In this document: one piece after another, positions 1-64,000 of the stretch
How positions within the stretch are numbered: the first letter of the stretch is position 1
Layout of the letters: every line of letters starts with the position of its first letter
Source: Bolinopsis microptera
Lineage: Eukaryota; Ctenophora; Tentaculata; Lobata; Bolinopsidae
Length of the DNA: 64,000 nt
Direction: 5' to 3'
NCBI RefSeq assembly: GCF_026151205.1
Contig: NC_087073.1
Span: forward strand, 4,175,001-4,239,000
Notes under the pieces: model-generated
Database searches by the model: none
What the model was told of the DNA's origin: nothing
What the model saw: the letters and a program-made list of their open reading frames with translations, nothing else
Program-made: the position numbers and the translations under genes

Positions 1-2690
1 AACACACCCAGTTTTAACCGTTAGGAACCACGTCACACATCACAGAAACGTGATCCAGGTGGAGTGTGGTGCGGGGCTCTTGAGTTACAAACCACTTGTA
101 CCCCAGATAGCATGGACACCAGCAATACAATTATATTAAACTTGTGTACTAGCCAACCGGCCACCTACGCTTATCGAAGCTCACTTATTCAGAGCGGTTC
201 ATTGTCGTAAATCCAAGTTCCTTTTCTTGAAGCACGTGGTTAACTGTTAAAATCTGATATATGTTTTGTTATAAAACCCTGTCGAAGCTTATCCGAAATT
301 TAGGATTACTCAATACTTGTGTCGGACTTGTTGAGATTAACTTTAAGCATAGCCGGTCGTCCGTGAGAGCTGGAAACCTTCCTATTAAATTATATAATGT
401 ATTCTTTAAATTATGATGGGATATTGTATACTTTAACATTATCCACCTTCCCATGTACTCACTGGGTAGGTTTTGTTATGCACGTACCCGTTTAACATAT
501 AATGTTGAATATATAATGTTTTTTCATCTTTTCATATTTCTACTCGTCACTCTGCCTGATCCACATTGGTGTTACGTGGCATAATTATATTACTGAGGCA
601 TATAATTTTAATTAAGGTGCACCCTGGCTCCCCCCACAATGAGTACTATTCACTGTACCCGTCAGTATTTCATTACTATGCTGGCTCCGACGTAGTACAA
701 GGTTGTGAGAATAGCCTCTAGATTTGCACGTGCTAGGAAATTAAACACTGACAGCTCGCACCTTTGTACTACACCGTACATCATCATTATTAGCTTCTCC
801 GGCGCAGTCGTGTCTCTTGCGAAACCAATATATCCATAGTTCCTCTGCACACCGGTGGTGTGTAACCTGCACCATTATTATTGCCAGCAATTCTATTTAG
901 GTCTGCAGAGCCGTGGTGGTAATGGTGGAATTACCATTTTAAATTCTGGTTGACGCGTGGCCACTACCCGGATGACCATATTAACAGTTTTGCTGTAGTA
1001 GGGGTGTGGACACACGTTCGGACATGATTGGTCATTATTTAATGTCAACTCGATGTAAACTAAATAGTCGTAAGAATATTTCGCGTGGTTAATCGCACTT
1101 CTGCTCTAGTCGAAAAGAATTACAACTTGCGAGTTTTTGACCGTCCTTGTTTCTAATCTGTAAACATTGACATATTATATATTAATTGATATACATTTAT
1201 AATACCTCTGCGGCCTGCGCTCGGTTTTCTTTTCTGCTGTGTTCTAAAAGTAAATAACCCTCGGCCTCCACTTTAAGAATTATCACTCCACTGTCAGCGT
1301 TACTCTCCGTATAATAAACAAGACGTGATCTAACCTGCTCACCCTCCCTTCTTCATATCTAACACATGTTCGTGAATATTTATGCGAAATGTAATAATAA
1401 ACGCGGTGGAGGGTGTCTGGTGTATGTTTAAGTGTAAGCTAACACTCCCGCTTGTAGACCACCCGTGGTCCCACTAGGATGATGTAAAATATACCTAATT
1501 TTGTTTACATAAAATTATATTGATAATATATTGACCGAGTAAGCGGTGGCCGGTGGTGTTCTAAACTTCTTCCGTTAGTAAATTTTACCCCCTTGAGAGC
1601 GTTTATTTAATCATTATTACTTATTATACACCTCTGCAGGCTGCAAGCATAATTATTAAAATCCCAATATAGGTCATTTAGGGAGTTGGTTAGTGGGGTT
1701 CTGTAGAAACTATTCTTTGCTCCTTCTTCGTGTACAATCTGCACTCTGCTAGTTTAATGAAACTCTGCACTCTGCACTCTGCATTCTGCACTCTGCTAGT
1801 TTAATGAAACTTTCAGTTGCTGTTTTATACGATTTGTAACCTAATTAACTAGCAAAGATAAATGGTGACAATAGGTAAAAATAGGTAAAAATAGATACCA
1901 ATACTGTACCAATAAAAGAAGAATAGGACAAAGATCAAACCGGGTTGGTCCTTCTGTAAGTCTGTGTAAGTCTGTGTAAGTTTCTGAAGATCATTATGTT
2001 TGTCTCTATCGTTTAGATAATCGTATAATCGATCGTGAACATTGACCACCTGTGTAAAAACGTACGGACTATGGAGTTCAAAATTTTGTCTGTCAGAGTT
2101 AAACTACTGTTACTTTAAAAAATGAGATTTCTGTAGTTTTGAGTTTCAAGTTTGAATATTACAATGATTGTATTGTGGCTACGGTCTATTGAAAACCTAC
2201 ATTGTTTTTGTTAGTTCTTTCATTTAAATGGTCATACTTGTACTTGTTTACTCTCGCTTCACTAGGAAACGAACATATCGACCAAGTCCTTTTTTGGTAG
2301 TTTCCGATGACCATATTAGCATATTTGGTCGTAAGTTGTACCTTTTTAGGATATACATCTAAACCTCTTGGTGAATTCACGCGTAGTGCGTACCATCTTC
2401 CTTAACAAGGAAGAGGCTGTGTATTCAGTACCTACACTTGACTAATTTGTGCAAGCTTTTTGAGGTGCTTCGTGGCTCGTGCAGCGATACGCTTATTATT
2501 ACATGCCCGACTTATTTCTTAATTTTCATGCCTTGTATTTTCACAATCTGTTGGGTAGTGCTGCTTTCTGCATTCTATCCATTGCTTTTGGTTGCTGGCC
2601 TATTTATAAATGTCTTTTCCGCCCCTTTAAATCTAATTTGAACTTACCGTTGAGCAATTATGCTTAATAATGTTGCCGCAATGCCTCACA
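1..2690. other. Upstream AT-rich sequence, no supported gene
   Basis: I see no exon with splice sites and an open frame that I would defend here. There is a short tandem array of a CTCTGCA-type motif at about 1738-1810 and small duplications of AAAATAGGTA at about 1875-1895 and of AAGTCTGTGT at about 1957-1982. A minus-strand open stretch at 2186-2380 has no recognisable domain. Confidence 0.5.
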
Positions 2691-2693
2691 TGG

Positions 2694-2700
2694 TATAAAT
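2694..2700 (+). promoter_or_regulatory. Candidate TATA box of the long coiled-coil gene
   Basis: TATAAAT lies 258 bases upstream of the first ATG at 2958. The spacing allows a leader of about 230 nt. No other promoter element is clear, so this rests on a single short motif. Confidence 0.3.
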
Positions 2701-2957
2701 GTGAGCGAGAAAAAGGTACAAGACGTATGTAATACGTATTTAAACTTGACGTTTTCCGAGGCCTGGCATTGGTCTTTACCCTAGCTAATTCCGTCTAAAA
2801 ATATCTTCTGCATTGTGAAAAATTATACTGGGTGGGTACTGGGTTACAGAGTGCATACCTACCAGCCATTCGTCCCAAAACAGTTATATTTAAAAAACTC
2901 TCCCTGAGTTTGTAGTTTGAGATTTTGTTTGTTTGACCCTGATACTCAAAGGACGAC

Positions 2958-3243
2958 ATGGCTCCAGTCAGCGGATCTTCTGAACAGAGTGCTGAGAAAA
3001 AGGGGAAATCATCCCGATTCTCCATGAAGAAGAAGAAGAAAGAAGACAAGACTCCTTCTCCGGAGAAAGAGGTTGCAACTCCGGACCAGTCGGCACTGTT
3101 GAGTCCACAGACGGGTTCTGAGAGAAGGGACTCGGACTCGAGCAGTCTGAACCGTAGCACTGTTGGTATCAACACACCCGATGGTGATACTCCTAAACGC
3201 AAATCAGGGTTGAATATGTCCTTCAAGAAAAAGAAGGGCAAAG
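2958..3243 (+). CDS. Coiled-coil gene exon 1 (aa 1-95)
   Basis: Starts at the first ATG after an in-frame upstream stop region and ends AAAG|GTAAAT in phase 1. It encodes the basic Ser/Lys-rich head with both MARCKS-like clusters and several SP or TP sites that could be phosphorylated. Confidence 0.8.
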
Positions 3244-6200
3244 GTAAATCATGTGGTCAAGCTATTAGAATACGTTAATTGAACGTGAGGCATTTCGCAT
3301 TTATATGGTTTTTTTGGCCGATAGTCAAAATATGCATTTCCTCGAAAAATGCCTTTAAATTTAGATATTTAAAATGTTTGATGATATCAGACAAGGCACA
3401 TTATCACCTGAAATATAGCACTCTGTATGTGTGCCTTACGTCCTAAACTACGCTCTATAACTACGCTCTATAATATATAGCAGTGGCGCTGTATATTACT
3501 TTAACATAGGAGTGTGATCTCATACCATAGGATATATAGGGACATTTAATACGCGCATACTTGAGAATAGTGCTGAGGAGACTTGAGAATAGTGCCGAGG
3601 TGCAAGGTGCACATTTAACCAACGTGACAGTATCGTGTCAAACAGATGGTGTCATTTGGTGACCAATACTGGATTATGTGTGTGTGTGTGTGTGTGTGTG
3701 GGGCAGGGTGTGTTAGCATTTTGTAATGTACCGAGAGTGACATAGAGATTATTTTATTGAAGCATGTCCGAGGTACGTGTGGTACACCACTTATTGAGTT
3801 ATATAATTTATAGTTTACGGTCGAGTAAGTGATCAGAAAATTAAAAGTAGTCAGTAAGTACAAGTGCAAAAACACGTGCTTTAATCTGACCAATAAAAGC
3901 AACTTTAACTTCTATTCGAAATCGATGTTAAATTGTTAAAAATGTTATCGCTGCTTTTCCTTAAAAACTAGATGTTTAAATTCTGTGACATGTTCCAGAT
4001 TTTCTAGAATTATTAGCCACAATATTAATTAATTGATAATAAACAAATTAACTGTTTAATAACCCACAGATTTGGGTGCAAGTGCAGAGCACCTCAGAGC
4101 GAGCTCTCAAGATCTTGTGGCCGCCAGGGACAAGGCTGGAATATTGGAGAAGGATCTAGAATCAAAACAGCAGGAACTGGATGGCATCACCACCAAGTAA
4201 ATATGAAGAGTGGTTTTCTGTAGTTAGCGGGGTGGTGAGAATATATATGATCTCCCCAGCTTCTTTTAAAGTTCTTTCTTGTCCACAATGGTAATTACTA
4301 ATAATAAGCAGCCATCTTTGTTATGTTCCTTGCTTTCAAGTTAATCAACAGGGGGTGGGGGGGGGGGGGGGCAACCTCATAAATACCTATTATCCCCCCC
4401 CCCCCCCCTCAAAAACATTTTGGCCCCGGTTATCCACATGGTACTAATTGAAAGAAGCATTATAATAACAATACTTCCTTTCAGGTTATCAGAATTGAAG
4501 TCACGAGTAGATGAGTTGGAGTCAGCTGAGAAGGACCACCTAGAGAAACTAGATGACAGGAAAGCAGAGATTGACAGCTTGAAACGCGAGATATCTCGGC
4601 TGAAGACTGTCGAGGAAGAGGTAAGCAATTTGTTACCAACTGACAGATGTTGTTGTTTTAAGGAGTGGGGGGGGGGGGGTGTTATTACAGAGTCTGTTTG
4701 TACAGGTAGCAGATTCGTACTGTTGGTGTTATTGGGGATGTTTAGTGTACACCGCTTTTATCTGTCAGAACACATTTACCCTTAAATAATATTTTCAACA
4801 ATACAATTTATTGTATAAGATTCTAATAATTTCACATTTCCTCACTTTTTACCTTATCTGCCACATGCTCTAGTGTATCTCTAGTGTACACATTCTAGTC
4901 GCTAGCGCAACTAACACACCTTTTATTGTCCTCACAACAGATTATCAATTGTTCCCACCTGGAGCAAAATGGTGGTAGTTGAAACTTTTTCCACTTCAAA
5001 ACATTCTAAAATATTTGCTCCAGTCTCCTCGAGTCATTAGGGACGACAAATATTTGACTATATAAATACATTGTTTGAGTTTGAATGTCAATACTACAGT
5101 ATAATTATCGTGGTTGTCTGATAACGGTGTCTCGTTCGTAACTCATTATTTAAAACCTGTTTTAGATACAAATTAGTCAATATTATATACCCATCCTCAA
5201 ATCCTACCACTTCTAACCATCTAATGCCTTTTTAAGGCGATGGAAAAAATCTGCTCACTATCACAGAGAATAATAACAGCTATTTAGGAGGAGTTGTTTT
5301 CACTTTTCAGTAGCAGCAGCTGTTGCTGCGAAGTTTTAGGTAGTGCATTGTGTTTACACTGTAATAACAGATAATGTTTCCACCGTGTACTTTCACTTCT
5401 TACATTCTTCATGCTTGACAGTGGATGGCGTTTTTCTCGTGTTCCATGCTGCTTCGTGGTGTCAAATTTTCATCTTCTTGTGGATCCTTCTTGTTCATTC
5501 GAGTTAGCGCTTCAAGTTTAGTCTTCACTGTATATCGTATATCACCTTGCTCATTGTTTTTGAGCAAAAGTTGAAATTAATCCGACAAATTATTAGTAAA
5601 TTTGTAAATCGAGCCTCAATCATTCATGAATCGTCGTATGCGTAATAGAATAATAGCCCAAACTATGAAAACATATCTCAGGATGTAAATAACTAAGAAT
5701 ACCGTGTAATATCCGGATACAAACATTGTTCATTAGTCGCATTATTGTGATGTTTCCGATGAAAATTTCTGATGATTCCGTACGTGTATTACGACAATAC
5801 ACGGAATCATCAGAAATTTTCATTCGAAACACAACGAATATCATTATCAAAATTAATTCAAACTTACTCTGCACATATATAAACTAATTATCGCGATCGT
5901 AGTAATATTACTGTCCTCAGTAAATTTTATCTTTATCTCAAACTGTGAATGAGTTATGATATGTCCACCTCCCTGGCGCTGGCCCAAGCTGCCTTAACTC
6001 TTATCAAGTTATATAGCTTAAATCAAGTTAGATATAGCTTAAAAATCTAAATATGTTCTCGATCAAACCATTATTAAATTTTAGCGCACCTCCATTGTAT
6101 TCGCGTAACCAGATGATTTCTGATAAATATGAACTATAATTTTAGAATATTATATTGATTCATCAAATTTCAAATGGGCTGGCTAAAGTTTTGTTAGATA

Positions 6201-9200
6201 AGGTCTGCCACTAAGTCTGCCAACAGATGTTGCCACATCTCGATCCAAGGAGCCAATCTCATCTGACCTCACTTTTCTGTCATTAAGTGTACTTTTGATG
6301 TATGTGTGACTTTGTAAGTGCACTTTTGTATATGACTGCCCTGAAGTCGCTTATCAAGTTACTAATGAGTGTCTCAGAGTTAATTAAGTTCACCTTCTCA
6401 GTTCTCATATCAGTACATGCTTGCTCTGTCACAAGATTTCTCTTGACGTCTCGTAACCTGAGCAGGTAACTGTCTCCAATTTGTCATAAGTCATATTTTT
6501 ATTCTGTTTTGCGTCATCAGCGATATCTAAAATGGCCTATAATTATATGAGTTCTTCCATTACATTCAATTACACTTTAAAAAGCAAGCGTACAGTAAAA
6601 ACGGGTATAATAACAGTAGCAAGGGACATCTGCACCATGGAATTTGGGCTACATTCTTTCCACTTTGATGGCAATCCTCACTTCCTCAGACTGCATAACA
6701 AAATATCAGAATGTTACAGCTTGTTTAATGTTCCATTCTATCTTGCCTGCTTGTAAAAGTCTTGTTTTGTGAGCCCCGAAACATGCTCGCCACTAGTATA
6801 GCTATAAAATACCAACTACCTGGAATTCCTGTGTTATAAATAGCGGTGTGGCTCGGAGCTGTGGTTATGTCGACTTGGCAGTGGGCCAGAAGAAACTTCG
6901 TAATAACACCTACCCTTCATTATATCAGATTCTTCATTTTCCGAACGGTTCTAGCCTTTATTTCAATTGTCACTCCGGTCTTCAATGCAGTACTGACACT
7001 CCGAGAGCATTTATCAGCACGATTCTAGATTCTTAGATTCGAGAACCAGTCGTTTCCGCATCTATTTGATGGTATAGGTTTGAATTTCACAAATTGGATA
7101 ACTCCATCAGAAAATGTACATCTAAACAGATCATCACACGCTACTTCCCCGTCAAATACCACGCCGATCATTAAATTGGTGTTAAATCGAGCTCTAAGAA
7201 AAGTGCAATCTGATCCGGAATGTCCTGTCTCTCCCTCTACTAATTTCACTGCCCACTTCAGTGACATTGTCTGGTTACTTGACCAATCAAAAACCAGCTC
7301 CACTCGTTCACAAACCACCTTAATTTCATGGAGGTATGCTGTCCCCTGGGTAGCAGCATGCCAATGGTTCCCTAGCTCCCTAGCTCCCTACTAAGTACTC
7401 ATCAACTCGTATGTTTGGATAATTTCATTGTCCTTACCTGCAGTTTGTTTCTCAACACTGTTTCCTTTCTGAAGTTGATATCTTCTGATTGCAACGTCCC
7501 GTAATGCAGAGAATTGTTGCAACTTGCATGTTTCTCTGATATCGTATCACCTAACCCTGGTACATTTATAGTTATTGAATGAACCTGAGAATGAAACAAT
7601 TGATACAGTTGACGCATTATTCAATTAATCGGTGAAGTCAGGATTCAGTATTCCGCCAAACCGATACGCTCCCAAACTAGCACGCTCCCAAACTAGCACG
7701 CTCCCAAACTAGCACGCTCCCAAACTAGCACGCTCCCAAACTAGCACGCTCCCAAACTAGCACGCTCCCAAACTAGCACGCTCCCAAACTAGCACGCTCC
7801 CAAACTAGCACGCTCCCAAACTAGCACGCTCCCAAACTAGCACGCTCCCAAACTAGCACGCTCCCAAACTAGCACACTCCCAAACTAGCACGCTCCCAAA
7901 CTAGCACGCTCCCAAACTAGCACGCTCCCAAACTAGCACACTCCCAAACTAGCACGCTCCCAAACTAGCACGCTCCCAAACTAGCACGCTCCCAAACTAG
8001 CACGCTCCCAAACTAGCACGCTCCCAAACTAGCACGCTCCCAAACTAGCACGCTCCCAAACTAGCACGCTCCCAAACTAGCACGCTCCCAAACTAGCACG
8101 CTCCCTATTTTGATCGGGATATCATCGTTTCCCCGGTCCTCTTTGGTCTCTGCATTGTTTGAATTTTGATGTGATCCTATTGTTTCTATTTCTGTATCAT
8201 TGCGTAGTGTTTTAACATTCCGCTGTACTGGTCACGTCAGAGAGCCTGATCCTTAGTCCCAGCCAGATTTTTGCTGCTTGTTTTTGCCCCATGAAATACC
8301 ATACTTTTAAGCTTGGTTTCCATTCTCTGAGTTACATATATTAAGATGCAATGAAACTATCGGACCACGATGTATGGGGACTTGCCACCCCATGGCAACA
8401 TTAAAATATATCGACTCTGTTACATCGTTTCCTGAAAACTCAGTTTCAAATTGAACCGGGATCTGGTAATACTACACCTTAGATCAATAAAATATGATAA
8501 AAGTAATGCATAACTCAACTTAAGTAAAAGCATTTCTTCGCTTCTGTGATAATTAAATTCTTTTCGAGAGTGGGGGTATGTCTATTTTGATCAGGATCGA
8601 CGTTTCGCACTCACTGATTGTGTAATTGATAGTCTTGTTCGACTTCATCCCAAAGGCCTAATCCTGCACGTCCTTGTCTGCTGTTCTACAATGATAGAAC
8701 CGTCTTCAAAAGTGAGATAATCATAAACCTGACATTCTAGACTAAGTGTCTGTCAATGTTATCATGCCTACTGTTATGTAGTATATGTATCTTGTTTGGC
8801 ACCATCCCCTCTGCGTTCATATTTACTTCCGCCCAAATTTTAAGTTAGGGCTGTCTGTATTTCTGTTCTTGCCAATTGGAACCGATATTGTTGCTGTTCA
8901 ACAAGTTCTGAATACGCCCAACCTTACACATCGCAAGGTGACGTCTTAATAGTTCCTGATCATTTTCACCCAAAAATTCCGACCTGTAAATAATAAATAT
9001 GCCGCCAAATTCCTCTGTCCCTTGTCCCCCTCCCTGGACCACCTTACAGTGTAGTGGTGCCCTGTGCCCATTCACAGCCACTATGGTGCCCTCCTTTCCC
9101 TGGCCCCGCGCCAGGTTCAAAACCAATCAACCATCTGTGATCAGCAGCCCTTTATATCTCGGTGAACTTGATACATTTTTTGTGTTATGTACGATATTTT

Positions 9201-12200
9201 GTTAAGTTGTTTCACGTTTTACTAGTCACAGTTTCTTATGATTGCCTGTACACTGTACCGGTGAATGCTTTTAATATTCAATTTGTGTGCCCTTGCTTAG
9301 TGAGATTGTCTCAAAATAATCAAATAACCAAATTTGTATGCCCCTTGCTAAAATGCATGCGTCCTAGAGTTCAGTTGCACTACAAACTCTTCTATAAATA
9401 TACATCTGTCCCTGACCCACTGATCGAATTACCACTTTTCAAATTAGATGTTGTCAAGGGAATGACTCCAGCTCGCCACCATCCTGTAACCAATACTCTG
9501 TGTTTGTGAGGATCCCACCGCTCGTTTCCAGGACAACAACCACTCAGTAACCACGCAACCACCCGTCCCCCATTCAACATCCTGGAACTCAATATGGACC
9601 TCGAGATCTCGAGCCCACTCGACTGCAGTATAGTCGATTCTGGGCCTTGTTTGTTTGATACTAGCGTCTCGTCCCGTGTCCGGAACAAGTACATGAAAAC
9701 CATCAACATCGAGTTCGATGAGTTGAGTCTCAAAGTAAAGAAGGTTGATGTGCTGTTCGAGGATAAGAGGAGGCCCGAGAATGGTCTCATGCGGTATACT
9801 TATGATGTAAGTAAATTAATTGCGATCTGAGTTTGTCAATTACGTGTAATTTTATAGCGTAAATAGTCTATAATGAATGTAATTTATTCAGTCGTGAGTA
9901 ATGGGCTTCACGCTGATTACCTTACTACTAATTAGTGACTGCCCACCTATTTTTAGATGAGCTAGTAAAGTTGTAGTGTCTCCATAAGTACTCAGCTTTA
10001 CACTCATTAGTGAACATTTTTATGGACCTGTCTTTCTCGTTATACCCCGGCTTATACCCGTGTGATAATTGCGTACAAGCACACACATTCATCACATTCT
10101 CTGGACATTGTTAGTGCTCTCTGATTTGTGATTACATTATTTCATATCCGTCTATCGAAACTATTCTTTAGCTTTGGTTAGTCGAAGTGCTGAACTATTT
10201 CGTGTTTGTATATTTTGCTCGAAGTGCTGAACTATTTCGTGTTTGTTTTTGTTCGGCTTCCTGTTCTTTTCTTTCGTTTTTGTTGCAAAGTTGCCAGTGG
10301 ATTTTACCCACATTTGATCATGCTTAACAACAAAAGGTTAATTAATTAACACGAATGTTTGAATGCGTGTTTAATCCAGTACCATATGACCGGCTATTAA
10401 TGCTCCCCCCGGATACCAGAGTTACCGCTCATGTAGGTTTGTGTTTCAGTAGGTAGTGTACGGAATTTAATTTGCTCGATCCTGTTGTTGTCCCATTTTC
10501 GCCTGCTTCCTTGTTTCTCATTTGATGGTAAGTCTGCTTTATATTTGACATCGAACAAAATTTCGTCTTTTTGTATCGTCAACCATGAGCCATGTACAAA
10601 AGTAGTGCAAGTCTGCCCCGAATAAGCCCCCACTCTTCCCACTGCTAGAAAAGCGGCGATGACACTTGCGACACGTGCAGTTTGGCCAGCACCGCAGACG
10701 GGGACAAACCGAGCAACTTGTACAGCGTCCTCAACACAGACTTCTCCCTCCGACTTAACCGTCAAGACGAAGTGTACAATGATGGTATAATCGTGACGAG
10801 GACTGCTAGGGAGTCAAGCAAGTCTCACGATATCGCTGTAAGATGGGTGATGGGCAGTTCTGTTGTGATTGTGAACCTAGAGTTCAACAACCGTAGCTCT
10901 GGTGGGGTTGTGAACCTAGAGTTCAACAACAACCCTAGCCTCTTTTGTTTGTCACCAGAATTTACATATATTATTTACATTTATGTGTATAAACCATGTA
11001 AATTAATTATTTATGATAATTATGTGTATTAACTCAGTAAGACAATTGTTGAGGCTTTGCTGGCGGGCTTGCCACACATAAGCAGCATTAAAGTTAACCG
11101 GCTCTGGCACATAAAATATTTATATTATCATGTTATATTTTATACAAAATAATATATTGTATATAAATTGATGTAATATAATTTATAATATAATATGAAA
11201 CATAATATACTAATAATTAAATTCTAGGAATAAACGATTGTCGTTGTTTGATCTTAGGCTGAGCAGACTAATGCCTTAAAAACAATAGAAACATGATCTA
11301 AAATTTATTCTAAAAATAGATTCTACCTATTGTCCGAAACGTTAAGTTGTTACGTCCAACAACATGAACTGCATTGTAAAGAATTGAGCTGCAGAGTATG
11401 AATGCGGTTCTCTAATTTCAATTCACAATTTCAATAACTCGAGTCAAAATTTCACTCACTATTACAATTCAGTAATTACACAGTAGTACCACCCAATCTG
11501 TTTACACTCAAAATCAGCCAGATGATATTACCTTATCTACACTCTATCTTGCCACTACTGATAAAACAATACTTGTTTAAGAATCCTGCTGTATTAGTCC
11601 CTTCATCTCGTTAATTAGCTTACTGTGTCATCACCCTCCTTGGTGCTATATAATAGTAATTCACAGTATAATATGTTGATTATTTCATTGATCTCAGTTT
11701 GTTAGCATTCCTTAACTAGCTATGAGCGTTTGAAAAGATTACGTTCACTTTTTTATGACATAATTCAGATTGAAGATCAAAATTACAAAATTACAAACCA
11801 AGGCACCCCATAGAAAACTATACTTGGCATATCGCCCAGACTTCAAATCTATGCTGATGACCAAACGGTTGTCAATCTTGCTCACAGAGATTTCTCTATC
11901 GTTTGTATTCTGTACTGCTGTTTATGGTCAGGTCTGAATATACCAGTAAAATAACATGACTTCTGTCAACACATTTTAACACAAGTAAAGTTGAGGATCG
12001 TGGAGGACGCCCTCCCTCGTTAAAGTGGAGGTATCCAAGCTCACCACTCTTAAGTTTTTTGTGACATAGACCAGAGACTAAAGATCGAAATTCCAAAACA
12101 ATTAGCATCCCGTTTAAAAATTAAAAATAAAATGAAATTTGCAACCTGAGCTGCTGCAATGACTTTTAATTAGCATTAATTAACTACAGACAAACCTCTT

Positions 12201-15200
12201 ATCTATATACCGTGCCTCTCTATACCGGGTACCTCGATATACCGGGCCCCTTCTTTTTACCCAAACTTTAAGTTAAATAGCTCGTTTTGTGCTCGTATTG
12301 TGCAATAAAATTGCATTTTGCTGGTGATATCAGGTCCTAATGGGGCATATGGGACGCTTGACAGGTTATTTGAGAGGTTACAGATACCGGGGATTGGGAT
12401 CATGTGAGCCTCTCTATACCGGTTTTTTTTTCATACCGTGCACTTTTTGTTTCTCCCGATTTTATATAATTATGAATGTAATCTTAATGTAAATCTTCAA
12501 CAATCCTCCTAGGTTCTAACTAAAGTTCTAACTAAACCGTCCAGTCTAATATTCTAAGTAGTTTTTGTAGAAATGTGGTCTTAATGAAACTATTACAAAT
12601 CAGTACAAATTCTGATAATAAGCTCAACTCGAAATCGATCATATTCCAGAGTCCTATTATCTTCACTGCACATGTAATATCCATTTGGCGACATAACTCC
12701 GAGGAAAAGTCTAAAATAACACTGTGATCTACAATTCAAAAGTGTTCTCTTTCATAATAATATAAGGTGTGACATAATAATATAAGGTGTGACAGTCGAC
12801 AAAGCCAACCTATTGTAGACTGATATATAGTACTAAACAGTTCAAAAACGTGGTTAGGCACGAACCAAGGTCACACCTCAATTATAGCTCTTTAAAAGAG
12901 GCTGTCTAACACTGTAAAGTAGGTGTACTTCTGACAAGTCCTCCTCTTAAAAGGTGTGGCTGGTCACTGAGGAAGTGGACGCTTCTTGTTTAGTGGTGTT
13001 GTACAAAGTGTGCAATTATTGTACTAATTAGATACTTCTGTACTCTTTAATATCGTGCTATATTAAATACTGATGGGTTCCCGCTATCGGTCCTTCTAAT
13101 CCTGAATTTTACCGAGTATACTGCCTTGCTGCTGTTAATGTTGCATGATTCTTACTTCTGACCCCCTCGCAAAAGTTAATGGCTATTTTTATCTTGTAGT
13201 CTTGTTAACATTGTTAACTTTCATTTAATTTGCATAAAAGTAGAGTTAAAAACTTAAAACACGGGTGCTTTACGAGCTATTTGTGGAATAAAACCCTAAA
13301 ACTGCAGCACGCATCCCCCAGCATACTTCATACAACCTCCTCTAAGCTCTGCAACACTTTATATACCCTCCTCTCGCACTTTCAATAATTGATACACTTT
13401 TAACACCCGCGAGTTTAGTAACTTTCCTCCACATGCTGTCTACACACGTCATCAGAGAGTCATCACCAAATCATTACCTAATATAAACCACGCTACTTGG
13501 CACGTCTTGACACGATCCTCTTGTCAAGATTCCAACTCCCTGTGATTATCATCCGGTTGTCAGGCCGGTTCTCAGGATTTTCTCTATCGTTTGTATTTTG
13601 TACTGACGTTCATGGTCAGGTCTGAATATACCAGTAAAATAACACCAGACTTCTGTCAACACTTTTCAACACAAGCAAAGTAAGGATTGTGGGGGACGCC
13701 CTCACTTAGATACCCCCACTTCAGTACTCCTTCGAGAGTGTTCTAGCACTCTACTTCATCACTCTCCTGGCACAGACTTTAGCAGTTATTATCTCTTTGT
13801 CACATGTGTTTTACTAGATCGGTATATGACGTCTCCTGCCCTCGAGGAACGACCTCATTCGCACTCTAACAACTTGTTGTCCTGTTGATAGATGACTGTT
13901 GGAATGTTTGGTATGATAACTCACGTCATGTTGCCCTCGGTTATACTTATATGACTACCCAGCAGTGTGTTCAGGTGTTTGTCTTTCCGTTTGGCTGCGC
14001 TTTGCCTTTTCGTAAGTATATTGGTTTTGCTGTGCGATGTTTGGCGATGTTTGGCTTTATTCATTGTTTTGAATTTCTTCCTAAACAATGCTGTTTGTTT
14101 TGATGAGATTTTCTGCTTGCCTGCATTTTACGTGCCGGTGTCTCACTCAGTCATTTTACTATATCAGCAGTTCGTTGTGTGCTTTCGCTTCCCAAACCTA
14201 CAACCACTCCTCACATCATTTGTTTTCACCTTTTCATCGGTAATAAAACTAAAGCAATACATTCACGTCGCACAACCCACTCCAAACACAACATCATTGA
14301 TCATGGTTAGTGGTTACCAGTCTCCATTAGTACGCGCCAAATAAGAAACTCACTCTACAGCAAAGTGAGCACCACGAAGGGTTTAAGTTAACAGTCAAAG
14401 TTAAAAGTTGGGCCTATAACTCCGTTTTAGTTAACGGAACACAAGTTAAAAGTTGGTTCTACATCTATGTGGTGTTAGTGATGCTGTTGTTAGTTCAGTC
14501 TCATGATGTTGATCAAACAGACTTCAAGACGACCTTCTGTCAGCAGATCTATCTATCCAGACAGCCTCGTGTGTCTATTTGTGTGTACACTGGTGCTGAA
14601 AACGCTGGGTTAGGGAGTTGGGGATGGTTTTCTTGTTGAATATGGTGTAGATAATGACAATAATTGTTACGTCAGATACATTTTTAGTAAACTGATTGTG
14701 TCGTTAAATTTGTTTAGTATAAACGTGTTCATTCTAAAAATTGTTCTAAGTTGTTCAAGACTACCTGACTTCCTGATTGCCTCAGCATGCCCTTCAAGAG
14801 CTATGGGAGGAAATCATAAACGTTCATTAGATGAACTGTGCCTGTATTAATCCTACAACAAAATACAATTATATAGCTGGAGATAGAGTTTCTTTATATA
14901 TCCGGTCCCTTATTTTACGAACAAATGCACTTTTGAGGATTTGAGGCCTACTTATCCAGACTATTTCTCTGTCCTACTTTGTGACGGTGATCTTTACAAG
15001 TCTGTGCACTGAATTCCTAGAATTCGTTATTTATGGACCTGCTAATTTTGGAACCCGTGCAAAGGAATTTTGTCCCTGAATTCGCTATGATGTTCAGATT
15101 TAGATGTGATGTAGTATAATTAAAATTCCATATTTAGCTTCGGCTTGAGTAACTTAATTGAGAACTTAGAGTAAATAACAAAAAATACTGCAACTGTCAA

Positions 15201-18200
15201 AGGTACGCTGTCATTTATTCGAGTTTTACAACTTACATTAATTACTAAAAAGTTAGCAAGGGCCGTATCACCAAGAAGGCAGAGGGGGGAGGGGGGGGGG
15301 GGGGTTCGTCCTCCTGTTTTGTGGCACTGACAGACCCAAGAGGCGGGAACATATAAAGTATCATTGCCTTGCCACCAACGAGTGGAATGTATTTGTGGCG
15401 GGATGTCGGACCAACTAATCAACTTGTTCTTAGTCTCACCTCTCCAGATTGTTCCTTGTCAAATGAGCGTTAGCATGTTGCCCGGTTACTTGCTTTAAGC
15501 TAGTAACCTTTATAACTTATTGCACTTCGTTCGTCTGGTCGGCTCTCTGATCATCCTTTGACACCTAAATTCTCAACAATTTTTTAAGGGGCTCCTCAAC
15601 TCCCCAGTTACTCGATACAAGCTGAATAACGGATCTGTTAGTAAACCAGAAGAGGCTGCATAAAAATATAATTAACTCTAAAATTGATAATAGTTATGGT
15701 AGAGTTGTGCAATAAAATGGTATCACAGTGCTGGCAAGCACGACCGTTGCATTTATTGTGGGTATACTATGTTCCCCATTTACTATTATACCCCCTTTAC
15801 TATTATACCCCCTTTACTATTATACCCCCTTTACTATTATACCCCCTTTGGTACACGTTACAAGCCTCTTTTGTGCACGCGAAGCGTGCACTCCGGCCGG
15901 AGGCGGCGGCCGAAGGCCGCCGCCTCCGGCAGGAGTTTTCCAGGCATTAGGACTCATCGGAAGTCGTTCAGCAGATTTATTTTTAGTTCAAAACATTCTA
16001 ATTTGATGTCAAAGATGACAGGAATAAAAAATAGTTATGTTGAGATTTTAAAGAAATTTGCATAAAATACTCGCCAGCACTGTTATACGAAATTCGGTAA
16101 AAAACCCAAAATCGCCATATTCAGGTGCCTTAAAAACGATGTTAAAATTGAGTTAGAGATCTGAAATTTTGCAGGGCGTCTAGACGTTGACCAAATCGAC
16201 TGTAAAAAAAGTTTCAAGTTTCAGGAGCATCGGGAAATGGGTTTTCTAGAACCCCTGTTTTACGACAGATTGTCGTGACATAGATAGATATACATATATA
16301 TTCAGGGATAGACGCTTTGCCAGTCAATTGTAGCCTGTATTTAAGTGTCCATAGATTCAAAAGTATAAAAGATACAGCCATTTCCGACCACAGGTCTTGC
16401 AAATAATTGTTTACACTTTAGTTTACATTGTATACAAAAATTATTTGGCGTCATAAACACCCCTTGATGACGTCATCAAGTTAACCGTTTTTAAAACTTG
16501 ATTTTTGACAAAGTAATAACTTTTAAAATTAATTTTAAACCATTAAGAAGTAATTTTATTCAAAATCTGAGGAAATTTTTATCTTAGATAATTGTTCAAG
16601 CATTCTGAAAATCTACCGGAAAGTTTTTCTAGCTTGCTCCTTCATAAAGATATTCGTCATTGAAGTTTGTGCTTTTTTGAAGAATTATTTTATAAAAACG
16701 TCAATTTTGCGATTTAGTATTCTCTGGTGTTGGGCCATGCCTTGGGTTGTGGAGCTCAGTTCTGCTTCCTATAGGTATAAATTGTGCATTAGGCTAGTTT
16801 TAAAGTTGAAAATCGAAAAGTTGCACACGTGGGGACACGCCCAAATTGATAGAAAATTACTAAAATCACTGAAAATTGCTGTTTTCGTTATTTTCTGTCA
16901 ACTTTAGAGTGCCGTTGTGATTACAGTTCTTTTTGAAATACTTTGAAACTTTGCATGCTTATCAAGCTATATATAAAACAATTACATGCAAAATTTTACA
17001 GCGATTTAGTATTGGATGCGCACGCAACGTCCGCTCAAAGTTTGCACGTGCGAAAGGTGAGAATTTTGCTCATTCATGATTTCCAACAAATTCTGCTTTG
17101 CCACGACAGTTTAATGTCATTATATATGAATTTAATGCCAACTTGAATGAGTATTAAGTGGCATATTCAGTCAGTGATCGACCGATATGCTTCCCTAAAC
17201 ACAAGGAAATGTTTTTAAAGGAAAAATTTCGAAATCGTTGAAACTTCCTCCTTATTAACGAAGATATCAGTTTATATTTCGACTTTATAAAGTACCCTGA
17301 CATTATAATCAAAAAGAAATGATATTTTACCAAAACCCATAATCATGGGTAGAGTGGACCGCTGCCAGTGTCTCTCTTTCCCAAATAAAAAGGAAATGAT
17401 ATTAATTTGATTGACCGTTCTCAAATGCAAAATGATACCGAGAATGAAATCGGTCGCTCGCTTTTCCCATTCATTTACAATTGTATAATAGATTAAGAAG
17501 AACTACCCAAAGGCAGCTGTACTCGGCAATGAAGATTCAATAAACTTCAACTTGTTCAATAAGTAATAACTACCACCCTTGTCCCTTTCCCCGAAATACT
17601 AGGTATCGACCCGAACGCAACCCAAAGAGATTTTTACAGCATCTGATTGATGTAATCAATCGAAACTTATTTATACAATTCGTAAGCCGTGAATGAATGG
17701 GAAAAGCGAGCGACCGATTTCATTCTCGGTATCATTTTGCATTTGAGAACGGTCAATCAAATTAATATCATTTCCTTTTTATTTGGGAAAGAGAGACACT
17801 GGCAGCGGTCCACTCTACCCATGATTATGGGTTTTGGTAAAATATTAAATTTAAAATGTCGGTCCCACATTTTAATATTCACATTTTCCCGCTGACAAGC
17901 TCTCTAATTGTTGACACATCTCGTAGGTTTACGGGCTAAACAGTGTGAAGGCTTTTAAATTTTCCAACGACTGTATATTGTATTCTGAAGTCGGTCATTT
18001 GGAAAATCCCCCGTTTTGTGTATACAACAGCGCCTGATAGGTTCTCCTGCTAGGAACGTTGGGAATTAAAACTGAGGGGTATGGGAAGAACATAAGTTTA
18101 ACCTTTTAAGTTTCAGATACAATGTTCCCAGTTCCTTGCTTGTATTTTGTAACTGAGAGTTCCATTACAAGATGTAGTAAATTTTAGCCATTGTTCTTTA

Positions 18201-21200
18201 ATTCGATCTTCTTGTCGACCAAATTTCGGGTTAGAGTTTTCGACTGACAGGTTACCCCCTTTCAGTTTCCGAAAATAGCGATTATTGTCCTTCAAAGTAC
18301 AATTAATACAAACATATTATGTGACATGAACCAAGAGTGTAGTTTCACAGTAAATCATCACTTGAATGAAACTCATGTTAGTCACGCCACTGCGTCAGCC
18401 ATGTCAATGGATCACTCACCACTAATTAACATGTTATATTCGTACACACACTCCCACACATGAGCGAGCCACAATGTCTGCCGGTCTGCGGCACCCGATT
18501 ACCTGAAGACACCATCTTACACGCATTTTAGGTCACGCGCGCCCGCACGTGACCGGTACATTTGCAGATATCGAATCTACACCCTACACTCGTTTGCCGG
18601 TTTTGTTCAGTACATTTTCGTTGTAGTGGTCGTTACATGTGCTGAGATTCAAACTATCTCCGGATTCCTTAAATACCATCCTCACACTGCACTATCGCAC
18701 TTCTTGAGTGGTCGAGCCCTCAGTAATTCCTTTTCGAGTTCCGTGTCAATTGTTGCTAAATGATGTGTCATACCCAAATTCTTGACATAGAATATTCTAT
18801 CATCGTATGGAAAAGTCGCTTCTTTGCACAAAGTCCGGAATGTTTTACCACTATCACACTTTGCATTACTTAATAAGTGATGCTTATTTCTGTTTTTAGC
18901 TGCTGTGTGTTTGGTATTTCTCCTTGACACTTGTTCATTGCGTCCGTAAACTTGAAAATACAACTTTAAAACGCTCATTTGTCGCCTTGTTCAGGTTTAA
19001 TTCAAGGAATCACACAACTCGCTCAACTTTCTTAGCTCAACTCTCCCCGTTCATTTTGAATCCATTGAACACTATCTGTTCTCTTTACATAGTAAATCTG
19101 CAATCCTGGCGCCGATCAAAGGATCCAAATCTGCAATTCTGGCACCAACCTACACTTCCAAGATCCCCAAGCTCCTTCAGCAACCCGCCACCAATGGGAA
19201 GTCTAGTACCATATACTATTCAGAGGTTTGCTGAACTACATATTAATTGTTAAATTCTCTCTTTCTCTCTCTGCACGTTTATCTTCTCTCTTTTTTTATC
19301 AACTAAAGATGAACCACCCTGGGATAGTCAGTAAACTCTACAGCGCACAGCACTGCATGATTATCCTTAAGCTGTGCGGGTTTCTTTTCAGTGTATACGT
19401 GATACAGAGGTCGTGTTTTTAACGTGCATTACACTGCACACTGCATCGTGATTTTAAATCATGAACAACTAATAACCGTTGGAAGAGTAAAACTGCTAGA
19501 ACTTTTCACAATCCAGTCAGTATACTCGCGTAGTACGTGGTTGTGTTAGTGAGTACGACAGATTATCTAACTGTGTCCCAGAAAAATTAGATAATCTCAG
19601 AGAGAAAACGTCTCATTTACCGGATTTGATGATGTTCTCTCTCTCGCTATCACGGGATTTGTCATTGTGCTTTCAGTATCCATGGTTTGGGATCATTCAT
19701 CTTGAGAGAGCACATCGAGCAGTCATTCAGATTGGCATTTTGATTTATTGAAATCGATTATCTCATGTTATTATCATAATCTTACTCTTAAACTGTAGAT
19801 TCCGCTTCTGTTCATGATCGACGATCAGCATACTTTTTGCCAAATATCATGGTTTTTACGTTTATACCATCATAATAATATGTCAACACTGACTTTGGTT
19901 TAATCACTGACTTTTGTTTTAAGCAGGATAGTTTTAACGAAAGTTTAGAATTTTTTTCGTACGAGGCAGATAAGTACTAATCGGATGAGTAGATGGGACC
20001 GTTTTTATTGTGTCTTTTTGAATATATCTTTATCTATCACTGTGTGTTTGTCGTTACCATTGTGCCGTTTCAATTTGGAATGTTTAATGTTTGTCATGAT
20101 GTACCTGAAGAATGCTGGTAACCCTCCTATTTTCATCTCGCCCCTTTGTGCGGTGATGCCACTTAGCCACTAGCTCCGTATAGACGTTGCTGAACGATTA
20201 ACAAGGTTAACAGTATAATACAAGTATAATAGTATACTCCATGTTTGACGTTTGTAAACTGTTCTATCTTGTGGACCTCGTTTGCAGACACCACCTCACG
20301 TTGCACATCTGGTACGCTTGAACAAACGTCTTTTATTAATATTTAATTGACCGCAGGATGTGCTCCTATTTTCATGTTGCCGGCATCTTTTGATCAATCT
20401 CTTTTCGTGTAGGAGTCAATTTGGCTTAATTGGCGATAATCTCCGGTTTATCTTAGAGCTCACCCGTTTACGATGAGAACAAAAAATTTGGCTTCTGACT
20501 ACTTTTTCTCGACAATTTGTTGAACCGCCCATCGTACCTGATCAGCCAAAACGTGGATAGATATTTGAACCTAGGCAGAGTTGTTAGCGTTCACCTTTAG
20601 GTATGATGGAGTTGGGGCAACTTAGTGCTAATGGTGATACTGAAAATGGAGAAAATGGTCATGATCATCTAAATTGTGAGAATGGCGAAAGTCACCTCGG
20701 TGTTGAGAATGGTGAGAATGGTGTTAACGGCTACAAATTACTTGGTGAACAAACTAAACATCTGTACAATCATACCTTACGGATAATGGTAACTCGCGCT
20801 CTTACAATACAGGGGTTTTATTCGCTGGACTAGCATGGCAATCAATCTCTGACCGCTCGCTGTATAAAGTTGAAAAGGTGTTTTATCGTTGAAAGATTTT
20901 GTAACAACTTAATATTCTTATTTTATAAGAATATTAAGTTGTTGGCATGTAGTCCGTATTTTATTTATCAACGAAAGCGTTTTCAAAACTGTTTTTTAAA
21001 TGACAATCATATGCATGCCCTTATAAGTCGATTGTTGAAAGCTGTTTTTAACAATTCATTGCCGGTCTGTCCTAGCTACTACGGTATAGGACATAACGGC
21101 GTATGACAGTCCGGTGGAAGACGTTACGGTGCAGTTTCCTAAAATATTGGACAGTTCGCCGGCTCAAATGAGACTCACATAACTATGATATGGGCACTAC

Positions 21201-24200
21201 GGTGAACCGGACACAACCAATGTTAAAGTATTAAATCTAGTGTAACCAGACTGTGCACTTAATCTAATCACATGATCCGACTTGATGTTTTCTTTTCAAA
21301 TGAAATTTTGGTCTCCAAGTCTCAATATACTTTCCGTCGTGTAAACGTTAAGATATCTTAAATCACTGATTATTATTGTCGAACTTTTTTAATCAACTGT
21401 TGTCACTTGCCAGACAAAACGTCATTTCTATCATTCCATTGTCTCATAGGGTTTATCAGTCAAGTCATATACAATTAAAAAGGTTAATAGCTTTGATAAC
21501 GAATTTACGCTATTGAAATAAATTAATGCTCTCATAAACTAGATTTGAAATTAAAAAGAGTAGTTAAGTCAAATTGTATTATCATTGGTTATGTCTGGTT
21601 CAGCTGTAGTTTCGTAGTTTCGTGTGATTCCGCCGCGCCGTTCACTCTCTTGGGAAAGTTTGGCCCTACTGTCTCCGCCGTAGTGTCCTATAATATGCTT
21701 AGTTCATTTCTGAGTAGGCATATTCTTTCTCTCATAACTCTTGTTAGACCCTCAGGGTCTTAGACCCTGGATCAGACCCTGGATCTGATATCCGATATGT
21801 TCTATAAAAGTGCATAGTAGCTTCCAGCTTAATGTATGTAGTCACGTACTGTAGTCACGTACTGTAGTCACGTACTGTAGTCACGTACTGTAGTCACGTA
21901 CTGTAGTCACGTACTGTAGTCACGTACTGTAGTCACGTACTGTAGTCACGTACTGTAGTCACGTACTGTAGTCACGTACTGTAGTCACGTACTGTAGAAA
22001 TCATCAAGATCATTAGATCATTTGATTAACTAACGTATAGCAGACCAGACGTATGACCTACTGATTGATGTACTAATAATCCCAGTACTTATTTAGAATA
22101 CTTATATTAGGAGAGTTCTGTGGAAACTTCTGCTGGGTCACCCAATATTATGTCAACCTCCCAGACAGCATTGCTACTGTTCCAATCCAGCAAGGAGTTC
22201 CTGTTCACGTGTAGTTACTCAAGTCAATGTTAAACTTTAATGCGGGAGAATCTTTTCAAGGAGAGAGAGAGAGAACTCGTAACCACCCTGGGTGTATGAC
22301 CTAAATCATAAAATATGCACAATGTTGATCGTGAAGCCCATGAAATCTCGATACCCTGGGCAGGGGGAAACCCGTCAATTCTCAAGCTGGCTCTTTATGT
22401 GGCGTCCTCGACATAGACTGTTGCAGTAAATTACGAGCTCTAGCTTTCTGTTCACTTGTTCCACCATGGAATCAGCACCTCTTGCCACAACCGGAATATC
22501 ACATTATTACTTTTTCTTTTTCTTAAGCGCAGCACTAGTAGTAGTTGTCATGCCCTGATTTTAAACACCCTGTTTGGTGGAATATTATTTACCGTGTACC
22601 CGGATAAACGCCCTGTACTTTACTCGTGTTAGTACATTCTAGCTCCCTACTCCTCCACTAGCTGCTCTCTGCAACCTTCTTTTCCGTGGTTGTATTTTGA
22701 ATATAATTGCTCCGCCGATAGCCCCTTTTCTCAGCCGTGCTGGCTGCTGGTTCACCGCCAAAAAGCAACAAGCACATGATCGTTAGCTGTCGTCCTTTCT
22801 TCCTGTGCGTTTCACACCCTCCACCACTGAAATCCTGTCGTTGCTAATTAGTTTTCAAACTGGACGTTAATCAGGTCGAGTACCTGTCAACAATAAAACC
22901 ACGTACGTGTCAGCCACTACTCATGGGCCAATAATCCGACACTCTGACCTTATCAGGAGACATGTCAACATCTCTGTGTGCACATATATCATCCCTCGCT
23001 GTCACGTGACGCTGACACGTGATTCTGAACCGACCAATAGTATCCCGTAGCTATACCTACCTAGGGATTTAGTAGCTTCTGTCATCCAATATAAATACAC
23101 GCTTTATATATATATATTGTGGAGGTCATCCGCGAGCCATTTTATTTTATATTTACCAAGGAAATGCAGCTTTCTTTTGGTAGATTATTAGATCTTTTGT
23201 AGTATTGTTGTATATACTAGTATTTGTTTGAGATTTTAATTAGCTCGCTTCTCGCTACAGTTAAAGTAGAGCCTTAAGATGGTGCAACGAACCAAGCATC
23301 TCACTCGAGTATGTCTCCTTGCTTCTCTTCTAATCGTTTTGATTTTCACACTTTTTCACTTCATCTTTTATATCTTTTCAAATTTCAGTATATTTCCATC
23401 CCGCCCATTATCTGCAGTCAGTCAATGTTATACAAACACACACTTAGATATGTATTGTATTATAACAGTTGAATTTGTTGAAGTGATACTACAGCTAAGT
23501 TTCAATGTTATAACGCCCACCTAATTAAGGCATCGACCCCAAAATTTTTCGCCCACTTCAATCTCAGTTCTCACATTTCGATCTCGCTTGCTCAACAAAG
23601 TTGTTAACCTTTCCCTTCCTCAGCACGAGCGATTAAAAGCAGAGAATGCTAGACAGTCGGAGGAGACAGCCAGGAAGAACGAGGTAGCCACTCTTAATGC
23701 CACCATTACCACCCGGGATAACGAGATATCCATCCTCAAGAAACAAGTCGACGATTTTGAAAAGGCTAATTCCGTCTCGAAAAAGGTCCTCAAAACCCTT
23801 CAGGTAAACTGAAGATTTCTTTATATCTGTTGGAATTAAGGGGGTTACTTTTTATAGTCCATTTGTATTTTGTAAGCTTTAAAAGTGTTAAGTTTTGTTG
23901 ATATACACCAGATTTTTCAGCATAATATAACCATGTTTCTCCGCAGGTCGACGTCGATGAGCTTGAAGCTCGATTAGCGAAGAAAGACAATGAAAAAGCA
24001 GAACTCACCCGGTCCTTCTCAGAAGATTTTGAAGCAGAATTGGAGAAAGAGAGAGCCAGACACGACGCTGAGTTACAGAAACAGGTCAGTCCCAATTCCC
24101 AAATCTCTATTATATTTTAATAGTTATTCGATATCAATGGTAGCTTGAGTTTAGAAGTATCTCCGTTTTCGACAACAATAGTGCTTTGACTCTAAATTGA

Positions 24201-27200
24201 ATTACTACTGTACTCAAAGTTTGAGTAAAGTAGTAATTCAATTTCGAAATTTTTTAGTTGTAAACATTTTTCAATTTTATTCCTCATAACTTTCTTGCAT
24301 TTTTGCTTTTTCCACTCTTACTTTTTTCAAACTTTAAATTCGTTTAGTAACACTGGTTTTCTCCTGCTTCCTTACATGGTCTTGTAACCGGCCATCATGA
24401 ACAGAGTCAGACTCCCAATTAAAGCATAGGAATCCTCTCAACTTGTCAATGCCTCTGTCATATCATGATCTAACTAGTATTTAACACGGAAACTCCCGTA
24501 CAGGTCGGAGATATTGAAGCTAAGTTGAATGAGAAAGAGAAACAACTGGAAGCTCTGATCGCTGAGCTGAACGAGGCTAAAGCCGAGCAAGAAAACTCAT
24601 CACGAATGGAGAGTGAGTTGGACACGCTGCAGAAACAAATCGAGAGTCTGACCGGCCGACCTACTTCTGAAGGTAAGGCCAAGGAATGCGAATTTTTAAA
24701 ATTCCACATGGCATCAAATTCCATTAAATTAAAAGATGGTCATTTGTCGCGATCGAGTTAAAAGCTTGGACATTTCCCAGCTTTATAGACTCACATACGC
24801 CTAGTTGCGCCTGTTACCCTTGTGTAATGTGTATCCATATTCCACAATGCCTCTCCCTCCTTGTTCCGCCATAAAAATGTCACAAAGCATGCCTGCAGCT
24901 TTAGCAGACACGATTCAGACCTATAATATGTCATGCATAATGACTTGGAGTTATTCTATATCAATTTCGTTATCTTGTGATGAATCTCGGTGAAGGTAGG
25001 CCGTATGGGATCATCATATTACATTAGAGGCCTTACATGAATTCACATGCGGGAGTAGGGAGTAAAATCACATACCTTCCACACCGAGTTAAGATATTTC
25101 TGCAGGCTCGCTGTTGTAGCCCTTGAACACCTGCCACGTATACGAAGCTTACGTCCAAACTGTGCCGGCCAGTTCTTGTGCGCGCTCTCTATTTTGCAGT
25201 ACCGGGCCCCGCCTCTGTTTTTGTTCACTGTTTGTCTCGCGAGAGTTCAGATATATTGTGGAATTTGGATATTATATTTTTGCGTGTGTGTCTAATGTCT
25301 ATATAAGAGGGAGTCTGTGCGTGATATCTATTTATTCTTGTTGTGCCCCTTACCTGACGTGGTGACACGTCCTCAGTTTAGGAAAAGTTAGATTTGTAAC
25401 TTAAACTTGTTGTGTGCTCGGCTAATGTTGTTATTGTGACCCTTTATAATTGTATGATTACATTTGATTTGTGTCTTGTTGTATCAGTGTTCAGAACAGT
25501 ATTATCATTGCTCCACGTACCACGCTTTTTGTTGTTTTTTGTGTTTCGTGCCCTAATATTTCTCTTCGTTACCCCCTCCCAGATATGGCCGAGGTAGAAT
25601 CGCAGCTCGCTGCAATGACGGAAGCTCTGGAGAAGAAGGAGGATGAGCTGATCGAAATGACCGCCATGCACAACATTACTATCCGCGACAATAAAGACCA
25701 GCTGGAAACTTTGGAAGCTGAAGTGTTGAGATTGAGCGATGCACTGAAGGATGCAAATGGTGCCAAAGAATCTTTCGAGGATGAAAATGAGGAGCTGGAG
25801 AAAGAGCTTGCTGCTGCCAAACAAGGTAAATAGTGAGACGAGAGAGTGAGAAGCCAGTGCTTTTGAGTGTGGAAGTGTGAGGGTGAGGCAGAAACTGGGA
25901 GTATATGTGTGAGGGAGGAATGTTGAGTGTGAGTACGTGTGTGAGGGAGGAATGTTAAGTGTGAGTGGAGATAGTGTGTGAGGGAGGAATGTTGAGTGTG
26001 TGTGGAGATAGTGTGTGAAACTGAGAGAGTGATGTGCTGGCAGAGTGTGACGTCATCTAGGCTGTGCAGTGAGAGAGAGAGAGAGAGAGGCGTGTTCACA
26101 GAGTTGAGTGTAAGGAGAGTGACAGATGCCACGTGGCAAAATGGTCACGTGGTACAGCGGTCCTTTCCCTCAATCAATCTTGACAGTAGGCGTACCCTAT
26201 AACAATTCTCTTGAGAGAGCAGGAAGAGCTTTAGAAGCTCGGTAGATTCGTGCGTCAAGGCTCTCGTGCTAGATGTCCTTCACTGAATACGTAGAAACGA
26301 TTTTCTCACGTACCAGTTCCCACCTGTTAATTAACTTAGCTCAGATAACAGATTAGAGTTTAGTTCTAAAGTGGTTGATATAATTTATAAGCACAGATGG
26401 TTAACAAAAGACCCATCTGGAGTACACTGTTAGACCATATATAGTGTAAGCTTGTGAGCGTTTCAAAGTAGCCACCCTTGTAAGTGACGTGTCCTAACTC
26501 AACAATAAGAGAGAGAACATTCTAGAACAATTTGTGAGTGTGAGTTTCAATGATCTAAAGTGTCTGCACTTGGAGAAGGAACGATTCTTGATTTATTGGA
26601 GCTGATCGAATTACACGCTGTAAATTGTTAAAGTTGCTGAGAATTATTTGTACCGCGCTGACTGGATCATGGTTACATATACACTGGTAGACATTATTTT
26701 ACATCTGCACTGATGAGGCGTGGTGATGTACACTGTCCGAAGACACGTACGGCTATACAATTTATTAAGAGTTTGGCGCTGAGAACATGGTTATTTAATT
26801 TCGGTGAAGTATTCCGAGGAGTGGCCCTGCTGAGCAGTTTTAGTCGCCGATGTGGTTGTGATTTAATTAAACTTTAAAGTTAAAATGAAGTCGCTAATTA
26901 AAGTTATAGTAATGTAACCACAGCATGAGAAATGAGAATGTTACATGAACATACAGCATGAGAACAATACTCACGATATTAAATTGTTGTAACATGTGCA
27001 CAGCGTATCCTTCTTGCTGATATTCATTGAACCCGCCCTTCTTTCCGCGCCAGATGCCGAACAGAAAGTATCTGAACTGCGTGAACAGCTAAACCTGGAA
27101 ACAAACGAGGCTAAAACCGCGGCCAAAACCGCGGCAGACCAATGTCTGAGTTTATCCTCGGAAGTTGAACTCCTGACTAAGGAGCTCGCTGTTTCCAAGG

Positions 27201-30200
27201 AAGGTAATGGCTGCACATCTGATCTCACATGATTAATTCTTAAGCGAAGAGTTATTTAATTTCAGCGACTCGAAGTTTTTTTGAGGAGTGACCCTGCTGA
27301 GCAGTAAACAGCCGATATGGTTGTGAATTGTGATTTTATTAAATTTGAAATATAGTCGCTAATTAAAGTTATAGTAATGTAACCACAGCACGAGAATGTT
27401 ACATGAACATACAGCATGAAAACAATAGTAACGATATTAAACTGCTGTTATATGTGAATAATAACCGAGAGACTTATGTGTAGTGTATACTTCGCGCTGA
27501 TATTCATTGAACCCGCCTTCTTTCCGCGCCAGATGCCGAACAGGAACTAGCTGAACTGCATGAGCAGCTAAACCTGGAATCAGACAAGACTAAAATTGCG
27601 GCAGACAGTTGTCTGAGTTTATCCTCGGAAGTTGAACTTCTGACAAAGGAGCTCGCTGTTTCCAAAGAAGGTAATGGCTGCACATGATTGATTCTAAAGT
27701 GATATTGCTCACCTCCACATCATCCAGATCTTTTTGATTTGAAAACCTAGAGACCGCCTTTTTGATTTAAAAACCGAGAGACGTTCTTTTGATTTAAAAA
27801 CCGAGACCACCTTTTTGATTTAAAAACCGAGACCACCTATACTCACACCTCAGCATCTTGAACCACTGATTGCTGCACATTTGATTGAATTATATACTGG
27901 GTAAAGATTAGCGCGGTGTGATCTGTACAGTGTACGTGTGTTTCAGTCTACTTATCTGTAACTGTTTAGTGTTTACTCTATTGATTTGTGAGGAAAGGTG
28001 TTGATAACTGGAGCTGTATGTGGCTGGGCGCGGCTGTCACTTATATTTACATGCATTTAACGTGATGAAATCTTACACAATTCAAACCGCTGTATTGATC
28101 AACTATTTTTCGCTTTTTCAGATTGTGAGAACCTTCTCACTAAAAACAAAGCTGCTAGTGAATTCATCGTAGAGCTCCAAAATGACTTGAAGGCAGCAGA
28201 TGAAGAAAAAACTTCCCTCGAGCATGAACATGACAAGTTGAAAGAGCAGCTTGCAGCTGTTCAACTTGGTAATACATCTTGTATATACATCTAGGCGTTT
28301 TAAAGATATAGTACTGAGCTTCGATTCCATATAACTTCGCATCGAATAATGCTTCGTTTTAAGCTAAATAGTAATCTATGGCCTATCAACTTTACAATAA
28401 GCTGTGTTTATGCATTGATTTTAGCTATGAATTTGGGTGCTTTTAACGATGGCTCAGGAGTGAGGAATAGATAAATACATACGGAGATAGAATTAGATAA
28501 ATCAGTCCTGAACTTTCTCTATATTCACTGCATTTTCAGAGGCCAGCGAAAAGTCAAATGCTCTAGAAGCTACTATTGCTGCCCTGCAGACCGAGCTTAA
28601 CAACATGAAGAACAGCCAAGTCTCTGCCATATCAGATGCTGAGTCGGAGATTTCAGAAAAATCCGAGGAGCTAGCAGTAGTTCAATCGGAAAACGAATCC
28701 CTGGAAGCCGAGAAAGAAATTCTCATGGTTGAAAAGGAAGAAAAATCAGAGCTGCTAGCAGCTGCTCTGTCCGATAACGAATCCTTGGAATCCGAGAAGG
28801 ATGTTATCCTGGGTGAAAAAGAAAACCTAGAATCCGCCAGTGCCGAACTGCAGTCTGAGGTAGAAACTTACAAGAAAGATCTTGAAGCCCTGGCAGAATC
28901 ACACCACAATCTCCAGCTTCAGATCCAATCGCTTCAAGGTGATCACAGTAAGCTGAACGAGGATCTGGTCACTCTCCAGGAACAACTTGCTAAAGCTTCC
29001 TCCGAGAGGGACGCCGCCCTGACAGAGCTGGACTCGGCCAGGGAGGAGATGAACCTCAAGATCGAGGAAGAAGTGCTGAAGAAATCTGCTGAGATCGTGG
29101 TTGAACAGGAGCAGGTTAAGACCTTGACCTCGAGCCTGAGCGAATATGAGGGCCAGATTGCTGGCTACAAGTCCAAGCTGGAGGAAATGCAAAAATTGGC
29201 CGATCAGCTTGATTCTGTGAACGGTAAATTTGTTGTCTTTATGTTTTATGATTTGTATTTCGTCGTATTTGTAGATAATCCGCTGGCTTATCTTGCCACT
29301 GATGTTATTTCGATGTTTGTCCCAATTGTAGAATGTAGATGTTGTAACCACACTGAGATGGTAACAATGAAGTACTTATAATAATTATTTAATTGCTAAC
29401 CTCCATTTCAGCTGAACTGACCAAATCTCAAGCCGAAGCTAACTCCATTCGACAAAAGTATGACGAATTAGACGGTAAGTTGTAGAAACATTTCAAGATG
29501 GCTTCTTAACTTTGCTCCTTTATGTTTCAGTTTCATAGATGTTTTGTGGTTTCGATTTGATTTGTAAAAGCAAACGTGAAACATCATTTAAGAGATACTC
29601 AACTTCCGAACTCAAATCAATAGCCATTAAAGTTTAAACACTTATCTTAGCATTTACACGATACAGTTCATCCGAGATTCAGGATGGAATCAATCCAGAT
29701 ATTATACCCTAACAAGTACATAAAAGCATAGATCATAGAACAACTACTGGCTAACTAATTAAGTATTTTAAAACCACCCTTTGTGTTGCTTATTTACTAA
29801 GCATGGTTTTCCAACGTATGTGCGCTACGCTAATCGCCTATTGCTTTGTGAGCCATGCATGTTCATGAATATCATTAATACAGGAGAGTTTAAGGTCAAG
29901 GACTCTTTGATCAAGTCGACAAAAGATTATAATGACGATCTCATGAAGCAATTGTCAGAGGCTAAACAGAGTGGCGACAAATTACAAAAATCGTTGAATA
30001 ATTACGAGAATTCCCAAAAAACGCGGGAAGGTAACATTAATGGCTTGCGAATGCGGTTCATGCCTATTCGTGACCGCTATGAAAGCGGTCGATATCCGTG
30101 CACGCTGCTTTGATAAATAATCCCCCAATCCACATTCCACACGCTGCTTGAATCACGATGGAATTCAGTCAGTTCGGTTCAATTGACGCACTGTTCAGCA

Positions 30201-31864
30201 AATTCAATTAAATACTCCAATTTTGCTGAGCAGTGTTTCAACTTCTAGTGCAATATGAACATGAAAGTAAACTGAGCTGACTGAACTTTATCCATGGTAT
30301 TAATAGTCCAAATTTAATACTATGTATCTTTTCATATAATACGCGCATGATTGAGTTAAATCCCAGCATGTTATTACTGTCCAACATCATCTAAACTAAA
30401 ATATTGGTCGTGGACAAAATCAAACACAAACGTTTAATTTTTAAAAGCTGTAGAATCAGTAGTCAGTCAAGAGTCACGATTAGATTTGTTAAATTGAACC
30501 CCAAAGATCATATAATATGAATGTGATATGATAATTCGATTTTTGGTGTGAACATTAGAAGAATTCCATAATTATGATCCAGATCATTAATAATTGTCTA
30601 GGTAGTATTTCAAAATCAAACGCATGACTATTGATTGCATTTCTGCTGATATTGTATTGCTTTCCGTGGGTAAATTAAGAATTGTTATTAGGCATTGCAT
30701 TTATACTATTCGTGTTATTTAAATGTTAACCAATAACCATATTACATCCTAACTTACAAGATTTGACGATTTATTTACTTCATTGCGTCTTTGTTTTTAC
30801 TCCTTGCATTTTCGGACATAATTTTCCTACCATCACCATAACATTGAACATCACAGGCAAAGCCGAGCGAACGATCAGCAAGAATGAAAAAGAACTTAAA
30901 GATCTGAAGGCTGCTCTGAACAAAGCCACCAAAGAGGCTGTCTCCAACCAGAAGGAAACTAAGCGCAGCAAAGATCAGCTGCTGAACGTGAAGGCAAACC
31001 TGAAGGAGACCCAAGATAAGCTGACCAGGATCTCGAAAGAGAAAAAGACTCTGCAAGTCCAGCTGAACACTCCACCCACCACCCCCTCCCCTCCCCCTGC
31101 CACCGTCACTGAAAACGGAGACATCCAGAGCTTAGGTTAGTCGGATAGTCAATTGTACATCTAATTCCAACCACATAATGATGAGTTGCGAATTTACTCA
31201 TATAGGGGAAAACATTTTTGTTTGAGTTTATGTACTATGCATCTCTGGATCTATTATTATTTTCTCCTACAGATAAGATTAAGTCTCTGGAGAACCAGAT
31301 AAAAGACCTAAAGAAACAGAAGGAATCTAAGAAGGCTTTAGCGGAACCATCACCGAAGGAGCAGTCTCAAACGGTAATTAGTGTAATTAGTGTTCTTTTT
31401 CAATCACTGAAGGAGCAGTCTCAAACTGTAATTAGTGTAATTAGTGTTCTTTTTCAATCACTGAAGGAGCAGTCTCAAACTGTAATTAGTGTAATTAGTG
31501 TTCTTTTTCAATCACTGAAGGAGCAGTCTCAAACGGTAATTAGTGTAATTAGTGTTCTTTTTCAATCACTGAAGGAGCAGTCTCAAACGGTAATTAGTGT
31601 AATTAGTGTAATTAGTGTTCTTTTCCAATCCTTGTTTTATTAAAACCGTTGCTAACTATCAGACAATGTTATACGCATAGTTTATGCCCTTACCTTAGTT
31701 CCGTGTCAATCAGAAACTTTCTTTAATCCATCCTTTTTATATCTTTGATTCACTAATTTATAATGAAAATATTTTGTTTCCAGGGCGTAATGATGGGAGC
31801 CATTGGTCTGGCGGGGGTCAGCAGTGCACTCAGTGCTTACATCGCCACTCTCTACGGTTGCTAA
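2958..31864 (+). CDS. Long tail-anchored coiled-coil protein with MARCKS-like basic N-terminus (16 exons, 1022 aa)
   Basis: Exons: 2958-3243, 4070-4196, 4485-4620, 23624-23803, 23947-24084, 24504-24672, 25583-25825, 27054-27203, 27533-27670, 28122-28268, 28540-29223, 29412-29474, 29884-30030, 30857-31135, 31273-31373, 31784-31864. All introns are GT..AG and the phases match throughout; the sum is 3069 nt. Residues 1-95 are Ser/Lys/Pro-rich with two basic clusters (SSRFSMKKKKK and NMSFKKKKGK) that resemble the membrane- and calmodulin-binding MARCKS effector. Residues about 105-965 are Glu/Lys/Leu heptads with few prolines until a Pro/Thr stretch near 945-955. The last 26 residues are a Gly/Ala-rich hydrophobic helix ending in YGC, typical of a tail anchor. 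By architecture this fits a golgin-, kinectin- or giantin-like tether at ER or Golgi membranes; that role is inference. Missed small exons are possible. Confidence 0.85.
4070..4196 (+). CDS. Coiled-coil gene exon 2 (aa 96-137)
   Basis: Acceptor CCCACAG|AT, donor CCAA|GTAAAT. Its first two bases complete the Asp codon begun in exon 1. The coiled coil starts here (LVAARDKAGILEKDLESKQ). Confidence 0.8.
4485..4620 (+). CDS. Coiled-coil gene exon 3 (aa 138-183)
   Basis: Acceptor CTTTCAG|G, donor GAAGAG|GTAAGC in phase 0. Regular heptads (LSELKSRVDELESAEKDHL). The following intron is 19,003 bases long. Confidence 0.82.
4621..6999. other. First part of intron 3, no supported exon
   Basis: Mostly AT-rich sequence with a poly-G tract at about 4669-4679. 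The one clear structure is the hairpin at 5757-5826. A 74-codon open frame starting with ATG at 6532 lacks splice sites or a recognisable motif. Confidence 0.5.
5757..5826. repeat. Near-perfect 70-bp hairpin
   Basis: Arms of about 25 bases share GAAAATTTCTGATGATTCCG and its complement. The inner parts also pair (GTGTATT with AATACAC), leaving a loop of only a few bases. It could be a tiny foldback MITE remnant; I see no clear target duplication. Confidence 0.75.
7025..7345 (-). CDS. Nested minus-strand gene, terminal exon (107 codons with stop)
   Basis: On the minus strand an acceptor CTACCCAG precedes GGG ACA GCA and an open frame of 106 residues ends in TAG at 7025. The codons read like a folded domain (VELVFDWSSNQTMSLKWAV, with VIQFVKFKPIPSNR near the end) but I do not recognise the family. 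The opposite strand is also open over 7080-7394, yet that reading has no matching splice sites. The previous exon ends in phase 0, as this one needs. It lies wholly within intron 3 of the coiled-coil gene, antisense to it. Confidence 0.55.
   Translation of the reverse strand, partial: GTAYLHEIKVVCERVELVFDWSSNQTMSLKWAVKLVEGETGHSGSDCTFLRARFNTNLMIGVVFDGEVACDDLFRCTFSDGVIQFVKFKPIPSNRCGNDWFSNLRI
7438..7584 (-). CDS. Nested minus-strand gene, penultimate exon (49 codons)
   Basis: Minus-strand acceptor TTCATTCTCAG|GTT and donor CTGCAG|GTAAGG bracket exactly 49 codons in phase 0-0, joining cleanly to the exon at 7025-7345 across a 92-base intron. The product starts VHSITINVPGLGDTIS and ends ETVLRNKLQ. 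No family was recognised. Upstream exons should lie to the right; blocks at 8845-9126 and 10425-10647 are candidates. Confidence 0.55.
7666..8105. repeat. 16-bp minisatellite, about 27 copies
   Basis: Perfect or near-perfect head-to-tail copies of CGCTCCCAAACTAGCA. The only variants seen are two copies with CACACTCCC in place of CACGCTCCC, near 7873 and 7938. Such homogeneity implies very recent expansion. It sits in intron 3, just upstream (in minus-strand sense) of the nested gene exons. Confidence 0.97.
8845..9126 (-). CDS. Candidate minus-strand exon block
   Basis: Open minus-strand frame of 93 codons with GC-rich third positions over 8990-9120 (motif TIVAVNGHRAPLHCKVVQ) and a possible internal acceptor TATTTACAG near 8985 before SEFLGENDQELLRRHLAM. 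It may be an upstream exon of the nested gene ending at 7025. Its phase does not connect directly to the exon at 7438-7584, so at least one further exon would be needed. No family recognised. Confidence 0.35.
   Translation of the reverse strand: MVLNLARGQGKEGTIVAVNGHRAPLHCKVVQGGGQGTEEFGGIFIIYRSEFLGENDQELLRRHLAMCKVGRIQNLLNSNNIGSNWQEQKYRQP
9532..9806 (+). CDS. Candidate plus-strand exon, unassigned
   Basis: Acceptor CGTTTCCAG|GA and a consensus donor TATGAT|GTAAGT enclose a fully open frame (2 nt plus 91 codons) with the internal sequence KTINIEFDELSLKVKK. It leaves in phase 0 and enters in phase 1. It could belong to a nested plus-strand gene in intron 3. Splicing between exon 1 (phase 1 out) and exon 4 of the coiled-coil gene would also keep frame, but the product is not coiled coil. 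Not recognised. Confidence 0.45.
10193..10243. repeat. 27-bp direct repeat, two copies
   Basis: The motif CGAAGTGCTGAACTATTTCG followed by TGTTTGT occurs twice with a short spacer, just before the exon-like blocks near 10.4-10.8 kb. Confidence 0.85.
10425..10647 (-). CDS. Candidate minus-strand exon, unassigned
   Basis: On the minus strand, CGCTTTTCTAG precedes an open frame of about 74 codons (HGSWLTIQKDEILFDVKYKA, later NNRIEQIKFRTLPTETQTY) with a possible donor GAGCG|GTAACT. Good codon content but no recognised domain. It may be a 5' exon of the nested minus-strand gene. Confidence 0.35.
10681..10837 (+). CDS. Candidate plus-strand exon, unassigned
   Basis: Acceptor ACGTGCAG|T and donor ATCGCT|GTAAGA enclose 1 nt plus 52 codons with strong codon bias (NLYSVLNTDFSLRLNRQDEV). 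It enters in phase 2 and leaves in phase 0, so it cannot follow 9532-9806 directly. A nested plus-strand gene with a missing exon is the simplest explanation. Not recognised. Confidence 0.4.
11889..12020. repeat. Dispersed repeat copy 1 (pair with 13577-13707)
   Basis: Shares about 130 bases with 13577-13707, including GGTCAGGTCTGAATATACCA and the ending GGACGCCCTC. Copies are in direct orientation 1.7 kb apart and differ by scattered substitutions. The family is not recognised. Confidence 0.85.
13577..13707. repeat. Dispersed repeat copy 2
   Basis: Second copy of the repeat at 11889-12020, same orientation, with small indels. Confidence 0.85.
15779..15849. repeat. 17-bp tandem repeat, four copies
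   Basis: Head-to-tail copies of CCTTTACTATTATACCC inside the left end of the 2-kb element. Diverged versions of the same array occur in the other two copies of that end (near 34940 and 55260). Confidence 0.85.
15873..15930. other. Two adjacent perfect GC hairpins with GAA triloops
   Basis: 15873-15891 is an 8-bp stem (GTGCACGC) closed by GAA; 15896-15930 is a 16-bp stem (GCCGGAGGCGGCGGCC) also closed by GAA. Four bases separate them. The first contains GCGAAGC, known as an exceptionally stable DNA mini-hairpin. The 55-kb copy of the host element lacks this segment, so it is an insertion or local expansion. Confidence 0.9.
17329..17838. repeat. Inverted repeat, about 147-bp arms
   Basis: Left arm 17329-17475 and right arm 17691-17838 are near-perfect complements with a 215-base loop. 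The arms carry the conserved block ACCGAGAATGAAATCGGTCG and end in CCATAATCATGG-type sequence. They form the right end of the 2-kb element. Confidence 0.9.
18682..18978 (-). CDS. Open minus-strand frame, unassigned
   Basis: A 98-codon frame with plausible codon content (RNTKHTAAKNRNKHHLLSNA, then TIDTELEKELLRARPLKK) ends in TGA. A weak acceptor TATTTTCAAG lies near its start. It could be the terminal exon of an otherwise unseen minus-strand gene or a transposon remnant. No family recognised. Confidence 0.25.
   Translation of the reverse strand: MSVLKLYFQVYGRNEQVSRRNTKHTAAKNRNKHHLLSNAKCDSGKTFRTLCKEATFPYDDRIFYVKNLGMTHHLATIDTELEKELLRARPLKKCDSAV
19093..19234 (+). CDS. Candidate plus-strand terminal exon with SKSAILAP repeats
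   Basis: After acceptor TTTACATAG an open frame encodes the motif SKSAILAP twice in a row (separated by IKG), then TYTSKIPKLLQQPATNGKSS, ending SEVC and TGA at 19232-19234. The three differences between the two SAILAP-coding copies fall at third codon positions and are all synonymous, which is what selection on a protein would leave. It enters in phase 2. Parent gene unknown; it sits in intron 3 of the coiled-coil gene. Confidence 0.4.
20603..20788 (+). CDS. Candidate alternative first exon of the coiled-coil gene (62 aa)
   Basis: An ATG opens a 62-codon frame rich in Asn-Gly-Glu repeats (NGDTENGENG, VENGENGVNG) and ends at ATAATG|GTAACT in phase 0, the phase needed by exon 4 at 23624. The head it would supply is acidic, replacing the basic MARCKS-like head made by exons 1-3. 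I see no TATA box. A separate small gene is the alternative. Confidence 0.45.
20905..20941. repeat. Perfect 17-bp stem hairpin
   Basis: CAACTTAATATTCTTAT pairs perfectly with its complement across a TTT loop. It lies 117 bases after the candidate exon at 20603-20788 and is too AT-rich to suggest an RNA gene. Confidence 0.9.
21107..22980. other. Intron 3 stretch with 13-bp minisatellite
   Basis: Apart from the 13-bp array and a short GA run near 22260, I see a palindromic patch with repeated AGACCCTGGATC at 21747-21790 and no supported exon. Confidence 0.5.
21838..21996. repeat. 13-bp minisatellite, 12 copies
   Basis: Twelve essentially identical head-to-tail copies of GTAGTCACGTACT. The unit contains TACGTGA-type self-complementary sequence, so single strands can fold locally. 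Confidence 0.97.
23003..23097 (+). promoter_or_regulatory. Candidate internal promoter: two E-boxes, CCAAT, TATA
   Basis: Two CACGTG E-boxes (23003-23008 and 23016-23021), a CCAAT at 23033, then CCAAT overlapping TATAAATA at 23086-23097 form a compact promoter-like cluster 180 bases before the short exon at 23279. CACGTG is the classic site of Myc/Max, USF and MiT-family factors. Confidence 0.5.
23279..23308 (+). CDS. Candidate alternative first exon of the coiled-coil gene (10 aa)
   Basis: ATG followed by nine codons (MVQRTKHLTR) and a strong donor CGA|GTATGT in phase 0. Exon 4 begins 315 bases later in the same phase. With the promoter cluster just upstream this would give a shorter protein of about 849 residues lacking the MARCKS-like head. 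Supported by signals only, not by transcript data. Confidence 0.5.
23624..23803 (+). CDS. Coiled-coil gene exon 4 (aa 184-243)
   Basis: Acceptor TTCCTCAG|CAC, donor CTTCAG|GTAAAC, phase 0-0, 60 codons. Clear heptads (NEISILKKQVDDFEKANS). First exon shared by all proposed transcript starts. Confidence 0.85.
23947..24084 (+). CDS. Coiled-coil gene exon 5 (aa 244-289)
   Basis: Acceptor CTCCGCAG|GTC, donor AAACAG|GTCAGT, phase 0-0, 46 codons of coiled coil (DELEARLAKKDNEKAEL). Confidence 0.85.
24194..24244. repeat. Intronic hairpin with 15-bp arms
   Basis: AAATTGAATTACTAC and its exact complement flank a loop that itself can pair (TACTCAAA with TTTGAGTA). It lies within intron 5 and could be a small foldback element. 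Confidence 0.85.
24504..24672 (+). CDS. Coiled-coil gene exon 6 (aa 290-345)
   Basis: Acceptor CCGTACAG|GTC, donor GAAG|GTAAGG. This exon switches the reading from phase 0 to phase 1; all following introns up to exon 15 are phase 1. Confidence 0.85.
25583..25825 (+). CDS. Coiled-coil gene exon 7 (aa 346-426)
   Basis: Acceptor CCTCCCAG|AT, donor ACAAG|GTAAAT, phase 1-1, 81 codons. The minus strand is open across this exon too, but that is the usual shadow of a Glu/Lys-rich coil. Confidence 0.87.
25851..26095. repeat. Purine-rich imperfect repeats in intron 7
   Basis: Irregular copies of GTGTGAGGGAGGAATGTTGA and a terminal GA run. Strong purine bias on the plus strand; no coding meaning. Confidence 0.7.
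27054..27203 (+). CDS. Coiled-coil gene exon 8 (aa 427-476)
   Basis: Acceptor CGCGCCAG|AT, donor GGAAG|GTAATG, phase 1-1, 50 codons. Its internal 12-base duplication adds one AKTA-type unit (AKTAAKTAADQ) relative to its paralogue exon 9. Confidence 0.85.
27533..27670 (+). CDS. Coiled-coil gene exon 9 (aa 477-522), duplicate of exon 8
   Basis: Same splice sites and phase as exon 8, 46 codons, with conservative changes (ELAELHEQLNLESDKTK). Both copies remain open and spliceable, so both probably enter the mRNA. Confidence 0.85.
27727..27838. repeat. 27-bp imperfect tandem repeat, four copies
   Basis: Copies of CTTTTTGATTTAAAAACCGA followed by GACCAC or similar, located in intron 9. Confidence 0.85.
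28122..28268 (+). CDS. Coiled-coil gene exon 10 (aa 523-571)
   Basis: Acceptor CTTTTTCAG|AT, donor ACTTG|GTAATA, phase 1-1, 49 codons, heptads throughout (HDKLKEQLAAVQL). Confidence 0.85.
28540..29223 (+). CDS. Coiled-coil gene exon 11 (aa 572-799), longest exon
   Basis: Acceptor CATTTTCAG|AG, donor GAACG|GTAAAT, phase 1-1, 228 codons. It contains two related blocks of the type SENESLEAEKE and SDNESLESEKD, pointing to an internal duplication of a 30-residue unit within the coil. Confidence 0.88.
29412..29474 (+). CDS. Coiled-coil gene exon 12 (aa 800-820)
   Basis: Acceptor CATTTCAG|CT, donor GACG|GTAAGT, phase 1-1, 21 codons, exactly three heptads. Confidence 0.8.
29884..30030 (+). CDS. Coiled-coil gene exon 13 (aa 821-869)
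   Basis: Acceptor AATACAG|GA, donor GGAAG|GTAACA, phase 1-1, 49 codons of coil. Confidence 0.83.
30157..30297. repeat. Imperfect 140-bp foldback in intron 13
   Basis: Outer arms carry GTTCAGTCAG-type sequence and its complement. Inner arms CACTGTTCAGCAAATT and AATTTTGCTGAGCAGTG pair well. This looks like a decayed foldback MITE. Confidence 0.7.
30857..31135 (+). CDS. Coiled-coil gene exon 14 (aa 870-962)
   Basis: Acceptor ACATCACAG|GC, donor CTTAG|GTTAGT, phase 1-1, 93 codons. A basic coil ends in a flexible Pro/Thr hinge (TPPTTPSPPPATVT) before the last coil segment and membrane anchor. Confidence 0.86.
31273..31373 (+). CDS. Coiled-coil gene exon 15 (aa 963-996), donor reiterated
   Basis: Acceptor CTCCTACAG|AT, shortest-form donor CAAACG|GTAATT at 31373 in phase 0. 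The final codons KEQSQT and the donor are the start of the 54-bp array that follows, so four more identical donors are available downstream. Confidence 0.8.
31353..31640 (+). repeat. 54-bp tandem repeat spanning a splice donor, five copies
   Basis: Each 54-base unit contains the exon end GAAGGAGCAGTCTCAAAC plus the donor GTAATT and a pyrimidine-rich stretch. Equivalent exon ends fall at 31373, 31427, 31481, 31535 and 31589. Because 54 is divisible by 3 and the array has no stop codon, use of a later donor inserts 18-residue units (VISVISVLFQSLKEQSQT) without a frameshift. Confidence 0.92.
31784..31864 (+). CDS. Coiled-coil gene exon 16 (aa 997-1022), membrane anchor
   Basis: Acceptor TGTTTCCAG|GGC in phase 0; 26 codons and TAA. 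The segment MMGAIGLAGVSSALSAYIAT is a single hydrophobic helix with small-residue spacing at the extreme C-terminus, as in tail-anchored proteins. Confidence 0.85.
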   Translation, partial: GVMMGAIGLAGVSSALSAYIATLYGC

Positions 31865-32475
31865 GCAACTTATTTCAGCTACTCCTCCTTTCCCCATTTT
31901 TATCCACCAAATTAGATGTAATAACTTATATTTTAAAATTAAAGGTGTTTCTGCTTACTTTTTGTTTGTTATTGAGCGCTGTGGCCTTTTTCTATCGAAA
32001 CCGCCCGACGATGTCTGAGAGCGGTCGAGATATTAATTCTCCATCCAATAATATGCTTCTAGTTTAAAGTATTAGAGGTATTTGTTTACTATAAAGCTGA
32101 CAAATTGAGTGGAGACGATTCTCTCTGAGTCTGACCCTTTTATCAGCCATCTCGTTTAGTTGTCACTGTTTTAAATGGTGCGGCCAACGTCTCATATTTT
32201 TCGATTACTACTAAATACGACATTTGATATGTGGGTTATATAGCTAATCATCGTAGCTCAGTTACAGTTTCTCTATTTTTAATAAGAAGATATGGTTCAT
32301 TAAATCTGATTCACCGACGAGAAATGAATTTCGTGCTCAACTAGCCACAGTTGATGCACCGAATTCTACATTATTACTTCAAGTTTTGTTAAGAAGATTG
32401 AGAAATTGAACTGTTAATTTTGTTTTGATTGTAATTGTTCTTTAATTCAATTTAATAAATTGAGTCTATAACTTG
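31865..32475 (+). other. 3' untranslated region of the coiled-coil gene
   Basis: AT-rich sequence following the stop codon, closed by AATAAA at 32454-32459. No further coding exon is needed after the stop. Confidence 0.6.
32454..32459 (+). promoter_or_regulatory. Polyadenylation signal AATAAA
   Basis: Canonical hexamer 590 bases after the stop codon, with TG-rich sequence shortly after (GAGTCTATAACTTGTTCC). Confidence 0.55.
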
Positions 32476-32966
32476 TTCCAGTCGATGGGCTTTAATAGTT
32501 CAATTTGAAATCGTATACCTGCAGTAATTATGAATAACATTAACTCAAACATCGTTCATAGCAGTCATGTTATTAACACGATTATTTTGAGGTGACCTTG
32601 GTGCCTGACCTGCAATAATTTAGAACGTTACCCACTATCTTAACAGTGATACTTTGACACACGTTGCAACCCTTTTTCGCGCGCACGAGAGAGGTATACA
32701 ACGCGTAGCAAGTGATACTGAAACTGTAAATTTGAAAGTCTTGATATACAGGGTGGGCCAAAAGTCAGTACCCATACGTTGGCCTTTATAGCTCAGTCAC
32801 TGATCAGTGCCCAATTGAAATAATTCTTTCTGGCCCGACTTAGTACCACCACTGGTTCGAGGAATTTGTCAAATCGAGAAATATTCGTGTTCATTTTAAA
32901 AAAAAATAAAGGTCCATTTTCGCATTTATTTGACGGATGTTACTTTGTAGGTTTACAACCTACCAG

Positions 32967-33137
32967 GTTACTGGGCGGCGCTCAGCCTGTCATTCCGTCA
33001 TGTTTATGAACATAATAGCCTGTGGTCCCTTAACGTGTGATACTCGTAAAATATCTGTTCCATATATTGGACCGTCGACGAGTCCAACTCGGCGCGCGTC
33101 CTGGTAGGTTGTAAACCTACAAGTGGTCCCCAGGTAA
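32967..33137 (-). mobile_element. 86-bp-family MITE, copy inside short element A
   Basis: Ends TTACTGGGC.. and ..CCCCAGGTAA match the other copies at 34122-34207 and 38437-38521. It is flanked by CCTACCAG and CCTACCAT. It is itself split by short element B at 33030-33122. Confidence 0.75.
33030..33122 (+). mobile_element. Short structured element, copy B (innermost)
   Basis: 93 bases from TTAACGTGTGATACTCG to AAACCTACAA, flanked by GTGGTCCC on both sides (33022-33029 and 33123-33130), which is MITE sequence. It is therefore the youngest layer at this site. Confidence 0.88.
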
Positions 33138-33368
33138 CCTACCATTACCAGGACGCGCGCCGAGTTGGTCTCGTCCAAAATATTTGTTCCAAATATTTTA
33201 TCATTTATGAGTATCACCCATTAAATGTTACTCGTCTAAATTTCTTCGAAGAAGCACGCGTCGCTTTTCTCTCGAAATGTTGACCCGAGGCAAGTGCTAC
33301 TGCTAGTGCATAGTGCTACGAAATCGTATCTGTATAGCGCGCGCCGGGCTAGTCCATTAACAATGGAC

Positions 33369-33454
33369 TTAACGGGTGATACTCGTAAAATATCTGTTCC
33401 AGGACCGTCGACGAGTCCAACTCGGCGCGCGTCCTGGTAGGACATAAACCTACA
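33369..33454 (+). mobile_element. Short structured element, copy 3
   Basis: 86 bases, TSD ACAATGGAC at 33360-33368 and 33455-33463. Slightly shorter because the TATATTGG stem is reduced. Confidence 0.88.
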
Positions 33455-33635
33455 ACAATGGACAGGCATTTATTTGATAATTAAAGTTTGGATAGTCGGA
33501 CCGAGCTAAATTTTATTAAATTATGTTTGGCCATTCGAATTACAAATTACGTTTGTCCTGAAAAAAAAGAGTTGTAGCTTCTCAGATGACCGAGATTTAC
33601 TTGGGGACCTCAGGCTATTATGTTCATATAAAACA

Positions 33636-33885
33636 TTGTATCACGTTGTGACCCCCACGGTTAACGGGTGATACTCGTAAAATATCTGTTCCATATATAT
33701 ATTGGACATATTATACAGGACATATTATACAGGACCGTCGACGAGTCCAACTCGGCGCGCGTCCTGGTAGGTTGTAAACCTACAGCCCCCACGGTCGTTT
33801 CACTATAGTGAAACCCCCCTTTATCGTCCTGACGATACAGGGGAGCCGCGCACTCGTGCGCGGCGGGTCATACCACGTTTGACAA
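33636..33885. mobile_element. Hairpin MITE (100-bp family), split by a short element
   Basis: Begins TTGTATCACGTTGTGACCCCC and ends GGGTCATACCACGTTTGACAA. Interrupted at 33661-33785 by a short structured element. No convincing 8-bp duplication remains at its own ends. Confidence 0.8.
33661..33785 (+). mobile_element. Short structured element, copy 4, expanded
   Basis: 125 bases, flanked by CCCCCACGG on both sides (33652-33660 and 33786-33794), which is hairpin-MITE sequence. The extra length is a local ACATATTATACAGG duplication in its AT-rich loop. Confidence 0.88.
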
Positions 33886-34121
33886 ACGGAAACCTCGAAC
33901 AAGTAGGTACATTATGCCATCTGCAAAGCAACAACTCTCAAATATAAAACACGGCGGAGGTATAAGACCCAACGTATGGGTAGTAACTTTTGGCCCACTC
34001 TGTAATATAATTATAATTACTAAGATGAAATGTAAAACTCTGTTCAGTGTTCCCCAGCAAAAGTTACCGGCTGGCAGTGATACTAGAGGTGGTCGTTTTT
34101 CAATAGCACGCGTGTCAGCGC

Positions 34122-34207
34122 TTACCTGGGGACCTCAGGCTATCATGTTCATAAACGAATAGAGATTAGACGGAATCAGGAATGACAGGCTGAGCGCGGC
34201 CCAGTAA
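34122..34207. mobile_element. 86-bp MITE with 8-bp TSD
   Basis: TTACCTGGGG.. to ..GGCCCAGTAA, flanked by GTCAGCGC at 34114-34121 and 34208-34215. Short imperfect terminal inverted repeats; the 8-bp duplication suggests a hAT-like mobiliser. Confidence 0.85.
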
Positions 34208-34387
34208 GTCAGCGCGTGACGTAATGTTCACTGATCGCACGCGCGGCGTGAATAACAATCTGAATTCAGCCATGCAGAGTCATGGCAACAACATTAATTT
34301 GCAAAGTTAAAAAGCTACGATCTTTAATTTAACCCAAAATCATACTTTTCAGCATTCAGGATAATTCAAAATCTACGTTGTCCCAAA

Positions 34388-34480
34388 TTAACGGGTGATA
34401 CTCGTAAAATATCTGTTCCATATATTGGACCGTCGACGAGTTCAACTCGGCGCGCGTCCTGGTAGGTTGTAAACCTTCAA
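34388..34480 (+). mobile_element. Short structured element, copy 5
   Basis: 93 bases, TSD TGTCCCAAA at 34379-34387 and 34481-34489. Confidence 0.88.
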
Positions 34481-34594
34481 TGTCCCAAATTGTGCTCCTG
34501 GGGAGCTAACTTTAGTTTTACGAGGCGAACATTTTGTCGAAAACTAAAACTTTCTATCTCTTTATTTTACTTCCGAAGTTAGGCCCCTACCGGT

Positions 34595-34694
34595 TTGTCA
34601 TACGTGGTATGACCCGCCGCGCGCGAGTGCGCGGCTCCCCTGTATCGTCAGGACGATATAGTGAAACGACCGTGGGGGTCACAACGTGATACAA
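34595..34694. mobile_element. Hairpin MITE (100-bp family) with 8-bp TSD
   Basis: TTGTCATACGTGGTATGACCC to GTCACAACGTGATACAA, flanked by CTACCGGT at 34587-34594 and 34695-34702. Internally it carries two GC hairpins around CGCGCGAGTGCGCGG and ATCGTCAGGACGAT. Confidence 0.88.
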
Positions 34695-34870
34695 CTACCG
34701 GTAAGGTTTTCTGGGTCACTGATTCAGATTGCCGCTTTAATTGTTGTTTAAACAACGCCAAACTTTTTATATTAGTATTACTTGAACATTGAAATTACAA
34801 AACTAGCTTGCTAGTTTCTCGCTCCACGTTCGGTTCCCTCCAAATCACCAATTTCACTCCTATTATTATA

Positions 34871-34985
34871 CCTCCTATCAGTATCACAGAGCTGGCAAGC
34901 ATGACCGTTACAATACCCTTATACCTCCCATACTACTATACCCCTTTTACACTTTACTGTTCATTCATATAGGCATTATACATTA
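34871..34985. mobile_element. Left-end fragment of the 2-kb element
   Basis: Carries GCTGGCAAGCA, ACCGT and TACTATACCCC motifs in the same order as 15722 and 55209, then diverges. A solo end. Confidence 0.6.
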
Positions 34986-35129
34986 TAAGTATTCAACTTT
35001 CTATTGCAGAAGCCAGCTATACACAGTCTGCATCAGTACAATAAGTTAATTGCTCTAACCAGAGCCAAATGCATGCAAGGGGAGTGAGCCGATCAAGTGT
35101 TCTTAGGTATATACCTATACTGGAAGATG

Positions 35130-35163
35130 TTGTATCACGTCGTGACCCCCATCGTCGTTTCAC

Positions 35164-35207
<44 letters not shown>

Positions 35208-35285
35208 GAAAGAGAAACTGTAGAGTTTCTACGATACAGGGGGAGCTGCGCACTCGTGTGCGGCGGGTCATACAACGTATGACAA
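35130..35285. mobile_element. Hairpin MITE with internal (TA)n, 8-bp TSD
   Basis: Same family as 34595-34694 in the opposite orientation, flanked by GGAAGATG at 35122-35129 and 35286-35293. A TA microsatellite of about 40 bases has grown inside it. Confidence 0.87.
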
Positions 35286-36331
35286 GGAAGATGATAATTG
35301 ATAAACAATAGTATCGCATCAACATATGCCTGCCTTCTCCAAATTCATCTCTGGTCGGACAGGATCTCAATAGCTACCTGACTCTGATGGATACATCGAC
35401 AACAAATGTGTGCCTTTGGTTTATATTTTAAGTGGCGACAAGAAAGGGGAATTATTTCGAGAAGACTTACCTTGGGTCAGTCATTCTCCCTGCATATCCC
35501 TTAGTGCTTAGGATTCTGGAACCATTTCGAAAAATTGTCTATATTGACTTGTTAATTTAAATCAAAAGTGCGGAGTATGTGCTCTACGAGTCGAGCAGAC
35601 AGCTATGATGTACATGATGATTGACATGTGAACTCTAAAATATCTAGACCATTTCTAGGTCATTTAAATTCTACTGATGGATCACATCACTAATTATACG
35701 TCACTAATTGGTGACATGATCTGACCCCTGATAATCGGGGGCCCCCAGATATGTCGTGCAGCCCCTCTCGCGCTTGTAGCACCTGACCATGCCCGCCATG
35801 GGCATGAACAAGTTGCCAATCCTCTCGCTGCAAATGAACCACGAACAAAATGAAGAAACACGCGTCATCCAGTCTCATGGGAATAAGGGGAACTTCTTGT
35901 TCTTCATTCAGATTCATGAGCATTCATTGTGACGCCAGTAACTTATTAAGTTGAATCCCCTCACTGGCGCTCGAGAGTTGCCTAAGTCTAACTGCCCTGA
36001 GTGCCTCAAAAACTGCTCAGTTCACAATGGCACAGGCATGATGCGACAATGTCTATGGTAATCAGGGAAATGATGCAAGCTGCTTCAAACGCTAAGCCCT
36101 GGTAGATCCAGTACACAGTAAATCGTTATTCATTAGTGTGATGGATCAGCACACGTATGGAGTATGCACCCCCTCTCCTTCCTCCGACCTCCTCCTTAGT
36201 GCACACGTACCTTGGACTACCGCGGTACCCACAGTGTAGTATTTCGTGAGTCCTACAACGTACAATCATAATCAATAATGACACGAACTAGTAACTGATT
36301 TTTACTGATAGTCAGTGTGCAGTGTAATATG
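35286..36331. other. Intergenic sequence between MITEs
   Basis: An open minus-strand frame at 35690-35923 has fair codon content but no start context, splice sites or known motif. Nothing else supported. Confidence 0.4.
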
Positions 36332-36434
36332 TTGTCATACGTTGTATGACCCGCCGCGCACGAAGTGCGCGGCTCCCCCTGTAGCGTCGAAGACGCTACA
36401 GTGAAGCGACCGTGGGGGTCACCACGTGATACAA
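36332..36434. mobile_element. Hairpin MITE (100-bp family) with 8-bp TSD
   Basis: TTGTCATACGTTGTATGACCC to GTCACCACGTGATACAA, flanked by GTAATATG at 36324-36331 and 36435-36442. Internal hairpins CCGCGCAC..GTGCGCGG and TAGCGTC..GACGCTA are intact. Confidence 0.9.
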
Positions 36435-36864
36435 GTAATATGGGACAAGCGCGAGCACAATATTTTTTTCCTCCGATTTCAATAAATTTGGTTCCAAAAT
36501 TTGCCTCTAAGTGTGAATAATTCAAATTCACCGTGTAGCACGATAACGTCGAGCTGTATGTGGGCCTTCTGTGCATTGCAAGAGTGTAACTGTAAAAAGG
36601 ACGAAAAATCGGTAACTTCTTGCTTAAAATGCCTATAAGTATAACTCCTAAAATATCAAATATTTTGATTACACTGACTTAGACTAAATGTAAACTCTGT
36701 CACGTTTTTATAGTGAGACAAAGTTTACAACTCACTGCCGGCCGAATTTAAGCGAAATCTGATCATCTGATAAAGATATCGTTATGTAACAAAGTTTGCC
36801 TAGAGGATCAGACGATTATCCTAACCAATGTTTATATAGTTTCATAATGTGACAAATTTTACCT

Positions 36865-36946
36865 TAACGGGTGATACTCGTAAAATATTTGTTTCGACGA
36901 GTCCAACTCGGCGCGCGTGCTGGTACTGGTAGGTTATAAACCTACA
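36865..36946 (+). mobile_element. Short structured element, copy 6
   Basis: 82 bases, TSD AATTTTACC at 36856-36864 and 36947-36955. Lacks part of the AT loop and has a small CTGGTA duplication near its 3' hairpin. Confidence 0.85.
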
Positions 36947-36955
36947 AATTTTACC

Positions 36956-38436
36956 TCATCGTGCCATTTAATCATTAATAGAGCCACTAATATTTACCAA
37001 TATTCTGAAACTTCAATGAACGTTTATAACTGACACACCGTCGAAGATAATTTTTGTCACTTTCAACCGAGATTCACTGAGCCTGCTACTGCTGCCTCTT
37101 TCTGTGTTGAGGGATTACCGTTTGACCTAATTTTGGCATCTGTCCATAGAGACCATTTAATCGAGTTCCATACTCCAAGGACAAGGTGTAGGGGAACGCA
37201 ACGACCATTATAAATGTCAGTATGTGGTGGCTTGAATATGGAGCATGCTACTCAAGCTCATAAACGTCAATAACATTTATAACCTTCGGCTTGAGATATT
37301 CTTGACGCCCCAAATTGTCAACATTTTAATTAAACCTCTTCCCATGTCTGCTTTGGTCGCCGTTCTTCTGTATTTTGAGGGACAGGGCTACCAGGACAAT
37401 GAGTTACACTGCTTGTCACACCGCTTAGTCTGAAGAGCTGAAGCTTAGAGAATGCATGATTAGCGATCCCAATGAATTATTTAGGTTAAAACTAGCTAGA
37501 TATATAACAGGATCTTTACGAGATTTATCATGTGGCCCAGATAAGAAACGAGTCCCGGAAAACAATTGGTTGGCCGGCTAACACTTTTCTTTAACAGCAA
37601 ACAGGCTTAGTTCAGCCACGTGATCTCTTTGAGAACTAGTACACGCAGCGAGCAGGATGATGCCATTAGGCTTACTGGTCGCTCTGTTTTGTTATAGAAA
37701 GTTCTAGAAGCTTTACCTTAAGCATGGTTTATAGGGGCTCTCTTCAGCAAGACCAGTCAAAACATTTGAAATATAATGTGTTATCTATTTTTATTTTTTT
37801 CCACCATCTCGCTACAATTAATGTAAAATATCAGATATCAAATTGAATATAATCCCGTCAAGAGCTACGTTCCAGAGCAAAGTCACGAGGGTTTTATTCG
37901 TCCTTAGTTAACACAATATACTAAATAGCAGAAATATATTGTCGCATTTATGCTAAAGTTGTTATGAACGTATACCAATATACTTTATCGGTCATAATGT
38001 CTGTGGCATTAAGGTCCGTGAATAATAAAGTCCGATAATTATTTCCATTAATTTTAGTGTGTGTGTGTCCCTACGGCCTACATTAACATATGCGTACAGT
38101 GTAGATATATGTGTACTTGTAGCCGATTACTATATTAGCTTATTAGTATTATACTATTATTAGTATATACTACTAGGACAAATATAATCAATCTTCAGTC
38201 ACATTCTAGAGTTCAGAAAAAGAAAAACACTGATTAAAAAATCACCACAAATTTTCACAATTTCTTGGACATTTTTGGCGGTCATGAGCGTGAATAATTA
38301 TGTCCGTCAAAAATTTGGTCCGTGAAAAAATTGCCCGTGACAATTATGTCCCATAAGGTAGGCTTCGTTTTCATCAGAACTCTGAAATGCCTGTGATTAT
38401 CTTTTGATTTATCATTATTAGTGTTTTACTGCTATG
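36956..38436. other. Intergenic, no gene seen
   Basis: AT-rich. I found no exon or element with supportable ends; a block near 38280-38350 repeats phrases such as GTCCGTCAAAAAT and GTCCGTGAAAAAA at low fidelity. Confidence 0.4.
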
Positions 38437-38521
38437 TTTACCTGGTGACTCCAGGCTATTATATTTATGTTCATAATCATATGAATAGAGATTCGGCGGA
38501 ATGACAGGCTGAGCCCAGTAA
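38437..38521. mobile_element. 86-bp-family MITE with 8-bp TSD
   Basis: Same family as 34122-34207, flanked by CTGCTATG at 38429-38436 and 38522-38529. Confidence 0.82.
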
Positions 38522-38944
38522 CTGCTATGCTTGTAATTAATAGCGGTACCAAAAGAAATAATAGTGATACAACGGTAAACCCACTAAAATTTGTGGTGCC
38601 ATCAGTTAGATAAAATAGTTCACAGTCAATAATGAGTATGAAAACGATCGCTGTAGCCATAGCTACAATGTTACTCGAATTCTCAACAACCACTGCAGAA
38701 GGTTTGTTTTGATATAAAACTACTAATCGCTAATCAAGAATCCATTTAGTTTTGTATTTAGACTAGAAATAATGCAGTGCAGGAGATCTCCCGGAAGGTA
38801 AAAGAAGACAGCTAGCTAAACGATGCAAATCTGTGTTTGAATAAGCTGTGTTTGTAGCGCTCTATACGCGCATGACCGCCCACGTGCATTTCAGAGTTGT
38901 ATCGACTAATTCATACATGATACACCCAGTTGAAATCTCTATAT

Positions 38945-39290
38945 AATTACTAGTTAATTAGTAGTTAATTTCTTGTTAATGGCTTGTTAATGAATTGCTA
39001 ATGACTTGTTCATTACTAGTTAATGACTTGTCAATTACTTGTTAATTAATTCTTAATGACTTGCTAATTACTTGATAATTACTTGCTAATTACTAGTAAA
39101 TGACTTGTTAATTACTTGCTAATTACTTGTTAATTACTAGTTAATGACTTGTTAATGACTTGTTAATGACTTGTTAATGACTTGTTAATGACTTGTTCAT
39201 TACTAGTTAGTGACTTGCTAATTACTTGCTAATTACATGATAATTACATGCTTATTACTTGTTAATGACTTGTTAATGACTAGCTAATTA
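38945..39290. repeat. Degenerate 11-bp tandem repeat
   Basis: About 30 imperfect copies of TTGTTAATGAC with the variants TTGCTAATTAC and TAGTTAATGAC. Higher divergence than the 16-bp and 13-bp arrays, so it is older. Confidence 0.85.
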
Positions 39291-39355
39291 CCAGTAACCA
39301 GGAAAATTTATGTGTGGAAGATTACAGATAAACGCTCAATATAACTTTATAAGAT

Positions 39356-39630
39356 TACTAGAAAGCCCGTGGTCACAGGGATGAAGCTAGTAGTATTCTT
39401 TGAAAGAAATTTTTAATTGCATCAAAAAATATCCATCCCAACCGAAGATACAGCCGATTTAAATGTTAAACACTTTAAACACAACGTAATTATCACAAAA
39501 CCGATCAAAATGCCGTTCCAACAATCTTTGCACGTGCACGTGTGCATTACAACACCGTTGCTATGCAACCTTTTGGTTTTTACCTAACTTCTTATTTCTC
39601 ATATAATTTGCACGTGGGCGGTCGTACATA
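39356..39630. mobile_element. 270-bp dispersed element, copy 1
   Basis: Matches 55658-55922 from TACTAGAAAGCCCGTGGTCA to GCACGTGGGCGGTCGTACA. The 55-kb copy is an insertion relative to the 2-kb element copy at 15.7 kb, which confirms mobility. Confidence 0.75.
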
Positions 39631-39639
39631 CATTAACAT

Positions 39640-40160
39640 ACATTAACATTAACATTACATACCCCAATATACCGCGGCTGCATAATGCGAATAAACAAAT
39701 CTTTGATTTACCGCGAATCTTGATTTACCGCGGCTGTTTCATTTCCCCAAACTCTGCGGTAAATTTGAGTTTTACTGTATACTGTTTTATCCTTTATAAA
39801 AACATTTGTCAATTTCTTAATCAGGATCGACCGCCCTCTATAATGTAAATCATTAATCATTATTCCTTAAGATATGCATTAAAACTGAAAGTGGTATATT
39901 TAGAATTACTCTGCAAAGGAGCAACAAGTTTCCAAGGAATTTTGTTGCGTATATGATGTGCGAGTATACAATTTTATTAACCGATTGTACGAGATATTAT
40001 TACGCTCGACTAATTTTCATTAGTTGCGGCACTAGTTCTTTTGAGTTTTGAGAAACTTCTTTCTATTGATATGATTTTACAGACATTTATAATTATTAAT
40101 TTCAATACTCACAACTCTCGAAAGAATTTCAGTTTCCACGGATAAATAAAATACACATTG
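39640..40160. other. Intergenic with CCGCGGTAAA-type repeats
   Basis: Phrases such as TATACCGCGGCTG and GATTTACCGCGGCTG recur at 39665-39745, ending in GAGTTTTACTGTATAC, reminiscent of pogo/Tigger-type ends. No pair of ends with a target duplication was found. Confidence 0.35.
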
Positions 40161-40183
40161 TTTGGTACTGGTCAAAGAAAGGG

Positions 40184-41304
40184 AAGTTGGTCGTTTAGCT
40201 CCGGACAGTCTATGCAACGTCTATGCAACGTCCGTGCAACAACAAAAGAACCGTCTATGCAACGTCTATGCAACGTCCCTGCACAATGAACACTCTATGC
40301 ACACTCCCTGCACGGTCAGTCTATGCAACGTCTATGCAACGTCTATGCAACGTCCCTGCACAGTACCATATGAACACCGGCTACTAGCCGGCTACTAGCC
40401 GGCTAGTAGCCACTTTTGTAATAACAGCTCCTCAACTTCACATTAACAACCGGCTACTAACCGGCACTTGAAAAGTGGTCACTAGCCGGCTACTAACCGG
40501 CTACTAGCCGGCTAGTGACCACAAAGTGGCTACTAACCGGCTACTAAGCGGTCACTAGCCGGCTATTAGCCGAGCTCTAAAGCAGACCTATTAGTAGCCG
40601 GTTCTAAACCGGCTACTAGCCGGCACTTGAAAAGCGGTCACTAGCCGGCTACTAACCGGCTACTAACCGGCTAGTAACCACCAAGTGGCTACTAACCGGT
40701 CACTAGCCGGCTTTTCGAGTGCCGGCTAGTAGGTCCGCTTAAGAGCCGGCTAGTGACCGGTTAGTAGCCGGTTAGTAGCCACTTGGTGGTTACTAGCCGG
40801 TTAGTAGCCGGTTAGTAGCCGGCTAGTGACCGCTTTCTAAGTGCCGGCTAGTAGCCGGTTTGGAACCGGCTACTAGTAGGTCTGCTTTAGAGCTTGGCTA
40901 ATAGCCGGCTAGTGACCGCTTAGTAGCCGGTTAGTAGCCACTTTGTGGTCACTAGCCGGCTAGTAGCCGGTTAGTAACCGGCTAGTGACCACTTTTCAAG
41001 TGCCGGTTAGTAGCCGGTTTGTAATGTGAAGTTGAGGAGCTGTTATTACAAAAGTGGCTACTAGCCGGCTAGTAGCCGGCTAGTAGCCGGTGTTCATATG
41101 GTACTGTGCAGGGACGTTGCATAGACGTTGCATAGACGTTGCATAGACGTTGCATAGACGTTGCATAGACTGACCGTGCAGGGAGTGTGCATAGAGTGTT
41201 CATTGTGCAGGGACGTTGCATAGACGTTGCATAGACGGTTCTTTTGTTGTTGCATGGACGTTGCATAGACGTTGCATAGACTGTCCGGAGCTAAACGACC
41301 AAGT
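40184..41304. mobile_element. 1.1-kb foldback element (giant palindrome)
   Basis: Long near-perfect inverted repeat: the outer arms start TTGGTCGTTTAGCTCCGGACAG and end in its complement. Outer parts are arrays of CGTCTATGCAA; inner parts are arrays of CTACTAGCCGG-type units; the centre is near 40730. Short open frames inside simply translate the repeats. Typical foldback transposon structure; no target duplication was defined. Confidence 0.88.
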
Positions 41305-41576
41305 TGCCCAAAGAAATAAGGATAAAAACTCTCTCAGAAAACAAACACTCGCACACAGTGTGAAACATGTATGTAATTAATAAAAATATGCCCTCAAAAA
41401 AAGTTAAAACATTTAATTATAAACTAAATCACAGACCTAGGAACACACAATTCATCACTATTTCAATATTTCATAGTTTGATTTTTTGTTTAAAATTGTG
41501 TAGCTCAAAACTTTTTAAATTCAAAACCTCAAAATTGTCTCAAAATAGTCCGGTCCATTGGTGCTCAACATATAAT

Positions 41577-42060
41577 TAGTTCCTTATTGATTGTGGTGAT
41601 TGCAAGATTGTGGTGCATCGTGGTGCTTCAATACTTCGGGAATGCAGTCTTTTCACAGCTGTTGTCCTTGTAGTTGTAAGTCAGAAACTCAATTATAAGT
41701 GCCCTGAAATTATTAATGTAAAAATTTGCTGTAAAAAACTTATTTTATCATTAATCTTCAGTGTTGCAAATTAACAACTCAATTTTTATACTGCAATCAC
41801 TGTGATTATCCAAATTCCCCGTAAAGCTGTACGGATTTGTAAAAGTTGGATTCTATAACTATTATTAATGTTGGCCTCATAAGCCGTTTAATTTGAGAAA
41901 GCCCCCGTTGGGTTATAGTATTTGAATATTCATGTTTTAGGGTGCCATTACCTGACCTGATAAACGTTGGTTTCTTTGTCTCACCTTGAATAGACGAAGG
42001 AACAGCTCCTTCTTGCGGTGTCTGTATTAGTAGAGGCTCTTACGGGCTTTGTCTGCTAGA
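41577..42060. repeat. Dispersed 480-bp repeat related to the 51.9-54.6 kb units
   Basis: Similar to 52745-53250 and 54130-54560, with a strongly shared end (TTCATGTTTTAGGGTG, AGACGAAGGAACAGCTCC). The last part, AGTAGAGGCTCTTACGGGC, is the reverse complement of sequence at about 51895-51915. Confidence 0.75.
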
Positions 42061-42082
42061 TACACTAAAATCACCAGACCCA

Positions 42083-42918
42083 TCTTAAAAGACGTATTTT
42101 TGACCGTAGAATCGATTAAAAGTGGTTAGAAGTGTTTAAAATGGGGTTACCTGGTTTTATTTTGAAAAAACCGATTTTTGGCCCCAAAAATGGCCATTTT
42201 TTGAGGTTTTTTAGAAATTTCGACAGGTTAATTGAATCGAAAAGCTTAGATATTTTGGGATCTTGTACATTTTTATTTGCCGCACTAGTTAATACCAATT
42301 TAATAGGCATACACAAGAGTTTACCTGGTCAAAATTTTTAAAAACCTCCCAAAAAAAACGTTTTTTCGCGCGCTAAATTTTTTCGGCTCTTTACACACCC
42401 ACAATGAAATATTTTTGCTCACAAAGTGTTTTAATACTGTCCAATAATACTATTTGATAGTTTTTCAGCGTAAAAACAAGTTTCGAAAGCGGAAGAAAAA
42501 ATTATATTTTTCGTGGTGCTGAGCACTTTGAAATTTTTGGAATAAAATCGAGCGCTACCGTAAAATTTTAGTAACCCTTCCCTGAAACTCATTTAAGTTT
42601 TTGTACCGGTAGTGTTTTGTCCTTTTCTGAAGTTCATGCCTTAATTTCATATAATATTGTTTAAAACAGCACAGTAAAGTGTTTTATAACAGTAGAGTGC
42701 CATTTCTAATTCTTCAATGTTATATTGTTGAGATACCTTTACTACACTTGGCTGATTACCTTTTGTCAATACAATTTCACCAATTTAGTATTGCATTGCT
42801 TATATGACTATTTGGATTTATAATTTATCGATTGTGGGTATGAATTAACTTTTGGTTCACAATCAACAATAAAATGTCTACTGTATGGTACCCTTACAAG
42901 ATTAATTATAGATCTTTT
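42083..42918. other. AT-rich intergenic stretch, no gene seen
   Basis: Homopurine and T-rich phrases (TTTTTGGCCCCAAAAA) dominate. Both strands are open for about 65 codons at 42116-42341, as low-complexity DNA often is; no coding signal. Confidence 0.4.
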
Positions 42919-43336
42919 GACAGGAATGCCTGACTTAAACCCCCTCATCCATCACTCATTCCGTTTTACCTGTTGGATGTGGAGGAACCCTACCACAAAC
43001 TGAAGTATTGTAAAGGTACCCTTCAGTAGATAAATAGAGCACTGTAAATAATATAGATTAGTTACTGTTATCTTCTCAATGCAATTTTGAATACATGTCA
43101 GGAACACCTGACTTAAACCCCCTCATCCATCACTCAATCAGTGTTGCCTGTTGGATATGGAGGAAATCTACACCACAAAGTGGAATATTGTAAAGGCACT
43201 CTTCAGTACACATAAAATAGAGCACTGCAAATAATATAGATTAGTTGCTGCTATCTTCTTAACATGATTTTTAATTTATAAATAGTAGTAGAGTAAATGT
43301 CAGGAATGCCTGACTTAAACCCCCTCATCCATCACT
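42919..43336. repeat. 190-bp tandem repeat, 2.2 copies
   Basis: Units begin at 42921, 43099 and 43301 with the palindromic CAGGAATGCCTG (second copy CAGGAACACCTG), followed by ACTTAAACCCCCTCATCCAT. Copies are about 85 percent alike by eye. Confidence 0.85.
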
Positions 43337-44100
43337 AATTTCGAATAAATGTATAGATGCTGCATTGAATTCATGAAGATATCATTCGTTTTGAGCAATC
43401 ATTCCCTTAGCTCCCCCATTCTTTGATTGTTTCAAAGAAGTGGTCAAACTACAATATGTATTGTTTAGTTACATCTATTGCTTGTTATTTAAGCCATTTC
43501 ATCTCTAGTAGATTCAAATAATTTCTGCAATTCTGAATTATGTTGCTGAACAAACTTGACAATCACCATTAGAAAGAAGGTGACATGTTTATGGACCCAG
43601 AACTAGCTAAGACAGCTAAGACTCTGTGTACATGCGAATCACTTCAAGAATCTTCTTGATGAAAGAAGCTTGTGTGGTTTGTTAAAAGACTTCGATCCGC
43701 TCACAGCCATGCAGATTAAGACGAATTTAGATCGACATTATTTTGAAACAATGAAAACTCAAATGGTTTGATTTTTAGCTAAGTTACCATAATTATTATA
43801 ATTAATTAAATACAGGCTGACAATGTTTCATTTCACAAAATGTATCTGAATAATGTAATTTTAACTGAATCTTAAGCTGTTCAAAAAGCTTTGTTAGATG
43901 ATGTTATCGATGCTGTATAAGTTGAAACCTTTTGATGATGAGAGGTACATGAACAAACCTACACTAAACAATACTACATTCCAGCTTGAAACGAAATGAG
44001 TGGAGTTGAACGACGCCTGTTTATCGAAACTACATCAATCAACTTTTCAACTATGTAGGTTATTAATGAAATGAAATGAAATACTACTACTTTGTCGGAA

Positions 44101-44442
44101 CTAAGTCCGATCTACGCCAGATAACCCCCTCCATATATCCCTGTCCCGCATCAGAGTTCACAGTTCCTCTTTTGAGTTTGTCCCAATTTCCTTCAGTAAC
44201 ATAGACAAGTAGCTTTGTCTTGGTCGGCCTTGCTGTGCTCTACAATGCATAGGTTTCCATAAGACTAAATCACTGGCAAGTAGCTCAGGATGTCTGATGC
44301 AGTGTCCCGCCATTTTTAGTCTCCTGCTTCGTAACTTGTTTGACAGCCTTGGTAGACTACCATACAAAGTTATATTGCTGACCTTGTCCTTCCATGAGAT
44401 ACCCAGCACCATACGTAGCATCTTTGTGTATGTCCCGTCCAA
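44101..44442 (-). pseudogene. Non-LTR ORF2 C-terminal fragment
   Basis: Minus frame with KMLRMVLGISWKDKVSN, SRRLKMAGHCIRHPE and QQGRPRQSYLSMLLKEIG, typical of the region after the reverse transcriptase domain. One in-frame TGA at 44158-44160, then RDRDIWRGLSGVDRT and TAG. Not functional alone. Confidence 0.75.
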
Positions 44443-44521
44443 TACAAATGAAATAAATTATTTTTATCACGCTTATATCAACAATCAAAATTAAAAACTT
44501 ATGGACGTATATCACTCATTA

Positions 44522-45740
44522 TTATGTATCACTCTCTAACATCTTGTCCTCACTACAAATATTACCACTTCTGATATAATAATGTTTTTTTGTGTCTTCT
44601 TTGGCTCTGGCATGGCTCCAGCTCAAAATCTTTGGGTGGGTGCAGCTTGGCGCACGGTGGGGGGGGGGGGGGGGGGGGGGGGTGAAGCCCCCTGGAAAAT
44701 TTTGGAATTTTACTCTCCTAAACATATTTTAATATCTCCAAAACAGTCTCAATTGATTGCAGAAGTCAATTGACCCTTAGTTTTAAATACAAAATTTGAC
44801 AATTTTTGTGTGAACATTTTCAAATCGTTTGGGTGGGTGCAACACCCTTTGGGTGGGTGCGCACCCACCCGAACCTACACGGTGGAGCCATGCCTGCTTT
44901 GGCTATCTGTTTTATTTCCAAGACCAACTGCTGATGGATAACTCGATCTTCAGGTGATCGATCTGGAGAGATGAAAACAGTCTTATGATCTTCACACAGT
45001 CTCAGCTTTTTGGCATTTACTAATATCTGATGAACGGTAAGTTAGAATTATCTAGCGAAACTTTGACTGGTCTAGTCTTGTTGGCTGATTTTCTCCCAAC
45101 CCAGATAGCTTCAAAACGTGGTTTTTCTTCAATCTGCTGAAAAATCACGGTAACTTTATTGCACAGTTCCTCTTCATCAGTCTCCTTCAAACCAAAGATG
45201 AGCACATTCCTACTGCGATCCTCTTCCGATACACCATCCTGTACAACCTTTTTTAAATTCTCTTCTGCAAGCACAGGTGCATTTTTAGTCACAGCTTGAC
45301 TGTATGACTTCATCTCAGCTTGGACAGTGTCTTGAACGGCGGTCTTGACGGTGGAGTGCATGGATTCCAACTGCTTCGATTTAGTTTCCAGAAATTCAGC
45401 CTGCAGCTTGATAACAGTACTTTGCGATCGGATAAGATCGCTCTTCAACTCCTCCATATCTTTCTTGTTATCCAGAAACGTACTTACATGATCATCGGTA
45501 GTCTGATACGCAGAATACAAATTATAAATGTTTTACTGAAACTGACTTCACTGGTTTTTTGAACGTTTCAACTGAAAACTCAGATTTATTGTCACAGTTC
45601 GTAGCTTCCGCGAGTTCAGTGATCCAACCGTTATAGACCTCATACTCTTCAGTAATGTAGCTAGGTAGAATAAACTGACAATCTTTGAAGAGTATCCATT
45701 TCCTCCATCGATTACTTGTACTTGTATAAAGTAAAAACAC
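44522..45740 (-). pseudogene. Non-LTR ORF1-like gene, broken
   Basis: The minus strand has a PHD-less N-terminal piece (45740-45522), then a coiled-coil piece (KLQAEFLETKSKQLESMHST) followed by an RRM-like stretch with RSRNVLIFGLKETDEEEL (45520-45020). After a stop the same type of protein continues (KLRLCEDHKTVFISPDRSPE, about 45015-44910), is cut by the hAT MITE, and resumes to end KMLESDT at 44522. ORF1 proteins of non-LTR elements bind RNA. Stops plus insertion make it a pseudogene. Confidence 0.65.
44607..44896. mobile_element. hAT MITE inserted in the ORF1 pseudogene
   Basis: 290 bases with terminal inverted repeats CTGGCATGGCTCCA and TGGAGCCATGCCTG and a perfect 8-bp target duplication CTTTGGCT at 44599-44606 and 44897-44904. 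Contains a 24-base poly-G run and repeated TTTGGGTGGGTGC. The ORF1 reading matches again on both sides once the element is discounted. Confidence 0.93.
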
Positions 45741-45751
45741 AGTACCAGCAA

Positions 45752-47038
45752 AATGGCAGTTGTAATGTAGCGATAAAATAGAGATATGAGCTAGTAAAAC
45801 AAATTTTTTTTAGTAAAACAAATTTTATTTTATACCCACAATCAATTCATATTTAGTTCAAATATTTAAAGTCCAAATATCCATTTCACATAAGTGGTTA
45901 TATTATAATAAAATAATTTGTGATAAATTAATAAATTAATTTACACTCAAAAATGAACAAAATATACACAATTTTTACCTAGTGCAACACTGGTTCAGCG
46001 CGCGGCTGATCGAAAAAGTTTGATTTGATTTACTAACTACAGTGTACAGCGTACATGAAAAAATTACTTACTGAATCCTTTAATACTAGACACATTTTAA
46101 TTCAGATGTTGTTCAATGAGTTAGCCACAAAAATGTTCAAATTATGTAGGAGGGTAAAGGACACAATTGCTAGTAGTGCTTCTTTGTGCCCGTTGACTAC
46201 AATGAACATTTTGCGGAGTTTCTCCAGACGGCTTTTATCGGAGTGCGTGTTATTTACTTGGTTATGCACAAGCCAGGCCAACATTTTGTTTTTGTGTCAG
46301 CCGTGCTACCAGGTTGCAGAGTATTATAAACACTAAACAATTATACACTATACAAATTTGCTAATACAATATCATGCAGAGTCCGATCTAGCTGCAAACG
46401 TCAGACACCACAGTTCAGCCGCCAAGTACCGTTTAAGTGAACACCGAAACACGAGGTTTAGGTGTCATTTTGTAAATCACTTTATGGATGGATAATTCAG
46501 TAATTGTTGAAGAAAATTACAGTCACTGCCACCTATAGCGTTATGTCATGGGTCTGATTAACGGCCAAGAATAAACGTACGTGCGCGCTTAAGAAACCCG
46601 CGCAAATGTTGAGGTAGGGAGTAGCTGCGGCGCGCTTTTAACATATATTACGTATAGCGCCGTACGGAAACGGCAATATTTAAGTAATTAAGTATTTGTT
46701 TACATAAATTCCACGTTTTTATCAATAATCTAGCATGGTCCAAAACTGTTAAAGTTGTCATTATGCCACTCATTATCGAACCTGCTTTGGGCATCTAGAA
46801 GAGATCGGTTTAGCCTTGATTTGATTGCTATCAAGATTGCTAGATTATCAACACGTAAAAAAAACTGTAAAACTGTATCATAATATTATTATGCTTTTAA
46901 CATCATCTGTTGTGATATACATGACAAAGGGTTGGAAATGTACAGTAACCTTACTATATTGCAATTACACAATATTATGTGAACGACCCCTAACCCCTTA
47001 TCTAAGGCTCTATAAGTATTGAATAATGATAACTGCAG
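45752..47038. other. Intergenic, no gene seen
   Basis: AT-rich, with a short AGTAAAACAAATTTT duplication at about 45794-45827. Open frames of 60-90 codons at 46055-46336 and 46102-46284 overlap on opposite strands and carry no motif. Confidence 0.4.
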
Positions 47039-47182
47039 GATTTCAAAATGTACAAGGCATCATATCAAAGATTGCATATGCCCGAAAGAAGGACAAATCC
47101 AATTTGGCTCTCTGGATGTATGGAAAGCTCTCAACCTTCCAGAAAAGGACTGTTCAAAGGAACACTTAAATCCCTCCGACAG
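47039..47182 (+). CDS. Candidate plus-strand exon (phase-compatible with 50287)
   Basis: Acceptor AACTGCAG|G and donor GACAG|GTAATT. The frame that joins to the exon at 50287 is open and Cys-rich (SKCTRHHIKDCICPKEGQ, then SLDVWKALNLPEKDCSKE). A second frame is also open until a stop 21 bases before the exon end, so the true frame is uncertain. Family not recognised. Confidence 0.3.
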
Positions 47183-47475
47183 GTAATTATTATAAATAAT
47201 AATTTAGTCTACACTTCATTATGTCAAATCACCTACCATAATGAAGAACTAAAATTGTTGTGTTACCGTAACCAAGTTTAATGTGACTCAATTTTGGTGG
47301 AACTTTAGAATTTGGACGTTATATCTATCATGTTCATCTTAAATCTCATATTATATACTCAATATTCAATTAAACAGACAAAGATAACCTCTCTAGGCCC
47401 TCTGGTGGTGACGTATAAGTGCTTTCTCAGTACTTTCTCTCGCTTTTGGACAAATCCAGTGAGTTAACTTTTTAT

Positions 47476-47642
47476 CAGTGGTCGACCGGGGGCAGGATTC
47501 TGACCGGGGCCGGGGAGCCCCAATATAGCCGGGGCCGGGGCTGACCACTGAGAATTGGCCGGGGCCAGGGTTTACCCCCGGAGAATTGCCAATTTTTGGC
47601 TGGGGGTTGTGATTTTGGCCAGGGGGCACCGGGCGACCACTG
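47476..47642. mobile_element. hAT-like MITE rich in CCGGGG repeats
   Basis: Terminal inverted repeats CAGTGGTCGACCGG and its near complement CCGGGCGACCACTG, with 8-bp target duplication CTTTTTAT at 47468-47475 and 47643-47650. The interior is G-rich with many GGGG runs, a good quadruplex former. Confidence 0.92.
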
Positions 47643-47890
47643 CTTTTTATGTCACGATTTTAAAACTTTATTCATAAGTTTATGAAACATCAAAACTTTG
47701 CATGCTCTGCATTATGTAAAGTCAGTCATGCACTAGAGCACAGTTCACATATAATAACCTAATCCAGCCTAGGGGAGGGGGTTTGAAATCGCTTGTGCTA
47801 GAGTGATTTATACTCAATAGCTATGTGAAAAGTGGCTCAAGGAGGGGAGACCGACGTAAACAATTTTGAATTGGTAGAAGTTAAGTTTAG

Positions 47891-49171
47891 GCTTTAATAA
47901 AAAACTTCACCGGACCGTTCCAAGCTGCCTACAAAGCTGGCAGGAGCTGTGCCGACCTAGTTTGGGCACAGAGCATGCTCATATCTGTAGTAATGAAGTT
48001 CAAGGAGTTTGAATGGAACAAAGTGAGTATTGACATGTCAGCTGCCTTCAATACCATCCGCAGAGGTACAACAATCAGACTACTAGAAGCTGCAGGATGC
48101 ACCAGAGACGACCTGAGGCTTGTACAATACCTCATGGCTAACACCACTCTAGTAGTCAGAGTGTGTTCTACTGACTCAGAGATGTTCTCTTTCAACATAG
48201 GAGCCTCCCAAGGAGACAGCACAGCTGGTAAATTGTTTACCCTCAATCTAGCTGGAGCTGTAGTGCACATAAGAGCAGTCCTCCCCTCAACCCCCAACCC
48301 TCCGATAGCTGATAACCACATGCCTCTTGAGTCCGGCTATTCAGACGATGTAGAGGAGATTGGTGAAGATATGGAGGAGTTACAGGATATCTTTCAGATC
48401 TCCAAGAATATTCTCAGTGAATGGAGTCTCTTTGTCAATGACACAAAGACAAAGTTTACCAGAGTGTATTTAGAAGAAGTTGGTGCATGTGACGAGTGGG
48501 ATAATGAACTAAGAGGAAAAGAGGAGTGGAGAAACGAGACGCTTCTTGGTACTAAGCTTCGATCAGAGCAGGATGTTACTAATAGAATGAATAAAGCTTA
48601 CACCGCCTTCTGGTCATTTGACAAGCTGTGGTGACAGGGATCAGAGAGGAGTCAGATAACTGAGAAGAGAAAGATCAAACTCTACGACTCACTAGTAGTA
48701 TCAGTACTCCTGTACAACTGCTGCTGCTGGGCCGTACCTCAGCATGTTCTAGAGTCTGTAGATGTTGTTCAGAGGAAGCACCTCAAGCGCATCCTACACA
48801 TCTATTGGCCTAGCTCAACATCTAACAAGGCCCTCTACGCTCGTACCCAGACCAGGCCCCTTTCCGAGAGAGTGGAAAAGGCACGGTGGACAATGCTAGG
48901 TCATGTTCTACGCAGTGACAACGACACGCCTGCCTACCAGTCTCTGTTATTTGCTTCACTAGGATGTCAAACACTAAAGGGACGAGTGGGTAGACACAGG
49001 ACTAATTTGTATGATATTATTGTGAAAAAGGACCTATTTAAGAGACAAATTTATTTGAAAAATGAAGATGATTTTACCAACTTAGTGAACTTAGCAAGAG
49101 ATAGAGTAGGATGGAGGAGTTCATTTACTTTGAGACATATTGAACGAATGAGTCTTCGTAAGCGTAAATAG
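47891..49171 (+). pseudogene. 5'-truncated non-LTR reverse transcriptase
   Basis: One frame runs 426 codons with a single in-frame TGA at 48632-48634. Reverse transcriptase landmarks in order: QAAYKAGRSCADLVWAQ, IDMSAAFNTI (usual D..KAFD block), GASQGDSTAGKLFTL (usual PQG block), GYSDDVEE (usual YADD box, first position altered), then the post-RT region SVLLYNCCCWAVPQH and HLKRILHIYW up to SLRKRK and TAG. The start is cut after an in-frame stop at 47888, as expected from incomplete reverse transcription. Confidence 0.85.
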
Positions 49172-49553
49172 GCCAGCACTTTGCTGAGCCTCTTTAGGTG
49201 CTCTTTTGTTTATAGATGTTATTATATATTTAAAGAATATCATTCTTTTACCACATACATAAGACTTTGCCGTAGGGTATACAAAAATGTGACCATTCAT
49301 CAATTTTCAGAGTGCTGTATCTGTACCCGAATAGAAATAAAGGATTTTAATGACACAGTTTTCTTCCGCTCTGAAAGTGAACGAATTACAAAACAGTCTA
49401 GAGAATTCCTCGCCCTGCTGCAGAAGATCAATCCTGGGTTGTGCTCACCAAAGCAAACCTCTTTTTTTGTGTATTCAGTGTCTTGTAACTATGTAAAAGA
49501 CAACTATAACAGGTTGAGTGGTTTCCTCCTGTTTTACTAACATTTAAAAACAT

Positions 49554-50121
49554 CAGGAGGTGACCGGGATTCCCGGTACCGGGATTGGCAATTTTGAGCT
49601 ATCCCGGTCCCGGTCCCGGTCAAATGCTGATTTATTTATTTATGATCCCGGTCCCAGTCCCGGTCCCGGTTAATTCGGGATTCTTGGTCCCGGTCCCGGT
49701 CCTGGTCTCGGTCAATCACTCAAATTTGCCGGGATTTTGACCGGGATCTTTTACATAATTTCATTCACTGTGATTTTAAGTTTTTCCTTTCATTCATTGT
49801 GAATTTCATCTTTAAACATCCTCTGAGCCAAATACAACAATGTTTAAAATTGCTTAACAAGTTTGAGTAATAAATTATGATCATGAATTAACCAGTAATC
49901 GACCGGAATTCCCGGTACCGGGAATCCCGGTCCCGGGATTGGCAATTTTGAGCTATCCCGGTCCCGGTTCCGGTCAAGTCACATTTTTCATCCCGGTCCC
50001 GGTAAATTGATAATCTCAATTTTGAGCTATCCCAGTCCCGGTCCCGGTCCCGGTCCCGGTCAAGTCACATTTTGTATCCCGGTCCCGGTCAGGCCTGAAA
50101 TCATGTCCCGGTCACCTCCTG
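49554..50121. mobile_element. hAT-like element filled with CCCGGT repeats
   Basis: Perfect 15-bp terminal inverted repeats CAGGAGGTGACCGGG, flanked by the 8-bp target duplication AAAAACAT at 49546-49553 and 50122-50129. Nearly all G/C-rich sequence inside is CCCGGT hexamers in both orientations, with an AT-rich spacer in the middle. Confidence 0.93.
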
Positions 50122-50286
50122 AAAAACATTATTATTCAAAGGTAAATAGACAGCGATCAGTAGTAATTTTTAATCCATTTCTATCGGATTTGCAAACTTT
50201 TAAAATGATATAACACTTGTACGATCTCAAACTTATGTGATATGATACTGTTGATATAAATGTGGGAAGTAATAATATATTTGCAG

Positions 50287-50473
50287 GTGTACAGTGCTGT
50301 TTCTGAAATTGACGAATCCTCTTGTGATGAAGATTGAAGAAGCTATTGCCGTCCAAGTGGAAAAAGTCCCGCCTCTGTCACCCTCCTCGAATAGAACTAA
50401 GAAAATGTGGAGACTTTCTTCATTTAGTTCCAAATCAAGTGGACCAGATGTTGATTTGTTTGAAATGGACTGA
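50287..50473 (+). CDS. Candidate plus-strand terminal exon (62 codons with stop)
   Basis: Acceptor TATTTGCAG|G, then an open frame (CTVLFLKLTNPLVMKIEEAI, later RRSSFSS-like Ser-rich and DVDLFEMD at the end) and TGA at 50471-50473. It enters in phase 2, matching the donor at 47182. The 3.1-kb intron between them would contain the reverse transcriptase and two hAT elements. No family recognised; no clear AATAAA downstream. Confidence 0.4.
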
Positions 50474-50686
50474 GACTTGTGTTTCATATGCCAGGTTGAA
50501 CAGGTTTGTGTGAAACTTTGCTCGCAAATATAATTATTATACATATTATCTCGATTTAGTTTTAAGAGTATGAGAGGTTATTCTTCTTTAACAATACGAA
50601 TTTCCCTAGACGTTAGAAACGAAAAAGGATAGTCTGATTCAAGGAAAAGATAATAGTTTCTTCGTCGATTTCGCAACATACTATCT

Positions 50687-51668
50687 GTGGACATCTACAG
50701 AAATCGTCAGGATCTGTGCAACATCGATGTTAATCCTGATTCGCACATGAACAAGTGCCCTGTTCTTAACCCTGAGAGTCTCGGAAAATATCTCTATAGC
50801 AAGCTAGGTAGATATCACAAAACATGTCGTTTGAGGTACAGCAACTCGAGGGTGAAACAATTGAAGGGTAAATTATCTGAAGCTGTAAGTTTAAAACCTG
50901 TCTCTAAGGCAGGTTTTAAAATAGAAAGACACGTGTCCACGCACGACAACACCAATGCTGCATTAATGAGTGCAGGTATTGATACGGACCTTTTAACTGG
51001 AGCAGGAGAATGTTTTACCAGAACTGTACCTCGTGTCTGACCTGAAGCTTAAGTACAATGACTATGTGACGTCTAATTTATCTGAGAACGCTGCAAACTC
51101 CAGCAATGTTTAATCTGATCACATCAGTTTTCAGAAAGACAATGTCGGTAAGACGAGTTTGTTTCGACAGCAGAATCGTATCTAATCTTGCCGCAACAAT
51201 AGATGCGGATAGAGATGATAACACTTTAACAAAGACAGCACTCTTAAAGGAGATTAGAAAAGAAATCTTTCAATGTAGAAACGAATTCTGTCAGAAGATT
51301 TATCTTCAAAAACATGTTCGATTTACTGATCGGACTGTAGAAATATAGTGTTTATGTGGATTAATCTGTTAAAGCAGGGCTATTGTATCATTTTAACATT
51401 AACTTTGCATAGTGATGATACGTTTATTGTGTCTCTTGTGATTATCTATTTCTACAGTGTTACGGTACCACGAGGTTTCTGGCGCAGTGACGCGCTTTCG
51501 AGCAAATATCGTGCTAGATACGTCACGCGCCGCAACCGAATCAGATTTAAGTGCACTTTTTCCATTGTAAACACTACATACGACGCGCAACACGTTCTAC
51601 GAGGTCGAAATTTTCGAGGTCTCTACCACCGGAATGGAGCAATATTTAGACGATCTGACACTTTCTAG
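50687..51668 (+). pseudogene. Decayed transposon-like coding region
   Basis: Three open blocks in different frames: 50687-51040 (KYLYSKLGRYHKTCRLRYSN, with a YHKxC motif common in uncharacterised invertebrate transposon proteins), 51106-51348 and 51470-51668. Stops and frame changes separate them and no splice sites explain the breaks. Assignment to a transposon is inference from the motif and the repeat-rich surroundings. Confidence 0.35.
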
Positions 51669-52224
51669 GGCTTAAGCAACCTAAGAGAAATTAGGGGAAC
51701 AACTCAGAAAAAATTTTTAGTCGATATTCCGGTGTCTGTAGATGTCCGAAGTTTTGGCAGTAAAGTGCTCACAACACAGCTTCTGAAGGCTCTAGAAGGT
51801 TCCCGATACCGTCAGAGTGTTCAGTACACTCCATTCTATCATATAAGAACCCTAAAAGAAGTCCCAGGGCTCGAGCAAAGAAGCGTGATATTTGCCCGTA
51901 AGAGCCTCTACTATATGATACATTAGGATCTTTACAGCAATAAACCTGCAAATGTCTTTGTTAAATGTGACATTAAACTATATTCTGGATTGTTCTGAGA
52001 TATTAAGGTTACAATTTCGTCTCTCCCTCAAAAAAGCTAATGTAAATTCAAAATCACAGATTAGCTAAGATAAAGATACTTTAAAGGATCAATTCTTATC
52101 TTGGGTATTTGAGAATGATTGTAAACAAACTCAGAAATAGCAGAAAAATTCCCCAACATTAAATCGTCAGTAACACAAGGCTAATAACGCACAATTATTC
52201 GATCAAAAGCTTGAGTGTCTTACC

Positions 52225-52400
52225 ATCAACTTAAACTTAATAGGTCCGTGTTAGTACACTTGCTGTTGTGGAGAAGAATCTGATCCGCTTCATGACGAGA
52301 GTTGCTAATACGCTCAGACACATCTCGTCTGCTTTTATCTTTTTAAGATATACGGAGTCTACGTCAACACCTGTGATGGTGAATTGTCGTGAATTTTCAC
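52225..52400 (-). pseudogene. Terminal-exon copy in unit A, broken
   Basis: Aligns with the intact exon at 54750-54907 through the DEMCLSVLATLVMKRIRF-type region, but frameshifts disrupt it and the acceptor region is deleted. Confidence 0.5.
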
Positions 52401-53604
52401 TAAAAAACGATAGCTAATTGAGAAATAACATTCAAATTATATTATGGGCTCAGCTGCAAAAGGAATTCGTGATACTACGCCAACATAAATGTGTTCGATA
52501 ATTTTCCTTCGTTCAATATTTCGTTGACTTACGTTTTCATGTTCTTAACTAACTAGGTCGCCATCTTAACCTAGGATCGCACACTTCTTTTTTACTGGGT
52601 TAACTACGTCTTGGAAAGAATTGAACATTGTTACACTAATATGTTTTTGTGAATGTCAAATATCGATTTAAGTCTACAAATATTTTGCGAGAATATCTTA
52701 ACAAGTAAATAAGTAAATAAACAATATTTTAGGTAACTTACTTTATTGATACTGGTGATTTAGTCTCACTAGCTCATCATTGTACTTCATTGCTTCAGGA
52801 ATGTAGCCTTTTCACAGTTGTTCTTTGTTACTCAATGCACCTTATAAGCACCTGAAATTATCAATGTACAAATTTGTTCCAGTACAACAAAAACCTATTT
52901 TATCAATAATATTCAGTGTCACAATGGTGTTACAAAGTTAATTGATTATGTAATACCAACATGCTATTTGATATTTCTACTGATTTCCTCCCTATTTTTA
53001 ACGACCCAATTGTTATACTGTAATCACTTTGCTTTTTCCAGATGCACCATGATATAGATTTGAAGTAGTCGGATTCTAACATAAGTAATGTTGAATCATG
53101 AGCCGTTTAACTTTATTTTGAGAAAGCCCCCGTTGGTCTATAGTATTTAAATATTCATGTTTTAGGGTGCCATTACCTGACCTGATAAACGTTGGTTTCT
53201 TTGTCTCACCTTGAATAGACGAAGGAACAGCTCCTTCTTGCGGTGTCTGTATGATACATTAGGATCTTTACAGCAATAACCTGCAAATGTCTTTGTTAAA
53301 TGTGACATTAAACTATATTTTGGATTGTTGAGAGATCTTAAGGTAAGAATTTCGTCTCTCCCTCAGAAAAGCTAGTGTAAGTTCAAAATCACAGATTAGT
53401 TAAGATAAAGATACTTTTAAAGATCAATTCTTATCTTGGGTATTTGAGAATGATTGTGAACAAACTCAGAAAGAGCAGAAAAATTCCCCATTAAACATTA
53501 AATCGTCAGTAACAAGGCTAATCGCTAAGTGCTATAAAACGCACAATTATTCGATCAAAAGCTTGAGTGTCTTACCATCAACTTAAACTTAATAGGTCCG
53601 TGTT

Positions 53605-53785
53605 AGTACACTTGCTGTCGTGGAGGAGAATTTGATCCGCTTCATGACGAGGGTTGCTAATACGCTCAGACAAATCTCGTCTGCTTTTATCTTTTTAAGA
53701 TATACGGAGTCTACGTCAACACCTGTGCTGGTGAATTGTTGTGAATTTTTACTCGACCGTGTGGAGAATTAGCTGATAACGAGAA
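53605..53785 (-). pseudogene. Terminal-exon copy in unit B, broken
   Basis: Keeps the acceptor CTCGTTATCAG and start (NSPHGRVK) but a one-base run-length change and a further shift break the frame before the region VYLKKIKADEICLSVLATL. Confidence 0.5.
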
Positions 53786-54749
53786 AAACGCGAGAAATCG
53801 ATAGCTAATCGAGAAATAACATTCAAATTATATTATGGGCTCAGCTGCAAAAGGAATACGTGATGCTACGCCAACATAAATGTGTTCGATAATTTTCCTT
53901 CGGTCAATATTTCGTTGACTTACGTTTTCATGTTCTTAACTAACTAGGTCGCCATCTTAACCAAGGATCGTACACTTTTTTTTACTGGGTTAACTGCGTC
54001 TCGGAAAGAATTGAACATTGTTACACTAATAAGTATTTGTGAATGTCAAATATCGATTTAAGTCTACAAATATTTTGCAAGAAAATCTTAACAAGTGAAT
54101 AAGTAAATAAACAATAATTTTAGTTAACTTACTTTATTGATACTGGTGATTTAGTCTCGCTAGCTCATCATTGTACTTCATTGCTTCAGGACGGCAGCCT
54201 TTTCACAGATGTTCTTTGTTACTCAATTATAAGCACCTGAAATTATCAATGTACAAATTTGTTGCAGTACAACAAAAACTAATTTTATCATTAATTTTCA
54301 GTGTCACAAAGTTAATCATCATGTTGTTACAAAGTTGATTGATTATATAATACCAAAATACTATTTCTACTGTTACCCAATTGTTATCCTGTAATCACTT
54401 TGCTTTTCCAGATGCACCATAATAAAAATTTGAAGTAGTCGGATTCAAATATAAGTAATGTTGGATTTTGAGCCGTTTTGAGAATGCCCCCGTTGGTCAG
54501 TATTAGAATATTCATGTTTTAGGGTGTCATTACCTGGCCTGCTACTTTGTCTTACCTTGTGTGATACAAACTCAGAAAATCTGAAGATGTCTCACTATTA
54601 TTATTAAATCGTCAATGACACAAGGCTTATTGCCAGTTTCACGATACGCAAAACCATTTGATGGTCAAATATTAATCACGCAATAGAATATTAGATGATG
54701 GGGATAAAAATCTTGTGTATTTTATTGTCAACTTACATTATAGTTAAGC

Positions 54750-54907
54750 TTAGTCGTCGAGAATTAGGGCCTGATCCGCTTCAATATGATGAGGAATGCT
54801 CATAAGCTCCAAGAAATCTCGTCTGCCTTTATACTTATAGCAGTGGACTTCAGAACCTGTGTTGAAGAATATTGTTGTGAATTTTACTCGAACATGTGGA
54901 GAAGCGG
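54750..54907 (-). CDS. Probable terminal exon of the F5/8C-like gene
   Basis: Minus-strand acceptor TTTTCTGATACCAG|CC, then 52 codons with stop, ending RRDFLELMSIPHHIEADQAL-ILDD and TAA at 54750. It enters in phase 1, exactly what the donor of the discoidin-like exon at 59191 supplies. If joined, the intron is 4.3 kb and contains the 2-kb mobile element. A competing short tail exists at 58426-58445. Confidence 0.45.
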
Positions 54908-55657
54908 CTGGTATCAGAAAAGCGCAGGACAACTTTTAAAAATCGAGGAGTAACATTAAAATTCTATCACTGGGCTCGGCTGAAAAAAGGGCCAAGATAC
55001 TGCGCCAAAATAAATTCTTTTAATGATTTTCTTATTCGGGTACTACTAGTACTACTTTGTTGACTTACATTTAAGACCGTTTTTTACGCGATTTCATGCT
55101 CATAACTTTCTCGCGATCCAGGATTATAGACTTTTACATTCGCGCAGTCTTACAGGATATTGGTTCGTTTGCAATGAACTCGGTGAACTAAATTTCTAAG
55201 ATAATCGAATCACAATGCTGGCAAGCATTACCGTCGCCCTTATATTCACAATACTATTTACCCCCTATACTAGTATATCCCCTTTATTGTTTTCCAGGCA
55301 TTAAGACTCATCGAAAGTAGTTCAGCAGGTATATTTAAGTTCAAAACATTCTAATTCAATGTTAAAGATGACAGGAATAAGAAATAGTTATGTGGAGGTT
55401 TTTAAGAAATTTGAGCAAAATACGCGCCAGCATGTTATACGAAATTAGGTAAAAAACCCAAAATCGCCATATTCAGGTGCCTTAAAAACCATGTTAAAAT
55501 TGAGTTAGAGATCTGAAACTTTGCAGGGCGTCTAGACCTTGTCCAAATCGACTGTAAAAAAAATTTCATGTTTCAGGAGTATTGGGAAGTGGGTTTTCTG
55601 GAACCCCTGTTTTACAACAGATTGTCGTGAAGTATATATATATATGATATATATATA

Positions 55658-55922
55658 TACTAGAAAGCCCGTGGTCACAGGGAGGAAGCTAATAGTATTC
55701 TTTGGTAGTCAGTTCTCATAGCATCGACAAATATCCGTCACAACCGAAGATACAGCCAATTAAATTGTAGCTCGCACTGAACACAACGTTATTACCACAA
55801 AACCGATCAAAATGTCGCTCGCAAATCTTTGCACGTGCCCGTGCATGTAACAACCCTCGTTACCATGGTTATTACGCAAGTTCATATTTTTCGTCTGATT
55901 TGCACGTGGGCGGTCGTACATA
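55658..55922. mobile_element. 270-bp dispersed element, copy 2
   Basis: Second copy of 39356-39630, inserted next to a (TA)n run in the 2-kb element. The corresponding site at about 16280 in the other copy is empty. Confidence 0.75.
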
Positions 55923-56943
55923 AATAATTCTTTGAATTATAATATAGATGTATGTATAGACGCTTTTGCAGTCAATTGTAGCCTACATTTAAGTGTCCGT
56001 AGATTCAAAAGTATAAAAGATACAGTCATTTCGAACCACAGGTTTTAAAGATAATTGTTTATACTTTAGTTTACATTATATCAAAAAATAATTTATCTTC
56101 ATCATCATCACTTGATGACGTCATCAAATTAAGTGTTTTTAAAACTTGATTTTTGACAAAGTAACAACTTTTCAAATCGATTTTAAACCATTAAGGAGTA
56201 ATTTTATTCAAAATCTGAGGACATTTTCATCTTAGATAATTGTTCAAGCATTCTGAAAATCTACCGGAAAAGTTTCTTACTTTGCTCCTTCATAAAGATA
56301 TTCGCTATTGAAGTTAGTGCTTTTTTGAAGAATAATTTTATAAAACACAAAAGTTGTGAATTAGTATTCTCTGGTGTTGGGCCATCCCTTGGGTTGTGGA
56401 GCTCAATTTTGCTTTTTAAAGGTCTAAATTGTGTTATAGGCGAGTTTTAAAGTTGAAAATCAAAAAGTTGCACACGTGGGGACACGCCCAATTTGATAGA
56501 AAATTGCTAAAATTAATGAAAATTGCTGTTTTCACCATTTTTATCAACTTTGGAGTCCCGTTGTGATCCAAGTTCTATATGAAATCTTCTGAAACTTTGC
56601 ATGCTTATTAAACTATATATAAAATACTGCTATGCAAAAATTTACGGTGATTCAATATTGTATGCGCACGCAACGTCCGCTCAAAGTTTGCACGTGCGAA
56701 AGGTGAGAATTTTGCTCATTCGTGATTTCGAATAAATTCTGCTTTCCCACGATATTTAAATGGCATTATATATGAATTTAATGCCAACTTGAATGAGTAA
56801 AAAGTGCCATATTCAGTCAGGTAAAATTTCGAAATCGATGAAATTACCTCCTTATTATTAATATAAATATTAATGAAGTTATGAGTTTACATTTCGGCTT
56901 TGTAAATTATCCTGACATTATAATCAAAAAGAGATGATATTTG

Positions 56944-57356
56944 ACCAAAACCCATAATCATGGGTAGAGTGTACCGCTGCCAGTGTCTCTCTTTTCCAAA
57001 CAAAAGGAAATGATATTATAATATCATTTCCTTTTGTTTGGAAAAGAGAGACACTGGCAGCGGTACACTCTACCCATGATTATGGGTTTTGGTCAAATAT
57101 CAATTATAATTTGAATAACCGTCCGAAAATGCAAATTGATACCGAGAATGAAATCGGTCGCTCGCTTTTTCCAATCAATAAGCTTTATATTACAATTCGT
57201 AAGCCGTGATCGAATGGAAAAAGCGAGCGACCGATTTCATTCTCGGTATCAATTTGCATTTTCGGACGGTTATTCAAATTAATATCATTTCCTTTTGTTT
57301 GGAAAAGAGAGACACTGGCAGCGGTACACTCTACCCATGATTATGGGTTTTGGTCA
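56944..57356. repeat. Compound palindrome at the element's right end
   Basis: 56944-57093 is an almost perfect 150-bp palindrome with no loop. It is followed by a second inverted repeat (about 57107-57178 with 57209-57280), and then another copy of the CCCATGATTATGGG end. Relative to copy 1, the outer 75 bases of the left arm have been copied in inverted orientation. Confidence 0.9.
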
Positions 57357-57559
57357 AATTATGTTACACTAATAAAGTTTTTGTTAATGTTAATCTTAGA
57401 TTAACGTCAAAATAAGTATTTCCGGAAGATGTTAAAAATTAAGTATTAGTAAGGAAACAAATTTTGCAGGTCGATAACTTACTTTTTGGATTCTGGTCAC
57501 TGGCAAGACTCTAATTCCATATCTTCGTGCAAATCAGTTATTGTGGTCTGGTACTACTC

Positions 57560-59140
57560 CAGGGATCCTCGTGCTACTATGCAGTCGAATAGTTAATAGA
57601 TTTCTTCATGGTTATGTCTATTATTTATCCTGAAAAGAAGATTAGTTAACGCACCGATCTTTATTTTCTGTTGACACTTGCAAATATACCAAGCAAATTG
57701 GGGTATGTCGTAAATTAAATATAAATTAAAGTTTTAAATTAAAATTGTTATTAATACTAATAGTAACTATGAAATAAATAAATACGATATAGATACTTAA
57801 ATATTTGAAAGTTTAACTTAAGCCCTCCTAGCTCAAAATAGTAGTAGATCATGATATACGTCTATTCATCTTTGTGTAAGCAGATTAGTATTCATAAATT
57901 AATGTTGATAATTTAAGAACATACCAAACCATGAGCTCAGTTGAGTTCCGTCTGATAAATTTTGGATCACTGTCCGTATTGAACGAGTGCAGGGCTCTGA
58001 CTGCAAAAATGTAATCAAGTTAAAATACGACAAATTTATGGGTTATGTGACAGGGAGAGATTTCAGATTTTAACCTTAGGGGTAGTTTTAAGCAGGTATA
58101 ACTATGGAAATAAAAAGGTGACATTAAACAAAATAAATTGATAGAAATTATCAAGGTTTATCGATCAGCATAGATGTAATCTTAGTTTAACCAAATTAAT
58201 TTACCAATGTGTAATGCAAAAATAGTGCTGCACTAAACAGTAAATTAGTAAAACATTTCACGGCTAAAATATGCAATCATTTTTAGGGAAAGTTTAATTA
58301 TATAGCTTCATTATCCAAATATAAACTCTCAAATTAAACTGTGAGCAAACCAGAAACCTGGTTGGAAGCTGATTGAGATCCATTAGTTATCGCCATCTGT
58401 TTATCTTTTAGTCTTGATACAATCGTCATTTTCGGTATACTTCACCTGAAATATGACAAAAACAGTTAATTGATATCAATTTCACTCTAGAAATAAGCTA
58501 TAAACTTATAAAATACTCATTCTTTTTCCATATTTTATGTAAAATTTGAGTATGATATGTTACATTTATTTGGAGCTATTAGATGAAAATATGAAACTTG
58601 TAAGTGAAGTTATCCCTTATTTTTGTCAATTATGGCCATCAGGAATTGGGTTTTCGCGATAAGCATGCAGTCATCACTTTAAATTTACTTACTTGTGACC
58701 CTCGTTAGAAATCCCCTCTAATCCCCCGCAAAAACTTAACGGTCGATTATATTTGTTCGCTGAGTTTCAAACCGGCGTCTCATAATGTTGACTGCTAAAA
58801 TTTGTATAGTTGATCTTAAATTTCACAGTGTTCATCCTACTGGCTTTATATAAAGAAACAAAAGATATCTTAGTTAATAATTATTATATCTGGTTATAAC
58901 TCCGAGATCATATCATGTCAGTGTTTACAGTGCGCGCGAAGTGCATGGGTACACATTTTTTGCTCTGCAACCGAACGTTTTAAACATCCTGAAATAAAGA
59001 TGTTCGGTTAGGGCTATCATTTAATAAAAACTTTTTTAGATTACTCCATTGAATCAGTTGTGGGATATAAAGAAACTTAAAAAAGCTTCATTGTGTATTT
59101 TCACACATATTTCACTCTAATGTACACCGTGAACATATCC
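57560..59140. other. Intron or intergenic, no supported exon
   Basis: AT-rich. The only candidate is a minus-strand acceptor CATATTTCAG at 58446-58455, followed in phase 1 by GEVYRK and a stop (58426), a possible alternative ending for the F5/8C gene. Confidence 0.4.
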
Positions 59141-59190
59141 TACCTGCTAATAGCTAGGTACATAATAAGTTTTATAATGAGTAGTCTCAC

Positions 59191-59640
59191 CTTGTTTCCC
59201 GATTACCACTATCTCGCGCGCTTCAAAAAGGTAACCAGACGTAGTCTTCTCTAGCTTCACTGTATCTCCGTATTTGCAGCCGTATTTGGATTCAGGTGAT
59301 AGGTTATCAGGTGCTGCTCCCTCTGTGTACACTGTGAGGGTGAAGCTACTACAGTAGCTAACCTCACAGGTACTACAGTCTCTGATAGAGCAGGTCCAGG
59401 TGAGGGAAGGATTACCACTACTACTAAGCAACATCACTTTTTCAACACAGTGAACCTGGTCTAGTGTTATCTTTAACCAGGTTTTACCGTCTTCAGTTTC
59501 ACCACGTCCTATGAAGGGACGAGTCTCCAGGTCAAGGTCTATAGCGAGGTGAGCACCATTCTGCTCCTCGTTGTCATCGTAAGTGCGGGACTGTGCAGCA
59601 CTGACTGGGACTATCTCACCATCCAGTCTTTCTCTCTTAG
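59191..59640 (-). CDS. F5/8 type C or fucolectin-like domain exon, copy 1
   Basis: Minus-strand acceptor GTTATTGCAG|CT and donor AAACAAG|GTGAGA enclose 450 bases, phase 1-1. The product has discoidin-fold hallmarks: AAQSRTYDD near the start, GAHLAIDLDLETRP (cf. A-x-DG), GKTWLKITLDQVHCVEKV, several cysteines (WTCSIRDCSTCEV), YGDTVKLEK and a final REIVVIGKQ strand. Such domains bind sugars or membranes, usually extracellularly. It follows exon copy 2 with matched phase. Confidence 0.7.
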
Positions 59641-59850
59641 CTGCAATAACACGTATTAGTATTAGTATTTAGAGAGTGTATTAATGTAATGTACTGCGAG
59701 CTGGTCACAAGTCCAAACGCCATCATTTCATTTTCATTATAATAACCTTATGTAGTTATTGACTACTGATGCGTAGGTTTATAATACAAGATTTATTGAA
59801 GAAACACGTCAATATTCATACAACGATTACTAATCTGCGTTACTCATACA

Positions 59851-59890
59851 TTATCAGTGGCGTAACGTTGCCTGTTGGCGCCCCCCCCCC
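59851..59890. mobile_element. Solo hAT-type end (copy 1)
   Basis: CAGTGGCGTAACGTTGCC, a sequence typical of hAT-family ends, followed by TGTTGGCGCCCC and a C run. It abuts exon copy 2 within 20 bases. No matching right end. Confidence 0.5.
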
Positions 59891-59910
59891 CTACTAATGA
59901 GTAGTCTCAC

Positions 59911-60351
59911 CTTGTTTCCCGATTACCACTATCTCGTGCACATTAGCAAGGTAACCAGACGTAGTCTTCTCTAGCTTCACCGTATCTCCGTATTTGCAGC
60001 TGGATTCAGGTGATAGGTTATCAGGTGCTGCTCCCTCTGTGTACACTGTGAGGGTGAAGCTACTACAGTAGCTGTCAACCTCACAGGTACTACAGTCTGT
60101 GTCAGAGCAGGTCCAGGTGAGGAAAGGATTACCACTACTAAATAAATACATCACTTTTTCAACACAGTAAACCTGGTCTAGTGTTATCTTTAACCAGTTT
60201 TTACCGTCTTCACCACGTCCTATGAAGGGACGAGTCTCCAGGTCAAGGTCTATAGCGAGGTGAGCACCATTCTGCTCCTCGTTGTCATCGTAAGTGCGGG
60301 ACTGTGCAGCACTGACTGGGACTATCTCACCATCCAGTCTTTCTCTCTTAG
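59911..60351 (-). CDS. F5/8 type C or fucolectin-like domain exon, copy 2
   Basis: 441 bases, same splice sites and phase 1-1 as the exon at 59191-59640, and nine bases shorter. Differences cluster in the Cys loop (SDTDCSTCEVDSYC versus SIRDCSTCEVSYC), in the segment before YGDTVKLEK, and in the LANVHEI segment. Both copies are open, so the gene encodes at least two tandem lectin-like domains. Upstream exons are not identified in this window. Confidence 0.7.
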
Positions 60352-60725
60352 CTGCAATAACACGTATTAGTATTACCTTATTACTTATACAGTACCTTTA
60401 TAATATGTAACTAACGATATTTTTAACTGGCTACCGTACGAGCACTATACTATATACTAAAGTTGATGTTACAAAACAGTTTTAATAAAGTAATAATTTC
60501 AATAATTATATTACGAATAATTTCAGCTAGCCTGATGGTATTCAGAGAGTGCATTAATGTAATGTACTGCGAGCTGGTCACAAGTCCAAACGCCATCATT
60601 TCATTTTCATTATAATAACCTTATGTAGTTATTGACTACTGATGCGTAGGTTTATAATACAAGATTTATTGAAGAAACACGTCAATATTCATACAACGAT
60701 TACTAATCTGCGTTACTCATACATT

Positions 60726-60790
60726 ATCAGTGGCGTAACGTTGCCTGTTGGCGCCCCCGCCGAAAAAGCGCCCCCCTGTTGGCGCCATCT
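60726..60790. mobile_element. Solo hAT-type end (copy 2)
   Basis: Second copy of CAGTGGCGTAACGTTGCC, here continuing into repeated TGTTGGCGCC and GCGCCCCC phrases. Confidence 0.5.
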
Positions 60791-60849
60791 CCCCTTTTGG
60801 TGCCCCTCCCTAAAATTGCAAACAAATAAGGTGATTTTAGAGGATACGA

Positions 60850-61234
60850 CGGTAAGTTTTGCAAGTACTTTAGTTAAGTTTTAGATATTGTCTGTCCAAC
60901 ATTCCCGCGGGGTAGCCACGCCCATATTTGGTCCAAATTAGGCCGAATTTAGCCAAATACCCTGAACATGCCTCATACCCATATTTTATGTGCTCTACTT
61001 GTAGCTAGTGGTCTCCTGAACTCGTATATGAAATTTCATCAAGATTGGACTAAAAATGACTGAGTTATGAGCAAAAAACCATATGCCCATATTTGGTCAT
61101 ACGCACCAAATTTGGTAGATGTCGTCCCATAAATTGGGCAAATATCAATATTTTTGAATGAAACTTACTTTATATGAAAGGTAAGCCTAAACTACATATT
61201 CTCTGTAAGTTATAGCTTTATATCTGTTTAAATG
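60850..61234. other. Intergenic, no gene seen
   Basis: Contains repeated CGCCCATATTTGGT and GCCCATATTTGGTC phrases at 60929 and 61083. No coding signal. Confidence 0.4.
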
Positions 61235-61354
61235 TGGATACTAAAGCGAAAAGACCACAACAAATTAATTAAATTGCCCGTATCTTGGTTCGCGATATTC
61301 GCGGAATTGATCTCATTAAAATTGTAACAACTCAATCAGTTTTCAAAATTTCAG

Positions 61355-61390
<36 letters not shown>

Positions 61391-61447
61391 ATGAAAGTGA
61401 GAAAGTGGTCATTTAAGAGCAATAACCTACATGAAACTTACCACATC
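61235..61447. repeat. 210-bp repeat with poly-C tract, copy 1
   Basis: From TGTGGATACTAAAGCGAAAA through a 36-base poly-C run (61355-61390) to CATGAAACTTACCACAT. Paired with 62208-62430. Confidence 0.92.
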
Positions 61448-62207
61448 TGCTGCAAATTTGAAAAGTTCGATATCATCCTCAAATTACATACCTCAACTCT
61501 CGGAGTAGCTCGGAGATTGTTGACCTGTCTCAAGATGATATCGAGCTAGATGGTGAGTGGAAATGACACATGATAATGACACGTGATGTTATGACAACAG
61601 GTGTAACGGGACATGATGACAGAGCGGAAGTTCATTATATGTATAGACAAAAACAAATTATTCGGGGTTTTTATTTATTATCAGATTATTATTTCCTGTG
61701 GTATTTTCGCGTAATTGCACCCAGATTTGGGTTTAGATGCATGTGTCAGGTTGTGGGTAGAAAATATGAAACGCCCACGTGATAAGCACGTGACAGGTGG
61801 TAAAAGTGAGTTTAGAGCTCTGCATGGTTAGTTCAGATTGTGTGTTCTAGTGTTCTAGTGTGTTCTAGTCACTTGTTTTAGTGTGTAATAGTATGTGATG
61901 GTGACCTTTTTTGTATGCTAGCCTTTCCCTTGATTTTTGGCTCTGAAAATTATTGAGTCTCGCAGTATGACTTGTCAATCTTCACAAATACACTTACATA
62001 ACTTAAACATCAGTCCAATATGCATGCTACTGTAAGTAATAGCAATCCATGCATTCTTCTCGGCAGCTTTATCTTAATTAAAACACTTCATCTCAATTTA
62101 ATTATGGCCATAGTTGATAAAACTCCCTATAATTTCTAAAGTTTCAATAAATTGCTCTTCTGGAAATTCCAAAAATAAAAGCGTTAACGATATTTGACTG
62201 GAAATGT

Positions 62208-62430
62208 GGATACTAAAGCGAAAAAAATGTGGATACTAAAGCGAAAAAACCACAAAAAATTAATTAAATTGCCCGTATCTTGGTTCGCGATATTCGCGGA
62301 ATTGATCTCATTAAAATTGTAACAACTCAATTAGTTTTCAAAATTTCAGCCCCCCCCCCCCCCCCCCCCCCCCCATGAAAGTGAGAAAGTGGTAATTTAA
62401 GAGCAATAACCTACATGAAACTTACCACAT
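62208..62430. repeat. 210-bp repeat with poly-C tract, copy 2
   Basis: Same sequence as 61235-61447, direct orientation, 25-base poly-C run (62350-62374), and a local duplication of GTGGATACTAAAGCGAAAA at its start. Confidence 0.92.
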
Positions 62431-62953
62431 TGAGCAGGAGAGAAGAGTAGGTGAAGCGTTAGTAGAAGAAATATTGACATTTCTCTGTAGAAATAATTAT
62501 TTTCAGTTTGAGTTAGCTTAAAGTTTAAATTTCACAAAGCAATTTTTAAATTATACGTTTAAAAACAAAGCTCACATTCTACTCATAACAACTATATCTA
62601 GACATTAATTTCAATAGAGTTTGTTTGTTAATTCAGTTAGTTTCATTCAATTCAGTTGTTTTCAGTTTATTTCAGTAAATTTTCAGTACAGCAATTATAC
62701 CATTTAACAAAAATAGTCCTCTTATGAAATGGGAATAACATCCGGTGACCGACAACTAAGAACCTCTCATTCCGGGCTCCCACAGGTATCACATCACATG
62801 GCCCAATCAGTGATGTATCATTTCTGATGTGATCCATATGGCATTCACCCTATCATGATTTTATCATTGTAATCATAGTAAGGAAACTACTCAGTAACAA
62901 AATTAGATTTCAGATAGAAAACTTAAGAATTTAGAATTATAACTTTTATCAAA

Positions 62954-63489
62954 ATGAATGAAAATGTCGAATATTACTTTCCTGGAAAAAAAATACCAGC
63001 ATCAGAATTTACAAACTGGATAAGGACTATTACTAAAGTATAGTTGGAGGGTTGCACTTATAACTATGCAACTCCTGGTCAACGATGTTCCAAAATCGTT
63101 TTGAGGTTGCAGGCACGCTTATTTGTGCCTCAGTTAATTGGTTTTTCGAAAAACGAATTGATGAAATTCGGCCATTGGTATTTTAGGAAGACGCTGAAAT
63201 TGTCTGAGTGCAGTTATGAAGACCGATTAAACCCGCCCGAACAAAGGAACATAAGTCTTGACATGACCCCGCACCACTCCCTGAACCCCACCCAATACTC
63301 CCACCAATCTGTTTTAGCTTGCCTCCACTAACAGTCTGACTCAGACATCACAACCTAAGGTTGATTCACTTGATGGGGATTTAAAGGACGCGTTTGCTGA
63401 CTTTCTGAGTCTACATCCTCCGGAAGAGGATGTTGCTGCAGAAATTAACGGTGGAGCTAATGGCGATGTGGGGAGCTTCGGTTCGTGAC
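62954..63489 (+). pseudogene. Broken unidentified ORF
   Basis: ATG at 62954 opens a frame (YYFPGKKIPASEFTNWIRTI) with TAG at codon 30, continuing in the same frame to 63331 (YATPGQRCSKIVLRL, GFSKNELMKFGHWYFRKTL). Immediately afterwards the +1 frame stays open with coherent acidic sequence (SLDGDLKDAFADFLSLHPPE) to TGA at 63487-63489. One stop and one frameshift in an otherwise coherent 178-codon reading suggest a recently decayed gene, perhaps a retroelement gag. Splicing at TCCACTAACAG is an alternative for the second break. Confidence 0.45.
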
Positions 63490-64000
63490 CGGTGTTTTAT
63501 TTGGACTTTATTTTAAACGTGATCTATCATGATACCGATCCAATTTTACGTTTTGATGCCACTATCTGGGATTATAATCACGAGAATCTATAATTTTATC
63601 AATTATTAAAACCTCAGCCTCGGATTGTAAACAAGAATTGCGCCGGTGAGCGGACGCTAGATTTCCATTGACCGTAATTAATTACAATGAACAATCGTTT
63701 CATATTGGTCAAATTACCAAATTTCTTTGGGGGTGTTACAAAGCACAAAATGGAGGGGTTGCCATTGTCAATAATTTAAATCGAAAGTTAAACGACCGGA
63801 CACCGTAGCCTGTACTGTGATATGCAGTTAAAAGGACATCTGTCCGACAGCGACATCTGTCCGACTCAGGGTGGCTACCGGACAACTGAACCCAATTTGG
63901 ACTTTTTCTAGACAGGGTAGCTTGGGAAAATAATCTTAAACCCAATCAGTCTACCTAATTAACTTTGAAACGACAACTGAACCCAATCGTCAGTTAGAAA
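63490..64000. other. Right edge, no gene seen
   Basis: A short direct repeat around AACTGAACCCAAT (63885 and 63966) and GACATCTGTCCGAC duplicated at 63836-63865. A 69-codon minus-strand open frame at 63736-63945 has no motif. Confidence 0.4.

Follow-up and report, generated by a model that had tools for sequence, protein, structure and literature searches.

Gene model and position of the array

The window, which is the whole stretch of 64,000 nucleotides of Bolinopsis microptera DNA analyzed here, holds a gene for which a model of 16 exons was drawn by hand from the sequence (CDS 2958-31864, 1022 aa). The low number of Wnts and the high number of innexins in the genome fit this ctenophore. 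The exon numbering of the preliminary description was recovered by this model. The N-terminus encoded by exon 1 is presumably MARCKS-like, and exon 15 contains the end of a coiled coil followed by a linker (...AEPSPKEQSQT). Exon 16 would encode a membrane anchor of borderline hydrophobicity (best 19-residue Kyte-Doolittle mean of 1.64). All 15 modelled acceptors end in CAG, and the shortest modelled intron of the gene has 137 nt. The exon 15 boundary itself is inferred from the model. An ATTAAA that begins at 31639 lies by the in-frame TAA of intron 15.

Table 1. Modelled features of the gene and of the repeat array (positions in the window).
Feature	Positions	Strand	Description
Exon 1 (model)	2958..3243	+	ATG, open frame; donor AAG/GTAAAT, phase 1; basic N-terminus
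Exon 15 (model)	31273..31373	+	CAG acceptor; phase 1 in, 0 out; donor 1 ACG/GTAATT
Intron 15 with donor 1 (model)	31374..31783	+	410 nt
Copy 2	31404..31457	+	donor after 31427, ACT/GTAATT, weak
Copy 3	31458..31511	+	identical to copy 2; donor after 31481, ACT/GTAATT, weak
Copy 4	31512..31565	+	donor after 31535, ACG/GTAATT, same as donor 1
Copy 5	31566..31640	+	three 9-mers GTAATTAGT, diverged end; donor after 31589, ACG/GTAATT
TAA	31641..31643	+	in-frame stop for transcripts that keep intron 15
Exon 16 (model)	31784..31864	+	TTTCCAG acceptor, phase 0; 26 residues GVMMGAIGLAGVSSALSAYIATLYGC, then stop

The modelled boundary between exon 15 and intron 15 (31373/31374) is covered by a tandem array that TRF places at 31349-31609 on the + strand (54-bp unit, 4.8 copies, 98% matches, 0% indels, score 501), a score too high for chance. 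The register of the array starts at 31350. According to the model, each unit combines about 24 nt from the end of exon 15 with about 30 nt from the start of intron 15. Candidate donors follow one another from 31373 to 31589 in exact steps of 54 bases, as had been described. The copies are not all alike, since copy 1 differs from the other four by CCG in place of CTG, and the 9-mer GTAATTAGT is present three times in the last copy versus twice otherwise. A DNA search found one full match to the locus in the assembly. Tandem repeats make up 10.4% of a 199,900-base sample of the genome and 5.2% of the gene span, the 54-bp array counted in. One of the 30 modelled splice sites lies within an array, versus about 1.6 expected by chance; at this density of repeats, a single overlap in a gene is unremarkable.

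Donor strength and reading frame

The five donors had been taken as identical, which holds for only three of them. The base at -1 is G, T, T, G and G in copies 1 to 5. Donors 1, 4 and 5 have a PWM score of 2.20 and a U1 duplex energy of -5.3 kcal/mol, versus -1.88 and -1.4 kcal/mol for donors 2 and 3, which score like the internal decoy GTs (-1.90). Among the modelled donors of the gene, donor 1 included, 14 of 15 carry G at -1, one carries A and none T. Two further modelled donors rank under donor 1 (0.81 and -1.04), and a low PWM score is therefore no proof of a dead site. Given that copies 2 and 3 are identical, their -1 change is perhaps one mutation that was copied once. Loss of the -1 G at two of the four extra donors could fit an absence of selective upkeep.

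Joining any of the five donors to the acceptor at 31784 leaves a single open frame with its only stop at the end, and the predicted products have 1022, 1040, 1058, 1076 and 1094 aa. The in-frame reiteration of the donor region and the 18 stop-free codons per unit were confirmed. Inserts would come in multiples of 18 residues, as had been described, and would separate the last coiled-coil/proline segment from the short hydrophobic C-terminal exon. The unit is stop-free in the frame of the exon only, with stops in the other two forward frames. That the array keeps the frame is not striking, because a fraction of 0.57 of the 30-nt stretches drawn from intron 3 (4701-20500) has no stop in a given frame and one third of periods are multiples of three, which makes a chance of about 0.2. 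An open frame across every copy is equally expected of a coding array.

Origin of the array and choice among donors

Lancelet "mirages" are described as minisatellites that span exon-intron boundaries and vary in copy number; for one gene, a haplotype with 6 units and another with 3 are reported (PMC3087553, PMC3902484). We consider the Bolinopsis array to be rather likely a young mirage that is mostly intronic, in which donors 4 and 5 are equally strong spares that could give a genotype-dependent linker. It would have arisen when a segment made up of the final ~24 nt of exon 15 and the adjoining ~30 nt of intron 15 was amplified in tandem. The initial duplication was probably joined at a short shared ATC, in CCATC of the exon and CCAATC of the intron flank. 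Because the four internal junctions are all identical, the unit may later have multiplied by unequal exchange or slippage, and the differences between units are consistent with a single founding junction that was amplified afterwards. Haplotypes would then differ in copy number.

Splicing would occur mostly at one donor, for which the original donor 1 is the likeliest, with about an even chance; the array would therefore be intronic. By their sequence, donors 2 and 3 would be poor candidates for use, and donors 4 and 5, being equal to donor 1, could lengthen the protein by 54 or 72 residues in some fraction of transcripts. It is rather doubtful that these spares are really used. Such use would give a tail-anchored coiled-coil protein whose tether is extended by 0, 54 or 72 residues according to allele and transcript, a VNTR that splicing would make either exonic or intronic, and a mirage outside lancelets. 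Linker length would in that case be set by genotype, through copy number, as much as by donor choice.

The preliminary description had proposed that donor choice sets 0 to 4 inserts of 18 residues, i.e. a length-adjustable linker before the putative membrane anchor. Since donors 2 and 3 have T instead of G at -1 and score at decoy level, the sequence would favour 0, 3 or 4 inserts. Isoforms of this kind seem unlikely to us. The frame is kept by all five donors, donors 1, 4 and 5 are the same site in near-same exon context, and the site sits in a Pro/Ser/Lys linker past the coil. However, donors 2 and 3 are degraded, and the intron-derived half of the insert VISVISVLFQSLKEQSQT is hydrophobic, as expected of T-rich non-coding sequence. 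The adjustable linker also stays hypothetical because RT-PCR, in the account of the lancelet mirages, suggests regular splicing despite the extra splice sites (PMC3087553).

The protein might instead always carry three or four inserts, through constitutive use of an intron-proximal strong donor (31589, perhaps 31535). The gene would then have a coding VNTR, and the copy number of each allele would fix the length of the linker. In classical in-vitro experiments with two identical 5' splice sites, the intron-proximal one was reportedly favoured, which speaks for donor 5 and against donor 1 as the main donor. Donors 4 and 5 match donor 1 in strength while lying closer to the 3' splice site, and the frame is open throughout. 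We nevertheless judge this quite unlikely, as the lancelet precedent, so far as described, points the opposite way (PMC3087553).

An anchorless isoform of 1085 residues, translated across the whole array as far as the TAA after intron retention or early polyadenylation, is very improbable. The read-through past donor 1 (89 open codons) is the longest among the 15 modelled donors of the gene and ends by the ATTAAA, but the frame also runs on for over 50 codons into two other introns (54 and 52), the run is lengthened by the array itself, and ATTAAA is frequent in A+T-rich DNA.

A nascent intron or micro-exon, in which the acceptor-like AG of TTCTTTTTCAATCACTGAAG/GAG pairs with an upstream donor, is almost certainly not the explanation: the unit carries both a donor and a pyrimidine tract, and such a mechanism is described for a potato RdRp gene (PMC4974935) and proposed for lancelet globins (PMC3087553), but pairing of adjacent copies would give an intron of only ~39 nt, against the modelled minimum for the gene, and the first AG past the tract is GAAG rather than the CAG of every modelled acceptor. 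Pairing across at least two copies would make longer introns.

If the extra donors are used, the array would be a natural experiment on the choice among identical 5' splice sites by the splicing machinery, and a minisatellite that turns intron into protein in steps of 18 residues. If they are unused, this suggests that mirages, described from lancelets, arise and are tolerated in another animal lineage too.

Comparison with known systems

In coding VNTRs and alternative tandem 5' splice sites, a multiple-of-three repeat lies beside or inside coding sequence. The Bolinopsis repeat is likewise a multiple of three and adjoins coding sequence, but the intron contributes more than half of each unit, whose presence in mRNA is putative. 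Intron gain by tandem duplication (Rogers model; potato RdRp) is alike in that a duplication over an intron-exon boundary is described as supplying extra splice signals (PMC4974935), whereas here the spacing of adjacent copies is smaller than the modelled introns of the gene.

The lancelet mirages belong to another phylum, and splicing is reported to be apparently undisturbed by them (PMC3087553, PMC3902484). The Bolinopsis array differs in its 54-bp unit, which is stop-free in the frame of the exon, and in its two extra donors with a -1 change; the analysis covered its genome sequence. Mirages are described for the globins BflGb6 and BflGb9, Adh3, TnC and PGBD5, with units of 10-72 bp in Adh3 and of 60 and 108 bp in PGBD5 (PMC3087553, PMC3902484). 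The Bolinopsis unit is similar in size to those of Adh3 and PGBD5, and, as described for BflGb9, it is the 3' boundary of an exon that is duplicated. As in the lancelet mirages, the unit is predicted to span an exon-intron boundary, and the copies hold splice signals, namely five candidate GTAATT donors, three of them with G at -1.

Gene model and predicted protein

The gene carrying the array was modelled on the forward strand from a composition scan and from splice sites read by hand, and the exons were then joined and checked by script. The model comprises 16 exons and 15 GT-AG introns with consistent phases, and would encode a protein of 1022 aa. Its last two exons are numbers 15 and 16, as in the preliminary description.

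Exons of the modelled gene (positions in the window)
Feature	Position	Strand
exon 1 (model)	2958-3243	+
exon 2 (model)	4070-4196	+
exon 3 (model)	4485-4620	+
exon 4 (model)	23624-23803	+
exon 5 (model)	23947-24084	+
exon 6 (model)	24504-24672	+
exon 7 (model)	25583-25825	+
exon 8 (model)	27054-27203	+
exon 9 (model)	27533-27670	+
exon 10 (model)	28122-28268	+
exon 11 (model)	28540-29223	+
exon 12 (model)	29412-29474	+
exon 13 (model)	29884-30030	+
exon 14 (model)	30857-31135	+
exon 15 (model)	31273-31373	+
exon 16 (model)	31784-31864	+

Intron 3 (19,003 nt) may hide further exons. It contains a stop-free stretch between AG and GT (20588-20830, ...SANGDTENGENGHDHLNCENGESHLGVENGENG...), whose phase 1-1 mismatches the surrounding 0-0 junction and in which Pfam detected no family. 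The predicted protein would start with a basic region, followed by a long coiled coil (by composition and eye) and a Pro/Ser/Thr linker. Its 26 hydrophobic C-terminal residues, with a best 19-residue hydropathy mean of 1.64, would be borderline as a membrane anchor. No Pfam family was found at E 0.01 in the three forward frames of 12,501-32,303, nor above cut-off with the joined protein. Below cut-off, the latter scored 18.8 bits with Fez1 (cut-off 34.4) and 16.4 with Filament (cut-off 40), which is the usual behaviour of coiled coils. Rfam gave no match at gathering thresholds. The largest exon, the only one searched against the genome, matched only itself. Exons 8 and 9 are tandem duplicates of each other, aligning with 121 identities, 17 mismatches and 12 gap positions; the similarity extends over 63 nt upstream (53 identities) and, less so, 97 nt downstream (57 identities). 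Two 84-bp repeats with 77% matches (TRF) lie at 28655-28823 within the coiled-coil exon 11; the gene has thus also been enlarged by internal duplication.

Structure of the 54-bp array

The array across the modelled boundary of exon 15 and intron 15 occupies 31349-31609 and consists of 4.8 copies of a 54-bp unit, with 98% matches and 0 indels (TRF). Each unit joins the last 24 nt or so of the exon (TCACTGAAGGAGCAGTCTCAAACG) to the first 30 nt of the intron. When aligned in register, copies 2 and 3 are identical, and copy 4 differs from them by a single base, G for T directly before GTAATT. Copy 1 keeps the CCG of the exon where the others have CTG, and a G precedes its GTAATT. Copy 5 contains an additional GTAATTAGT 9-mer before it passes into unique intron sequence. 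The four internal junctions are all alike, and therefore probably share one founding duplication, perhaps joined at the ATC that the exonic CCATC has in common with the CCAATC of the intron flank.

The assembly searched contains 264,652,675 bases in 232 contigs, among them C2 (23.03 Mb), which includes the window, and C5 (23.64 Mb). Two reports describe the genome of Bolinopsis microptera, one as having 265 Mb, 13 chromosomes, the largest of 26.2 Mb, and 346 scaffolds (PMC11797021), the other as having 13 chromosome-scale scaffolds, with an annotation that drew on Iso-Seq reads (PMC10232365). A DNA search with the repeat, which skips simple repeats, returned four matches, namely the array locus and three on C5. 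The C5 matches were rejected as a paralogue or second copy: they belong to a satellite, (GTGTAATTA)n with 43.8 copies, which has only the 9-mer in common with the array. The assembly also gave at least 17 Wnt matches in at least five places and at least 18 innexin matches on at least six contigs, with matches to these families at 12.6-18.4 Mb on C3, C9, C10 and C12. This combination of few Wnts and numerous innexins points to a ctenophore. One genome innexin had no PDB relative at E 1e-10, and the assembly yielded no COX1.

Donor strength and reading frame

The five GTAATT donors, numbered as the copies, were scored against a donor matrix and for pairing with the 5' end of U1. They had been described as identical, which does not hold: G precedes GTAATT in copies 1, 4 and 5, and T in copies 2 and 3. 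Donors 1, 4 and 5 score 2.20, in the top 3.4% among the 3983 forward-strand GTs of the window, with a U1 pairing of -5.3 kcal/mol, versus -1.88 and -1.4 kcal/mol for donors 2 and 3. The latter are like the decoy AGT/GTAATT inside the units (-1.90 and -2.4). The base at position -1 is G in 14 of the gene's 15 modelled donors and A in one. A low matrix score by itself is no proof of a dead donor, since two of these 15 (0.81 and -1.04) are weaker than donor 1.

That all five donors are in frame was confirmed: the predicted products, from donor 1 to donor 5, are of 1022, 1040, 1058, 1076 and 1094 aa, each with one terminal stop. Retention of intron 15 would give 1085 aa, closed by the stop at 31641-31643. 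The proposed full series of 0 to 4 inserts of 18 residues (VISVISVLFQSLKEQSQT) is not supported. As donors 1, 4 and 5 are strong and donors 2 and 3 decoy-like, the sequence makes 0, 3 or 4 inserts likely. The original observation is partly right, and donor choice could possibly produce a length-adjustable linker; alternatively, the array may be a passenger, or a linker whose length depends on the allele.

Chance expectation and repeat load

An array of this kind would be in frame with a probability of about 0.2, the product of 0.57 (ten open intron codons) and one third. In 199,900 bases sampled from C2 and C5, tandem repeats of any period make up 10.4%; in the gene's span their share is 5.2% (1499 bases, including the array's 261). 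About 1.6 of the 30 modelled splice sites would be expected within arrays by chance (about 1.3 without this array), and one was observed, the donor at 31373. A minisatellite at a splice site is therefore to be expected from the repeat load of this genome.

Minisatellites (period 20-200, at least 2.5 copies, at least 85% matches) were surveyed for donor-like sites on either strand, with a mononucleotide shuffle as control. Fourteen of the 15 non-redundant arrays came from 20 10-kb stretches of C2 and C5, and one from the window. Such sites occurred in 3/15 arrays at threshold 2.2 (shuffle mean 3.7), 1/15 at threshold 4 (1.8) and 1/15 at threshold 6 (0.5; reached in 79/200 shuffles). The 54-bp array scored 2.16 here and is thus outside the three. 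No enrichment was seen in this small sample of 15 arrays from C2, C5 and the window.

Other repeats and open reading frames

The window is rich in tandem repeats, with minisatellites at 7666-8105, 21837-21997, 38944-39291 and 40208-41281, mostly of 11-16 bp (TRF), one of them perfect (13 bp x 12.4, 100%). In L036, a 33-bp minisatellite of 15 copies (6958-7485) is open on both strands, over 187 aa on the plus strand, where the consensus unit contains GTAAGT and TTTCTTTAG. It was not counted as a second mirage, i.e. a minisatellite spanning an exon-intron boundary: its minus strand, open over 175 aa, encodes the 11-residue repeat (PPKEMSDLPEH)n. A retrotransposon remnant with an RVT_1 reverse transcriptase domain (Pfam, E 4.3e-10) lies at 47891-48631, next to an ORF (48635-49168) without a Pfam family. 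Two similar minus-strand ORFs in tandem, 59150-59668 (173 aa) and 59897-60397 (167 aa), have ...AHLAIDLDLETRPFIGRGE... in common and no Pfam family; presumably they resemble fucolectin-like domains.

Comparison with known mirages

According to the accessible text of a 2010 report (PMC3087553), exon-intron boundaries are tandemly duplicated in lancelet globin genes. The name mirages follows the Adh3 case of Canestro et al. 2002, as cited there. One globin mirage has 6 versus 3 units in two haplotypes, and many units carry extra AG/GT signals. Adh3 data and globin RT-PCR suggest that splicing is undisturbed, and mirages are proposed as a model of intron gain (PMC3087553). As far as their accessible text goes, a second report describes imperfect 60- and 108-bp repeats across splice sites of lancelet PGBD5 and no aberrant mRNA from the Adh and TnC mirages (PMC3902484), and another the gain of one intron in a potato RdRp gene via boundary duplication (PMC4974935). 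The literature covered, outside of which most subscription journals fall, yielded nothing on competing donors and, among the papers listed, no mirage so named beyond lancelets, the latter being weak evidence of absence. The array belongs to an already described kind: like the mirages of lancelets, it is a tandem repeat with extra splice signals, here across a modelled exon-intron boundary.
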